From assembly GCA_963924555.1 (NCBI GenBank), contig OZ004591.1, positions 6,076,001-6,140,000 of the forward strand: a stretch of 64,000 nucleotides of DNA. The letters run 5' to 3'. The notes under the pieces were generated by a model. It searched no databases, was not told where the DNA came from, and saw only the letters and a list, made by a program, of their open reading frames with translations. Both the position numbers and the translations under genes were made by a program. Below are positions 1 through 64,000 of the stretch, piece after piece. The stretch's first letter is position 1. Every line of letters begins with the position of its first letter. Origin of the DNA: Crambe crambe. Lineage: Eukaryota; Porifera; Demospongiae; Poecilosclerida; Crambeidae.

Positions 1-190
1 TTACTTCTAAAGTTTCTTCCTGGATGCAGCTATGAAAGTCCGTATTTTTAACGTAATCTTAATTAGTATTCCGTAAATGGGCGCTCCAATGATTAAACCT
101 CGAGAAAATGAATATCCGGGAGCGTTTCATATCCACGGAGTGCTCTATTATCTATGGTCAGATTGTACATACATCACAACCACCGACGAG

Positions 191-820
191 ATGGCAACTA
201 ATGCAGCAACTGAAGGGACAGTTGAAGCCCACTTGAAGCAGGATCAGTTTCGCGTTCGCATCGGGGCGTATTTTAAGTCACTGGACGAAGATAAAGACGG
301 TATAGTTTCTAGAGAAGATTACTTAAGTATTGTCCAAAGGATCAATAAGATTAAGGAGGAAAGTCCGGATGCCATTGCCCGTCCAGATGCTATTCCCAAA
401 GCAAAAGAAGCTATTTTGGCTTATGCTGATGCGGTGGGGCTTACTGAAGGTGTGAAAGCAAGCCTTGACGACTATCTAAAGATGGCAGCAAACGTATTTG
501 CTCAGGAACTTGCGAAGTGGAACAGTGGAGAAACAACCCTGCTTGAAAATATGGACCAAGCTTTCTTTGATGTCTTCAACATGGATGATGAATTTGTGAC
601 CTTACAAGCATATAGAAATCAAGTGAGTATTTTAAATATATCTCATGAAGCTGCAGACAAAACTTTTAAACACATCCTGAGCATAAATAAAGGGGGACTC
701 AATAATGGAAAAGTAACGAGAAAGGATATTATCAATGCTCATTTTGGTTATTGGCACACTCTGGACAGAAGCAAAGATAAGATTTATCCTGATCATAAGA
801 AGTTCGTACAAAAGAAATAA
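191..820 (+). CDS. EF-hand calcium-binding protein, sarcoplasmic calcium-binding protein/calexcitin-like (copy A)
   Basis: A single-exon protein of about 209 residues when started at ATG 191 (context GACGAGATGG). The frame stays open up to another ATG at 77, but those extra 38 residues are largely encoded by a sequence that recurs as a repeat near 37840, so the inner start is preferred. The best EF loop is DEDKDGIVSRED (about residues 32-43), with the usual D-x-D-x-D-G pattern and D instead of E at position 12. A second, degenerate loop reads NMDDEFVTLQAY; copy B has NKDDEF there, the only residue difference noticed. A C-terminal loop with GGLNNGKVTRKD has no good calcium ligands. Proteins of this family buffer or sense cytosolic calcium. 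No signal peptide is visible. The family is assigned from length and the C-terminal FGYWH region; a luciferin-binding-protein-like relative is also possible. Confidence 0.85.
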   Translation: MATNAATEGTVEAHLKQDQFRVRIGAYFKSLDEDKDGIVSREDYLSIVQRINKIKEESPDAIARPDAIPKAKEAILAYADAVGLTEGVKASLDDYLKMAANVFAQELAKWNSGETTLLENMDQAFFDVFNMDDEFVTLQAYRNQVSILNISHEAADKTFKHILSINKGGLNNGKVTRKDIINAHFGYWHTLDRSKDKIYPDHKKFVQKK

Positions 821-2990
821 CCTTGCAAAGGAGACATGAAGTTACTTTAGTTGTAGTTAAAACACTATTTTTTGTGTGCATTAGCAGATTGTGATGGCTT
901 CAATTATCTGTGATTTTGTCTCATGCATGTGTGACAACAATCAGTCACATGCTGACAATGGTGTAGCCATATACCAAGATTAGATTAGCGTTGATAAATA
1001 TGTCTGCATGCCATGTTTGTATAGGCCTCTTCAGAGGAGCTAGCTGCATGGTTCTCCCCAAGTAACCAGAGCCAAGAAGCGAGTCTTCCCTGCATGTATT
1101 GTAAGATCACCAATTGGGATGAAAGAGGAATATCTGGGTATAGTGGGAGAGCCATTATTCTCCCCAAACAGGGATAATATTATTAGGATCGATTAACCAG
1201 CTGATAATTGGGGAGATAAGAGAAAGGGACCCAGTACCCAAACCTCCAAGGCTAGCTAATGTCAAGTCGCATGTATCAATGGTCCTTAAGGTTCTGGTAT
1301 ACTGTTATCAATTTATTAGCAAACTCATGAATTTTCAAGTATAGCAACTGGATTTGGTGATCACAACAATATTGTACTGGGCTTGGCATATACCAAAAAT
1401 CATTTTTTGAAAACTGTGTTATGGCATATCAAAATTATTAGCCAAGAATCTTACACATTATGACAATCTATGAAATTCCTATTATGGATGTCTCCAAACA
1501 GGAAGGTTGCTAGGGAGATAACTCCAGAGCTATTTAGCGAAAAAGCCAATTTTTGCCTAATTTTCATGGCAGCTTTGCCAACGCTTGTAACTCTCAGTAG
1601 CTATTGAACTTACTTTGATGATTTTTGCCTTTCCTCTATATTCTACAATGTAATATTGATTAGCTTAATCACACCTGACCTTGTGATTTGAAAAGTCTAG
1701 ACTAAATACTCAATATTACGTTGATAGCTGATGAAATCTGCAGTGCAGAGATGTATATACAAGATTATCAAAATTTCATGCTCATTGGCGCATCATACGA
1801 GCTTGCTTATGCGCGCACATGCTATATTAAGCATGCACATTATGTAAAGCGTGAGCAGCTGCTCTCAATTGATTGAGGCATTCTCTGTGTTAGGGGCCAG
1901 ACATCATATCTACAAAAGTATCTGGACACTGACTCTCTAGGACGATCCAGCTGTTGCTTCGCTGCGTCGTCTAGCTAGCTAGCTCAGCTCCTAGATCAAT
2001 CGACCTTGTGCTATTTTCAGATTCGTAATCGGAATTAATTTTGGCAATTGAGTCTTCAACCACCAAACCACCAAATCAAATTCTCTGCCAATATTTCCGG
2101 CCATATGGTAGTCACTCAATTTATTGACTAATTCAGTGGCTTCAGAAGGCAGAAGCTGTTTCTGCACTGAACGATTCTGCGATTTCTTTTAATGTGCACT
2201 GCAGAAAGGTCACACCCATCATGATGATCAGCTGATCAATTGTTGTTACAGTTCTGATATAATCTAGCAATGATCACAAAATGTTCAATGTGTTATTTTT
2301 TGAGGCTACTGGGGCTGAGACATGCCAAAAAAATTGGGGGGGGGGGACATTGGCAAATACAGTGAGTAATATAGCTAGCTTTGTGTCTATAAATTCTTTT
2401 GTGAATGAACAGTATTATTCTAAACAAGGCTTGCCTTTTAGCTTGGCTGCATTTAATTAGTACTATGTAGCAGCAGCTGCTCGGCTGGCTGGTGACTATT
2501 CAATTATTTATTGGTGCATGAGGAGTGTCATTTAAGAATGCCACTTTGACTCAATCTAGTCCTTCTAACCTTGTGCCATGGTTATGGTCTCATGATCACT
2601 GTGGTAAGTGGACTAGAGTACTAGACTAGTACATTTTTTCTGTGGCTTAGCAGCTGGCTTATAATTATATTTAATTTTATGAAGTACTGCAATTACATGT
2701 AAACAATCCCTCTCTGAGTTTCCAGTAAATAACAATAACTGCCACTTTATATATCATACACTAAAGCCAAATCATAGTTAGCAACACCTGAGATCAGTTA
2801 TTATTATGCTTCAAAATTGTGCCAGTGGGCAGTGGATCACTGGTTTTAGTTCATGATGACCACTGATAATGATTGCATCAGTGTAACCACTGCATTTTTA
2901 TGGTTTTACTGTTCGTGGTAAACTCATACATTTTTCGGCAGTGCTAGGCAACCAACCTGTAGCTATGATGGATAGGGGAAAGGCTAATAG
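821..2990. other. Non-coding flank of EF-hand gene, copy A
   Basis: No convincing gene is seen. The stretch is AT-rich and repeated at 39663-41840. Short open frames here (for example on the minus strand near 985-1167) are preserved in both copies only because the DNA is duplicated. A poly-G run lies at 2336-2346 and TAGCTAGC repeats at 1970-1985. Confidence 0.6.
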
Positions 2991-3579
2991 CTACAGAAAT
3001 AGAGACTGACTGACAAAAGACAGACAGATTGACATACAGAGGTGCATATACAGCTCACTAGAAGGTTCAATGAAGTCCAGATTTTTGACACTTGCAGTGC
3101 TGAAGAAGTCTCTCATGAGTCCGAGCTTGACTTGACATGCACTCCTGACAGGTCTAAACTGCAATGCGACAAAGGAACCATCTATTTCATCTCCATTAAG
3201 GATTTTCAATTGCTAGCAGCTGGGGTTAACCACGGCTACCTTTGAGATCAAAGAGCACTATAGTTGTGGTATGTTTGAGCTGGAATGAACTGAAGGCAAT
3301 GAAGAAATATACTTATTTGTATTTATGCATGATGCTCTGCGTATGTTATACCTGTGAAGAAAACACTGATAGCAAGAAAGTTTCTGCATGCGCAATCTAG
3401 TTAATATTGATTGTGCATGCTATTGTTAGGACATAATGGTACAAACATACATAGCTACTATGTAGTACAAAATTCTATAGCCAACAGGTGCATGTTAGAA
3501 ATTATAACTCGCAAATACATTGAATGGGGTGCATGACCAGGGTACTCCATCTGCTGGTGCATCCCTACTTTTTATGAAG

Positions 3580-3808
3580 TAGCTGACTGTTGGAAGAAGA
3601 TGATAATGAAGATAATCTATGAGATAATGATCAGATAACATTGTCATTACCTAGCTATTACTAAAGAGTTTATTTCTGTCTCTGGGTAGTTTATAGCTGA
3701 CTGTTGGAAGAAGATGGTTATGAAGTTAACGATCAGTCTATAACATTGTCATTAACTATTACTAAAGAATCTATTTCTGTCTCTGGGTAGTTTATAGCTG
3801 ATTGTTGG
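3580..3808. repeat. Tandem repeat, about 2.1 units of 101-114 bp
   Basis: Two units beginning TAGCTGACTGTTGGAAGAAG (about 3580 and 3694) and a third partial start (TAGCTGATTGTTGG at 3795). Each full unit ends with TTTATTTCTGTCTCTGGGTAG or a close variant. The array starts exactly where the EF-hand duplication ends. Confidence 0.85.
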
Positions 3809-4010
3809 AAAATGAAGAAGTCATCTGGTGCTGGGTCACAAGGAAACTTCTTTTTTTTTTTTTTTTTTTTGCAATTTTCCACAAGAAGAAATTATTTCTA
3901 AGGCCCATTGGTATTTGGCGTCATACCTTCCGCTAGCTTCGCTGTCGCTAGCAAACACAAAACGTGGGTGGAGGAACTCGTTAATAGCTGGGTGTGGTGG
4001 GCATGGGAGG

Positions 4011-4052
4011 AGCCTCGTAGTTCGTAGTCTTGCTTGAGAGTACGAGGCTAGA
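4011..4052. repeat. Short inverted repeat AGCCTCGTA ... TACGAGGCTAG
   Basis: A roughly 40-bp hairpin with GCCTCGTA/TACGAGGC ends. It resembles the AGCCTCG ends of the MITE at 11596-11987 and the hairpin at 29772-29815, so it may be a solo, internally deleted relative. Confidence 0.45.
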
Positions 4053-4191
4053 GTTGGCGTCTGAACAACGGCACATCACAGGACAGGGACAAGCCATGGC
4101 AGGAGTTTTCGTTTTATTTCGTAACTAAGGGGTAGCTACGCTCTAGCTACAGACCGACCAATGAAATCGTGCGCCCTGGGGATATATAACA

Positions 4192-4293
4192 GTTAGAACA
4201 TGGTAGTCCTGGTGATTATGGCCAAATAAACAACCGAATCCGAGGGCGCAGCCCGAGGATAAGGTTGTTTATTGGCCATAACCGTGTTCTAAC
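4192..4293. repeat. Palindromic element, about 100 bp
   Basis: Outer arms GTTAGAACA (4192) and TGTTCTAAC (ending 4293). Middle arms TTATGGCCAAATAAACAACC (4216-4235) and GGTTGTTTATTGGCCATAA (4264-4282). The centre is GGGCGCAGCCC. The left arm has an insertion of about 14 bp. It is probably a small fold-back MITE, upstream of the receptor gene. Confidence 0.75.
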
Positions 4294-4763
4294 TATTACT
4301 TACATAGTTACAACAGATTTCATTTATTATTACAATTACAGCCATGCATAATAATGAAGATTACTTTAGGAGGTCCTTTATAGCATAATTATTTTAGCTG
4401 GGAAGTTTTAGTTAAATCCTGTCTACCACATGCATGCTGGATAGCCACCCACCTATTCATTTGTTATCAAGTGTCCAGGAATTGATTTCTGCTCTCATTG
4501 TATGGTGGTTTATCTAAGTGTTAAGTGCTTTTTGGTAAACATTGTATCTTCCTATGTATTTAGCTGCTTGGTTGAAACCTGAACAGCAAAATTTTATAAA
4601 GTTGGAGTCTATCAGTTCTAAAAGCTTGCTTGCCATCAATATTGCACATCACCCTAGTAATAAATAATAAAATAGCCTCCCTCCCTCCCTCATCCAATTT
4701 GAGTAAGTGAAGGACAGGAAACAGTCATATTAGTCAAAAGATGCAATTAAATTAATTTTGCAG

Positions 4764-5062
4764 AAATTACTAGACTGACCCTTACTGGTGACAGAGCATC
4801 TTATCCTGGTGGTAGAGCTGCTTATGAATGTTCTAATGGTGGTGATACTATTGTGGCTGTGCAGTGGTTGCTAAATGGGACAAGAGTGGAAGACCTCAAT
4901 CTTGGGGATGATGTAGTAGTTGAGTTCAGTCTGGCAAGACAAGAAGGGAATTAGTCTTCATAAATATTCCTGCTGAGTATAATGAGACCACCATCCAGTG
5001 CAGAGCCAATTACAGTTCTGGGACTAGCTCTACCTCAGATACTGTCACACTGCTGTTACAAG
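4764..5062 (+). CDS. Receptor exon: Ig-like domain, with frameshift
   Basis: Acceptor TTTTGCAG at 4763, donor AAG/GTTGAC at 5063. The first half contains YEC and VQWLLNG, the Cys and Trp of an Ig fold. The second half contains IQCRANYSSG, the second Cys, but lies in another frame. The switch occurs near 4940-4950 (AAGAAGGGAATTAG). The exon ends in phase 1, matching the next exon. Confidence 0.7.
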
Positions 5063-7855
5063 GTTGACCAGTACTTCATCCATCCTCATATTCATAAATA
5101 AATATGTACAGGAATGCTCTCTGCTGTTGGCAACCTGAATGCCACTGTGCTTGATTCAACCATTTCTCTCACCTGGGAAGCTCCCTTCTTTTTTGACATT
5201 GTTAACATCAACCCTGATGTCACCTACAGAGTGGATGTGATCAACTCCACTTCCTCACAAGTGACACACTCACAAGGAGGGATCACTATCACACAATACA
5301 ACTACACAACTTCACTGTCACCTGAAAGAAGAGCATGCATACCGGTATGTGATGTCTTTAAATTCACAATCACACCAGTTAACATAGTTGGCAATGGAAG
5401 TGAATCTAGCATGTCTCAGGGTTACTTGAATGATGGTGAGTATTGCATGTCATGTGATGTATGTGCTCTCTATGCTGATATCATGGTAATGCTTTCCTGA
5501 TGAGAAATGGACTATTCTCATTTCATATAATGATGGTAAGAGTAGAGCAGTCAATCCTTAATATCACACCATCCGGAGTTATTTGGTGGAGATAATAAAA
5601 CTTGGTATAGATTGGCTATTACAATTAAGATATGTCTTCCCCTTCTCTGTGAAAACAGATAGAGCCCCAATTTTCATGTGTCATTTTTACAGTCTGATAT
5701 TGTCTGTGATGTCACCATCTCGGAGATTTTTGCAAGATATTATCATGGGACAGTGGGAACAAATGATATAAATGCAATTGTTGATGATCTCAATCGTACT
5801 ATTGTTGAAGTGACTGGTAACCTGACACTCAATCGACAGTACAATGCAACAATAGTGGTTAATGCCAGTGGTCGATCAAGGACTATTTAATCTGAGTGAG
5901 TAGCTGGAAAACAGCTCTGAATGCATGTTTACTATTAACTTCCATATAGTATTAAATGGACAGGAAATGTTAGTAATGAAGCTGTAATGACAGGGGGGGT
6001 TAATATGCAAGGTGTTGAACATGAAATGGAACAAATTGTGGTAATTGCATGCTATACAGGTGTAATGCTTTCTTGTAGGCACTCATGATGTTCAGCGTAC
6101 TGAAATGGATGATGCTTCCATCAATGTAACATACGTCAAAAACACAACAGCCAAAGGTGTACTGTGTGCTCTGATATTCTTCCGTAATGGACGCGTGGAC
6201 TTCAGTAACTCTGTGTATATTGTTCTTGATGTGAGAAATAGAGAACTAGCACCACCTTACATTAGTCGTGGAAGATATACTGTTTTATCATATGATGTGG
6301 AAAGTATTGGAATACTTGCACCTGGCTATCCTGCTTATATTGAATATGCTGAAAGTAGAGTGAACGAAGGTCTCTCTTTTTTTCACTCACTCACTCACTC
6401 TCAGTTTTTACTTGCATAATAATTATTATCAATGATGCAGGGTCCACACCATCCCCTAGATCATCAGAGCTTGAGAACTGTAATGCAGTACATAGCAATG
6501 GATATATTACAGCATCATGTGAATACCCACCAAATTCAACAGCAAGTGGTTTTCAGATAATTCTCCAGTTTAATGACCCAGGAAATATGGAGAGTGTTTA
6601 TGAACTGATGGTGGGTCAGACCCTTGATCACCACACTTCAGTTTCTATCAGTGTGAACAGGAGTGGGAACTATTGTGTGATTATATTTGCAATAATAAAA
6701 GGAGAAATTTTGGATGAAAACCCCTCATCATTGGTTGAGTTGGAAGTAGAAATTTATCAAGGTTAGTATTGATATTTTGGAATACAGCTATAAGTGAAAG
6801 TGTTTGATTGCTATAGGTGAGACTACTTCCACTTCTCCGCCATCCAGAATGGATGTGCAGAACCACTTATCATTATTAGGTATAAGGTTATAGCTACTAA
6901 CCTCATAACAACCATAATTAAAATTAATGCTCTATAGTCTGTACATTATGCATGGTGGCAATAATAATTATTGTGTTTAAACTTTCAATTTCAAACTATC
7001 TAAGTAGTATTTGCTATGTCTCTTCCCACTCGCACAGTTGATGTTCTTTTATGATTTATTTTCAAAGTTTGCATAATTTTAGCTATTCGTAAAATGCCTG
7101 CATTCCATCAACAAATATTTATAGGTATAGGTGTAGGTATTGGAGTTGCTGTTCTCATGGTGACTGTAATTGTGTTATGTGGAACTGCGATCTTCCTATT
7201 TCATTGTGGTATATTCACAGCTACAGATTGCTCTAGCTACTGCACCCAAGTATATCAAATTGATAATTATTAAGAGAAGTAAAAGTATGCATACAGAACC
7301 GGTATATATATATATGACAGCACAACTCAGGGGCCCGCGCCAGCTGGCCAATGATATAGTTTACATAACATCTAGGTGACATACACAAAAAGGTCCAAAG
7401 TTCAACACTAACATAGTAACACTATAAGAGTCAGAGTCCTTAATTAAAGTCACATTATTACATTCATAAACGATTTAAATCAAAGGTCCTAAGTAAGTAT
7501 ATGATTATGAGATAAGCCACTGTATATCTATAGCTTTGTGTATCATAAATGTTTTCACTTGCTCCATAACAGTTCAGAGAGGAAAAGCCAAAGTGCAGAG
7601 TTTCAATTAGATCCAACTGTTATGAAGAGCACTAGTTCCTCATCAAGAGTCATATATGAAGAAATGGTAGATCCTCCCAGTGCCTTCAACTGCACACAAT
7701 GTCCAGCTTATGAGACTACAACTGAAGTGGTCAAGCATGACTATGAGGAAATGAAACTCTATGGGAATTTAGACATTCCCACAACATATGAAGCCTATCA
7801 ACTCACAACATGTTCTGCTTATGGAGTCCCAGTAAAGTCAACAACCTCAAGTTAA
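4764..7855 (+). CDS. Ig/FN3-type single-pass transmembrane receptor with tyrosine-rich tail (partial, possibly decaying)
   Basis: A multi-exon gene. Exons supported by AG/GT borders and matching phase 1 joints are 4764-5062 (Ig-like), 5112-5435 (FN3), 6079-6369, 6441-6761, 6817-6879 (Ser/Thr/Pro linker) and 7125-7208 (membrane segment). Weaker exons are 5693-5894 (FN3 half) and 7573-7855 (cytoplasmic tail), whose phases do not join cleanly to their neighbours. Introns are short (49 bp at 5063-5111, 55 bp at 6762-6816). Many N-x-S/T sites mark the extracellular part. The tail has several tyrosines in SH2-type contexts. No signal-peptide exon was found upstream. The Ig exon has a one-base frame change near 4945 and the 5693 exon meets a stop before its donor, so the locus is either a pseudogene or contains sequence errors. 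The ligand is unknown; sponge genomes encode many diverse receptors of this general kind. Confidence 0.7.
5112..5435 (+). CDS. Receptor exon: fibronectin type III domain
   Basis: Acceptor ATGTACAG at 5111 and donor GATG/GTGAGT at 5436, phase 1 on both sides. It has the FN3 features ISLTWEAP and TYRVDV, and ends FKFTITPVNIVGNGS, the usual G-strand region. Several potential N-glycosylation sites are present. Confidence 0.78.
5693..5894 (+). CDS. Receptor exon candidate: C-terminal half of an FN3 domain
   Basis: Acceptor TTTTACAG at 5692. The open frame includes CDVTISEIF, LNRQYNATIVV and NASGRSRTI, typical of FN3 C to G strands. A stop (TAA, 5888-5890) precedes the probable donor GA/GTGAGT, and the exon starts in phase 0 while the previous exon ends in phase 1. 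The N-terminal half of this domain could not be found in 5436-5692. Confidence 0.5.
6079..6369 (+). CDS. Receptor exon: FN3-like extracellular segment
   Basis: Acceptor TTCTTGTAG at 6078, donor GAAG/GTCTCT at 6370, phase 1-1. It begins THDVQRTEM and contains GVLCALIFFRNG and several N-x-T/S sites. The domain edges do not follow the classical FN3 pattern closely. Confidence 0.65.
6441..6761 (+). CDS. Receptor exon: membrane-proximal extracellular domain
   Basis: Acceptor GATGCAG at 6440, donor CAAG/GTTAGT at 6762, phase 1-1. Three cysteines are visible (LENCN, ASCEY, YCVII) and the layout is that of a divergent FN3 or Ig-like domain (FQIILQF ... SGNYCVIIFAI). Confidence 0.68.
7125..7208 (+). 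CDS. Receptor exon: transmembrane segment
   Basis: Acceptor TTTATAG at 7124 and donor TGTG/GTATAT at 7209. It encodes a continuous hydrophobic stretch beginning GIGVGIGVAVLMVTVIVL and ending FLFHC, long enough for one membrane helix. Phase 1 on both sides fits the preceding 63-nt linker exon at 6817-6879. Confidence 0.72.
7573..7855 (+). CDS. Receptor exon: cytoplasmic tail with phosphotyrosine motifs
   Basis: Acceptor CATAACAG at 7572; the stop is TAA at 7853-7855. Tyrosine motifs in order: YEEM (twice, the YxxM pattern that p85-type SH2 domains bind), YETT, YGNL (a YxN pattern of the Grb2 type), YEAY/YQLT and YGVP. No kinase domain is visible, so signalling would need a separate tyrosine kinase. 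The exon needs a phase-2 partner whereas the membrane exon ends in phase 1; a small exon in 7209-7572 may be missing. Confidence 0.65.
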
Positions 7856-8183
7856 TATAAGCAACAAACATTCCCCAAATATAAACAAAAAACACATAGC
7901 AGAGATTTTGTGTATTCATGTAGCTACACCACTTTCTTGTGGAAAGGAGAGTATACTATGATGTAGTGCAGTACACATAGTGTGCAAGTGGTATATACTT
8001 GTCAGCTATAAGACTGAGTATACACTACAAGGAACCTCCAAGTAAAGGACACTTTGGGATCAGTCACTTTCTTTGCATAGGTTGTTCTTTTCTTGAAGGG
8101 TTCTTTATCAGAGGTTTCACTGTACTATTGTTATGATGATGGTGACAGTCACATTTCTAAAAGAGAGCCTCCCACAGACTAGT

Positions 8184-8227
8184 CTCGCATAGCCAAAAAG
8201 TGGAAAAGGGTCTGGCTACGCGAGACG
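8184..8227. repeat. Short hairpin: GTCTCGCATAGCCA ... TGGCTACGCGAGAC
   Basis: A 44-bp imperfect inverted repeat with TCTCGC/GCGAGA ends and a 16-nt centre. It looks like the two ends of a MITE with almost all of the middle lost. Confidence 0.6.
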
Positions 8228-8491
8228 ACACAATTTCAAGCTGCAAACGAATATTCTTTTTAAAATTTTACAATTGAAGCTTAGCAATGGGCCTTGCACC
8301 CCTTAATTACATGCACCATCTTTTGTTCTGGTTTCAGATCTTGAGCACACTTGCCAACAGATCAGGTTCTGAGTACGCATGTCTTAAATTTAGTTGGATA
8401 TCATATATAAATCGAACTTAATGTAACAATACATTACTTAATTTTTTTGTTAAACCGCTGTAGCTACCAGTGTTTTGTTTTGTATTATACA

Positions 8492-8892
8492 TAGGCCTGA
8501 GGCTATTATGCTCTTTTTTTAGCCTATTATGCTTTTGAGCAATTCCCTAAAATTTTACCTATTATGCTCATTTAGGTACCTATTATGCTCAAAATTATGC
8601 TCAAAACTTTTTTGACGAATGAGTATTATGAAAGTGTGTGCACGTGCAATTCAAGTTCAATGCTTGTTGTACTGCAGCAAAAGCACAGTTGACAGTCCAC
8701 AGGCTTTTACTGCTGACTTAGTAGCTAACAGTATCACTGCCTGTCAACTGACTCAGCTGTAAAAGATAGTGCATGTACAGCATTAGCTAGACATGTCCTA
8801 TTATGCCAACATTATGCCAGCATTATGCCAGCAGAATGAAAGTACCGATTATGCCCAAAATTATGCCGGCATATACAGTAGCCTCAGGCCTA
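8492..8892. mobile_element. MITE with TAGGCCTGAGGCTA ends and internal ATTATGC repeats
   Basis: Terminal inverted repeats TAGGCCTGAGGCTA (8492-8505) and TAGCCTCAGGCCTA (8879-8892). Subterminal regions are packed with CCTATTATGCTC (left) and ATTATGCCAGCA/ATTATGCCGGCA (right) words, in the way some hAT elements carry arrays of short transposase-binding motifs. There is no coding capacity and no clear target duplication. Related ATTATGCCGGCA words occur at 48110-48180 and 48680-48750. Confidence 0.7.
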
Positions 8893-9279
8893 GAACTTAT
8901 ACACACGCATGCGCACGCGCACGCGTATATATATTTTTGATGACATCACTTTCAATAACTCTGCTGGCGGGAAATTAGGCAACACAGGTGAGTCTGTAAC
9001 AGCATACAAAACAATGGTGCTTAACTAGGGCTACTACAAGACTTAGTGGTGGTCATAATAAGGTCTTAAAGATCATTACAGTAATCATCTGGCAATGATG
9101 TATAGCTACCTTAATGGCTTCTTTAGTATGAGGACTTCTTGTGGAGTCACTCCATAACATTTTTGCCACACACACTTGGCGGACTTGCGAAGGCAAAATA
9201 AGGGTAGAGAAACTTCACACTTATGGTTTTTCAAGTAGTCTCTCAGACTTATTTTTGCAAGTAATATTGATGACGTGAT

Positions 9280-9480
9280 GTCATACCTTTTTGATTGATG
9301 ACCTTATACACGTACACCTTGATATTTTGGTTGATGACCCTGTACCTAGCTAATCTGATGACCCTTTACCTTTACAGTGATGACCCCATGGATAGCATGT
9401 TATAAACAGTGATGACCCCATGGATAGCATGTCGATACTAACTTTTCATTGATGACCCCAGCCTTATATCCTACTTTTGC
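9280..9480. repeat. Clustered TGATGACC motif repeats
   Basis: Seven or so spaced copies of TGATGACCC/TGATGACCTT, including a 30-bp tandem duplication (GTGATGACCCCATGGATAGC at about 9397 and 9429). The related word TGATGACCATTTACC recurs at about 10568, 13512, 13591 and 13625, inverted at about 10785. Confidence 0.6.
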
Positions 9481-11587
9481 TCTATGTCCTACTCCAGTCC
9501 TAACCCTGTAGCTCTTGCTGTGTTTGTCTAAGATAGTAAATGTAAATGTTATTGTATACTCTGTCACGCAAGATAAACCATGAAATTGACAATCAGCTTC
9601 CCCACAAACTTTAGAAAAGGTATGACACTGGTACCAAAGATTTCGAACCTTCCCAAAACATTGGCATTTTTGGTTCTAAAACCTTTAGCATGCCATGACT
9701 TTAATTTTTTATTGTGAAGTATTATTACTGGTAGCTAGATGCATTGGATAGCCACTAGGATTGTTTTTAGTGCGAAAAAGAATTCTTTATCCTGAACTTT
9801 GTTTGTTGTTCGATTATAGCTGCTTCCATTTCAAAGTTAGCCTCCTCTAATGATTTTATACTGTTGACAATAAATATTATGCCCCTTTATTCTAATGCCC
9901 CTCTATTTCCTACCCACTTTGTCTAGCCCGAGACCTCCCTAACTAAGGTCGGTGTGTGTCAGGCCCAAACCTTTCATAATTATTATGATATTCAGTCTTA
10001 TTTGGTCTTGTCATGTGAGGTTGGTAGACTCCACCTACTTCCCAGAGGTGTTGGAAGCAAGATTCGATTGGTCGCCCGAAATTGAATCATAATCCCCCAG
10101 ACCACCAAAGTTATACAATTTGCTATACATGTATACGACACTTTAAGTTATTGATAATTGTCACATAATAATTAATCCCAAAATATTTTGTTATTGATTG
10201 ATAGCCACTTAATAGTTTTTCCCAAAATATTGGTCAGGCCTGGGCCTGACTGGCCTTACCTGTTCCACCGCCTATGCTTCCCTATGGTGAGAAAGTTGGT
10301 ACCACACCCACTTTTGCCTGGCATGCATGATACCCATCATATCCCTCTGCTATGTTGTTAGCTATCTTAGTGGGTGGGTGGGTGAATGGATATATTTCTT
10401 ACTGGTCTAGCTAGTACATTGCCTACTGCCAGCTGCTTCCTAGCTTATACCATGTGCCCTGTATGCAATAGTTGCCTTGTGCATATATGTACACATTGAC
10501 ATTAATAATGATCACCTAATGCTTTTACTCTTAATTGCCAATGCCCTACCTACTGGGTGACCAGTACTCTTGATGCTTTTACTTTTGATGACCATTTACC
10601 CAATGCCCTATGATCGACCCAACCACTACAAGATTAGGGGGATACTTTTGATGCTTATAAAGTTATCTATGACTACAGCTCTGCAGTGAATGGTGGTCTG
10701 AAAATGAATACCCAAATCTTTGTTGACTAGTGTGCAGTAAGAGATTAGAAGTGATAATTATAGGGATATTAGGTAAATGGTCATCAACAGAACAAATTCT
10801 ACATGGCAAAATTTGAGCGCCACTCAAAAATCCTTGGTAGAGCCCTAATGTCAGTATGTGTACATTGCCGGTGTCCGTATCTTGATGTCTATACGTGTAT
10901 TACACACACACACACACACACACATGCACATACATGTGATATCGTACCCATTTTTAGCTAGACATTAATTTGGGTTTAAGTCTTTGTAGTAGATATAAAA
11001 CTCTCCTATTTTGGCCTTGATTGCATAAATAGGATTGAAATCCTCATATGTAGGTGTTTGATCAAAAAATCATGATTAAGATGAGCAAAACAAGCCCCAC
11101 ACTAGTGATGATGGACCTTTCACCAACATCAGCTTCTTTTCATGATGACCTTGAGCATGCACACTCGCCCCACAATGCTTAGGATGATTGACTTAAGAAA
11201 CCTTAAACAGCTGAGCAATGGTAGCTAGGGCAGTTGTAACTGTTACAGTGAATTGCAAATTGGTTGTCCACTGTAAGATGCAAAATCTAAAAGAGCTATG
11301 TGCTGTTTCTCAATAGATGTGTGGCTTTTCCCAATTCACTGTATGGAATGTTTACACCTTCCTTTGTATACTATGTATGCTTAATAAGACTATGGTTGAG
11401 TGGGCAGCAGCTGTAGTAAACTGTCTGATAATGGTGCTGCATTGTCCTGTATATAGTAATCACTCCAAAGGCATCAAAACTATTGTACAATTGTAAGGAT
11501 TCAGGTGACTGCATTTGTAAGGATTCAGCTAATAGCTTGACCAAGAATCCATACAAGTAGTGAATAGATAAGCAAATTGTTATCAGG

Positions 11588-11995
11588 GTTTCATACTAGC
11601 CTCGTTCCCAGGCCCCTCCCATGAAGAAGGGAGAGGGCCTGGTACAGACTATTTGCGCATGCGCTAACTTTTCCGTAAATATTTCAGTAAATTTCTCCGC
11701 ACATTGTTTAATCTACGTGGATTCAAAACGGAGAAATATTACGGACCACAAATACGGCTTGCCACGTGATAGCTGGGAAACCACATGTCAAATCAAGTGG
11801 CAAAGAAAGGTCAAAGGTTAAGCTTATCCGTTTGACGTTCGCAACATTAGAAGTTTACTGCTTAGATATGCTGAGTGCTTTACAAAGATATACGGATTCC
11901 CAGATTTTCTGGGAAAATAGAGCATGCGCAAACAGTCTGTACCAGGCCCTCTCCTTCTTCGTGGGAGGGGCCTGGGGACGAGGCTAGGTTTCATA
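11588..11995. mobile_element. hAT-like MITE with 8-bp target site duplication
   Basis: Terminal inverted repeats of about 67-70 bp: CTAGCCTCGTTCCCAGGCCC... (11596-11665) and its complement ...GGGCCTGGGGACGAGGCTAG (11921-11987). The flanks are the perfect 8-bp direct repeat GTTTCATA (11588-11595 and 11988-11995). The interior (about 255 bp) has no coding capacity. TIR type and 8-bp TSD fit hAT-superfamily non-autonomous elements. Confidence 0.88.
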
Positions 11996-12159
11996 CAGGA
12001 TTTTTTCATAGAGGGAGGAAATGACCACATGGCCATTAGGCCACAGAAGAAAATTATACTTATTATTTGGAGGACTCGTTATTGGCTAATTCTCCTTGAG
12101 TATGCCAATGTTGTGTATTGAGTTAAAGAATCACACTTTAGTTATTGTTTTTAACATTG

Positions 12160-12201
12160 TCTTTGGGGGGGGGGGATTTTTCTTGGGTGGGGAAATCCCA
12201 G

Positions 12202-12236
<35 letters not shown>

Positions 12237-12237
12237 A
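12160..12237. repeat. Poly-G and long poly-C tract
   Basis: A short G run (12166-12175) is followed by a homopolymeric C run of about 33 bases (12204-12236). Similar runs occur at 19109, 35840 (C), 41165 and 47111 (G). They may be real slippage-prone tracts or places where read quality and length are unreliable. Confidence 0.85.
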
Positions 12238-13715
12238 CTTTAGATAGCTAAAGTCTTCAACAACCAAACAACCATACTCTTTAAGCATCACACATCTATG
12301 GCTGGTTTTACATCACTGTCATTAATAGCAAGGGTTCTGGATCCAGAAATTGCAACTTAAACTGAATAGAAGCTTTTGAAGTTGCTACAAAGAACAAAAT
12401 TCTCATGCTAAAAATAGCCGGGAGGGGGGGGGGAGGAAGGAGGGATAACCATGAATACCGGAGCACCATGCCTTTTTTGTTTACTTGTAATAAATTTGTG
12501 TGGCATACCTACCATTGTTCTAATGATAGCTAGCTAAGTACAGGATAAAATGACTATAGCAAATTTCCTAGAGCTAGAGCCATCACTCTGTGCTCAAAGA
12601 AATCACCCACAGTAGAATAAAAAGTTTGTATCAACTGTGGTTTTAAGACCTCTGGCTTTGCAAGGCAAAAATGAGGTATTCCTTAGCTGCACAGTATAAT
12701 CATTGTGCATTCACTCTTGACTGTGTTGGGTGCTTCCCATTGTGACCAAGAAATATTCATTAATTACCACACTCTATTGCACCACGAATAAGACCCCATT
12801 CAAGCAAAAGAGTTTGGCATGTCCACAGCTAGCAGGTCATTGTGATCTGAGGGCAATATATCATTTGACAGCAAACAAGTATTCCTATACCTTTTAGAGC
12901 TCCAACTCACTTGTGCTTCAACTCAAGTAGCTGCATGCATAGAAAGTTGAACCATACAACAGAGTCGTGTAAATCTAACAGTCAAAAGACAATACATCAG
13001 GCATATAATGCTTGTCAGCCTTTAAGGTAGGCAGGGGGTAACTTTGGATGCAGTTCAACTCTGGACATTCGATTTCTTCTAACTGTAGCAACAGAACACT
13101 GGACTCCAGAGTCTCTGAGCAAAAAGAAGGAGTGCACATGCAGAATCTGATTTATTAAATCCTTAGTGCTGCAGTTTGGATATCCAGAGCCAAATCCCCA
13201 CTTACCTTATGATTTTTTTTTTGTGGTGATCTCTAATATTAGTGTATGACCTGTAATAAATGTGTAGGTGATGCCTGCCTATGTCAGTATTCACATATCA
13301 TTGTGTTTTTTAGGTTCATAATAGCACTCATGCAGTTGCATATTTACCAAGCCTGAAGACTATTCTACACTAATTCAACTCCATTCTCTTAACTACCACC
13401 ACTGGACAGTTAACCACACCCATCTCAACACAGGCATCACCAGCAAACACATACTGGATTCAAAGGTAACTAGGTGAGCAGGTATTGCACCTAATGCTTT
13501 TACTCTATTGATGACCATTTACCATACTCTAATACTCTAAGTGATATTATGCTCGCTTGATGATCATTTACCCATGATGCTCTGATTTGAATTCTATTGA
13601 TGACCATTTACCAAATCCTCCTCAATGATGACCATTTATTGACCACCATTTTCCCAGGGATTCATATTCATTCATAATGATTCATGAATGGGATTCATGA
13701 TGTATATAAAAATGA

Positions 13716-13755
<40 letters not shown>

Positions 13756-13954
13756 CAAATTGCTATTGGATATTTCATAATTATAACTACTGTGTGGTTA
13801 GGGTAGAAATTTTCAAACAAAATCTCACCCAGTGTTCTACTCTGATGTCAGTATCAACACTTTGTAGCCATTGGTTAACCAAACTCTGGCTACATCAATG
13901 AAATATGGCAACCTGTGATAACATTGTAGTAGGATGCTAAAAAAATCAAGTCTT

Positions 13955-14215
13955 ATTGATCTTACAACCTGAAGATTATCCAGAACAGCAAAACCAAAAT
14001 TTATATAGCCTCCTTTCAAATGGAGTTGGAGTTGGGCTACTTGAAAGGAGGCTATGTAAAATTGGTTTGCTGTGTATTGTACAGTGGATTGCAGTGATCT
14101 TGCAACATGAGCACCAAACCAAAATTTACATAGCTTCCTTTTAAGTAGCCCAACTCTAAAACCACAATTAAGTCTAAATTTTGATTTGGTGTTCTGAATT
14201 TCATGTTGCAAGATT
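13955..14215. repeat. Inverted/direct repeat cluster (AAATTTATATAGCCTCC family)
   Basis: The word ACCAAAATTTAYATAGCYTCCTTTYAA and its inverse GGGCTACTTGAAAGGAGGCTATGT alternate three times, next to CAGTGGATTGCAGTGATCTTGC and its inverse. Fragments of the same family lie at about 34390-34430 and 37110-37165. It is probably overlapping copies of one MITE. Confidence 0.6.
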
Positions 14216-14253
14216 ACCGCAATTCACTGTAAGATCATTAGATCACTGTATGT

Positions 14254-14396
14254 GTATCAAACATGTGTTTTTGCTATCACAAGCCCATTTACCACTTCCC
14301 AAGCTTTAGATAATATTCTCCAAAAATAACTTTCCCATGTTTGTGGCCATAGCTAGATAGCTATTCCCAGCAATTGCCAGAAAACAATAAGAATTC
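14254..14396. repeat. Dispersed repeat, copy 1 (also 22788-22936)
   Basis: About 145 bp running from CATGTGTTTTTGCTATC to CCAGAAAACAATAAGAATT, matching 22788-22936 in the same orientation with two small indels. Confidence 0.85.
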
Positions 14397-14587
14397 AAAC
14401 TTTCCTGTATATGAACATTAATTTTTTGTGTAGTAATCATGTGTACAAGTATTCATTTGCTGTGCTACATCATTTTTTACATAATTGCCATTATAATTTT
14501 GTGTGGATGACCAGAAGAGCATACTATAAGGGTGCACTTTCCTAACCTTGTTTCCAGCATTGTTATCAGGCTGTTCTTGTCATTCAT

Positions 14588-14660
14588 CAATAGCTCATTT
14601 GCATAACCTTTAAATAGATAATTAGAACTTGCGGTCTGGGGGTGTTGCGCTCTATTTGGA
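14588..14660 (+). repeat. Left terminal inverted repeat of ISL2EU-like element
   Basis: 73 bp beginning CAATAGCTCATTTGCATAAC and ending GCGCTCTATTTGGA; complement at 18147-18219. Confidence 0.92.
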
Positions 14661-14671
14661 GTAGTTAGAGA

Positions 14672-16767
14672 ATGGCCTTAAGTGAGGTTGATGTCCCTGG
14701 CGCGTCCTTGCAGGGAAAAGACCCTAGTGTACGGAAAGTTCCTGAATTGAAAAGGTGGCTTCAGTGTAGAGCTGCTTCTACCAGGGGCAAAAAGGCTGAT
14801 TTGGTTTCAAGGTAAGTTTTAATGTTGGTGAATACTAAAATGCTTTAGCTAGCTATTATTATGCCACCACAAGCTGTAGTGGTAGTGATGACACTACATT
14901 TTAGCCATAAGTACTTTGCACAGACTATTGTTGGTCTAGAGCAAACTAGGCCAAAAACCTTTTATGATCTAAGCTATAACTTAAACCTAGCTACATGTAA
15001 GGTCAAACTAAATAATTTTATCTATGCTTACAGGATTCGAGCTTATATAGCTAATGGTTGGGCTAATGCCATCATTGATCCAGATGCTGATGGAAGAAAT
15101 GAAAGGTCTACTGATGATCAGCCTGATAATGAAACTAATAAGCTTGATGACCGAACTTCCATGTTACCATGCAGTAACCATAAGACAAGAGCAGTCTTGG
15201 AAAGAGTTAAAAGTAATGTATAAATCACCTTCTAGTGTTCCTAGGTTTACTAATGCCCAAGTAGTAACATACTTTGTTACGAGAACTGTGTCTGATGGTT
15301 ACGAGAACTGTGTCTGATGGATTAAAATCTAGTAATTTTAAGGCAATCAATCAGTCTGCTATGAATCTATATCTTTGTGGCCATGTGCAAGAAATTCAAG
15401 CATCCCAAAACAAGGAAGCACTATTTTTAAAAGCAAAATGTCTACCAGAGATGAAAAAAGATCGTGTGTATAAGTTATTGATGTCTATGAACACTGATAA
15501 GAACTATGACATACCGACAGCAGAATGTGGATGTCTAGGAGGTAAAGGTCCCACTGCAACTTGTAAGCATATAGGAGCATTGTGCTATGCAGTTCAGAAT
15601 TTCTGTGCTAAAGGAAGCATGCCCGAGTTTCTTACCTGCACTCAAAGGCTTCAAGAGTGGAACAAGCCTCGTGCCAAAAAGGTTGATCCAATTGCTGTGG
15701 AAGACATTAGAGGACATCAGCAGGTAATTATGGCTGATACACCACGAAAATTAATACGAAATCCAAGAATTCCAAGCAATTTTGATCCACAACCAGTTGA
15801 TTGCCGCCAAACTGATCCTATTGCTCTTGAAAAGTTAAGGACAGATTTGTTATCACTTGGAAAACCCTGTGCATTGTTGACAATTCTAGTTCCTAAAGTT
15901 GAAATTGCACTACATGATCACACAACCTATAATAAGAAACTGGAGTGCAGTACTGGCAAGACTAGCATTTCCCCACCTGATCCTGTGAGATTTCAAACTT
16001 GCCCCTATACTTCTGACGAGATGCAGTTTTTCAGCGAGAAGATTATTACAGATTTGAGTATATCTTCCGAGGAGCGAACTAAACTTGAACAAATGACAGT
16101 ACAACAATCTCATTGTTCTCTTTGGTATCAAGCACGCTTTAAAAGAATTACAGGATCAAAATGTTGCAAAATTTTGACACAAATCTCAAAAACACCAGCT
16201 CTCCTTAGAAATGTTCTCTATACCAAACCATTCACCATAGTACCGGCACCTATTAAGTGGGGTCGAGACAATGAACCTATTGCACTCCAGAAATATGTTG
16301 AATACATGCAGGAGAATGGACACACAGAACTAAAACTTAGGCAGTGTGGTTTCTTTGTGCATCCCCACAAACCTTGGCTTGGTGCCTCACCTGATGGAAT
16401 AGTGGTGGATCCACCCTACAGCACCGGACTATTGGAGATAAAATGTCCCTATAGTGTACGAGACACACCACCTAGATTGGCTTGCCAAGAGTCGTCTTTC
16501 TACTGCTATACTTCTGATGATGGAATCCCTAGACTAAAAAGAACTCACGAGTATTATCATCAAGTGCAATTGGAACTGTATGTTTGCTCTGATAGTTGTG
16601 GTTGGTGTGATTTTTGTGTGTATACAACTAAAGGCATCCTAGTTGAGCGAATTTATCCTGATCAAGAATGGGAACAGAAATGTATTCCTCAGCTCAAAGA
16701 ATATTACTTCAAACATATTCTACCTGAACTTGTATATCCTATGCACAAACCATCATATTTTTTATAA
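14672..16767 (+). pseudogene. SAP-SWIM-YqaJ exonuclease-like protein of the ISL2EU-like element (frameshifted)
   Basis: Exon 1 (14672-14811) starts 12 bp inside the TIR and encodes a SAP motif (VPELKRWLQCRA ... GKKADLV). A GTAAGT donor follows, and the next exon begins after TGCTTACAG at about 15033 (RIRAYIANGW). The main open frame from about 15298 to 16767 has a SWIM zinc finger (ECGCLGGKGPTATCKH, CxC-x9-CxH) and a YqaJ/lambda-exonuclease-type domain: RFKRITGSKC, WGRDNEP, GASPDG (metal-binding Asp) and LEIKCPYS (ExK). Family members are 5'-3' exonucleases with PD-(D/E)XK chemistry; the role in transposition is not established. The reading frame is broken at about 15180-15205 (about one base) and by a 22-bp tandem duplication at 15276-15319. 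Nuclease motifs themselves look intact. Confidence 0.85.
15276..15319 (+). repeat. 22-bp perfect tandem duplication inside the YqaJ gene
   Basis: GTTACGAGAACTGTGTCTGATG occurs twice back to back (15276-15297, 15298-15319). Since 22 is not a multiple of three it shifts the frame. Removing one unit joins VTRTVSDG directly to LKSSNFKAINQSAMNLY. Confidence 0.95.
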
Positions 16768-16771
16768 TATT

Positions 16772-18136
16772 TTAACACAGTGGTGGCCAAAAGTTTGACA
16801 ATGCTGATGATACAAAAAACATTTGGTTTGCTAGATCTGTTAAAGAAGCGGGTATGACGCGATCAAAAATATGGTAGTTTTTAATACGCTCTCAACATGT
16901 ATGCGCACTGAAGCTATCCTCCTAGTTTCTATCATTTCATCCTCATCCAACTGAGATTCCCCACGCAAAAAGGGAGGCATGTTTAGCTTGACACCAAGAA
17001 GTGTCAAGTCATCCTGAATATCGAAGCCTCTGTCAGCCATGACAGAATCACCCCTCTCCAACAAAGTCAATATGCCACTCTGCTTTGTTAGTTGCTTGTC
17101 AGAAATGCATCCAGAGTAAAGGTCAGAAATAAAGATAATGGCTCCACAAGGGGATATCCCAATTAAAGCCTTGTATGTATTCTTATTCTTAAAAAGTCAT
17201 TTGTTGAACATCGGGGAGAGAAGGTTTCTCTATGAATATTTCAGTAGCATCCAGTATTACTCTTGTGAAAGGGTATAGTTCTGCAAACTGTTTGGACATG
17301 GTACTACGAATGATTCCCCGGGGTGGCCACAGTGGAATATCTTTCAGTTTCATGTACAAAAAGTTTATCCAGGTTGCAAAAATTCTAGAGATCGTAGAAC
17401 ATGACAGGTTAAAATGATGAGCTAAATCTTGCTCAAACAAGCCAAGGCGCAATCGTACCAACACCATAAAGAATTCCTCCAGAGGTGGAAGGGTCCGATT
17501 TCGACCCCTGCCTTTAGAATCAGGTGGTGTACATTTAGCATTCCAATAGATCAAATTATGGACAGAAGGTCCAAGGAAATCAAAGCATGCTTTTAGAGAT
17601 TCAAAGCTTGGAAATCCAGTATAAAAAGCAATTATTTTGTCATCATGTCCTATGTTTTCCAAAGAAAACTTAAGAGAAAGAACATTCTTCTGTAAGCTGG
17701 CTACATTCTGGTTCAATTGAGTTACCTTTAGATTTAATCCCTCCACATGATCACCAGTTAATTCTGTAGTAGTAGTAGCATCTCTAACAGGTGGTGAGGG
17801 TATGTCAACATCATCACTAAGACCAAGACTAGTTGCAAAGGATACTTCCAACCTTCTCTTTGGAGATGGTCTTCTCCTTACTGGAGTGATTTGAGTAGCT
17901 AGCTTTGGGAGATTCTTTGATGGGTACTCATCCTTCCTAAGTAGTCTATGGGCACTGTTAACAAAATGATTACTGCAAACCCTTGAATTGCTGTTCAAAG
18001 GAAGGTTCTTTCTCCCAATTTTGTGGATCCATACCTTCAGCAAAGTTTTGTCTTTCAGTGGCAGTCGATGGAAAGAAAGGTGGGGCATCTTTGATGAACT
18101 GTTAGTACAGCCAGGAACGACACAGAAATGAACCAT
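16772..18136 (-). pseudogene. THAP-domain DDE transposase of the ISL2EU-like element (frameshifted)
   Basis: Start chosen at 18136 (MVHFCVVPGC), the usual THAP beginning and outside the TIR; an in-frame ATG at 18178 lies within the TIR. The THAP C2CH zinc finger is visible: CVVPGC, then VWIHKIG and SRVCSNHF. A basic region and a short coiled-coil-like stretch follow, then a DDE_Tnp_4-type core: NLSCSTISRIFATW (helix-turn-helix-like), VILDATEIF (first Asp), VMADRGFDI (second Asp) and IHVE (Glu). The frame shifts near 17190 and again near 16900 (two extra bases after HVE), after which the protein would end at the TAA complementary to 16772-16774. All three presumed catalytic residues are present across the pieces. 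Confidence 0.87.
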
Positions 18137-18146
18137 TTTCTGATAC

Positions 18147-18219
18147 TCCAAATAGAGCGCAACACCCCCAGACCGCAAGTTCTAATTATCTATTTAAAGG
18201 TTATGCAAATGAGCTATTG
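18147..18219 (-). repeat. Right terminal inverted repeat of ISL2EU-like element
   Basis: 73 bp, reverse complement of 14588-14660. The transposase start preferred here (18136) lies just inside it. Confidence 0.92.
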
Positions 18220-18472
18220 CCTTATAGTGTTCTAGTGTTCCTTCCATAGTTGTTGGACTGTAACTTTACTTGGAATCCTGTAGTAGCTGATTATTCCATA
18301 TGCCGTGACCTTACAGTTAATCCTTGGAGGTGTATGTGTACTGTTAGCAGTATGTGTACCTGTGTTATCTTTCTGTTATTTGTAATCACTAAGTACATGA
18401 ATTTGCACCTGTTCCTTAAAGATTGTGTATTTCGCAATTACTCTACAAACTTAGTGCATTGTAATGATTTCA

Positions 18473-18506
18473 CTGAACTGAAAGGGTATTATATTACACA
18501 TACTTG
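18473..18506. repeat. Short dispersed repeat (also 23133-23167)
   Basis: ACTGAACTGAAAGGGTATTA followed by TATTACACA is repeated near 23133, just left of the Academ-like element; a weaker copy lies near 33800. Confidence 0.7.
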
Positions 18507-18696
18507 ATCAGTTGAAAGGAGGAGTACTAAACTGTGTATGACAACCACAAACCTCAGGTCTCTAACTGTGACACATAGATACCTGACCACTTGCAGGCCT
18601 AGCAAGTGGTTACTACATGTCATTACATCAAAGGGAATTATTCATAAGGTGCAAGGCATGGCTGGCTAGAGAACTTTGAAACCTACACTACCAGCA

Positions 18697-18840
18697 TGGT
18701 TTGCAGGAGAAACTTCTTCACAATAAGGGTATGCACCTATCAGAGTGACCTAAATCCATAACCACCTGTCTAAACTACCACAATAATTATCTTGTACTAT
18801 GGTGAAGGCACCCCTCCCTATAGTTTATGACCATAAGGCT
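18697..18840. repeat. Dispersed repeat, copy 1 (also about 29885-30005)
   Basis: Shared words GGGTATGCACCTATC, CCACCTGTCTAAACTACC, ACAATAATTATC and CTCCCTATAGTTTAT occur in the same order in both places, about 80% similar by eye. Confidence 0.75.
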
Positions 18841-19728
18841 TTTAGAAAGGTAGGCTCAGCCATATATGATTACAACTATTAAACAGGCAACCTTGTGCCT
18901 GTCATAGCTAGATGGAGACTTGGAGCACAGCAGCAGCAAAATAATAGCTATCTCTAGCAGCAGTGAGCATGGGTAGCTTCTGGAGCCTCTAGATGTAGAT
19001 ATTGATAAGCCACACCCATTCTATTATGTACTAGCCAGGCCATAACACAGATGGTATAATTCATGGAATTCTGGTGCATGCACAAGCAGTGTATACCGGG
19101 CCCTATTCCCCCCCCCCCCCCCCCAAATGTTTACGGGTTTTAGGGATCCAAGTTCATTCATGAATAGTATGGTCTAAGAGATCTAGCGATAACCTCAAAC
19201 CCAGTGTATTGTGGCAATGAACCACCATGACTCATAATTATCATTATTAACTTGAAGATCCACCCCTCCTTATTCCTAGATCAAAATAGTTTTATGAGTT
19301 CATGAGACACATTGAAGCCATTGAATTAGATCCATAAGGAAGCCAAGACATGTGTTAGAGTGACCTTGACATTGTCCAGAGTATTTCCCTAATACTAAGA
19401 CCTATGTAAGGTTTCATGGTTTCATGTGACTCCCCCACATACTTATGATTACTAAAGTGTTTCTTTTGCAGCCAGGCTGCTGGGTTGTCTTGTGCTAGCA
19501 CTAGCTAGCTGCACTGATACACCAGTGGTATATTAGAGCTTCAAACTGTAGAGCCAATCCTTAGACCAGGCCAGGAGGCCCTAGTTGTGGGTTGTGGAGT
19601 ACCCAAATCTGATCCCCTGCCTAAATCCTATAGCAAATAATAATCTCTCTTGTAAGATGATAGTTATAATACTAGCCAGCTGTCACACTGGTATAACCCA
19701 AAAGTATCCAGGGTGGAAATTTGCAGCG

Positions 19729-20196
19729 CCCTGTTTACGGAATACTAATTAAAAAATACGGCTGCACCCGGGAAGAGACTTTAGAGCAGGATGGTCATCG
19801 GTGATTATGCAATACTGTAGCTAGGTTATAGATACATAGCTAGTTGTTTTTTTAAAATGAGGTTTGCAAGAATAAAGATCCAGGTGAATGAGCAGATGTC
19901 CAACAGCAGACCACCACAGTCTTGTGTTCAATAGGAGACAGCAATATCATCATCAGGTGCACTTCCAGAAGGTGTTTGAAAATCTTCTATCAAATAAAAG
20001 TTGCTGTACCACACACATACATTGATGAACAAGTATATTCATCATATAATCTTTTGAACAGCTTGAGATTGTTGGTGCACCTGTGGTTAATACTTGCTGA
20101 TATTCATCGGGTAAAGTGGTAGTGCACAGATGATCAGTCGTAGTTGGAAGAGTGCTTATGAAGCTGTGCATGTTATGCCAACAAGATCACCACATT
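19729..20196 (-). repeat. Inverted, gene-less copy of the EF-hand upstream region
   Basis: Reverse complement of 38376-38920, the sequence directly upstream of EF-hand copy B, with small deletions near the gene end (TTTACGGAATACTAATTA... at 19736). It stops at the GGCGC motif 15 bp before the ATG at 38919 would lie, so no EF-hand coding sequence follows. Confidence 0.88.
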
Positions 20197-22787
20197 ATTT
20201 TCGAGGTGCTTTATTTTTGAGCTTTCGTGGATTTTATTCAAAAAATAAAATTGTGCCCTCGAATAATTTTACCTAAGTACCCATGTGTCTATGTACACAC
20301 ATGTGCAATGCGTAAAACTGTAGTACAGTGCAGCTGTCATGACTCTGTCGTTATTATAGCTCTAAAAATCCTTCCAAGCAACCTACAAATCTTCCACTAC
20401 CAGATCCTAATGTCACTGACTCTTCTATTGAAGCAGCAAACTCGAAAGTCTCTACCATTTTGAAGCAGGGATCTACCACCAGAGGGCCATACACTTAATT
20501 TTTGTCAAATAAAAAGAGAAAAAGAGCAGTAGAACCTTCACTACGCTGGCAAATTCTCGGAGACAGCAGCTACTATCAAAGGGAGCTACAAAAGCATTCA
20601 ATTCTATGTGTGCATGCGCTATATAATTAATGATCCTTCCGTGAAATAGCTATCCTCGAAATATAAGTGCCTCGAAAATAGAGCACTATATGGTATTGTC
20701 ATGGTTACGAAGCATACTTTTATTAATTGGTTATGCATATGGTTACTTCACATACCTAACAAGGTGTAAGGTTCTGTGATTTATGTACTCAACTGCAAGT
20801 TTTATTACTCCCTGAAATATTCAGGATACTCTACAATATAAATATGTCGTAGGTAATTTAGTCAGGTATTTAGTAGATCAACTGCGTGAGATCGTAAGGT
20901 AATTTGATCCAGTATCAACTAGTGACCATGGGATTAATTGCAGTAGGGAGATGCACATTCCGCTAATATTTTTACCTATTATGCTCTGCTCTAATTCCAA
21001 GCTTGCTACTTAATTATCTTAACAACTGTTATCTATTCTGCTCACTTGAGCTACCTAGTATGCTTCAATTATCATCATTCTATTATAATAAAACATAGAA
21101 TTTTCTTGCTGACATGAAGTGAAAAGTTGGGGAGTGAAACACTAGCACTACTTAGCATCTCAGTCAGAGATAGTACCAGTGGAGTTTGTAGAAGCATAAA
21201 GATGAAATAAGTGGCCATGTGCTTGATCACATGTATGATGCAAGTAGCTATGATGTAGTTGTGCCTAGATGTAGATAAGGGGTGGCTTTGGGGGCTAAAG
21301 CCCACCCAATAATATTTATTTATTGAGCTTGCCTATAGCAAGCAAAAGATACCAAAAGAAATGCCAGCAGAATGTACATCTCCCTGGATTGCAGGCATAT
21401 CCTCACCCACACATGAATTTCCTACTTGATATAGCTTCTGGAGTGAATTTCCTACTTGATTTTAAGGTTTATAGAAACATTCTAACGTAGAGACCAGGTA
21501 CAGCTCTACACTGATCAGTTATTGTTTATGTAATGTGTGGGATAGCCATAGGTCAGGTTTTAAGGTTTCAACCTGACCACTTTTTATCATTTACTTATGT
21601 AAACCACAGACAGCTTAGTTGGGTAGGTGGGATAGAAGCTTCTACCCCAAACACTCCAGCTTCTACCCTAAAACTTGCCTGCAGACAGTCTTAAAGTTAG
21701 TATTGAGTGTAGCACTTATACATAGGGCTGGATCCAGGGGTGGGGTACCCCCTTTTTGTTCCCAAGCTAGCTATTATAAAATGACAATGTAATTTGACAA
21801 TTCTTACTTAGCCATGTCTATTTTTCTTTGACAACTTGTGTTTCTCCTCTAAAGTAATGTAATTAGAAGAGAGAACATGTTATATGTGTGGGCTAACTAA
21901 ACTAGGAACTAATGCAGTTATCTAAGGCTATATGGTCAAAGAAAATGTATACATGACACATCCATTTTGGTTTTCACTTTCAAGGTCACACATTGGATAA
22001 CTTGGTGCATGCTAACTGATTTTCTTTTACGATCACACCTGTGACCACTTCAAAGATATCTTTTGGAGCACTTTGGCTTACATTTTCAAGGTCACACATT
22101 AGATAACTCAGTGCATACTAACTGTGATTTGAGGCGTGACCTTGCATGTGTCACTTTGAGTTCGAGTACCAGTGAAGCCAACATGGGTCCCCTAAATAAA
22201 TATGCTCCTTCTTGCACCTTTCCTTATGATCTAGTGTTTGTGCTCCTAGTCCTGCAACCCCACTTATCTAAAAAAATTAGGATCCAGCCCTGACACACTG
22301 CATGCCTAGATAGCTACCAGTGACCACATTATGCATGCAAATTGAATTACAAGGATAAAGGACGTGTTATGATGACATACAGCTTGTCCACATGGCTTAC
22401 TAGTTATTCAACTACGTAGCTTGCCTCTTGATGAAAATGGACTAATTTGTCATCAGAATAAACACCTGTACCCCAAATTATAATTTCTAGATAGAACATA
22501 TACTTCAGAGTAGTAAGCATTTTGAGATTCATGTGGGAGGGAGCACATCCCCCTCCCGCACCCTCCCCTGTGGCCTATGGCTTCCTCTCCCAAGGTGAAA
22601 TTCCTAGATGAAACCCTGCAAGTTATATATTAACCTGGCCACTCATTTTTTTGTGGCTCCTACCCTGAGTTTGGAGTATCCATCTTGCCATCAATACGAT
22701 GTTTACTCCAAGGAAAGCTCAAAGCTCTTGTTATTCTGCAGTGCAATTGTTTGTTTACATAAATTTTGAGTTCCAATTTGAATTTGT

Positions 22788-22936
22788 ATTAAACATGTGT
22801 TTTTGCTATCTTACTGTCACACTCACAAGCCCATTTACCACTTCCCAAGCTTTAGATAATATTCAAATAACTTTCCCATGTTTGTGGCCATAGCTAGATA
22901 GCTATTCCCAGCAATTGCCAGAAAACAATAAGAATT
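22788..22936. repeat. Dispersed repeat, copy 2 (also 14254-14396)
   Basis: Same orientation as copy 1; it contains an extra TTACTGTCACACTC and lacks CTCCAAAA. Confidence 0.85.
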
Positions 22937-23181
22937 TGTATATGAAAATTAAAATTATCAGTGTAAAGGTTCTGGCCCAGGCTCATTTCTGGATACCTAC
23001 TGATAGCATGGTCATGCCAACATACTTACATCCATTAAACTCTTAAAGGACATAGATCTTATTAGTGGGCTTAGTTAGTCACAATAGAATCCTATCACAT
23101 GGGTATGCAAGCTAATGGATCCTAGCACATGCATCACTGAACTGAAAGGGTATTATAATACACACAGGGTTGCTGGCTAGT

Positions 23182-23201
23182 CAGTCCTTACGCAACCCGC
23201 A
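23182..23201 (+). repeat. Left terminal inverted repeat, Academ-like element
   Basis: CAGTCCTTACGCAACCCGCA; pairs with 29748-29767 with two mismatches. Confidence 0.88.
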
Positions 23202-23634
23202 TATTTTAATTATTTTATGACGTCATTCCGGAAGTGTAAAAAGAACAAAATGGAGAGTGCGCAGTGAGTGTCTTGCTCGAGCTAGATTTCTCTTGTACTC
23301 TAAAAATAGTTAGCTACAACTCACGTAGGTACAGAGAAGGAGCTAAAGAAACGAAGTAGCTATTTTTAAAGAGCTAGATGTCTCTTGACGCTACGCCAGA
23401 GCGAGGTATTTATACTAGGTCAAGTATTCACTAGGTGAGGACCTCGGACTTTATCAAGAATATCTCCTAGAGGAAAAGCGTGCACAATTTGATAATTGAC
23501 GAAATTAAAGGTTAGTTCCTAGTAGTTATGTGTGTTATAATATAATATGAGTGTCAGAAAAAAAGTTTTCACCATTCCTGTGTAATAGTGTACATGTAAT
23601 GAGGTGGATATGGTGTCTGTAAGCCTATAGAGAG

Positions 23635-26600
23635 TCAGTCTAGTTCTGAATCACTCTCATTTTCATCGCTCTTCTCACTGTCACTACTTTGATCTTCAAT
23701 ACTTGTGGGTAAAACATCAATTGCGAGATCTTCTCCAAAAACAATGTTCATAATATCGTCCACATTGTCGTCATCGTAACCACTTGCATTGTCTTGAACT
23801 GTTTCCGTGTCTGTGTTGCACGCCTTATTTAATTTCCTGCAACCACACCGCTTGGTGCTGCAGCCAGTGGTGCACTTGCATCCCTTTGTTAAACTGTACA
23901 CTCTCTCTCGGATGGTCTGGAGGTTTTCTGGAGTATCCCACTGAATTGTCAGTACTCCATCCTGCATATTCCACCCATTGTCTGTGATTGACTTTAGCAC
24001 CATGCAGTTACTGTCTGCTTGCTTCCACATATGAAGAATAAAGCAGGACCTTTTCCAGTGGAGTGTTAAAGCTTCATTGGAAGCCATCATCTCATTATCG
24101 AATTTTGTACGATACCAAATTGTTTCCCTAATATCTTGTAGCCATCTGCAGTGTTGCTCCTCGACTGTAAGTGGTGGGAAGCAGAACTGCTTATAATGAC
24201 TAAGGGGGGACTTATCAAAGCATGAGTTAAATTTTTTGAAATAAACGATTCCAATCAGTCTGAAAAATGCCAATAGGCCCAGCTTCCATTTCCCATCATC
24301 TAAACTAGTATCGGTTAGTGAACCAGGGCCACCACAGCCACCACTAATGAAATTGGCATACTGCAGGAAATATTTAATAAAGGTTGCCTTTCCAGCCTGG
24401 CTGAAGAATGAAATATAGTCACACCCTGTGGCGACATAAAGAGTTTGAATCATGGTTGGGAGGGCTTCAAAGTTTAGTGGACCTAAATTGGGGTCGTTTT
24501 GTAGTGCCTTAGTTAAATTCGAGAGGCTCAGAAATCTTAACTCTCTGGCACTATATTTACTCACCTGTACAATTACATCTTTCAACTGTGAGCTCTCCAG
24601 GCTGATTCCAATCATGTAAACATCAGTGTCTGGAGACATCACAAGAATTCTTTGATGTGTTGTTTTTTTTACGTGCAACCATATTCTTGTATCGGTTTCT
24701 TCTGCATTGCATAGGTATGTGGGATCTGGTTGAGGATTGTTGTCGCCAGTGACGAACCAGGCAGTGTCTGAAATCTCCCTTTCAAATGTGCCAGCTACAT
24801 ACAGGGCTTGATCTATGCTGAGGTAAGAGCTAGCATTCTTTAGAAAGTGGTTACCTAGATAAATCACTATAGGTTTCTCTTGCACACTCGACAGTGGAGG
24901 TAGTTTTCTCTCCATTTTTTGTGTAATACCTTTGTGTTGTCTGTAAAGGTGGCACAGGTATGGTTTGCCGCTATGGTAGCCTTCATGTCACGTTTTTTTT
25001 GCTCAAAATATTTTGGTGTGTTTTTTAGCCTACCAGGATTATCAAAAACAACATGCACCTGGGAGCTTCCCTTTTTGAATTGGGAAACGATGTACCTCTT
25101 TAACAAAAAGTTACCATAGTCCATCAGAGTTAAATGGTTTGGTAGGGGTAAGGAATTGATCAGAAACATACCCTCCAGTATGGAGCATTGGGGTGTCCAA
25201 CCTTGTGGCAAGTATGGTGCAACAATTGGAGGCAGGGCTTTTTTATATCTGGCCTCTAAGGTTTTTGTAAAATTGCTCTTTTGTCCCTTTAAAGGATCTC
25301 CATTGCTGTCACTTATTGACAATGGATACTCGAAAAGCTGTTCATCTGGCCTTTCTATTGGCTTTCCGACTTTCTGTGAAAAGTGTATTTTATTTTTCAT
25401 AGCTGAAATGAGTAATTTTTTGTCCCTTTCAAGTTGGGATACTCTTTTTGTTTTAACTATCTTAACCGAAAACATTTGTAGTGCACGTTTTCTGTTCGGT
25501 GCTTTTACACTCGGTTGTCTTAAGACAAAATATGAGATTCTCATTTTATATTCATCTTCTCCAATTTTTCTGAAGTTTAGCAGGTCATGATGATTTTGTT
25601 CTGTAGCTTTATTGCCAGTAAAACAATTTATTAAGCCACAATTTGTGATTTCAAAGAATGACACTTCAGAGAGTGCATTCATTTGTGCTTGTATGTTCAT
25701 TTCATTCTTTTCATCCAGATGCTTTGATGAATAAACAGAACAAATATTTTGTGTTGTCCTAAAGGAGGGGGGAAACAATTCCTGTTTCAACACTTCAAAA
25801 GATTTAGTCCGGTGAGTGATATATTTAGCTACCCTGTTAATATAGTCTTCTGAGGGTTTTGTGATGGAATTTTTACATTGCTTATTGACAAGCATTTCAT
25901 GTGCCTCGTCAATGGCAACTGAATGCCACTCCCGACCACCAATATTCACTACAAAAGCACCCTGTGAGAGCATCAGCATGGTTGATTCTGGCAAGTCAAG
26001 TAAATCAGCTATGTGATTTGAAATCAGCTTTTGATATGTTGGGTGATCAAAAACAGTAAAAATTGGTGCCATTAACTTTGCACATCCAGTGCGCAAGTAC
26101 CAGTCACCGCTACGTATGGCTAGAAAGAGGCCGACGTAAGCCAAGGCATCTTTGAACACGAACTGTATCCAAAATTTCCATGTTTCATCTCTTTCTGACA
26201 TTTTCTGGATGAAACCATCAAAATTATCAGAAAATCTTGGTATTTTCACCATCAAACCCCCTATAGATTTACGGAGGTTCAAATGAAGCTCGCTTTGTGT
26301 GTCTCCTTGTACTGATTGGAGAGAGGTGATCACATCATCCAACACATTGGATGACTTACAATCAGATGATTGTATGAATTTTGTTAGCATTGTTCTATAT
26401 ACAGCTTCCCATGCTTCCATAATAAAATTATGTGTCCTTTTAAATTGGCTACACTGCCTTATGGAAGCAACTGCATATCCACATGTTTCTGTTAAAGATT
26501 TTAATCCAGCGTCAAAATATGGTTTCATCAATGCGGATTGAAAATTCATTAGCATGTGCCAGTCACCTGGAAATGGGATAACCCACTCTAATTCATCCCC

Positions 26601-28795
26601 ATATTCATTTTTTAGAGACTGAAGGACCTCATAGATTTTTGCGTCTCCTTCTACAACTAAATACTGGCAATTTTGTTCAGCAATAAACTGTTTGTGCAGA
26701 TCATGGAGCATAGATATTAACGTGTCTTTATTATCGGCTATGGCATCCATAACATTAAGATAATACACGTTAGACTTCTCTGTATGGGTAGCCCGCATGC
26801 ATGAAAAGTAGTCTTGAATATTAAGAAACGTTTTTTGGGGAAATTTAGTTGCAACTGCAACTTTCTGAAGCATGTATACATCCATTTCTTCTTTTAGCTC
26901 AGCAAGTGCAATTTTTTCTTGTTTGGTTGGCATAAAATCTGAAATGGTTTGGTTGGTGTCGGATGCAGGTGGTTGTAGTTGTGCTTCCAAATTGGTAATT
27001 GGAATTTTCTTTATTACCAGTTTTAGCCTGTTCCATACCTGTGCGAGGCTTTCTTTTTTTTACCCCAGAACATAATATTATTTGTTTAGGTGGAGGAGGT
27101 ACCACCTGTATCATATTTTCTCTTGCTCTCTTTGATCCAGGTGAAATATGTGGCTCAGAGCACTGCATTGGAACTGGTTCATCCAGCTGTTCAGTGAGTG
27201 ATGGCAATGGTTGAACAGCCTGAATTGATGTCCCATGCCAACTACTGCTACTGTTTTTACCCCTGCAAACTCGTGCATAACTATGCAAGAAATCTATGTT
27301 GTCTACTGAAACAACAGAAAAGCTGAAAGTGTTGAGACATTTCTTCATTGTGTCTGTACGGTTAGTACACTTGTGCTGAATATATCTAGCTAGAGTGTCA
27401 ACAGATGCACAGACACCTAGCCGATTAAGTATTTTTATCAGCATAACTGACCCCCCTTGACCCTCAATTAAATCAGTAATTAGGGTGTGAAGTGGGATGT
27501 TGCAATCTTCGTTGATACAAAACATTATTGAGCAAAAGATAAAGAACCGCCTGATTTTTTTAATGTGGGAGGCAAGTTCTGTTTTTGGTACCCCTCTTTC
27601 CTCAGATGCCGACATGGTTAATTTGCACACTGCCTCCCATAGGTGGGGGTGAATTTTCTCAATTTCCTCATCGATTTTTAAGTCTGTAGGATCAAACATA
27701 CATTTTTCTTTCATTGTGTAAGATTTAATGTGGTTGCGTGCAAGCAAATTTAAATCCTTTAAGACTTTGATGTGGGATTCTACGTCGATTGGAGTTGATA
27801 GTGGGGCGCCTTTTTCGTATTGACGTACCTTCCATAACGCTTGGCTGAGGGCATGAGTCAAATCCCTGTTTGGCCTGTACAATAGTGTGCCATACTTTTT
27901 GGCTTTGCAGCTGTATGCAATGTGATGCTGCAATGTAGCTATTAAATTACTCAGGATGTTTGATGGAGTAACAAGTTTTAGTGTATCAACATCTTCCTTC
28001 AGGTGGTGAACCTGTTCATCGGCAAAGGAGCAAAACCAATCGTGGATCTCTGGAAGCAGCAAGGCTCTACCATGTAACAGCTCTCTACCAACAGCAGCTA
28101 CTACTTTTTTCATGCTTACATCAATGAGATCATTAATGGAGTGGATACTAGATGTAGTAAGTGTTATTGTGTTGATGAGCTGCTGCAAATCTCTATCAGT
28201 ACTGAAAACCTTCCTTTTTCTTAAGATATACAAATGATATCGATAGCAAGAATTACATATCACATCTTTGGCTCCAATTCTCTTTCAAGTGCTTTTCAAT
28301 CAAACTTGGTTGTGGGCATAGTTTGGGTTTTGAATGTTTTAATGATGTACCGCATGTCACTCAGTGAGTTTGAGTAGGTTTCAGAGTGTTGTAAACTAAA
28401 TGGTAGTGGTGTTTACATAGAGGGATGGGTATGGTAATTGGACAGGAACTCTCTAAACCCAACGTAGCAAATATTTCCTCTATCTCCTCAATCCCACTTT
28501 TTAGTGAAGCAAACACACTATTGTCACAATTGTTTATACTGCAATATTTCTCTGTTTTTAGCTTCGACCACCTGGGAACAAAGTTGCTGTCGGAAAGAAG
28601 TCTTGAGACATCTTTTCTGCATGCCTGACATACTTTCCCACCACTTGGGATTAATCCAACCACATACCTTTGTGCATCTTCCCTTTTCCACTGTAAGGGA
28701 CTACTCATACTGTGGCCGTATCTTCTGCAAAGGATGCATTTCGTTTCAACAGCTGCCTCTGAGGTGTTAGAGAGGCTCTTCCTTTGTTCAGTCAT
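23635..28795 (-). pseudogene. Academ-like transposase with Cys8 finger, XPG/PIN-like nuclease and CXC tail (frame broken four times)
   Basis: Open pieces run 28795-28361, 28263 to about 27000, 26990-24867 and 24915-23635; together about 1,700 residues. In order: a Cys8 zinc region (CILC, CQAC, CSINNC, C-x8-CKHH) followed after a TGA by CPQPSLIEKHL and ICNSCYRYHL; a helical region; a transposase-like core with VEGDAKIYEVL and PFPGDWHMLMNFQ (candidate metal-binding Asp residues); DYGNFLLKRY and VHVVFDNPGRLKNTPK (N-part of an XPG/PIN fold); NAEETDTRIWLHV, SPDTDVYMIG and TGCDYISFFSQAGKA (acidic clusters and GCDY...GKA like XPG-I/FEN1 proteins); CKCTTGCSTKRCGCRKLNKAC (a tesmin-like CXC motif); and an acidic tail. 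Lesions: TGA at 28361-28363 (readable beyond it), frameshifts near 28275, near 27000 and at about 24865. The nuclease motifs remain readable. Confidence 0.85.
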
Positions 28796-29747
28796 ACTAT
28801 GATATTTTCATAATTTTTTGTTGTTACCAGTATGAAATAACATACCTGACACCTGAAAAGTACAATTTCCTCCTTTTAGCTCTATAAAGTGCATGATTTT
28901 AAATATAAAAATGCTGTTATACATTTTTTTTTTTGAAAGATACCTGAAAAGAACTGGTTGTGTATTGTGCCTTCTTCTAGTTCTATAGTAGTAATAATTA
29001 TTGTTACATAACAATTCTGTTATCTTAATTAGCAAGTACAACTGTGTAATTACCTGATAAGTGGTACAAATTTGTGGTAATGTTGATCACTCACTTGAGC
29101 AGCTGCACGATTCAAATTTTGGTGTACAGCTAGCGCTTGCATACCTATTTAAGCGATAAGCTTCTAAAAGTCAGCTGCTTGTCAGAAAAAATTCTTTCAC
29201 CATTTTAAGGTACTATGCTGCATTCGAGGGTATCGCACTGTTTGCGTGATTGGGAACACGCTATTTGGTATTTGTCTATCTAACCAGTATCAGGAGTGAA
29301 CTAAAAGTTTAATCTTTTCTTTGAAGCTGTTAACACCAGTTATTCTCCAGTGTAGGGTAGGTGTGGGTATTATGAGTCAGCTAAATATTGTTGCTCTTTT
29401 CTTGGAAATGGACTATCTTAGAATCCTGAAAATCGCTCCAGATATAAAATAGGTTATGTAGAACTAATGTGTGGAGAAAGTAATAAAAATATTGCATCTT
29501 GTAGATAGGAGTTATGATCTTACATAACATACTCAGGAAGGTATTATGAGTCATAGGTATGAATTATGAGTCGCTGGCTTGATTTTTATCTCTAAAAATT
29601 GATAATGTAGCTAAGATTTCTACAAAATAAAAATAATAACCTTAGATTACTTTAAAATTCATTTTTTACTCCATCTTGTGGCATCATTACTTCCCTGCGC
29701 TTTTTTTATTCAGATTGGTTAATTGTATTGTACATATTGACTTCCGG
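28796..29747. other. 5' untranslated/regulatory part of the Academ-like element
   Basis: About 950 bp between the first ATG of the transposase gene (28795, minus strand) and the right TIR. AT-rich, with no convincing coding exon. The element promoter probably lies here, but no TATA-like site can be singled out. Confidence 0.45.
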
Positions 29748-29767
29748 TGTGGGTTGCGTTAGGACTG
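29748..29767 (-). repeat. Right terminal inverted repeat, Academ-like element
   Basis: TGTGGGTTGCGTTAGGACTG, followed by the TSD copy TAGT. Confidence 0.88.
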
Positions 29768-29771
29768 TAGT

Positions 29772-29815
29772 AGCCTCACGCCAGGCTTCCTGAGAGCCTG
29801 GCGTGAGATCAGGCT
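29772..29815. repeat. Hairpin AGCCTCACGCCAGGC ... GCCTGGCGTGAG
   Basis: An inverted repeat with 13-bp arms (CTCACGCCAGGCT/AGCCTGGCGTGAG) and a short loop, directly next to the Academ-like element's TSD. AGCCTC/GAGGCT-type ends again recall the MITE at 11596. Confidence 0.75.
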
Positions 29816-29884
29816 ATGCTGGCGAGTGATCCGAATGGTAGAAGCCACACAAAATTCTAGTAAACACAACCAGGTACACTTGTG

Positions 29885-30005
29885 GCCATGGCTGCATGGT
29901 TTCCCACAGGAGGGCAATGAGGGTATGCACCTATCCAACCACCTGTCTAAACTACCACAATAATTATCTCGTACCATACACGGTACACCTCCCTATAGTT
30001 TATAC
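29885..30005. repeat. Dispersed repeat, copy 2 (also 18697-18840)
   Basis: Same orientation and word order as copy 1, with several indels. Confidence 0.75.
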
Positions 30006-30261
30006 TGCTAAAACCACACTAATGCTGTCATCAATCCATAATTTATTGCAGCAAGTATTTGCATGCTAAATTATTATAAATATGAATATTCAATACAGAT
30101 ACAAGTTTAGCTTGATCACATAATATTAATTATTTTGGAGGAAAACTGTGTGAATAACAATGATAAAAGCACACTGTGTGATTAGCTATAACTGCACAAG
30201 TTAATGTGAATTTGATTGTCGTATGTGAAAGGATCATGGAGTTACAGCCGTCAAAAGAAAA

Positions 30262-30318
30262 TCTGATGAATCTGATGAATTTGATGATGATGATATGATG
30301 ATGATGATGAACAAATCA
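30262..30318. repeat. GATGAT-rich low-complexity run
   Basis: Alternating GATGAATCTGATGAATTTGATGATGATGATATGATGA. An open frame from 30325 beyond it has no recognisable domain and is not called as a gene. Confidence 0.8.
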
Positions 30319-30481
30319 TAGCTGGTGCCGATTGTTGACACTGTTCTGGAGGAGTTTGAACGGACATATCATCTTCTGCATTGTTTTCCAGATGTAAGAA
30401 GTTTAGTTGAGCCTGTAGCAAGAATAGAAGAGATACATTTGTATTGTTCTAATGAGAGAAGCCACGTCCATTCTGTACTAA

Positions 30482-30514
30482 CCCTACATAGAGAGTGCTA
30501 CTGCACTCTCTGAT
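30482..30514. repeat. Solo 22-bp palindromic element end (copy A)
   Basis: CCCTACATAGAGAGTGCTAC followed by TGCACTCTCTGAT: the same palindrome-plus-CCCTA module found at 49690, 53754 and 55711. Confidence 0.8.
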
Positions 30515-31412
30515 AATTATAACTGTAGCACAACACACAGGCTTCCAATAGTTAGGTTTCTGGTTGGTTGACAGTGTAGAAGTAAATTCATGCTTACTAA
30601 AATCATGCGCAAATTCTACTGGTCAACCAACCTGAAAACCTCTGTAAAGGTAGTATAGTTCATGACTTGAGGGTGATCATAAAAGTGGGTACAGTTGCAG
30701 GGCAAAGTTTTCCTGCCCCTCTCTTTCTTACTCATGCTCAATAATTGACCGTTACCTTATAGATAACCATTTACCCGTCTTACTCAATATTTACTCTTTT
30801 ACCAGTTACCAAATGTCCCTCTAACTAGTATTTCCTAATGATTTGTTCGGATTGGGGGGTCTGCTGGGTCCTACACTCGTCAACAATAGTTCCGATAAGC
30901 TATAGTCATAGATGTATTACCCCAATAGAAGTAGAGAGTAGTAGTAGTACTTTCTATTTTAATGGACAGGGAAATGGCACCAGCCGAAAGACTTACATGC
31001 ATCATGTCACTGAACTGACATGGATACATTACAATAGTCTGACCAAATATAATGATGTTTAGACTTGTGTACACTTTATTTTGCATGTTTACTTAACCAT
31101 TCAATAAACTGGAAAATAAATGAGACACATCTGACTATCTATACTGAGTACTTTTATATTAGAACATCTGTGGGTGGCATTCCTAGCCTTGGTCTAGTAT
31201 CATCTATTCCATTCATTAACTGCTACACATCTTGTGTGACCATCCTTGAAGATGTAAATCATGCCCTATCACATCAGCTAAGAGGAAATTATAGTTTCCA
31301 TTAAGACAGTGTACATTCAAAAATTTTGAAGAAGGGTACAACACCTGACCTCAAACTTGCATGTCTCCACACATACGGTACTTTGCAAAAAAAACTTTGC
31401 GAACTCTTCGTC

Positions 31413-31430
31413 GAAGGTTCGCGAACCTTC
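31413..31430. promoter_or_regulatory. Perfect 18-bp palindrome upstream of the repeat-tailed gene
   Basis: GAAGGTTCGCGAACCTTC, about 170 bp before ATG 31600. The GAACCTTC-type halves resemble heat-shock-element-like inverted GAA/TTC units, but a regulatory role is only a guess from position and symmetry. Confidence 0.35.
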
Positions 31431-31599
31431 TCTAAAGGTCGAGGAATCTTATCAACCTGCTTCTTAATTGTGCCACGCAAATAAAAACCACAAGTTGATA
31501 TTGCACTTCGTGAGCCTTCCTAAGATGAGGCACTTTGAGAACTTACTGTTAGCTATTAAAATAATATGCCGGCGAAGTGGATGGCGTGCGGTGCAGATC

Positions 31600-32696
31600 A
31601 TGATGGAGGGAGATATACCAGAGTGTCTTCTTCTCCCGGTTGAAGACACGGTTGCCAACTTTTACATACAAGTGGAGCTGCTATCTGGATCAGATGCCGA
31701 GCAGCAAGAAACAGCTACCCAGCAACTGCCCGCGCCCGATCTCCAGCCAGAATCGGAGGAGCCGGAGAGGGACAGTGTCAGCCCTGACAAGAACACTTCA
31801 GTAGGCACAACAAACAACACTGACACTCAAACCGTAGTGAAGGCGAAGAGGTCTTTATCTGTAGTGAAAGAAACGCCTACGAGTAGGAAAACGAGGAGTA
31901 GCGGTCGGCGTGGTGGCAGCAGCAAGCAATGTACAGAATATGTCGTTCGGTTTAAGGGAAACCAGTCTGCAAAATGGGATGGCAAGGAGATCGTGGTGGA
32001 TGGAGACTGGCTAGAAGAGCTCTACGCGAAGGACGAGTTGTGTACTGGAAGGATAGTGCAGCTACCTTGGGAAAGCAAGAAGGGCAAGAGTGTGGACTGG
32101 AAAGTCATGATCGTCAGTGCGCCAGGTTTGTTAATACAGCTTAGTTTAATATGATTGTCATGCATGGGCGGAGCTATATATAGTCTGGAGATTTTTTTTT
32201 TTCTTTATAACTTTAGTGTCCAAATGGGCACAAGGCGAGCCAACTAGCCACTGGCTAATACTAAGGCTGCCTAAAAGCCTAAAGGAGATCCACCATAATT
32301 ATTGCCAATTAAGAGCCATTTGAGCAAATAAAGCTAATTAGCTAGTAATGATACTATTTTCACTCCTCCCTCCCTGCTTGAATGGAAACTAAACTCATTT
32401 GGACTGGCCTTATATCTAGTATCTCATTATTACATCCAGAGGAGCCTGAGCCTGAGAGTCACCCTACCGCACCTGAGAATTACCCTGAGGATCACCCTAC
32501 AGAGAGTAAGCCTACTGCACCTGCCAAGAGTAAACCTACCGCACGTGCCAAGAGTAAGCCTTCCACACCAGCCAAGAGTAAGCCTACCGCATCGGCCAAG
32601 AGTAAGCCTACTGCACCTGCCACGAGTGAGCCTACAAAGAACACGAAGGTATCTGAAAAGGGCAAGGGAAGGAGGAAGAGGCAAGAAGTCCTCTAA
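31600..32696 (+). CDS. Unrecognised two-exon gene with Lys/Ser/Pro repeat tail
   Basis: Exon 1 is 31600-32125 (ATG at 31600; the frame is open upstream to 31468). Donor CCAG/GTTTGT, phase 1. Exon 2 is 32440-32696 after acceptor ACATCCAG, in matching phase. The protein is about 261 residues. The N-terminus (MMEGDIPECLLLPVEDTVAN) is followed by an acidic Ser/Pro linker, a basic patch (SRKTRSSGRRGGSSK) and a compact region with EYVVRFKGNQSAKWDGKEI and DWKVMIVSAPG. Exon 2 encodes a 24-bp tandem repeat giving AKSKPTAP-type units, then a KGKGRRKRQ end. A basic, Pro/Ala-rich tail of this kind is compatible with a nuclear, DNA- or chromatin-associated protein, but the folded part was not recognised. 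Exons further 3' cannot be excluded. Confidence 0.6.
32499..32642 (+). repeat. 24-bp tandem repeat coding for AKSKPTAP units
   Basis: Six units starting about every 24 bp (32499, 32523, 32547, 32571, 32595, 32619) with consensus GCCAAGAGTAAGCCTACCGC plus four variable bases. Length variation between alleles would stay in frame. Confidence 0.9.
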
Positions 32697-35600
32697 TATT
32701 CTGCGTATTGGAAAGCAAACAGGTATGGCACTTGTTCGTTTGTTTGTGTGGTGTGTGTATGCAGGGGAACTTCATTCAGTAGCTAATGAAGTGGAATGCT
32801 GCAATTCACGAGTCCCATTAATGTTTAATATAAAAAAGTATGATTGTGTCAATTGTGCATGGAGCTCATGTATAGGTGTATGGTAATGTGTTGTGTATTA
32901 TATACACATTTCTTTTTACAGTGTATTGAGGGAAAATCTCACATCTATTACTTAAGGAAACAATCTCTAGTTAATGCTGCTATGTTAGATTCTGCATCCC
33001 TAATCATACCATGGTAACAGACACCCAAATTCTCCGACATGACTATGCAACTTTATTGTGGAAACAAGCTGATAAACCATAAGGTTAGGAATGCAAATTT
33101 GTGCAGGTAGTACATGAGCCATACAAGCAGGAAAAGTAATATAGTCATTCAATTATAACCACATCCAGAACTTTCACTTCCTCTAGCAAATGGTATGAGC
33201 TCATTAGAAGAGCCTTATTTCATATTTAGCCTAAAGTGTATCAAGGGTCTGATTGGTCACAAGTCATGTGACCAGCACTAAAATAGTTTAGATCCCTTCA
33301 GCAAGTGTGCACTAATTTTTGCTCCAAGTGTGCACACTATCATCCCCAGGCTATCTTGCTTTAAATCCACTGTGCTTGTGTGTATAGCTCATAGTTACAA
33401 ACATCAGTACTGTTTGGTTTGCTCGTAGCTAGCTATAATTGCTGGCGGAAAGAATAGCCTGCTGATGCTCTGATAGCAGAATTTGAGAGCATCAGCATAA
33501 TTTGGTTGTGCCCAACCCTATGTTTCAGGTATGTGCTACATAATTAGCATGTGCACAACAATGTGCATAAATGCACTAGCTATGCATCTCCAAATCACAC
33601 CCATCACACATGGTGATGATAACAATCATGTTTTACTATTATATACACTAATCCCTGGCTGCAACCCCTAAAGTTGCTAGGAAACTAACATGAAAAAGTA
33701 GTTATTGGCTCCTCTGATGTGGTCATGCCAACATATCTACATGATTAAACTATCATGACCTACTTTGCCAGTCACGTAGCATGTACATGCTGTGTCACTG
33801 AACTGAAAAAGCTAGGATATGGTCATGTTTTTATTACACATGTCAATGCCAGTTAGGAATGCAAAGGGACTATTCCTTTATTCTCGCAAGACTATTCCTG
33901 TATATGGAATATTCAGGCTGGCTCGTAAGACTAATAAGGAAGAGTGAGTAGCAAGCGTCTGTAAAACCCTATATTGAAGTTTCGTGGTTGTATCACCCCT
34001 CAACCATACTATGTTTTCTGACTGTATAATTATGCATATTTACTCACTCATGCATTTCAAGGCTTGCACCAACATGCAAAACAGTATTAGATTTCATGTC
34101 CTAGCTGCAGTTCTAATACATGAAATCTCACAAAGTACTGTAGCATAATCTGATATCTTTGTTGGATCCATCAGTCATTAAATATCTAGATGTCTTGTGT
34201 TTGGCAATGGTGCAGGCAATACAGTAACTGTCCAGCCATGGGGCTTGATTTGAAACTTTATGTGGCCCGCACTACCATCTTGAGAATGTGTTTACAGGCT
34301 ACATGTACATTACAGGCTACATAGAGGAATGATATTCCTGATTATAAGCACCTACAGCAGATTGCAGTGCCCCAATATAGTTCATTATCAATGTGGGCTA
34401 CTTGAAAGGCTATGTAAATTTTGGTTTTCTAAATCTGTAACCATCTGCCACAATAATTATCAGGTGAGCAGAGACTCGGAGAGCAGCACAATAGAGAGTT
34501 TAACAGCACAAGCTAGTTGACTGCTTTCAGTTCCGTTACATATCCTGTAGTCATAGCAGCTACTGCATTCACCTGTGCTTGATGGCATTAGGTAGTTCCC
34601 TAAAATGTAGTGATCCCCTATTATGTGTATAGCTATAGGGCTCTGCCCACACTAGGCATTTTTGGCCGCATGATAACATAGTTTCTTCCACAAGTTATCC
34701 CATAGGGATAGGTTATCAGTGAAGTATGTAGGGATTTGCTCAATCATTGTCCTCACAATTAATCATCAAAATCACTGTTCAAAGCCCTGCTTACTAATCA
34801 GTCCTTTCAACAGCTTTATTCAATGGAGATTTGTGCTACATCAAAGGGAAGCCACCAGTTATAATTCTAGTACATTGTGGCTACTTCAAAGGCCAGACAG
34901 TTGATATGAAGTGCCAATTGAATGCTCAAATTGTTGTGATAGCTGTGGTCCAGGCCTATTATTCTGGCTACCACTACTCTGCTACTACTTCCAAATAAGG
35001 AACAGTCTTGGGTCTTCTTGTAAAATGCAAAATCAAATTTGAGGCTGTTTCTGAATAGATGTGTGGCTTTTCCTCAATAGATGCAATTTTTTATTGCAGT
35101 CAATGCACTTTACATTTGGACAACCAACTTGCAATTCAGGCCTGCACTTCTATATCAAGGGTCCCTGGAAATTTATTGATGGTGCTCAAGTATTGAAGAA
35201 AGATTTTTGATGTCATTGAGTTGCCTAGAGAAGGAGAAAAAAGGAGGCTGGGTATGAGGCTAGGATGGGTGCCACATGATCATTAACATCCCTGCACAGA
35301 AAGCACTATCAACACTCTCTTAGTTGCCATATGGGGGGTGTCAAGAAGACGGTGCCAATGTTTTGTAGTTTATGAGACAGCTAGTTCATACAGAGGACTA
35401 TATATCCATTGAATCAGTTTTATGATTCTCTTATATCAGTGCATGCCTCAACACACAAGTGCTCAATCATAATACAGTCACGAGTTAGGTGACAGCAGTG
35501 CAAAAATGGCAAACTAATCCCTTATTATATCAGGCACAAAGTTGAACTTGTATCTGTAAGAATGACAATAGAATTCCTGCCACCTGAGCCAAGGGCAAAG

Positions 35601-36310
35601 GTACACATACTGCCCAAGGTAAAGGCTTGCTATAACTATTTTAGAGGAAAAGACTTGCTATAACTATTTTACAGTTACCTGATAAATGTTTACATAGCTA
35701 CAGCACCTCTAGAAAGTACTACATAGCAAGGTATCCACTGTTTGCACATGTGCAATTTTTCCCTGAGAATAGTAGCATGAGATTGTACTCATCAAAACTT
35801 ATGCATTTATTGAATACCAGGCTCTCTTTTTTCCCCATCCCCCCCCCCCCCCCCCCCCCCCCCCAAAAGAGGAAAAAAAAGAGGCGGGGTTCAAGGCTAC
35901 ACCGATAAAATGAGTCATTGAATGCACCTGGCCATATGAATATGTACTTGTTGTAACAAGATCTACCCGGTAATCCCATCCATAATGAATAGTTGTTTAA
36001 AGTTTTTATGAGTGTGTGTTATTTATTTTGACCTCAATCTTTATGAATATGGTTTATTGCCATGTTGGGAATACCATAATCTATGAGCCTTAAATTTAGA
36101 GGTGGTTAACTCTCCCATCTCCTTCTCTCCCTGGTCACTGACACATCTCCATTGACCAACAGCAGTGCAATAGATACAGGTGCTAGTATTGAATACAACA
36201 GTGAGGATGTCCCTTCAATATTATCTTCAATTAAAAACAAGCCTCATGCAACTGTAGAGTGCAGGAGGTACCTGAATTCTTAGTGGCAGACTTTCTACTT
36301 CTGTTTCCAG
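32697..36310. other. Gene-free interval with repeat fragments
   Basis: No supported gene. Fragments of the 13955 MITE family lie near 34390-34430, a poly-C run at 35840-35864, and the direct repeat TTACAGGCTACAT at 34297/34309. Part of 35030-35135 matches 11230-11350. Confidence 0.5.
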
Positions 36311-36417
36311 GGGTTAATGTCGAAGGGAGAGGATTGAATGTGAGTCAGCGAACAATAAGCAACGTGACTGGATGGTCACCTGATGTTGAAGAGGAAAGAG
36401 AACAACTCTTAAAACAT
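36311..36417 (+). CDS. Possible isolated coding exon
   Basis: Bounded by TGTTTCCAG and AT/GTAAGC, with an open frame containing NVEGRGLNVSQRTISNVTGW and DVEEEREQLLKH. Another open stretch after TCTTGTAG at about 37335 (YFSAYSNFYSETDDRFRYLG) could belong to the same gene. No family recognised; an unrelated chance exon or remnant is equally possible. Confidence 0.3.
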
Positions 36418-36480
36418 GTAAGCTCTTTCTAACAGTTAAAGAGAGGGTGCCCTTGATATCTGTACTGATTAGGGCAATGA

Positions 36481-37038
36481 TTAAGGGTGGTCAGACATAG
36501 TAACCATGTGGTCACAAAAGAATGTAATTACTAACCATAAATTTCCAGTGTGATACATAGAGTTTCAATGGGACTATATGAAATGCATTGTTTCTCTGGA
36601 GTGAAGTATAGCACTAGGCCTAAAATTTGCATACAGCTATTATCTGAATAGGTGAACAAATTTACATTTGGATTTATCGATACCTATTCTAGAACTTCAT
36701 TTAGCAAGCCATGTAGTCACCACTAATGTTGCCATGGGAATAAATTAAAAGATATCAACAAAAGCTCACGTAAATTTGTAAAGGATAGTAATAAGAAATG
36801 GCTGACCAAAAATCGGCCACTGAACTCAAGTATTTGGTGAGAAATAGTTTTTTATACTTTGAGAGTGATGAAGCTTCATATCTTGGGTAAGAATTGTCCT
36901 TTCTCCTTCATGTTTGGTATGTGTGGTTGTGTTATAGTGTGTCTTAGTCATGTGGAGTTTCAAGTCCTTAGCATTAGTAGCTTTGGAGATTGGCTTCCTT
37001 AGCAACCATGTGTGGGCGGTATGTCTGACCACCCTTAA
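36481..37038. mobile_element. MITE with TTAA-flanked GGGTGGTCAGACATA ends
   Basis: TTAAGGGTGGTCAGACATA (36481-36499) and its complement (37020-37038) enclose about 520 bp without coding capacity. TTAA at both ends is consistent with a TTAA-targeting element. A diverged relative, missing its right end, covers about 56622-57210 (TTAAGGGTGCAGGCACATAGTAACC ... AGCAACCATGCGTGGGCGG). Confidence 0.75.
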
Positions 37039-37569
37039 GTCTTTTTTTATTTTTATTGACCACTCCTCTTGAAAAAGGGGGGTTTGAGGTTTATTGGGGT
37101 TTCACCTGAGTGGATTGCAGTGATCAAATTCATCTTTTTAAGTAGCCCACCACAAGACTGCAATCTACAGCTCCATATAAGGAATACAATGCCTTCAAAG
37201 AATATAGAAGGACTAAGACATCCTGCTTGTGTGGGTTAACATTTTTCAAGCCCCACTTCTCCTAATAAGACCACTATGAGTTCTTTCATGTCATATTCAT
37301 AGACTGACATTATAGTGTTGCTTTCTCTTGTAGTATTTCAGTGCATATTCAAATTTCTACTCTGAGACTGACGATAGATTCAGGTACCTGGGGTTCAACA
37401 TCATGGACTTGCTGCACATCTGGGGTGCCTTTACTTTTGTCAGAGCAACTCACAAGCAATTCATGATAGTTTTGCATTATTTACTGAAAGTAACTTGGGA
37501 GAACATGCCCTTGACAAGAACCCAAGGGCCAGAGCTGTACTGTGGCACTGGTGATGCATGCTGCTAATT

Positions 37570-37885
37570 GAAACCGTAGGTGGATAGGAAACGCCCATTG
37601 AGATGAGTTAATTGTCACAATCCGCGTTGCGCGCGTGGGCGTAGGGTGAATTTCAGTGCTACTTTCTTACCATACCGATGCTTCTTCTCATCTAGCAGCC
37701 AAACTCAAGGCACAGAAGAATTGCTTGCAGCCATCCTACTGCTATGGCACTAGCGACCAGCCATTAATTTTCTCAGGTCAATCCGCGAAAAAGTAAGCTG
37801 GTAAGAGCGATTTTGTGCACCCATAGATAATAGAGCACTCCGTGGATATGAAACGCCCGCAAATACGGATGGTATACGGATATTT
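37570..37885. repeat. Repeat sharing a 35-bp block with the EF-hand 5' region
   Basis: 37822-37857 is the reverse complement of 114-150 (CGTTTCATATCCACGGAGTG and onward to CTATTATCTATGG). Nearby GGAAACGCCCATT (37589) and GAAACGCCCGC (37850) face each other, suggesting the edges of a small element. Confidence 0.6.
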
Positions 37886-38375
37886 CTCAGGACAATCATT
37901 GCAGCGCTTGTTAATGTGTAACTAAGAAATCGCGAGATGTAACCAGGCAACCCTCCCAAGGCTGCAGCTAAGTTTAGGCTGCTGGAGCTTCTCATGAGCC
38001 TTGATTCAGGTCATTTCAGTGTGAAACTGTGGACAATACACAAGGTGACTGGTAGCAAAAATATAATTTGTTGTTTTTGCTTAGACCAAGCAGAGGGCCA
38101 GAATGAAATGAATGATTTCCCTAGTAACAACTTTGTGTTAGATTTTCTTACACTGGATATCTATTGTAGAAGAATCTAGTTTGCATGGAGCTTCAATTCT
38201 TTATCAAATACTTGGAGAATCTAGTATTGAAGTATAATAAACTATGGAAAAAGAGTATTGGCACCTTTTCCAAAATTGAGGTCCTTCATTTTGTGTTAGA
38301 TTATTTCAGAGAGTTATTGAATGATTCACTTAAACTGTGTGTATTATTGTAGTACACAGGTCAGTGTGCTTGGAG

Positions 38376-38918
38376 AATGTGGTGATCTTGTTGGCATAAC
38401 ATGCACAACTTCATAAGCACTCTTCCATCTACGACTGATCATCTGTGCACTACCACTTTACCTGATGAACATCAGCAGGTATTAACCACAGGTGCACCAA
38501 CAATCTCAAGCTATTCAAAAGATTATATGATGAATGTACTTGTTCATTAATGTATGTGTGTGGTACAGCAACTTTTATTTGATAGAAGATTTTCAAACAC
38601 CTTCTGGAAGTGCACCTGATGATGATATTGCTGTCTCCTATTGAACACAAGACTGTGGTGGTCTGCTGTTCCCATTCACCTGGAGCATTATTCTTGCAAA
38701 TCTCTTAGAATAGCATTTTATAAATTCTTGAATATCTGTCCTTTTTAACTTAAATTTAAGAATTTGTTTGAATAATATCACACTGCTATGTATCTATAAC
38801 CTAGCTACAGTATTATATAATCATTGATGACCATCCTGCTGTTGCAACTTCTAAAGTTTCTTCGGATGCAGCTATGAAAGTCCGTATTTTTAACGTAATC
38901 TTAATTAGTATTCCGTAA
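38376..38918 (+). promoter_or_regulatory. Upstream region of EF-hand copy B
   Basis: Sequence immediately 5' of the EF-hand gene, present in inverted, gene-less form at 19729-20196. It probably contains the promoter, though no TATA box or initiator can be defined with confidence. Copy A's equivalent lies outside the window apart from its last 70 bp. Confidence 0.4.
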
Positions 38919-41900
38919 ATGGGCGCTCCAATGATTAAACCTCGAGAAAATGAATATCCGGGAGCGTTTCATATCCACGGAGTGCTCTATTATCTATGGT
39001 CAGATTGTACATACATCACAACCACCGACGAGATGGCAACTAATGCAGCAACTGAAGGGACAGTTGAAGCCCACTTGAAGCAGGATCAGTTTCGCGTTCG
39101 CATCGGGGCGTATTTTAAGTCACTGGACGAAGATAAAGACGGTATAGTTTCTAGAGAAGATTACTTAAGTATTGTCCAAAGGATCAATAAGATTAAGGAG
39201 GAAAGTCCGGATGCCATTGCCCGTCCAGATGCTATTCCCAAAGCAAAAGAAGCTATTTTGGCTTATGCTGATGCGGTGGGGCTTACTGAAGGTGTGAAAG
39301 CAAGCCTTGACGACTATCTAAAGATGGCAGCAAACGTATTTGCTCAGGAACTTGCGAAGTGGAACAGTGGAGAAACAACCCTGCTTGAAAATATGGACCA
39401 AGCTTTCTTTGATGTCTTCAACAAGGATGATGAATTTGTGACCTTACAAGCATATAGAAATCAAGTGAGTATTTTAAATATATCTCATGAAGCTGCAGAC
39501 AAAACTTTTAAACACATCCTGAGCATAAATAAAGGGGGACTCAATAATGGAAAAGTAACGAGAAAGGATATTATCAATGCTCATTTTGGTTATTGGCACA
39601 CTCTGGACAGAAGCAAAGATAAGATTTATCCTGATCATAAGAAGTTCGTACAAAAGAAATAACCTTGCAAAGGAGACATGAAGTTACTTTAGTTGTAGTT
39701 AAAACACTATTTTTTGTGTGCATTAGCAGATTGTGATGGCTTCAATTATCTGTGATTTTGTCTCATCATATCATGCATGTGTGACAACAATCAGTCACAT
39801 GCTGACAATGGTGTAGCCATATACCAAGATTAGATTAGCGTTGATAAATATGTCTGCATGCCATGTTTGTATAGGCCTCTTCAGAGGAGCTAGCTGCATG
39901 GTTCTCCCCAAGTAACCAGAGCCAAGAAGCGAGTCTTCCCTGCATGTATTGTAAGATCACCAATTGGGATGAAAGAGGAATATCTGGGTATAGTGGGAGA
40001 GCCATTATTCTCCCCAAACAGGGATAATATTATTAGGATCGATTAACCAGCTGATAATTGGGGAGATAAGAGAAAGGGACCCAGTACCCAAACCTCCAAG
40101 GCTAGCTAATGTCAAGTCGCATGTATCAATGGTCCTTAAGGTTCTGGTATACTGTTATCAATTTATTAGCAAACTCATGAATTTTCAAGTATAGCAACTG
40201 GATTTGGTGATCACAACAATATTGTACTGGGCTTGGCATATACCAAAAATCATTTTTTGAAAACTGTGTTATGGCATATCAAAATTATTAGCCAAGAATC
40301 TTACACATTATGACAATCTATGAAATTCCTATTATGGATGTCTCCAAACAGGAAGGTTGCTAGGGAGATAACTCCAGAGCTATTTAGCGAAAAAGCCAAT
40401 TTTTGCCTAATTTTCATGGCAGCTTTGCCAACGCTTGTAACTCTCAGTAGCTATTGAACTTACTTTGATGATTTTTGCCTTTCCTCTATATTCTACAATG
40501 TAATATTGATTAGCTTAATCACACCTGACCTTGTGATTTGAAAAGTCTAGACTAAATACTCAATATTACGTTGATAGCTGATGAAATCTGCAGTGCAGAG
40601 ATGTATATACAAGATTATCAAAATTTCATGCTCATTGGCGCACATACGAGCTTGCTTATGCGCGCACATTATGTAAAGCGTGAGCAGCTGCTCTCAATTG
40701 ATTGAGGCATTCTCTGTGTTAGGGGCCAGACATCATATCTACAAAAGTATCTGGACACTGACTCTCTAGGACGATCCAGCTGTTGCTTCGCTGCGTCGTC
40801 TAGCTAGCTAGCTCAGCTCCTAGATCAATCGACCTTGTGCTGTTTTCAGATTCGTAATCGGAATTAATTTTGGCAATTGAGTCTTCAACCACCAAACCAC
40901 CAAATCAAATTCTCTGCCAATATTTCCGGCCATATGGTAGTCACTCAATTTATAGACTAATTCAGTGGCTTCAGAAGGCAGAAGCTGTTTCTGCACTGAA
41001 CGATTCTGCGATTTCTTTTAATGTGCACTGCAGAAAGGTCACACCCATCATGATGATCAGCTGATCAATTGTTGTTACAGTTCTGATATAATCTAGCAAT
41101 GATCACAAAATGTTCAATGTGTTATTTTTTGAGGCTACTGGGGCTGAGACATGCCAAAAAAATTGGGGGGGGGGGGGGGGAAGGAGGGGGGACATTGGCA
41201 AATACAGTGAGTAATATAGCTAGCTTTGTGTCTATAAATTCTTTTGTGAATGAACAGTATTATTCTAAACAAGGCTTGCCTTTTAGCTTGGCTGCATTTA
41301 ATTAGTACTATGTAGCAGCAGCTGCTCGGCTGGCTGGTGACTATTCAATTATTTATTGGTGCATGAGGAGTGTCATTTAAGAATGCCACTTTGACTCAAT
41401 CTAGTCCTTCTAACCTTGTGCCATGGTTATGGTCTCATGATCACTGTGGTAAGTGGACTAGAGTACTAGACTAGTTCATTTTTTCTGTGGCTTAGCAGCT
41501 GGCTTATAATTATATTTAATTTTATGAAGTACTGCAATTACATGTAAACAATCCCTCTCTGAGTTTCCAGTAAATAACAATAACTGCCACTTTATATATC
41601 ATACACTAAAGCCAAATCATAGTTAGCAACACCTGAGATCAGTTATTATTATGCTTCAAAATTGTGCCAGTGGGCAGTGGATCACTGGTTTTAGTTCATG
41701 ATGACCACTGATAATGATTGCATCAGTATAACCACTGCATTTTTATGGTTTTACTGTTCGTGGTAAACTCATACATTTTTCGGCGGTGCTAGGCAACCAA
41801 CCTGTAGCTATGATGGATAGGGGAAAGGCTAATAGCTACAGAAATAGAGACTGACTGACAAAAGACAGACAGATTGACATACAGAGGTGCATATACAGCT

Positions 41901-42431
41901 CACTAGAAGGTTCAATGAAGTCCAGATTTTTGACACTTGCAGTGCTGAAGAAGTCTCTCATGAGTCCGAGCTTGACTTGACATGCACTCCTGACAGGTCT
42001 AAACTGCAATGAGACAAAGGAACCATCTATTTCATCTCCATTAAGGATTTCTAATTGCTAGCAGCTGGGGTTAACCACGGCTACCTTTGAGATCAAAGAG
42101 CACTATAGTTGTGGTATGTTTGAGCTGGAATGAACTGAAGGCAATGAAGAAATATATACTTATTTGTATTTATGCATGATGCTCTGCGTATGTTATACCT
42201 GTGAAGAAAACACTGATAGCAAGAAAGTTTCTGCATGCGCAATCTAGTTAATATTGATTGTGCATGCTATTGTTAGGACATAATGGTACAAACATACATA
42301 GCTACTATGTAGTACAAAATTCTATAGCCAACAGGTGCATGTTAGAAATTATAACTCGCAAATACATTGAATGGGGTGCATGACCAGGGTACTCCATCTG
42401 CTGGTGCATCCCTACTTTTTATGAAGTAGCT
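38847..42431. repeat. Segmental duplication, copy B
   Basis: Direct copy of 3-3584. After 42431 the sequence leaves the duplication and continues inside a long palindrome that also includes its last 600 bp. Confidence 0.93.
39033..39662 (+). CDS. EF-hand calcium-binding protein, sarcoplasmic calcium-binding protein/calexcitin-like (copy B)
   Basis: Same 209-residue product as 191-820, start chosen at the equivalent ATG (39033; the frame is open to 38919). The only residue difference noticed is K in the second loop (NKDDEFVTLQAY) where copy A has M. Lys there is the more usual EF-hand-like residue, so copy B may be the ancestral form. The intronless coding region with conserved flanks means both copies came from a DNA duplication and not from retrotransposition after the duplication. 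Confidence 0.85.
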   Translation: MATNAATEGTVEAHLKQDQFRVRIGAYFKSLDEDKDGIVSREDYLSIVQRINKIKEESPDAIARPDAIPKAKEAILAYADAVGLTEGVKASLDDYLKMAANVFAQELAKWNSGETTLLENMDQAFFDVFNKDDEFVTLQAYRNQVSILNISHEAADKTFKHILSINKGGLNNGKVTRKDIINAHFGYWHTLDRSKDKIYPDHKKFVQKK

Positions 42432-43134
42432 ATTCATCTCTTACTCATACGTATAAAGACTTCATATCTGTCAATCACACAGAAATAACTGGATTAAAAT
42501 CTAAAACTCACACTCCATAGCAGAGATGAAGTACATTTCCTATAATCCCATTGGAAGTCTTATATATTATGTTGGAAATTTATGGTATAGTAACACCATT
42601 CATCTGTGACCTGTTACTCCACCCTTAATAGTCATGTAGGGTTGTAATAAGCTGCTAAACTTCGTTTCACAACACATGGCTAGCTAGCTAGTGATAGCTA
42701 CAAGGAAATTTACAAAGGTGTGTAAAGTGATCCATAGTAACACACACTACACCGAAACAATCCTGGACTTGTAGCACCACAGAAGGAAACCTCATTATGA
42801 GTGCTTCAGTGTACCTATGGTGTGTGTGTGTGTGTATGTGCATATGTAGCACTTCTGTTTTTGGAGTCATTATTAGCTACATACGTTTGATTGTCTGAGA
42901 TGACATACCGTATAGCGCGATATTTTCGTGGGTAAAATTGTTCGTGAATTTCGTGGTTTTGAAAAAATTATACACGAGAATAAGGGATCACACATCAATA
43001 TTTGTAAAATCACGAAAATTTTGACCCACGAAAAATTTGCGCCATAGCTAGCTATACATGTGAGCTTTCTCAGTAATTGATTAGCATACTTATGGAGGAT
43101 ATCCTCATCCTCCACATTTCTTAATTGATGCCAC
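41826..43134 (+). repeat. Left arm of large palindrome
   Basis: About 1.3 kb whose reverse complement forms 43225-44571. It starts at AAAGGCTAATAGCTACAG inside the EF-hand duplication and ends at GATGCCACAT. Confidence 0.88.
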
Positions 43135-43224
43135 ATCGATTGTATACACCCGTGATAGCTGTGCATGCATGCATGATTTCATCAGATTATGTGAGATGTG
43201 GTAAGGAAATATGACCCACCACAT

Positions 43225-44571
43225 AATGTGGCATCAATTAAGAAATGTGGAGGATGAGGATATCCTCCATAAGTATGCTAATCAATTACTGAGAAAGCTC
43301 ACATGTATAGCTAGCTATGGCGCAAATTTTTCGTAGGTCAAAATTTTCATGGTTTTGGATGTGTGATCCCTTATTCTCATGTATTATTTTTTCAAAACCA
43401 CAAAATTCACAAAAAATTTTACCCAAGAAAATATCGCGCTATACGGTATGTCATCTCAGACAATCAAATGTATGTAGCTAATAATGACTCCAAAAACAGA
43501 AGTGCTACATGTGCACATACACACACACACACACCATAGGTACACTGAAGCACTCATAATGAGGTTTCCTTCTGTGGTGCTAATCATGCTAACAAGTCCA
43601 GGATTGTTTTGGTGTAATGTGTGTTACTATGGATCACTTTACACACCTTTGTAAATTTCCTTGTAGCTATCACTAGCTAGCTAGCCATGTGTTGTGAAAC
43701 GAAGTTTAGCAGCTTATTACAACACTACATGCAGTACATTACTATTAAGGGTGGAGTAACACGGTCACAGATGAATGGTGTTACTATGCCATAAATTTCC
43801 AACATAATATATAGACTTCCAATGGGATTATAGGAAATGTACTTCATCTCTGCTATGGAGTGTAATTAGATTTGGTTACTGCTGTGTTGCATTTTAAAGG
43901 GTGGTTGAGTTTTAGATTTTAATCCAGTTATTTCTGTGTGATTGACAGATATGAAGTCTTTATACGTATGAGTAAGAGATGAATAGCTACTTCATAAAAA
44001 GTAGGGATGCACCAGCAGATGGAGTACCCTGGTCATGCACCCCATTCAATGTATTTGCGAGTTATAATTTCTAACATGCACCTGTTGGCTATAGAATTTT
44101 GTACTACATAGTAGCTATGTATGTTTGTACCATTATGTCCTAACAATAGCATGCACAATCAATATTAACTAGATTGCGCATGCAGAAACTTTCTTGCTAT
44201 CAGTGTTTTCTTCACAGGTATAACATACGCAGAGCATCATGCATAAATACAAATAAGTATATTTCTTCATTGCCTTCAGTCCATTCCAGCTCAAATATAT
44301 TGATCTTAAAGGTAACCGTGGTTAACCTCAGCTGCTAGCAATTGGAAATCCTTAATTAATGGAGATGAAATAGATGGTTCTTATGTCTCATTGCAGTTTA
44401 GACCTGTCAGGAGTGCATGTCAAGCTCGGACTCATGAGAGACTTCTTCAGCACTGCAAGTGTCAAAAATCTGGACTTCATTGAACCTTCTAGTGAGCTGT
44501 ATATGCACCTCTGTATGTCAATCTGTCTGTGTTCTGTCAGTCAGTCTCTATTTCTGTAGCTATTAGCCTTT
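43225..44571 (-). repeat. Right arm of large palindrome
   Basis: Reverse complement of 41826-43134, slightly longer because of an extra stretch of about 48 bp near 43866-43914. The arms differ by scattered substitutions (CGTGG versus CATGG near 43350), so the inverted copy is not brand new. The 90-bp spacer 43135-43224 recurs, inverted, at 46036-46110. Confidence 0.88.
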
Positions 44572-44694
44572 ACATTTACTAGAAAAAAATTTTTCCGGTA
44601 AGGCCATAGAATCTACTAGATGAAGGTATGTTTGCTGCTTATAAGAACTAGCATAAATAAATAAATATGCTACTGTTGGAAATTTTTACCCTCC

Positions 44695-45990
44695 CCTCCA
44701 TTCCACTTCAAACTACTGCAATTATGCATGCGAACTGATGAGGGAAGATGTAATATTAGTAATTGCAGTAATTGCTCTAACAGCTAATTTGTTTACCACT
44801 GGAAGTGCATATCATCCTGCATACCTCTGAATGACACTTGTTGTCTTGCACAAAAAAGCATAAGGCCATACAATGAAGGTATGTTTGCTGCTTGTAAAAG
44901 CTATTCAAATTTAGTCAAATTCTACCCTCCCTCCATTCCACTTCCCTCCCTCCAGTCCAGTGGTCCAGTCAGACACCCAGATACAGGTGGTATCACTGGT
45001 GTATGGTAGCTTTGAACCTGTATGTACTTCCTAGGATAGTTTTGTATGGGGAGGGAGGGAAACGGAATGGAAGGGAGGGTAGAATTTGACTAAATTTGAA
45101 TAGGTTTTACAAGCAGCAAACACACCTTCATTGTATGGCCTTATGCATTTTTTGCGCAAGACAATAAGTGTCATTCAGAGGTATGCATGCAATAGTGGTA
45201 AATAAATTAGCTGCTAGAGTAATTACTGCAATTACTAATATTATACATCTTTCCTCATCAGTTTGCATGCATAATTGCAGTAGTTTATAAATTGCACTCT
45301 TACGTACATCTAATATTACTAATATTACGTCTTTCCTCATCAGTTTGCATGCATAATTGCAGTAGTATATAATTGCACTCCTACATCTAATATTACTAAT
45401 GTTACATCTTTCCTCATCAGTTTGCATGCATAATTGCATGCAGTAATTTATAATTGCACTCATACATCTGAGCATGTGCAGACTAATACATATGGATAGC
45501 TTTTACAAGCGGCAAACATACCTTCATCTAGTAGCTATAGATTGTATGGCCTTATACCATTTTTTCCGCAAGACAACGAGTGTCATTTAGTCTGCACATA
45601 CTCAGATGTAGGAGTGCAATTATAAACTAGCTACTGCAATTAGGCATGTGAACTGATGAGGGAAGATGTAATTGCAGTAATTACTGGTAGCTACACTAGT
45701 AATTTTTTTACCACTAGAAGTGTGCATAGCTACCTCTGAATGATACTTGTTATCTTGCACAAAAAATGGTAAGGCCATACAATCTATAGCTACAAGATGA
45801 ATGTATGTTGGCCGCAAACTCTACCCTCCCTTCCATTCCACTTCCCTCCCTCCCCGTACAAAACTATCCTAGGAAGTACATACAGGTTCAAAGCTACCAT
45901 ACACCAGTGACACCACCTGTATCTGGGTGTCTGACAGGATAATATACACTTCTAGTGGTAAACAAACGCATGCAGCTACATGTACTTCTA
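44695..45990. repeat. Nested inverted and tandem repeat complex
   Basis: A unit of about 200 bp (GAACTGATGAGGGAAGATGT to AAGGCCATACAATGAAGG) appears forward at 44715-44885, inverted at about 45115-45290 and forward again at 45650-45810. A second unit with CTACCCTCCCTCCATTCCAC appears at 44930, inverted at 45050-45090 and forward at 45820. Within it lies a threefold tandem array of about 80 bp (starts 45249, 45331, 45408). No gene; open frames here only reflect the repeats. Confidence 0.8.
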
Positions 45991-46035
45991 TAATTTCGCA
46001 TGTGCCAGGTGAAAGGGCAGTCCAGTAGTCCAGTC

Positions 46036-46110
46036 CTCATGTGGTGGGTCATATTTCCTTACCACATCTCACATAATCTGATGAAATCATGCATGCATGC
46101 ACAGCTATCA
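46036..46110 (-). repeat. Inverted copy of the palindrome spacer
   Basis: Reverse complement of about 43152-43222 (GTGGTGGGTCATATTTCCTT ... GCATGCATGCACAGCTATCAC). Confidence 0.85.
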
Positions 46111-47110
46111 CAATGATAATGAATGATTAAGCTGGGACCTGATACCAGTACCCCTCCCTCCCAATTGTCGTTTACACCACCACCTAGGTCCTGAGTTCAG
46201 TGACAGCTGTTCTATATACATACGTAAGCCATGGAGATTTTTGGTGGTGCAAAGTATTAGTGTACATGCCCTAGATACTGAAGAAGCTAAGTAAAATTAA
46301 TGTCAAAAATGTTTATCACAGAGCTGATTTTTGACTATATTCTTTCAGGGGCCCCAGAAATATTGATCAGAGTGGTGCTTGAATAGGATTTTGACCAGGA
46401 ATTGACCCATTAGAGTGGTAGCTACCAAGAGTCAATACTGCACCTCCTTTCTAACACCCTTTGGAGAGAACCCTGCAGAAAAGGGAAATCAGGGGCTAAT
46501 CCAGGTAGGGCCTAAGGGATCTGGGGCAAAGCCACGAATATAAAAATGCATAGTTTATCATCACCAGCGGCAACATAATTCTACACCTACACACACATTA
46601 CTATGAAGAATGATGACATGCCAGGGGTGTAGTTATAGCTAGCTAGCTATATAGCCTTAAAAATTTGAGTGATCCGGTTGAAATGCCAACAAGTCTTAAG
46701 TCTAGCTATCAGTTAAAGCACCATGAGGTGATTTAAGCAGGCTTAGCATAGCCAGCCATGGATTTGGCCATATGTCCAGGTGTCCAGGATTTAGACTATT
46801 TTGTCCAGGATTTAGACTATTTTGTCCAGGGATTTTGCTCATTTATGGCTGAGTTACCAGTAACCAGGAAGGTATATAGCTAGCTGTTCTAAACATGTAT
46901 TCATGAAAAGTGAAAACGTATCAACTGTATTGGAGGCCACACCACTGCTGACGTTAGCTATAGTGAAATATTGTATCCTGTCTGTCATAGCTATAGCTGG
47001 TAAAATAGCCTGGCATTTCAATTATCAATCTCCAAACTTCAACAACCATGCTATGCTTTTCAGCATACAAATGGAACAGGACGAAAAAAGCTCCTCCTCT
47101 TTATTAGAGA

Positions 47111-47221
47111 TGGGGGGGGGGGGGGGTTAAGGAGGTGATTGGGGGGGGGGTGGGCGGCAGGCCGCCTCTTGGGCCGGATGTTGGGAAATCCCCAACATTC
47201 TCCCCCCTTTTAATCACCTCT
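47111..47221. repeat. Poly-G runs and GAGGTGATT/AATCACCTC inverted repeat
   Basis: G runs at 47111-47126 and 47141-47150. GGAGGTGATTGGGGGGG (47130) is partly complementary to CCCCCCTTTTAATCACCTC (47203-47221); an inner hairpin GTTGGGAAATCCCCAAC lies at 47179-47195. Confidence 0.65.
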
Positions 47222-47529
47222 TAGCAACATATGCCAGGTGTTAATTAGGGGCGGGGTTTCTGGTCCAACACCATGCCAAAAGCATACACAACAGGAGTAG
47301 CCTGATGTGGCCAAACACAGGGTAAGAAGGTAAGGAGGGTTAGGGTGAGGACCGCTGTCAAAATAAAAGCTTGTTTTGAGAGAGTGAGTGCATGGTAGCC
47401 CAGATGTTGAGCAGGGCAAGATATAGAGAGCTTGAGGGGAGGTGAGAGAGAAGAGTAGGGTAGAGGCCCACCAAGGGAGGCAGTGAAGGGCAGTGGCCCT
47501 CCCACTGGGGGAGGGCCACTTTGGGCCTC

Positions 47530-47805
47530 AGTGGGAGGAGCAATCCACAGAGGGGCTGTGAGAGTGTGGCAGGTGAGGAGTATGGAGTGGCTGCCAGAGG
47601 GGCAGCTGAAGTACTCCCTGAAGCCACAGTGGGTGGCAGTGGAGGCAGTCCACAGAGGGACCACAGTGGGAGGAGCAGTCCACAGAGAGGCTGTGAGAGT
47701 GTGGCAGGGGAGGAGTATGGAGGGGCTGCCAGAGGGGCAGCTGAAGTACTCACTGAGGCCACAGAGGGTGGCAGTGGAGGCAATCCACAGAGGGATCGCC
47801 AGGGC
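47530..47805. repeat. Tandem duplication of about 138 bp, GC-rich
   Basis: GTGGGAGGAGCARTCCACAG...GGCAGTGGAGGCARTCCACAG occurs at 47530-47665 and 47668-47803. A shorter inverted fragment (CTCTGTGGATTGCCTCCACTGCCACC) lies at 47905-47930. Long open frames exist in four frames at once because of the biased composition; none shows a domain. Confidence 0.85.
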
Positions 47806-48089
47806 GGTGCCCAGCAGCCCCTTTGCTGCCACCCCGCAAGCTGCCTCCGCAGCCACCCTGGTAGCCCCTCTGTGGGCTGCCTCCACCACTGCCCTGGCGA
47901 CTCCTCTGTGGATTGCCTCCACTGCCACCCTCTGTGGCCTCAGTGAGTACTTCACTGAGTACTTGTGGAATAGACTTATCACCTTACATGTTTTTCCTTT
48001 TTCTTTACATGTCCACACCATTAAATTTTTTATCATTGGGGGGGTTACTTGACTGAAAAATAAAGTTTATACGTCAATGGCTAGCTAGG

Positions 48090-48780
48090 GGGCCGGGGCT
48101 ATGACATGCAAATTATGCCGGCATAGTTTTGGGCATAGTGGGTTGAACCTTAATGCCAGCACAATGCTGGCATAATAGGAGTTTTTACTTCCACTCCAGG
48201 GGTTGGCAGATATGGAGGTATTGATGTCGACTCTTGAGTTCCTTTGTCTGCTGAATTAGAGTAGCCACCTATGTAATTGGTGGTGGTAACAAAAAAAAAT
48301 TTATTCAGAGCTGGAGCCACCTCATTTATGGTGGTACAGCCATAGCTACCATCTGGAGGGTCTGGGGAATTCCCTCCAGTAAGTTCAATATTATTGATTC
48401 AATTTCAATCTGATATGATCCAGGCAATGCTATGTACTAACTTATAAGTCATTGTTATTATTATTCGAATTGCATACACACACATACACACACACACACT
48501 GAATGGTGGTACGACCATGGTGGTACCAGCCATAGCAGTGCCTCCAGCCGTGTTATTACAACTGTCTTCTGCTGCTGTTTTCTTTAATAAATGTTCCAGC
48601 AAACTAATTTGCTGCTGATAAAAATGATGGATGACTGCAATTATGCCATCACTTATTAATTTTCTTACCAATTTTTAAAGCATAATAGGCATGTTTGTTG
48701 AGCATAATAGGGAAGAGGTTCTGGCATTAGAGCATAGCATAATAGGGAAGAAAAAAAACATATCTCTAGCCGGCCGGGGC
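48090..48780. repeat. ATTATGCCGGCA-motif element remnant
   Basis: Motifs ATTATGCCGGCATAG (48112) and TGCTGGCATAATAGG (48165), then GCATAATAGGGAAG twice (48703, 48738), the same vocabulary as the MITE at 8492-8892. Ends GGGGCCGGGGC and GGCCGGGGCCAGG are GC-rich, but clear TIRs could not be set. Confidence 0.5.
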
Positions 48781-48916
48781 CAGGTTAATAATACGCATGC
48801 ACATACGTTTATTTGACCTTTGACCCCATAAATGAAACATGCCCATGGCAGCTAGAGCTTAGCACAGAAAGCTTTGCTCGCTTGCCCAACAATGCATGAG
48901 CATTCACTAGTTATCA

Positions 48917-49681
48917 TTAGAACAATGGATATAAGAAATTGCCTACAGTGACAGCATTAATCATTGGAGCCAAAAAGTCAGCACTGCCAGTTGGGAAAAG
49001 GGTTGTGTAGCCTTCAGTAGTGAATTCACTGATCATTGGTGTCCCAGTAGTTGGCCATGGTGTAGGCTGAGGTGATTGATTGCTCTGATGTTCATGTACG
49101 AATTGCCTGACAGACTCCATCTCTGTCATCCTTCGTGGAGCAGTGGGAATGAATAATCTTGGCATCATAGGGATCCACTTCTTGTTGCAATTCTGTTCTT
49201 CATGAGAGTTGTTTAGGGTCACAGTACAAAGTCCTGCCATCTTCAGGTAATTGAGCGACGATGTCAGCATCAATGCTGATGTTGCATTGTTGTCCACCAA
49301 CCACTGAAGTGCACCGAGCACCACTGACCTTCTCACTCTGAAGTCACAATGGGATTGATTTGATCCTTCCTTTCTGACAATCATTACATGGGATTTCGTG
49401 GTAGGCTGTCAGCAAATGATGAGACGTCCTGAGGTAAGTTGACAACATGGCCACTGTATCCATACTGTAGGTAATAAAGAGTCATGATGGACAACACTGC
49501 AGATACCAGCATTTCCTCTACCTGGGTAAGACCCTATAAAAATGAACATAATATTAATGCTCTGAAACTTTGATGAGATAATCCTCACCTGTAGTTGAGA
49601 TGGAACTGTGCCAGGATCCATGTTATTGGCAGAGGAATAGAGCTTAGGGATGTGCTTGTAGTTTTCACGTGCGACGATAAA
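48917..49681 (-). pseudogene. Helitron/Pif1-associated N-terminal region, fragment
   Basis: Minus-strand exon 49681-49589 (NYKHIPKLYSSANNMDPGTV), a 55-bp intron 49588-49534 (GTGAGG...TTATAG), then [33 protein letters not shown] and, after a one-base frameshift near 49391, MIVRKEGSNQ and VRRSVVLGALQWLVDNN. Order and motifs match the conserved segment (DUF6570-like) found before the Rep/helicase part of Helitron-type and Pif1-helicase proteins. No Rep or helicase motifs follow, so it is a truncated remnant, cut at 49681 by the element beginning at 49691. Confidence 0.65.
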
Positions 49682-49689
49682 TATATATT

Positions 49690-49726
49690 ATCAGAGAGTG
49701 CGCTAGCACTCTCTAAGTAGGGATGG
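49690..49726. repeat. Palindromic element end (copy B)
   Basis: ATCAGAGAGTGCGCTAGCAC followed by TCTCTAAGTAGGGATGG: a 22-bp palindrome (AGAGAGTGC GCTA GCACTCTCT) and then TAGGGATGG, directly abutting the Helitron-like remnant. Confidence 0.85.
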
Positions 49727-50129
49727 CAGGTCAAAGGTCATAGGACTGTATAAACTAAAACTCTTCTTTCTCTTCTACCCTTGCTTTACAGGTTCTCAAA
49801 AGGCTACAGTGAGATACTACTTCTACAAAGAAGAGAGGAGAGTGTTCAAAATCAAAAATTCATTCGCTAACATAAAAAAAACAACGAGTTCTAAAATTGA
49901 CTTTTGTTCATTTTCTTTATTAATAATAATAAATATAAGATCAACGCCCCGACTTACTGGCTATAGTCATCAAAATTCTGCTTTGGCCATCTGTTAGAGC
50001 GGCACCTAGAGGCTGATCTTTTGCTATTAGTTTTGACTAAGGCTCTACTTCACTATTCGATAGCACTCGGCACTTAGTCTCTGTCCCAGCCCCCTAGCTC
50101 ACAGCACTGGATGTATTGCATCACCAGCA

Positions 50130-50834
50130 CGCGAGGGTTAGTCTGGTGAACCATCCCCGGCCACTTCCGCAGCACTGGATGTATTGCATCACCAGCACGC
50201 GGAAGGGGGGGTCTGGCACAACGCGTATACTAAACTCGTTCCGCTGCAGCCTAGGCTGCAGTAGCATTGTGGTCTGTTGTGGTTTGGTCAGCTCCAACCT
50301 CTAATTAGGTGTTATGTAAACTGTGTCTTTCATAAATAGCATACCTGCATATTCTTCCATGTGATTTAGCTATCCTGTATAGTTCTTCTTCACTTTTATT
50401 TGATACCTGCTCTTCCAAGCAGTAAGTACTCACTTGGAAGAGTCACTCTCTCCAAGTAACCTCCTTCTTTCTGTATACTTTTAATAGCATTAAGGTAAAG
50501 CAGGGTGACTTGGGACACGGGGTAACTTGGGACACTGAAGTTATATTTCAATCTTGCTTAAGAGTTTCAAGATCTTATTTTGCACACATAAAGTTTAAAA
50601 CATTAAATTTTATGCTTTGTCTCTCTTTGAAGCCAGTCTAGAGTGTTTTGGTTATTCTGTTGGTAATAAGCAGCCCTAAACACTCCACTGATTTTACAAG
50701 ACTGCAAGAAAAAACCCTAATAAACTAACTTCAAACTTAACTGATTTATCAATATCAATAAATAAATAAATAAATAAATAAATAAATGCTTCTGCTGTGC
50801 TGGGGACTTATTAACTTTAACCATCCTATTCTCA

Positions 50835-50875
<41 letters not shown>

Positions 50876-51535
50876 TTTTTGTTGTTTTTTGGTTGACATT
50901 TTATTTTTGATTCTCCATGTTTCCGGATCCCCATCTCATTTGATTTCTATTCAGGTTTATTTATTTACTTTGTGTCTACTCCCATTTTGACTCTTTTTTT
51001 CATCATTAAAAAAAAAAAATTATTCCAAAAAAATTTATCAATATTATAGATAATGCATAATGATATCTGTTTTTAAAAAGTGATCAGTCAGCATAACATG
51101 CATAGCACGCTGTTTAAGCTTTGTCAAAATTGCATGGACATGCAGATTTCTGCATACTACACATGGGCGAATTGTAGCCAATTAATTAATAAGCAATACC
51201 CATCATCTTTAGCTCAGCCTAGGACTAGAAAGGTTGCTCTATCTCTTGCAACTTAAAGCTTGTTCATAGCTAAAGCGGTTGCAGAGATATCATTTGTAGT
51301 AAGAGTGTCCCCATCTCTCCATATTATGTGTAGCATGCAGTTTACATAACACCTAATTAGAGGTTGGAGCTGACCAAACCACAACAGACCACAATGCTAC
51401 TGCAGCCTAGGCTGCAGCAGAACGAGTTTAGTATACGCGTTGTGCCAGACCCCCCCCCCCTTCCGCGTGCTGGTGATGCAATACATCCAGTGCTGCGGAA
51501 GTGGCCGGGGATGGTTCACCAGACTACGCGAGGGT
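50130..51535. mobile_element. TAGTCT-type element (inner) nested in the outer one, 9-bp TSD
   Basis: Element 50139-51526 starts TAGTCTGGTGAACCATCCCC and ends with its complement; TIRs are about 185 bp, reaching GTTATGTAAACTG (50320) and CAGTTTACATAAC (51344). The flanks are CGCGAGGGT (50130-50138, 51527-51535), a perfect 9-bp duplication. The unique core (about 50321-51343) contains AAAT and ATT microsatellites and no gene. The TIR shares a 37-bp module (CAGCACTGGATGTATTGCAT...) with the outer element, so they are related. Confidence 0.9.
50757..50873. repeat. AAAT and ATT microsatellites
   Basis: (AAAT)n at about 50757-50787 and (ATT)n at about 50837-50871, inside the inner TAGTCT element. 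Confidence 0.9.
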
Positions 51536-51656
51536 CTGGTGGTCGGGCTGCAGCGATCACGGAACTGAGGAATGTTTGGGATTTTACTTAAATTCAATAA
51601 TTATGCGCATGCGTGTTCATTTTGCCGCGGGGAAAAAGTTATTGCATGCAGCAGCA

Positions 51657-52073
51657 ATGAGGCAGCTTTCTTGCAGGGTCTGTGGGAAAGAGCTCACTAA
51701 TCACAGAGAGCGCAGGGTTCTCCACTGTAGTGCTAACAAGGAAGTGCTACCTGTTCTAGAGAAGTATATCTCCCAGGGAAGGATAAACCCAGCAATGATC
51801 TCTCCAATAGCTAATGGTGGACCCTGGATCTGCAAACATCCATGCTATAAAGAGTTAAAGCGAGTTCAAGAGATTCAAAATGAACTGCAGACACTGGACA
51901 TCAAATTGAGGGGCAAGATTGGTTCAACATATGGTGTTGAGAGTATTCCCATTACATTCAGAGTTGAACAGACATACTTTATTGCTTCATCCACAGCAGC
52001 TTGCTTATCATCTGGCCTCTTCTCCATTATTATCAAGTTTCATCTACCACACCCCTTTTCGCGCGAAAGTTAA
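51657..52073 (+). CDS. Cys-rich zinc-binding protein fragment carried by the outer TAGTCT element
   Basis: Start chosen at ATG 51657 (MRQLSCRVCGKELTNHRERR). The paired-Cys layout CRVC, LHCSA and WICKHPCYKELKRVQ, followed by a helical EIQNELQTLDIKLRGK segment, resembles zinc-binding N-termini seen in transposase-associated and some host proteins. The last 45 residues look non-coding and may follow an exon border near 51930. It may be a captured host or transposase exon (a Pack-MULE-like situation). No catalytic domain. Confidence 0.5.
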   Translation: MRQLSCRVCGKELTNHRERRVLHCSANKEVLPVLEKYISQGRINPAMISPIANGGPWICKHPCYKELKRVQEIQNELQTLDIKLRGKIGSTYGVESIPITFRVEQTYFIASSTAACLSSGLFSIIIKFHLPHPFSRES

Positions 52074-52656
52074 TGTGTGGTAAAATGGAAATCTAATCAT
52101 TGGGTGCGCCTGAATTCCGGCGCAGTTCCGTGACCGCTGCAGCCCGACCACCAGACCCCTTCCTCGCGTGCTGGTGATGCAATACATCCAGTGCTGTGAG
52201 CTAGGGGGCTGGGACAGAGACTACTCGGCACTAGCTAATCTTTCTACGCCATTTTGAAGCGCACGTCGGTAGGGGCGGGGCCTATGGGCGGAGCCACGAA
52301 AACTTCAGTAGCTCTGCTAGCTAGGCTTAGGTCTTCAGTTTAATCGTTTAGCTAGCTATTTATTCTTATCTGATGATGTTCCAGTCACTCCTTATTGAAT
52401 TATAGTACAGATGCTCATCCTATAGTAGTATTATAGCCAGTACTTGGCTGTAGTGTAGTCACCATGCTCAGTTACATTGCTATTGCTGATATTAAATAGC
52501 TAATAGACAAAACTGAATAGCTAAACAAATTCTTTAACCAGTGAAGAAAAAGATAAGGTTTATGTAGAGCTGGCTTTGTACTGTACTGTAGCTTCATCAC
52601 TGCATACTCTCAGTTGAAGTGACGGTCTATGCAAAGCACTAAGAAAAAGGATGGAA

Positions 52657-52924
52657 ACAAGTGAGCACAAAAAATTTCTTCTAAATAAAAAGGTTAAGTA
52701 GGGATAGCCTAAAATCTAGCTGGGCTATATAATGTACTGCAGCCTAGCTCGTATGAAAACAATCCCTACTTTTACAACTGCCGTAGCTAGTTATAGGTAG
52801 TGGATATAAATGTAGGGATTGTTTTCATACGAGCTAGGCTGCAGTACATTATATAGCCCAGCTAGATTTTAGGCTATCCCTACTTAACCTTTTTATTTAG
52901 AAGAAATTTTTTGTGCTCACTTGT
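52657..52924. repeat. Fold-back hairpin 1: 113-bp arms, perfect
   Basis: Arms 52657-52769 and 52812-52924 are exact complements by eye; the loop is 42 nt. The base of the stem is ACAAGTGAGC...AAATAAAAAGGTTAAGTAGGGAT and the tip is CAATCCCTAC/GTAGGGATTG. An imperfect solo right arm lies at 54838-54938. Confidence 0.95.
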
Positions 52925-53753
52925 AATAGTTCATTTGTATAGTAAACTACATAGACGATTACAGTTATTTTAATTGGCTAAATTCCACACTTTAGCGGTA
53001 TAGAAAACTAGAAGAAAATTTGTCGGGGGAATGGTAGTCTTCATAACTTAGGTTTGTGCTTATTATCTAGTTTTGTGAGTAGAGTCATCCTTCTTTTATA
53101 GAATGAGTGGCATTAGATGCATGTTACTGCATTAATGGTGAAAATATAAACCAATTACTTAGAGCACTCATGCATGGGAGGAAGGAAGCATCGGCTATGT
53201 ACAAGAAAGTAATGGTCATGTGACCTCCACTGCTGCACTCCATTCCAGATATCCTGGTCACTCCACAGTTCATGCCAGTATTAAATGATCAATAGTGTCA
53301 ATATCATTAATTTTATAGATTGCAACATGACCCTAAAAATTGTTCCGGCATTGCAGCTCCTGTGTCTCTCTAGTAACTGTGCCGGATTGATTCCAGCAAA
53401 ATTGTGTTGGTAACTCTGATGACTGCATCTTGGCATTGAAGTTCATTGACAATTTTGATGGTATAATATTATATTATTAGCAACTCTGCATCAATTTTTG
53501 TGATCACTTACTTGTGCATGCAAAATTAATCTATCTGAGCCAGAAAGTAATTATTATAATTAGTGTAGTATAATTATTGTGTAGTAGCCTCCTCGACTGA
53601 TGAATAAGGAGAGGAAGAAGAGTCCATCACATCACTAGTAGCATGCACTGTATGTATTGCACATTATCACTGTATGTTCTGTAATAATTATTAGATTTAA
53701 GCGCGCGCGCGTTGACTTAAGGAATTGGTTCCGTTTCCAATCCCGGGGCGGTA

Positions 53754-53790
53754 ATCAGAGAGTGCGGTAGCACTCTCTATGTAGGGATGA
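53754..53790. repeat. Palindromic element end (copy C)
   Basis: ATCAGAGAGTGCGGTAGCAC, TCTCTATGTAGGGATGA. It precedes 220 bp of unique sequence and then hairpin 2, so 53754-54461 may be one unit. Confidence 0.85.
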
Positions 53791-54012
53791 CTCGGACGGC
53801 CGCGCGCGCCGCCTATAGACTAATACAAAAGTGAAATTCCAGTTTCCCCACTTAGACCTAACAAAAGCTACTGTGAATGATTATCCAGCCTACTAGAGCC
53901 TACTACAATGTGCAGACCAAGTTTCAGGACCAGGGAGCTTACCGTTTCAGAAATACGGCAAGCAGGTAAATCGCTATAATTATTCTTCTTCTTCTCTATT
54001 ATTATTATTATT

Positions 54013-54461
54013 ACAAGTGAATGCAAAAAATTTCTTCGAAATAAAAATGTGAAGTAGGGATGCTATTATAACTGCAGCTTCATTATGAAAACCAAGTACT
54101 GCAGCATCGAAGCAGTATGGCCCAAAAATCTAGCTGGAATATGTATTATAACTGCATGCAAGAGAGTGAACTTAGTGAAGTGACCCTTACCCATCATCAA
54201 GTACGAGATACTATTCCTACTTCACTCCCTTGGCCCTTGATCATGGGAGTGAAGTAGGAATAGTATCTCGTACTTGATGATGGGTAAGGGTCACTTCACT
54301 AAGTTCACTCTCTTGCATGCAGTTATAATACATATTCCAGCTAGATTTTTGGGCCATACTGCTTCGATGCTGCAGTACTTGGTTTTCATAATGAAGCTCC
54401 AGTTATAATAGCATCCCTACTTCACATTTTTATTTCGAAGAAATTTTTTGCATTCACTTGT
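54013..54461. repeat. Fold-back hairpin 2: 217-bp arms, one mismatch
   Basis: Arms 54013-54229 and 54245-54461; loop of 15 nt. One mismatch was seen (CTGCAG versus CTGGAG about 65 bp in). The stem base reads ACAAGTGAATGC...AAATAAAAATGTGAAGTAGGGAT, as in hairpin 1; the arm body is unrelated to hairpin 1. Confidence 0.95.
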
Positions 54462-54837
54462 TTGCATTCTTTTTCTTTGTGATTATGAAAATTGATAGAC
54501 ACTAAAGGCTTCCTTGATTGAACTAATGATCAGTATTTCATTCTGTTCAGGGAGGAGAGTTTGAAGGATGATCATCTGCAGTGTAATGGAGTACTGAAAG
54601 GAGTGAACATTTTAAAAAGTGAACAGCATTAGCTAATTGTTACATATGTGATCACTGAAATAATTATTGAGATGGTACGTATGTCTTGCTTGAGGGAGGA
54701 GTATGGGGAGTTTATGCATTTGGTGTAGTGATCATAATAGTGGATGCCATCAAATGGCCACATCCTGTGCAGGTGTTATATGAGGAGAACTGCTATTAAT
54801 TGCCCCACCCCTTTTATGAGGTAATATCGCGAAGATT

Positions 54838-54938
54838 TTTTTCATATGAGGCTGCAGCACATTATAGATAGCCCAGCTAGATTTTAGGCTATCCCTACTT
54901 AACCTTTTTATTTGAAGAAATTTTTTACGCTCACTTGT
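54838..54938. repeat. Solo arm related to hairpin 1
   Basis: About 88% similar to 52827-52924 by eye; no matching partner arm is adjacent. It marks the inner edge of the inverted 0.9-kb copy. Confidence 0.8.
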
Positions 54939-55693
54939 TTTTATCTTTTTTTCTTAGTGCTTGAAGTTGAATGAGGGAGGCTACAGTACAGTACTATACA
55001 AAGCCAGCTCTACGTAAACCTCTTTTGTAGGTACATACAGTGTCTCTGGTTGAAGAATTTGTTTAGCTATTTAAGTTTTGTTGATATAAAACTTTACAGC
55101 AACAGCAATGTAAATGACATGTACATGGCATGGTGAAGTGAGCTGACTACACTACAGCCAAGTACTGGCTATAATGCTACTATAGGATGAGCATCTGTAC
55201 TGTAATTCAGCAAGGAGTGACTGGAACATCATCAGATAATGAATGAAGACCTTGGCTATAGCTAAACTTAAGCTTACGTGGCTCCGCCCATAAGCCCCGC
55301 CCCCTTCAAAATGGCGTAGAAAGATTAGCAGCTGTGTTCCGAGTGCTATCGAATAGTGAAGTAGAGCCTTAGTCAAAACTAATAGCAAAAGATCAGCCTC
55401 TAGGTGCCGCTCTAACAGATGGCCAAAGCAGAATTTTGATGACTATAGCCAGTAAGTCGGTACGTCGATCTTATTATTATTATTATCCTTATTATTATAA
55501 AGAAAAAGAACGAAAAGTCAATTTTAGAACTCGTTTTTTTCTTATGTTGGCGAATGAATTTTTGGCTTTTGAACATTCTCCTCTCTTCTTTGTAGATATA
55601 ATAATTCACTGTAGCCTTCTGAGAACCTGTAGAGTAAGGGTAGAAGAGAAAGAAGAGTTTTTAGTTTATACTGTCCTATGGACTTTGACCTGC

Positions 55694-55747
55694 CATCCCT
55701 AGTTAGAGAGCCATCCCTAGTTAGAGAGTGCTACCGCACTCTCTGAT
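55694..55747. repeat. Palindromic element end (copy D) with 17-18-bp tandem duplication
   Basis: CCATCCCTAGTTAGAGAG is present twice in a row (about 55693-55710 and 55711-55728); the second copy continues into the palindrome AGAGAGTGC TACC GCACTCTCT and ends CTCTCTGAT. Confidence 0.88.
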
Positions 55748-56267
55748 TATTCTTCTTCTTATTATTATTCTTCTTAGACAACCATATCTCTCGAACCACT
55801 CAAGCTACAGCTATGATTTCTGGACAAATCCACTCCAAATTCTACGAACTACGATCTTTTCTACTCGTTGATCCTCGAAAGAGTCGATGAAAAAGGAGAC
55901 ACTAAGGAGCACAGCACTCGACTAATTCAATTAGGAAGCCATCTTTTCTATAATACGCATGCGCATGTATTTGAATATCCAATTATTCGAAATCATAATA
56001 TTACTCAGCTGTCTCTAGATGGCTAGCTAGCTCTAGCTGATGATAGACTACTGTATCGATTCGGGGATTTAGATTCACCACGGTAGACTCTATTTCAGCA
56101 TCTTCGACCTCCAAGTATGGCTCAACAACACAACACCTTGACTCGATAAATGATTGGGCTGGTATGCTATTGGAGAACTTCTTTCATCTGTCCCTGCATA
56201 CACATAGAAGAATGAACTCTAATCATAGCTAAAACCATAAAAGAGAGGAAAAAAGACCAGGAACAAG

Positions 56268-56570
56268 TAAGGGAAAAAGCATTTCGTGAAATGAAAAAAA
56301 GATGTAGGGATGACCACTGCTCAAAAAAGTAAGGAAACAAGAAGGATGGAAATGGGATCAATCTTTGTTCTGTATATCCAGCCAACAATCCCTACATATA
56401 CGTCAGGTAACTTCAGATTATAGTGTAGTAATGTGTGTATATGTAGGGATTGTTGGCTGGATATACAGAACAAAGATTGATCCCATTTCCATCCTTCTTG
56501 TTTCCTTACTTTTTTGAGCAGTGGTCATCCCTACATCTTTTTTTCATTTCACGAAATGCTTTTTCCCTTA
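56268..56570. repeat. Fold-back hairpin 3: 134-bp arms, apparently perfect
   Basis: Arms 56268-56401 and 56437-56570, loop of 35 nt. The left base begins ACAAGTAAGGGAAAAAGCAT then AAATGAAAAAAAGATGTAGGGAT, a variant of the hairpin 1/2 base; the tip is CAATCCCTAC/GTAGGGATTG as in hairpin 1. The arm body is unrelated to hairpins 1 and 2. Confidence 0.95.
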
Positions 56571-57225
56571 TATACTATCTATGACGTAGCCCACTATTAC
56601 AGATTAGCTATGAATTTCATTAAGGGTGCAGGCACATAGTAACCAAGGCATGCGCTAGTACTAGCACTAATTAACCACAAACACTACCGCGCTAAAATAA
56701 CAGATAGTAAACACAATAGCAGCTGCTGCTTTGGCACATAAAATCCATGCTAGCATGAATAATGAACAAGTCATTGCAACTCAGGAACTATGCATGGGAA
56801 TGGGCCAATATTTTGCATATGGCAACTACTTGATAAGGTCTAAAAAGTTATATTTTGCTTTAGTTTATAGCTAGTACAGAATGTGCAGGACACAAGATCC
56901 TATATGGATAAATTGAAAAGTAGAATGTGAATTGATAAAAACTAAATGTAATTTTTGTGGCAATAAGTATAAGAAGCTGTATATCAAAAATCAGCCATTG
57001 ATTCCAAGTGGTCATTGAGATGTAACGCAGTTTACCTTGAGAATGAAATCAGTCATAACATCAGTCATTTTGATTGGTCCTCCTTCATTTTTTTGTGTAT
57101 GTAGTACTATTCTGATACTTAATAATGTGGTGCAAGTTAGAAATTTCTATCATGAATAGTTTTTAAGTTAATTTTTCCTAGCAACCATGCGTGGGCGGAG
57201 TGTGCCTACAACTGAAATACGATAA

Positions 57226-57307
57226 ACGCAGTGGCTATTGTTCCGGCAACCGGACGGTGCAATCCTATGCTATAGATCCGGCAATCCAAATGCGCATGCG
57301 CAAACAC
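57226..57307 (+). repeat. Left TIR of MULE
   Basis: Includes CCGGCAACCGGACGGTGCAA and ATGCGCATGCGCAAACAC; complement at 62439-62520. Confidence 0.9.
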
Positions 57308-58195
57308 GGCTCGAAGGATGCTCCTTCGAAGTCTGGAGGAATTGTTGCGAGAGTAAAGGATGGCTCTTTTTCGCCCAGGGGGATCAAGGATGAGCTGCTA
57401 CTTTCCGACCAGACTACCCTTCTTGACGACTGCAACACCCATGTTAGCTCCAAGATTGCTACCTCTACCAACTGCAGTGGCGTATCTAGCGAGGTGCTCA
57501 GGGTGCTCGAGCACCCCCCTCAGCTGCTAGCTAGCTTTTTCAGTAGGCTCGCTTCTATAGTTATCTATCCAATTATTTAAAGCTGATCATCTAGCAAGAG
57601 TTTAATATTACACTTACAGAAAGAGCAGCATTGGGTCAGAGTTCAATAATCACATCGGCGAGGCGCATGCGCCCGGCACGTTTTTACCCTAAATAATGCA
57701 CATCTCGATCTAAAATTTCTGTGCTTTATTCAGTCTGCACCAGTGTCTTCTCACTTCTGATCCTGTACGCTGGTAAAGTAGGGTAGCTAATAGGCCATCA
57801 TCTGGGTATAATAAAGAGGGTGTGGTTAATCAAAAGTGGGCGTGGTTCGCAAAAAATTCGCGCGCATTATCTAGCTAGCAAGCACCCTCCTAGCTCAAAC
57901 TCTAGATACGCCACTGAACTGGCTCAAGATCTGGGACACAGCCATTGACTTTGGCCAAAGAGGTACCAAGGCAATACAGTCACTATTCCAAAAAATGACC
58001 AGACCTGTGTTTGGTAACATCCCATGCAGCCTATGCGATCAGTTAATTCCAGAGTCTACCCCTTATTTTGATCACTACGTGAATGAACACATCGAAGGAC
58101 AAGAGATGACCAAGGAAGATATTGAAAAGACCCTTACATCACCTTCCCTGGACCTTGCACCTATCATCACACTGTTTTCCACTATGCCCACCTGA
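57290..58195 (+). pseudogene. MULE-internal plus-strand ORF with C2H2-like finger, split by a MITE
   Basis: Part 1 runs from an ATG in the TIR (57290 or 57296) to 57474, part 2 from 57922 to the TGA before 58196. The MITE at 57475-57916 and one copy of its 5-bp duplication separate them; without the insert the frame is continuous and has no stop. Part 2 has WLKIWDTAIDFGQRGTKAI and a finger CSLCDQLIPESTPYFDHYVNEH (CxxC-x12-H-x4-H, given in pieces CSLC...HYVNEH). The function is not recognised. It could be an accessory MULE protein or captured host sequence. Confidence 0.6.
57475..57916. mobile_element. hAT-like MITE inserted in the MULE ORF, 5-bp TSD
   Basis: Ends CAGTGGCGTATCTAG (57475-57489) and CTAGATACGCCACTG (57902-57916) are exact complements; subterminal AGGGTGCT/AGCACCCT also pair. 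The flanks are AACTG (57470-57474, 57917-57921). 442 bp. CAGTGGCGTA-type ends resemble hAT elements, although 5 bp is shorter than the usual 8. Confidence 0.88.
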
Positions 58196-58527
58196 CGGGG
58201 GGCAGTTTTCTCATTTTTATTTGACTCCTACCCCTGGCCTGTGGCTTATTCAAACATGAATTATTATTAGAGGTGTAGAAGACAAAGGTGTTTTACATGT
58301 ATCTATGTGCTATGCAGTCGGGAATTGGTAAGACCAGATTCAACTTTTGACTACTCGACCCTACAGTACAGTCCTATTTCTAACCATACAAATTCACTCA
58401 GTATAATTATTTTAATGCCCCTTGTATCGGTGCGTGTATGCTGTCATTTCAGATGCTTGGGCATAGCAGCTTTCAGCACTGATCATTATGATTAAGTTTT
58501 CACCTCTCTAACAAAGTGATCATAATT

Positions 58528-58791
58528 TTAAAATACTGTATCATCATCATGACAATCAGCATAACAATTACGACAAAACCACACTTTAGACTTGGGGGGT
58601 TGTTTGAGATTCAAACACTGAAAATGAAACCAACATAAACAGCCATCACAAACAATAGAAGATTGTGTTTCATCTTTGATTGGGCATGTGCACCTTCCAC
58701 AGTAGTACACAGGATTACCCCTGAGAGCCTCTACAACATCTTCAACAGCCAACCAGGCATCTTGACTGTAATACTTTCTGGTGCTATCCAA
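58528..58791 (-). CDS. PHD-finger exon of the MULE gene
   Basis: YYCGRCTCPI, IVCDGCLCWFHFQC and WFCRNC give the C4-H-C3 pattern. In frame to a TGA at the 58528 edge. Upstream DAWLAVEDVVEALRGNPVYY is typical of the linker before this finger in related transposases. Confidence 0.82.
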   Translation of the reverse strand: MDSTRKYYSQDAWLAVEDVVEALRGNPVYYCGRCTCPIKDETQSSIVCDGCLCWFHFQCLNLKQPPKSKVWFCRNCYADCHDDDTVF

Positions 58792-61700
58792 GCATACGTT
58801 TTCATCTAAACATGATGCTTTCTGGCCTAACTTCTACTTCATCCTCCTCAATAATCTTTCCATCAATGGCACCTGCAGCTACACTTGAATTGACAAACCA
58901 GGAAAGTATCACTGTAAAACAAAGATAGTGTGCATGATAATTTTTGTAAACTGAGAAAAAAATTACTCACTCTATACCTATACAGACCACTTGGCAGATC
59001 ACACGACTTACACATGTTGTGTGGTTGCTGCCATTGCATATAGGGCAAGAAAAGTACTAGCCATACTGATGGTGAGAAGGATACTAATTCTGCTTACTAA
59101 CAATTTTCTCTTTCTTTAGGTGATTTTTAAAAAAAATGGCACTGGTTTTCCACTAGTCCTCATCTTTTTACGAGGTAGACCAATTACAGTTTTATCAGCT
59201 CCTTTTGGCCTTCCCCTCTTCTTCATTTTGGGAGGCATTATGATTCTGCCTAATATTGAAGAGCATCAAAGAGTTTACATAAGCCCATACCAGGAATCTG
59301 ATTATGTGAAGCCTGGTTCTTGCTAGTAGACTGACCCCCAGCAGAGTCACTGGTAGGATCTGGAACAGAAGGACACCCATCTAGAAGCTGGTCATTAGAA
59401 GATACTGCACATTATTAATAGATAGTACTTGACATGCTTGTGCTTGCAGTAGTGCAGTTTACATAGTTATTAGTCATAAGTACACAACCTCAACACCACA
59501 ATTTACATGAAAGTTGGTTCTTAGAAAATTGGTTTCTGGTAGAATGACCTCCAGCAGAATCACTAGTGGGAGATAGACTTGGAACTGGAAGGTGATCAGT
59601 ATCAGAAGATGCTGCACCAATTTAATTAACAAGTCAGATAATAGCTGTTTAAGGGAGTTGCTACCCATTGCTCATTAGATAATTTTCAGATAACTTCTGT
59701 AAGCTTTACCTTGACCCTAGTTTTGGTGCCAAAATAAATAGCTTTAAACCCCTCACAAAATTTTATTTCATATATCTTACTTTATAAGTTCAGGCTCTCT
59801 GGAAGGGGGAGGGGGAAGGCCCGGTTGCCACTGTCTACATGTACTGAATTTTCAATCAAACATTTTTTGAGCTACACGTACTTTGACCAATGACACAGGA
59901 AGTTTAGTAGCACATGCATAGACAGTGACAACCAGGCTCTCCCTTTCCCTCTGAGTGTCACATTACGAGATTGAGTCAGTATTCAGTAACAGTATATACA
60001 CAATAACAGAATATTGGGTTTTATAAGGAAGGCAATAAGGGGGCCTAGAACTTTCTTTAGCACCAAAATCAGAAGTTATAACTATATAGTTGCCTGAAAA
60101 TCTCATAAATATTAATGACCAATGTGTATCAGAAACAACAGTATGTATTAAAGATACCATTGAACACTTGGCAATGCATTATCACCTGATATGGTAATGG
60201 AACTAAGAACAACCCTTCCACCACTGGCCCACTCATCCCTTAGTCGCTTCAGAAGTCCAAATCTCTCATTAAATTGGTCCATGCCACCCTCTGAAGCTAG
60301 GGAAGCAAGATTTTGGGTAACTTTAGTAGCCTTATGAAATTTCTGATGTTGAGACAACACACTTCTAGCACGATCAGAACCAATGCTGACAACCTGAAAT
60401 TAGGTTAGGAATTATACTATGGGACTGCACTGTAACAACAAACCTGAAAGGAATCTGGATGCGAATCATGTATTTTCTGATCGTAGGTAGATTTCATATG
60501 ATCCAAAGTCCACCTATCAGCAATAATGTTGTCAACAAACAAAGGGAGGCCTTTTCTTTCCCTGACAGCAAACACGTGTCGGCAAGGTAAATGCAGTGTT
60601 CCAAAAGGAGCATTGACAACTCTCAGTTTTAACTTTTAGTAAGCCTTGGGACGAGGTAACAAAACACTCTTCACTAAAGTCCTGAATAACATTTATCTTC
60701 TTTCTGAGGACTAATTGTTGTGATACGAATCCCAAAGCATAAGGCGTAAGAATTGATGAATAGTCGATCACAATTGGATCCTGCAAGTCTACTCTCTTTT
60801 TTATCATAGCCATGAGAGTATTGTGATCACGCTCATTACGAAGAGAAGAAAGCACAGCACAAAATTGCTCAAAAAATTTAAGAAGACTATTATACCTAAT
60901 AGGATGATAAATACATGTAATTATTATAGTTTATTAAATATTATACATCATGTACCTGTTACAAACACTTTTGATTTTTCCATTAATATTCTCCAGCCTA
61001 TTATTTGTAGTTTCACAAAGTGAAAAGTTTACACCTTTAAAACACTCAACCCATTCAAGACGAATTGGATGCCAGTTGATATTATAATAGGAAATAACAG
61101 TTGAAAGACCTGATTGTAAAAGTTCTTGATAATTTTCATCATACTCATTCTCAGATTTTGAATAAACCAATTTAGTGAATAGTTCCAAAGCATGATCCCT
61201 TTCACCGGGTTTGATTCCAAGTTTATCACATGTCACCTCTCGGCGAAAAGATCAAAGAGTATGAAACAAGCACAAGTGTAAAACAGCATCTGGAAATTCT
61301 TTTCGGAATACACTTCTTTCATTAAAATCTTTATCACTCATAATCACCCTTGTCTCCTTCCATTTAGGATTATGTAGTTTAAATGCCTGCACCATTTTCG
61401 ATAGCGCTGCCTCTGTCTCAAGCTGTGTAAGGAAAACTAAAATGATCTCTCCTTGTCCATTTCCATCAATTGACATCAGAAGATAAACTGGCATCCGTAG
61501 GTCATTAAGTTTATATGTAGCATCTACAAGTAGCAGTTCTGGGTAAGCTGAAAAGACTGTTTTCATAATACCATCCTGAAACATGATACCCATGAGGGTG
61601 TTGTCTGAATCGGTAAAAACTTCCACTGTTGAACCTATTATATCGCAATAGAAAATTTAAAAACTTTCTCTAATAAATCACCTTCAATTCTTTGTAATGT

Positions 61701-62397
61701 AGAAATAACATTCTCCAAACTGTTGTCATCGGATTTGTTCAACCCAGTTTGAATATTGCTTAAATCTTTTAGAGTAATAATTTTCCCAGTACATTTGCTA
61801 AGATGTTGTTACAACAACTTCTTATTCACTTTCATTTTCATAAATACTTCAGCCTTACTTATATCTTCTGCATTCAACTTTCGCTGACGGGGAAGATGTT
61901 GATAAATAGCCTTTATGAACACATTACAGTCAGAGCGTAGTTTTACAGAACTACAAAAACTTACAGTGGTAGCTAATATTATGATTGTGTTCCTCATTCA
62001 ATCCAGACACTACTAAATGCTGACCATCCTCACTCAATGAAAACTTGATAGCAGCTTTGCAGTCTTGTTTTAATGAGCTATACAAAAGAGCCTTCCTTTC
62101 AAAGCAAAATGGCTATACCACATCCAAATATTCATACCTCTGAACGGGTCTTTTACCAGTTCTTTTGTCAATGTATTTTTTTCCACCAAACACACAAGAA
62201 AAGGTAACAGAATAGTAGACGAGATCTTTTTTAGCTTTCTCTACCCTGAGGGGAACTCTTTTACCGGCAGCTTCGAGAGTCCTGGAGTCACTACGATATA
62301 GCTGAACACTACGGTCCTTCTCATATGTAGCAATTTTCTTTTTTAATGCGTCGAATCTCGCAAACTTCTCACTAACAGAAAAACTACAAACTTCCAT
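58528..62397 (-). pseudogene. MULE transposase: FAR1-like N-terminus, MULE DDE, SWIM, AT-hook, PHD finger
   Basis: Start 62397 (MEVCSFSVSEKFARFDALKK). Exon 1 ends at 62138; a 60-bp intron (62137-62078) leads to SSLKQDCKAAIKFSLSEDGQ and HNHN, the FAR1/ZSWIM-type DNA-binding domain. Then LPRQRKLNAEDI, KDLSNIQTG and a 47-bp intron (61681-61635). The MULE core has LLVDATYKLNDLRMP (Asp), VIMSDKDFNERS (Asp), HLCLFH and YQELLQS. The SWIM finger SCQC...LPCRH lies near 60570-60640 but needs a frameshift. An AT-hook KKRGRPKG lies at 59198-59224, and the last exon (58791-58528) is a PHD finger (YYCGRC, VCDGC, WFHFQC, WFCRNC). Nonsense codons lie at 61809-61811 (TAA) and 61252-61254 (TGA). The PHD part may read chromatin marks; that is an inference from the domain. 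Confidence 0.8.
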
Positions 62398-62438
62398 AAC
62401 GAAGTTTCCCTCTAGCTCTCAAGGTTCAAGGTTCTCAC

Positions 62439-62520
62439 GTGTTTGCGCATGCGCATCTGGATTGCCGGATCTATAGCATAGGATTGCACCGTCCGGTTGC
62501 CGAAACAATAGCCACTGCGT
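62439..62520 (-). repeat. Right TIR of MULE
   Basis: Complement of 57226-57307; the transposase ATG (62397) lies 42 bp inside. Confidence 0.9.
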
Positions 62521-62582
62521 ACAATAAACTATTATGGGAACTTGTAATGCAAGTAATTACTCGTGCTATTAATCCCAAATAG

Positions 62583-62651
62583 CACTAGCGAGTCAGCCGA
62601 GAGATTTCTACTATTAGTATATGTAGAAATCTCTCGGCTGACTCGCTAGTG
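62583..62651. repeat. Perfect hairpin, 29-bp arms, 11-nt loop
   Basis: CACTAGCGAGTCAGCCGAGA... (62583-62611) and its exact complement (62623-62651) around TATTAGTATAT. About 60 bp outside the MULE's right end. Confidence 0.93.
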
Positions 62652-62703
62652 TGGGGGTTGCTAATGCTCGCCCCAATTAGCTGAATTCTTTTTTACAGCA
62701 GTC

Positions 62704-62833
62704 ATGCGGAAATACAGGATAAGGAAAGAAAAGATATTTGTGTACTACAACTTTCAGGAAAAGTACCATGAGTATAAAAACGGTCAAAAATTAGTCAGTT
62801 GCCAAGCTACTACTAAAGAGGAAAGACTTAACT
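62704..62833 (+). CDS. Possible short coding exon
   Basis: After TTTTTTACAG at about 62699, ATG 62704 opens a 43-residue frame (MRKYRIRKEKIFVYYNFQEK...) that ends in a GTAAGT donor at 62834. No domain; weak support. Confidence 0.3.
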
Positions 62834-63182
62834 GTAAGTGAATTGACTGTGTAGCTATGCTATCATAGTGTCATGCAGTATTCCTTATGCCAAGTGAAGG
62901 AAAATGGACTTCTAAGCTATAAATGCATGAAAACCTTTTTTTTTGGCTCAGTCAAACATTGAACTCACCTGTTTACAGGTATACTCAGTCTTTAACATAC
63001 TGAAACTTCCTTCTATGTGTTGTGCACAGGTGCAGAGTGATATTTCATATTATCATCAAAACAGTTTCTTATAAACAAACTCTTCCGTTTCTAAGGTATA
63101 GTGTAAACTAGAAATTAAATATAGCTACAAGTCTTTCAATTGGCCCACATTTTTAAAAATCTATAGCTAATAGTCACTGATG

Positions 63183-63392
63183 AAAATGAGTGATAATTCC
63201 CCTACTGAGAATAATGCAAATTCCACATCTTCTGCCTCTTCATTAAGAATAAAAGAGAAAAAGGAAGATCAATTGGAAAAGAAATATCGGAGATGGCTTC
63301 AATTTGATATCATTTTGGTAGTCGTTCTGATGATTATTACATGGGGACTTCTTACCTTGCCTATCATTTTCTATTATCATCCTATACCAGTG
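63183..63392 (+). CDS. Possible first exon of a small membrane protein
   Basis: ATG 63186 (or 63180) starts a polar, Ser/Asn-rich N-terminus, a charged stretch RIKEKKEDQLEKKYRRW and a hydrophobic segment DIILVVVLMIITWGLLTLPI long enough for one membrane helix. A good donor (CAGTG/GTAAGT) follows at 63393. Remaining exons would lie beyond or near the window edge. Positive charges before the helix suggest a cytosolic N-terminus. Confidence 0.4.
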
Positions 63393-63422
63393 GTAAGTAC
63401 TAGTACTACAACTGCAGAATAA

Positions 63423-64000
63423 TGCTCCAAGTAGGTAATCATATAAGTTATTGTCAGTTGCAGCCATAGTTAGCTTAATCCTAACTCCATTTTGAAATAA
63501 TTAGGTGACTTTGGTCTATCTGGTGCACATGAACTTTCTCCTTACTATTTTTCCAAGCCAACTTAGTCTAGTGCAACGTAAAGTCTATTGTCAAGAATGA
63601 AGCAGCAAATGGAACCTGGTATAATTATGCATGCTAGTGTCATCCTAAACCAGTACTGCTGAAGAGATCGAAGTTTACTACAGCTAGCATGATGCTAAAT
63701 GACCTATCTCTCTAAACGTTAGCCTGCTGACCAGCTTTGGCAGAGATTTTTAACAGTAAGTAGATTTTTTAACTAGCTCCGAATTTTGCTCCATAATTCA
63801 CGAAAGTAGCTAAGTGCTAGAATGATTATTTTTTGTGGTCGCAAATAGCTGCAGGTTATGGCCATCCAACTTATGCTCTGTGACTCAGTCTGAACTTTTA
63901 GCTGTGCTAGAAGAAAGTCAACAACTCCTTAGTAACAAGATAGCTAGCTACAATAGCACTAGAAAAATTTTAATGTGACTATACCAAAATTAGTTACTAA
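63423..64000. other. Window edge, no feature recognised
   Basis: AT-rich sequence with TAGCTAGC words; no exon with convincing borders was found. Confidence 0.4.

What the first reader, a model, noticed from the sequence alone, without database searches (positions are those of the whole stretch)
52657..56570. Three almost perfect fold-back hairpins share end tags but have unrelated arms
Seen: hairpins at 52657-52924, 54013-54461 and 56268-56570 have arms of 113, 217 and 134 bp with at most one mismatch. Each stem base reads ACAAGTRA...AAATRAAAA...GTAGGGAT, and the tips of 1 and 3 carry CAATCCCTAC/GTAGGGATTG. The arm bodies do not resemble each other. A normal MITE family would share its arms. 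Inference: either a fold-back element class that copies adjacent DNA into an inverted arm, or hairpin loci maintained as double-stranded RNA precursors. Near-perfect pairing means recent formation or strong gene conversion.
Basis: partly seen in the sequence, partly recalled or inferred. Interest (0 to 1): 0.82.

Follow-up and report, generated by a model that had tools for sequence, protein, structure and literature searches.

The report
Fold-back transposon relics with matching arms
Three DNA stretches that fold back into almost perfect hairpins are real and most likely are remnants of one family of jumping genes, whose two arms match each other closely while different copies have drifted apart, a pattern already described for fold-back transposons in other animals.

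Summary
The three hairpins are real. Arms match at 117/118, 218/220 and 134/134 positions, and no shuffle folds as well. All three have ACAAGTRA exactly 41 bp before GTAGGGAT.

The bodies of hairpins 1 and 2 share a 35-column block at 80% identity in the same orientation. A lone arm at 54834-54938 (minus strand) is closely related to hairpin 1. It lies in the right copy of a larger inverted repeat of about 880 bp. The body of hairpin 3 matches neither, apart from its tip motif.

Best reading: non-autonomous fold-back (long-TIR) DNA elements. Terminal tags are conserved, bodies drift, and the arms of one copy stay alike through arm-to-arm copying or recent origin. Passages read on Galileo (PMC3573991, PMC3688188) and Tm1 (PMC3169594) describe the same traits. 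No consistent target-site duplication was found and no transposase is assigned, so membership is unproven. The host genome is not held; copy number and small-RNA use are untested. Interest is modest.

The parts
52657..52924 (.). hairpin 1: arms 52657-52774 and 52807-52924, 32-base spacer
   Evidence: 117 of 118 match; fold -212.7 kcal/mol
54013..54461 (.). hairpin 2: arms 54013-54232 and 54242-54461, 9-base spacer
   Evidence: 218 of 220 match; fold -399.3 kcal/mol
56268..56570 (.). hairpin 3: arms 56268-56401 and 56437-56570, 35-base spacer
   Evidence: 134 of 134 match; fold of 56263-56575 -252.9 kcal/mol
54834..54938 (-). lone arm related to hairpin 1: tag plus body, no second arm beside it
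   Evidence: 88-89% by BLAST to the arms of hairpin 1; 98 matches, 5 substitutions, 7 gap columns
52634..52705 (+). 72-bp tag with leader, hairpin 1 left (23-bp leader plus 49-bp tag ending GTAGGGAT)
   Evidence: 86% to 54413-54484 on the other strand
54413..54484 (-). 72-bp tag with leader, hairpin 2 right
54891..54962 (-). 72-bp tag with leader, lone arm
56263..56311 (+). diverged tag at the base of hairpin 3 (ACAAGTAA...GTAGGGAT)
   Evidence: without GTAGGGAT, 23 of 41 positions match hairpin 1 and 25 of 41 match hairpin 2 in register; 15 and 3 places outside 52.6-57 kb do as well. A profile made without it finds it only at E 2.5
49690..52764 (+). left copy of the larger inverted repeat, split by an inserted element at 50075-52223; its inner end is the left arm of hairpin 1
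54834..55747 (-). right copy of the larger inverted repeat; its inner end is the lone arm

Best explanation
The hairpins are degenerate, non-autonomous fold-back (long terminal inverted repeat) DNA elements of one family. Shown: a conserved 49-bp terminal tag in the arms of hairpins 1 and 2 and in the lone arm, a more diverged tag at hairpin 3, a GTAGGGAT-type motif at base and tip of each hairpin, and arms that match within a copy but differ between copies. Inferred: a transposase made elsewhere recognised the tags and perhaps the repeated GTAGGGAT motif; selection for mobility kept the tags; the bodies were free to drift and rearrange; and copying from one arm to the other during break repair or stalled replication, or recent formation, keeps the two arms of a copy the same.
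For: Tag distance ACAAGTRA to GTAGGGAT is 41 bp in all three hairpins. Tags of hairpins 1 and 2 match at 43 of 49; hairpin 1 and the lone arm at 46 with 2 substitutions and 1 gap column. Tag of hairpin 3 in register: 23 and 25 of 41, matched by 15 and 3 other places outside 52.6-57 kb among 127,918 positions on both strands, that total including the excluded stretch. Bodies 1 and 2: local score 33, 0 of 1000 shuffles, 45 of 20,000 random pairs of real window pieces, and 0 of 20,000 with body 1 held fixed; lone-arm body against body 2: score 32, with the same counts. Arms within copies differ at 3 of 472 positions; the two copies of the larger repeat differ at 30 of 563 compared (21/364, 4/96, 5/103). 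[quoted passage not shown] Tm1: asymmetric terminal motifs outside the inverted repeat.
Against: No consistent target-site duplication: the longest exact flanking repeats are 5, 6 and 6 bases at inconsistent boundaries, and about 0.7 six-base matches per element are expected by simple arithmetic (2862 boundary pairs over 4096); no shuffled control was run. No transposase is linked to the tags. The kinship of hairpin 3 is weak: profile E 2.5, its leader matches at only 12 of 23, and its body matches neither other body except at the tip motif. Only three hairpins and one lone arm are known, all within 4 kb, so dispersal is not shown.
Confidence: 0.66

Rival explanations
1. Motif-seeded fold-back synthesis: a broken strand folds back at inverted GTAGGGAT motifs and copies whatever DNA lies between motif and tag, so each hairpin is a recent, independent inverted copy of single-arm DNA. 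The lone arm would be the unduplicated state.
For: Motif at base and tip of each of the three hairpins. The lone arm exists, and the homology of the two large copies ends at the inner end of the arm. Hairpin 1 arms differ at 1 of 118 against 5 of 103 for arm against lone arm. GTAGGGAT occurs 17 times, 1.8 expected from a second-order Markov model; 10 of the 17 are in the hairpins.
Against: The flanks of hairpin 1 and of the lone arm do not align past the arm, so a clean empty site is not shown; deletion of loop and second arm at the lone-arm locus fits as well. Nothing in this model makes the copied tract stop at ACAAGTGA. The flanks of hairpin 1 keep a weak inverted match (17 of 32; 23 of 20,000 random pairs do as well), which hints at an older palindrome.
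Confidence: 0.17
2. The hairpins are genes for long double-stranded RNA precursors (hairpin RNA or long-form microRNA), with a conserved base and variable guide-bearing arms.
For: Very stable folds. On the leader side, read away from the hairpin, a run of five or more T follows within about 20 bases in the four places listed. Passages in PMC6211395 report long-form microRNAs and endo-siRNA clusters in a sponge; that this window is a sponge's is my recalled impression only.
Against: No expression data. The 10 Rfam matches with E up to 0.5 are all below gathering score and are generic hairpins. No 21-base piece of the left-arm bodies matches elsewhere in the window outside the family with up to 2 mismatches, though a 64-kb window is a weak test. 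The tags and the lone arm need a separate explanation.
Confidence: 0.12
3. Assembly or read-chimera artefact.
For: Near-exact inversion is a known artefact type (recalled).
Against: The hairpins start at the same tag, differ between arms at 1 and 2 positions in two of three, and share tip motifs. Independent artefacts would not do this. No reads were available.
Confidence: 0.03

Closest known systems
Galileo (Drosophila, P superfamily, fold-back-like); passages of PMC3573991 and PMC3688188 seen
   Different: Galileo copies have target-site duplications (7-bp flanks in the passages) and a known transposase with a THAP domain; neither is shown here. Mean TIR there is 668 bp; here arms are 118-220 bp.
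Tm1 (root-knot nematodes, Mutator/fold-back); passages of PMC3169594 seen
   Same: Asymmetric motifs outside the inverted repeat at the element ends; composite, variable TIRs.
   Different: Tm1 has 9-bp target-site duplications and tandem 14-bp repeats in its TIRs; neither was found here.
Tetris (Drosophila virilis fold-back); passages of PMC4079207 seen
   Same: Long inverted arms, no coding capacity, very few complete copies.
   Different: Tetris has 8-10 bp target-site duplications and a 220-bp TIR repeat.
Repetitive hairpin-forming elements of sponge mitochondrial DNA; abstract of PMC2800124 seen
   Same: Dispersed hairpin-forming repeats that vary in structure and composition.
   Different: They lie in mitochondrial intergenic regions; this window looks nuclear (transposases, EF-hand genes). 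Listed as a resemblance only.

Membership tests
fold-back / long-TIR DNA transposon (non-autonomous) | long inverted arms making up most of the element | tested here: met
   arms of 118, 220 and 134 with spacers of 32, 9 and 35
fold-back / long-TIR DNA transposon (non-autonomous) | terminal sequence conserved between copies | tested here: met
   hairpins 1 and 2 and the lone arm clearly; hairpin 3 in register at 23-25 of 41 but profile E 2.5
fold-back / long-TIR DNA transposon (non-autonomous) | target-site duplication | tested here: not met
   no consistent direct repeat at any shared boundary in the three hairpins; old copies can lose it
fold-back / long-TIR DNA transposon (non-autonomous) | many dispersed copies, insertion polymorphism | not testable with these tools
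   host genome not held; 0 hits of the tag in viral contigs; 2 in prokaryote contigs without GTAGGGAT or an inverted partner nearby, read as chance
fold-back / long-TIR DNA transposon (non-autonomous) | autonomous relative with transposase and the same ends | tested here: inconclusive
   a THAP plus HTH_Tnp_4 transposase fragment lies at 17189-18181 minus; seeds of 10 bases around it gave at most 13 matching bases and no tag; only the window was looked at
ordinary MITE subfamily | copies share their arm bodies | tested here: inconclusive
   hairpin 1 and the lone arm share the body; 1 and 2 in blocks only; 3 not
Rfam microRNA precursor families | match at or above the gathering score | tested here: not met
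   10 matches with E up to 0.5 in 50000-58000, all below gathering
hairpin RNA / endo-siRNA locus | small RNAs from the arms | not testable with these tools
   no reads available

The most novel reading that the evidence does not exclude
A fold-back class in which a repeated GTAGGGAT motif, placed at the base and tip of every arm, seeds fold-back synthesis that turns any single-copy DNA between motif and terminal tag into a perfect hairpin, so that unrelated bodies are repeatedly made into inverted arms and then kept identical.
Probability: 0.12. Interest if true: 0.65.

Novelty: new member of a known kind. Interest (0 to 1): 0.3.

Why it matters
It is a compact, testable case of how palindromic elements keep their two arms identical while copies diverge. 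If motif-seeded copying of adjacent DNA were shown, it would give a direct route from single-copy DNA to hairpin RNA precursors. On present evidence it is most likely a further fold-back family.

Tried and rejected
Search of the window's own genome for the tag: no genome is held. Tag scans of viral contigs: 0 hits each; scan there for the AGAGAGTGC palindrome: 0 hits. Prokaryote contigs: 2 hits, neither with GTAGGGAT within 80 bases nor an inverted copy within 1.5 kb, so taken as chance. Rfam: only generic sub-threshold microRNA models. tRNA: none by ARAGORN (bacterial settings) in the window. Target-site duplications: none consistent. Body comparisons: of the eight pairs scored, B2-B3, B2-rcB3 and B1-rcB2 are like chance (933, 677 and 135 of 1000), B1-rcB3 is borderline (43 of 1000), and B1-B3 (1 of 1000) rests on the 12-base tip motif alone. 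Empty site at the lone arm: the flanks do not align past the arm. Small-RNA-like targets in the window: none with up to 2 mismatches for 21-base pieces of the left-arm bodies. TIRs around the transposase at 17189-18181: nothing longer than 13 matching bases from 10-base seeds. Literature: seven searches. The listed papers gave no description of this family, but the library holds only openly licensed PMC papers and the lists were capped. The 'Amphimedon' and 'sponge' search words came from my recalled impression of the repeats, not from a call.

Full report
OBSERVATION. The three fold-backs exist where stated. Arms match at 117 of 118 (52657-52774/52807-52924), 218 of 220 (54013-54232/54242-54461) and 134 of 134 positions (56268-56401/56437-56570). 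RNA folds of the three stretches (hairpin 3 with five extra bases on each side) give z-scores of -39.2, -51.7 and -36.7, and none of 200, 100 and 100 shuffles folds as well.

ANATOMY. Each hairpin has a base tag, a body and a tip motif. ACAAGTRA starts 41 bp before GTAGGGAT in all three (52657/52698, 54013/54054, 56263/56304). The 49-bp tags of hairpins 1 and 2 match at 43 of 49. Hairpin 3 is more distant: 23 and 25 of 41 in register when GTAGGGAT is left out, a level reached at 15 and 3 other places outside 52.6-57 kb, out of 127,918 positions on both strands (the total includes the excluded stretch). A profile built without hairpin 3 ranks its tag first among the rest of the window, but only at E 2.5. 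In hairpin 3 the letters ACAAG are on the left only and unpaired. CAATCCCTAC/GTAGGGATTG marks the tips of hairpins 1 and 3, and hairpin 2 carries a 15-of-18 inverted copy of its own base motif near its tip. So each arm is bracketed by facing GTAGGGAT-type motifs.

ASYMMETRY. A purine-rich leader of 23 bp continues the tag outside the stem on one side only: left of hairpin 1, right of hairpin 2, and outside the lone arm. It matches at 19 of 23 between hairpins 1 and 2. Left of hairpin 3 the stretch is also purine-rich, but the match is only 12 of 23 ungapped, so it is not established there.

RELATIVES IN THE WINDOW. A lone arm lies at 54834-54938 on the minus strand: tag and body of hairpin 1, no second arm. 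It is the inner end of the right copy (54834-55710, to 55747 with the end motif) of an inverted repeat whose left copy, 49690/49709 to 52764, ends with the left arm of hairpin 1 and is split by an inserted element at 50075-52223. The two copies align up to the inner end of the arm and not beyond.

ARE THE ARMS UNRELATED? Bodies 1 and 2 share a block of 35 columns at 80% in the same orientation: local score 33, 0 of 1000 dinucleotide shuffles; 45 of 20,000 random pairs of real window pieces reach it, and 0 of 20,000 with body 1 fixed. The lone-arm body and body 2 share a second block (score 32, same counts). The blocks stand in a different order, so body 2 has been rearranged (inference). Bodies 2 and 3 do not resemble each other (933 of 1000 shuffles do as well), and bodies 1 and 3 share only the 12-base tip motif. 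Relatedness thus falls off from the lone arm through hairpin 2 to hairpin 3, as expected if tags are constrained and bodies are not (inference).

WHY THE ARMS MATCH. Within copies, 3 of 472 arm positions differ. Between the two copies of the larger repeat, 30 of 563 compared positions differ (21/364, 4/96, and 5/103 for the arm itself). The second arm of hairpin 1 is therefore either younger than that duplication or has been homogenised with the first since. The window alone cannot tell which: the lone arm may be the state before the hairpin or the remainder after a deletion. A weak inverted match in the flanks of hairpin 1 (17 of 32; 23 of 20,000 random pairs do as well) leans to an older palindrome.

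MECHANISM. I think most likely a non-autonomous fold-back DNA element, moved in trans by a transposase that binds the terminal tag and perhaps the repeated GTAGGGAT motif, with arm-to-arm copying during repair or replication. Shown: tags, motifs, arm identity, divergence. Inferred: transposase, binding, copying. Against: no consistent target-site duplication, no linked transposase, and only three hairpins and one lone arm, all within 4 kb.

COMPARISON. [quoted passage not shown] about 40 bp of terminal sequence is conserved between families, with further binding sites in the long TIRs. Tm1 has asymmetric motifs outside its inverted repeats. Tetris is a fold-back with three structurally complete copies. 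These traits match. The target-site duplications that all three show were not found here, so I say it works like a fold-back element and do not claim proven membership.

ORIGIN OF THE WINDOW. It looks eukaryotic: a THAP/HTH_Tnp_4 transposase fragment, a DUF6589 protein, a ZSWIM1-3/MULE domain and two copies of an obelin-like EF-hand protein. A demosponge is my recalled impression; no call tested it. The whole genome is not held, so copy number, dispersal and small RNAs remain open.

VERDICT. Real, partly misread, most likely a further fold-back family. Interest is modest. The motif-seeded copying model is the boldest reading that survives.

Noticed in passing
50075-52223: Inserted 2149-bp element with 62-bp perfect inverted ends and a 9-bp flanking repeat CTCGGCACT (50066-50074, 52224-52232), a size reported for Mutator-type elements; the other copy of the larger repeat lacks it. 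Its 198-aa open frame has no Pfam match.
   Followed up: partly
41824-44571: A palindrome of about 2.7 kb, 89% overall, with a 357-bp stretch identical between its arms 1395 bases apart.
   Followed up: no
3-3584 and 38847-42431: Direct duplication of 3.6 kb at 98.4%, holding two copies of an obelin-like EF-hand protein; its edge lies just outside a GTAGGGATG motif, and a further inverted part copy is at 43985-44571.
   Followed up: partly
49690-49725, 53754-53789, 55712-55747: A 36-bp motif holding a short perfect hairpin (AGAGAGTGC...GCACTCTCT) that ends in TAGGGATG, three copies with one mismatch each to the searched pattern (0.00 expected), two of them at the outer ends of the larger inverted repeat.
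   Followed up: partly
62583-62651: A further perfect hairpin, 29-bp arms and 11-base spacer, without the tag; an 83-bp inverted copy of 57226-57308 lies close by at 62438-62520.
   Followed up: no
15268-16767, plus strand: Frame with a YqaJ-like viral recombinase domain (E 4.3e-18) beside the transposase fragment.
   Followed up: no
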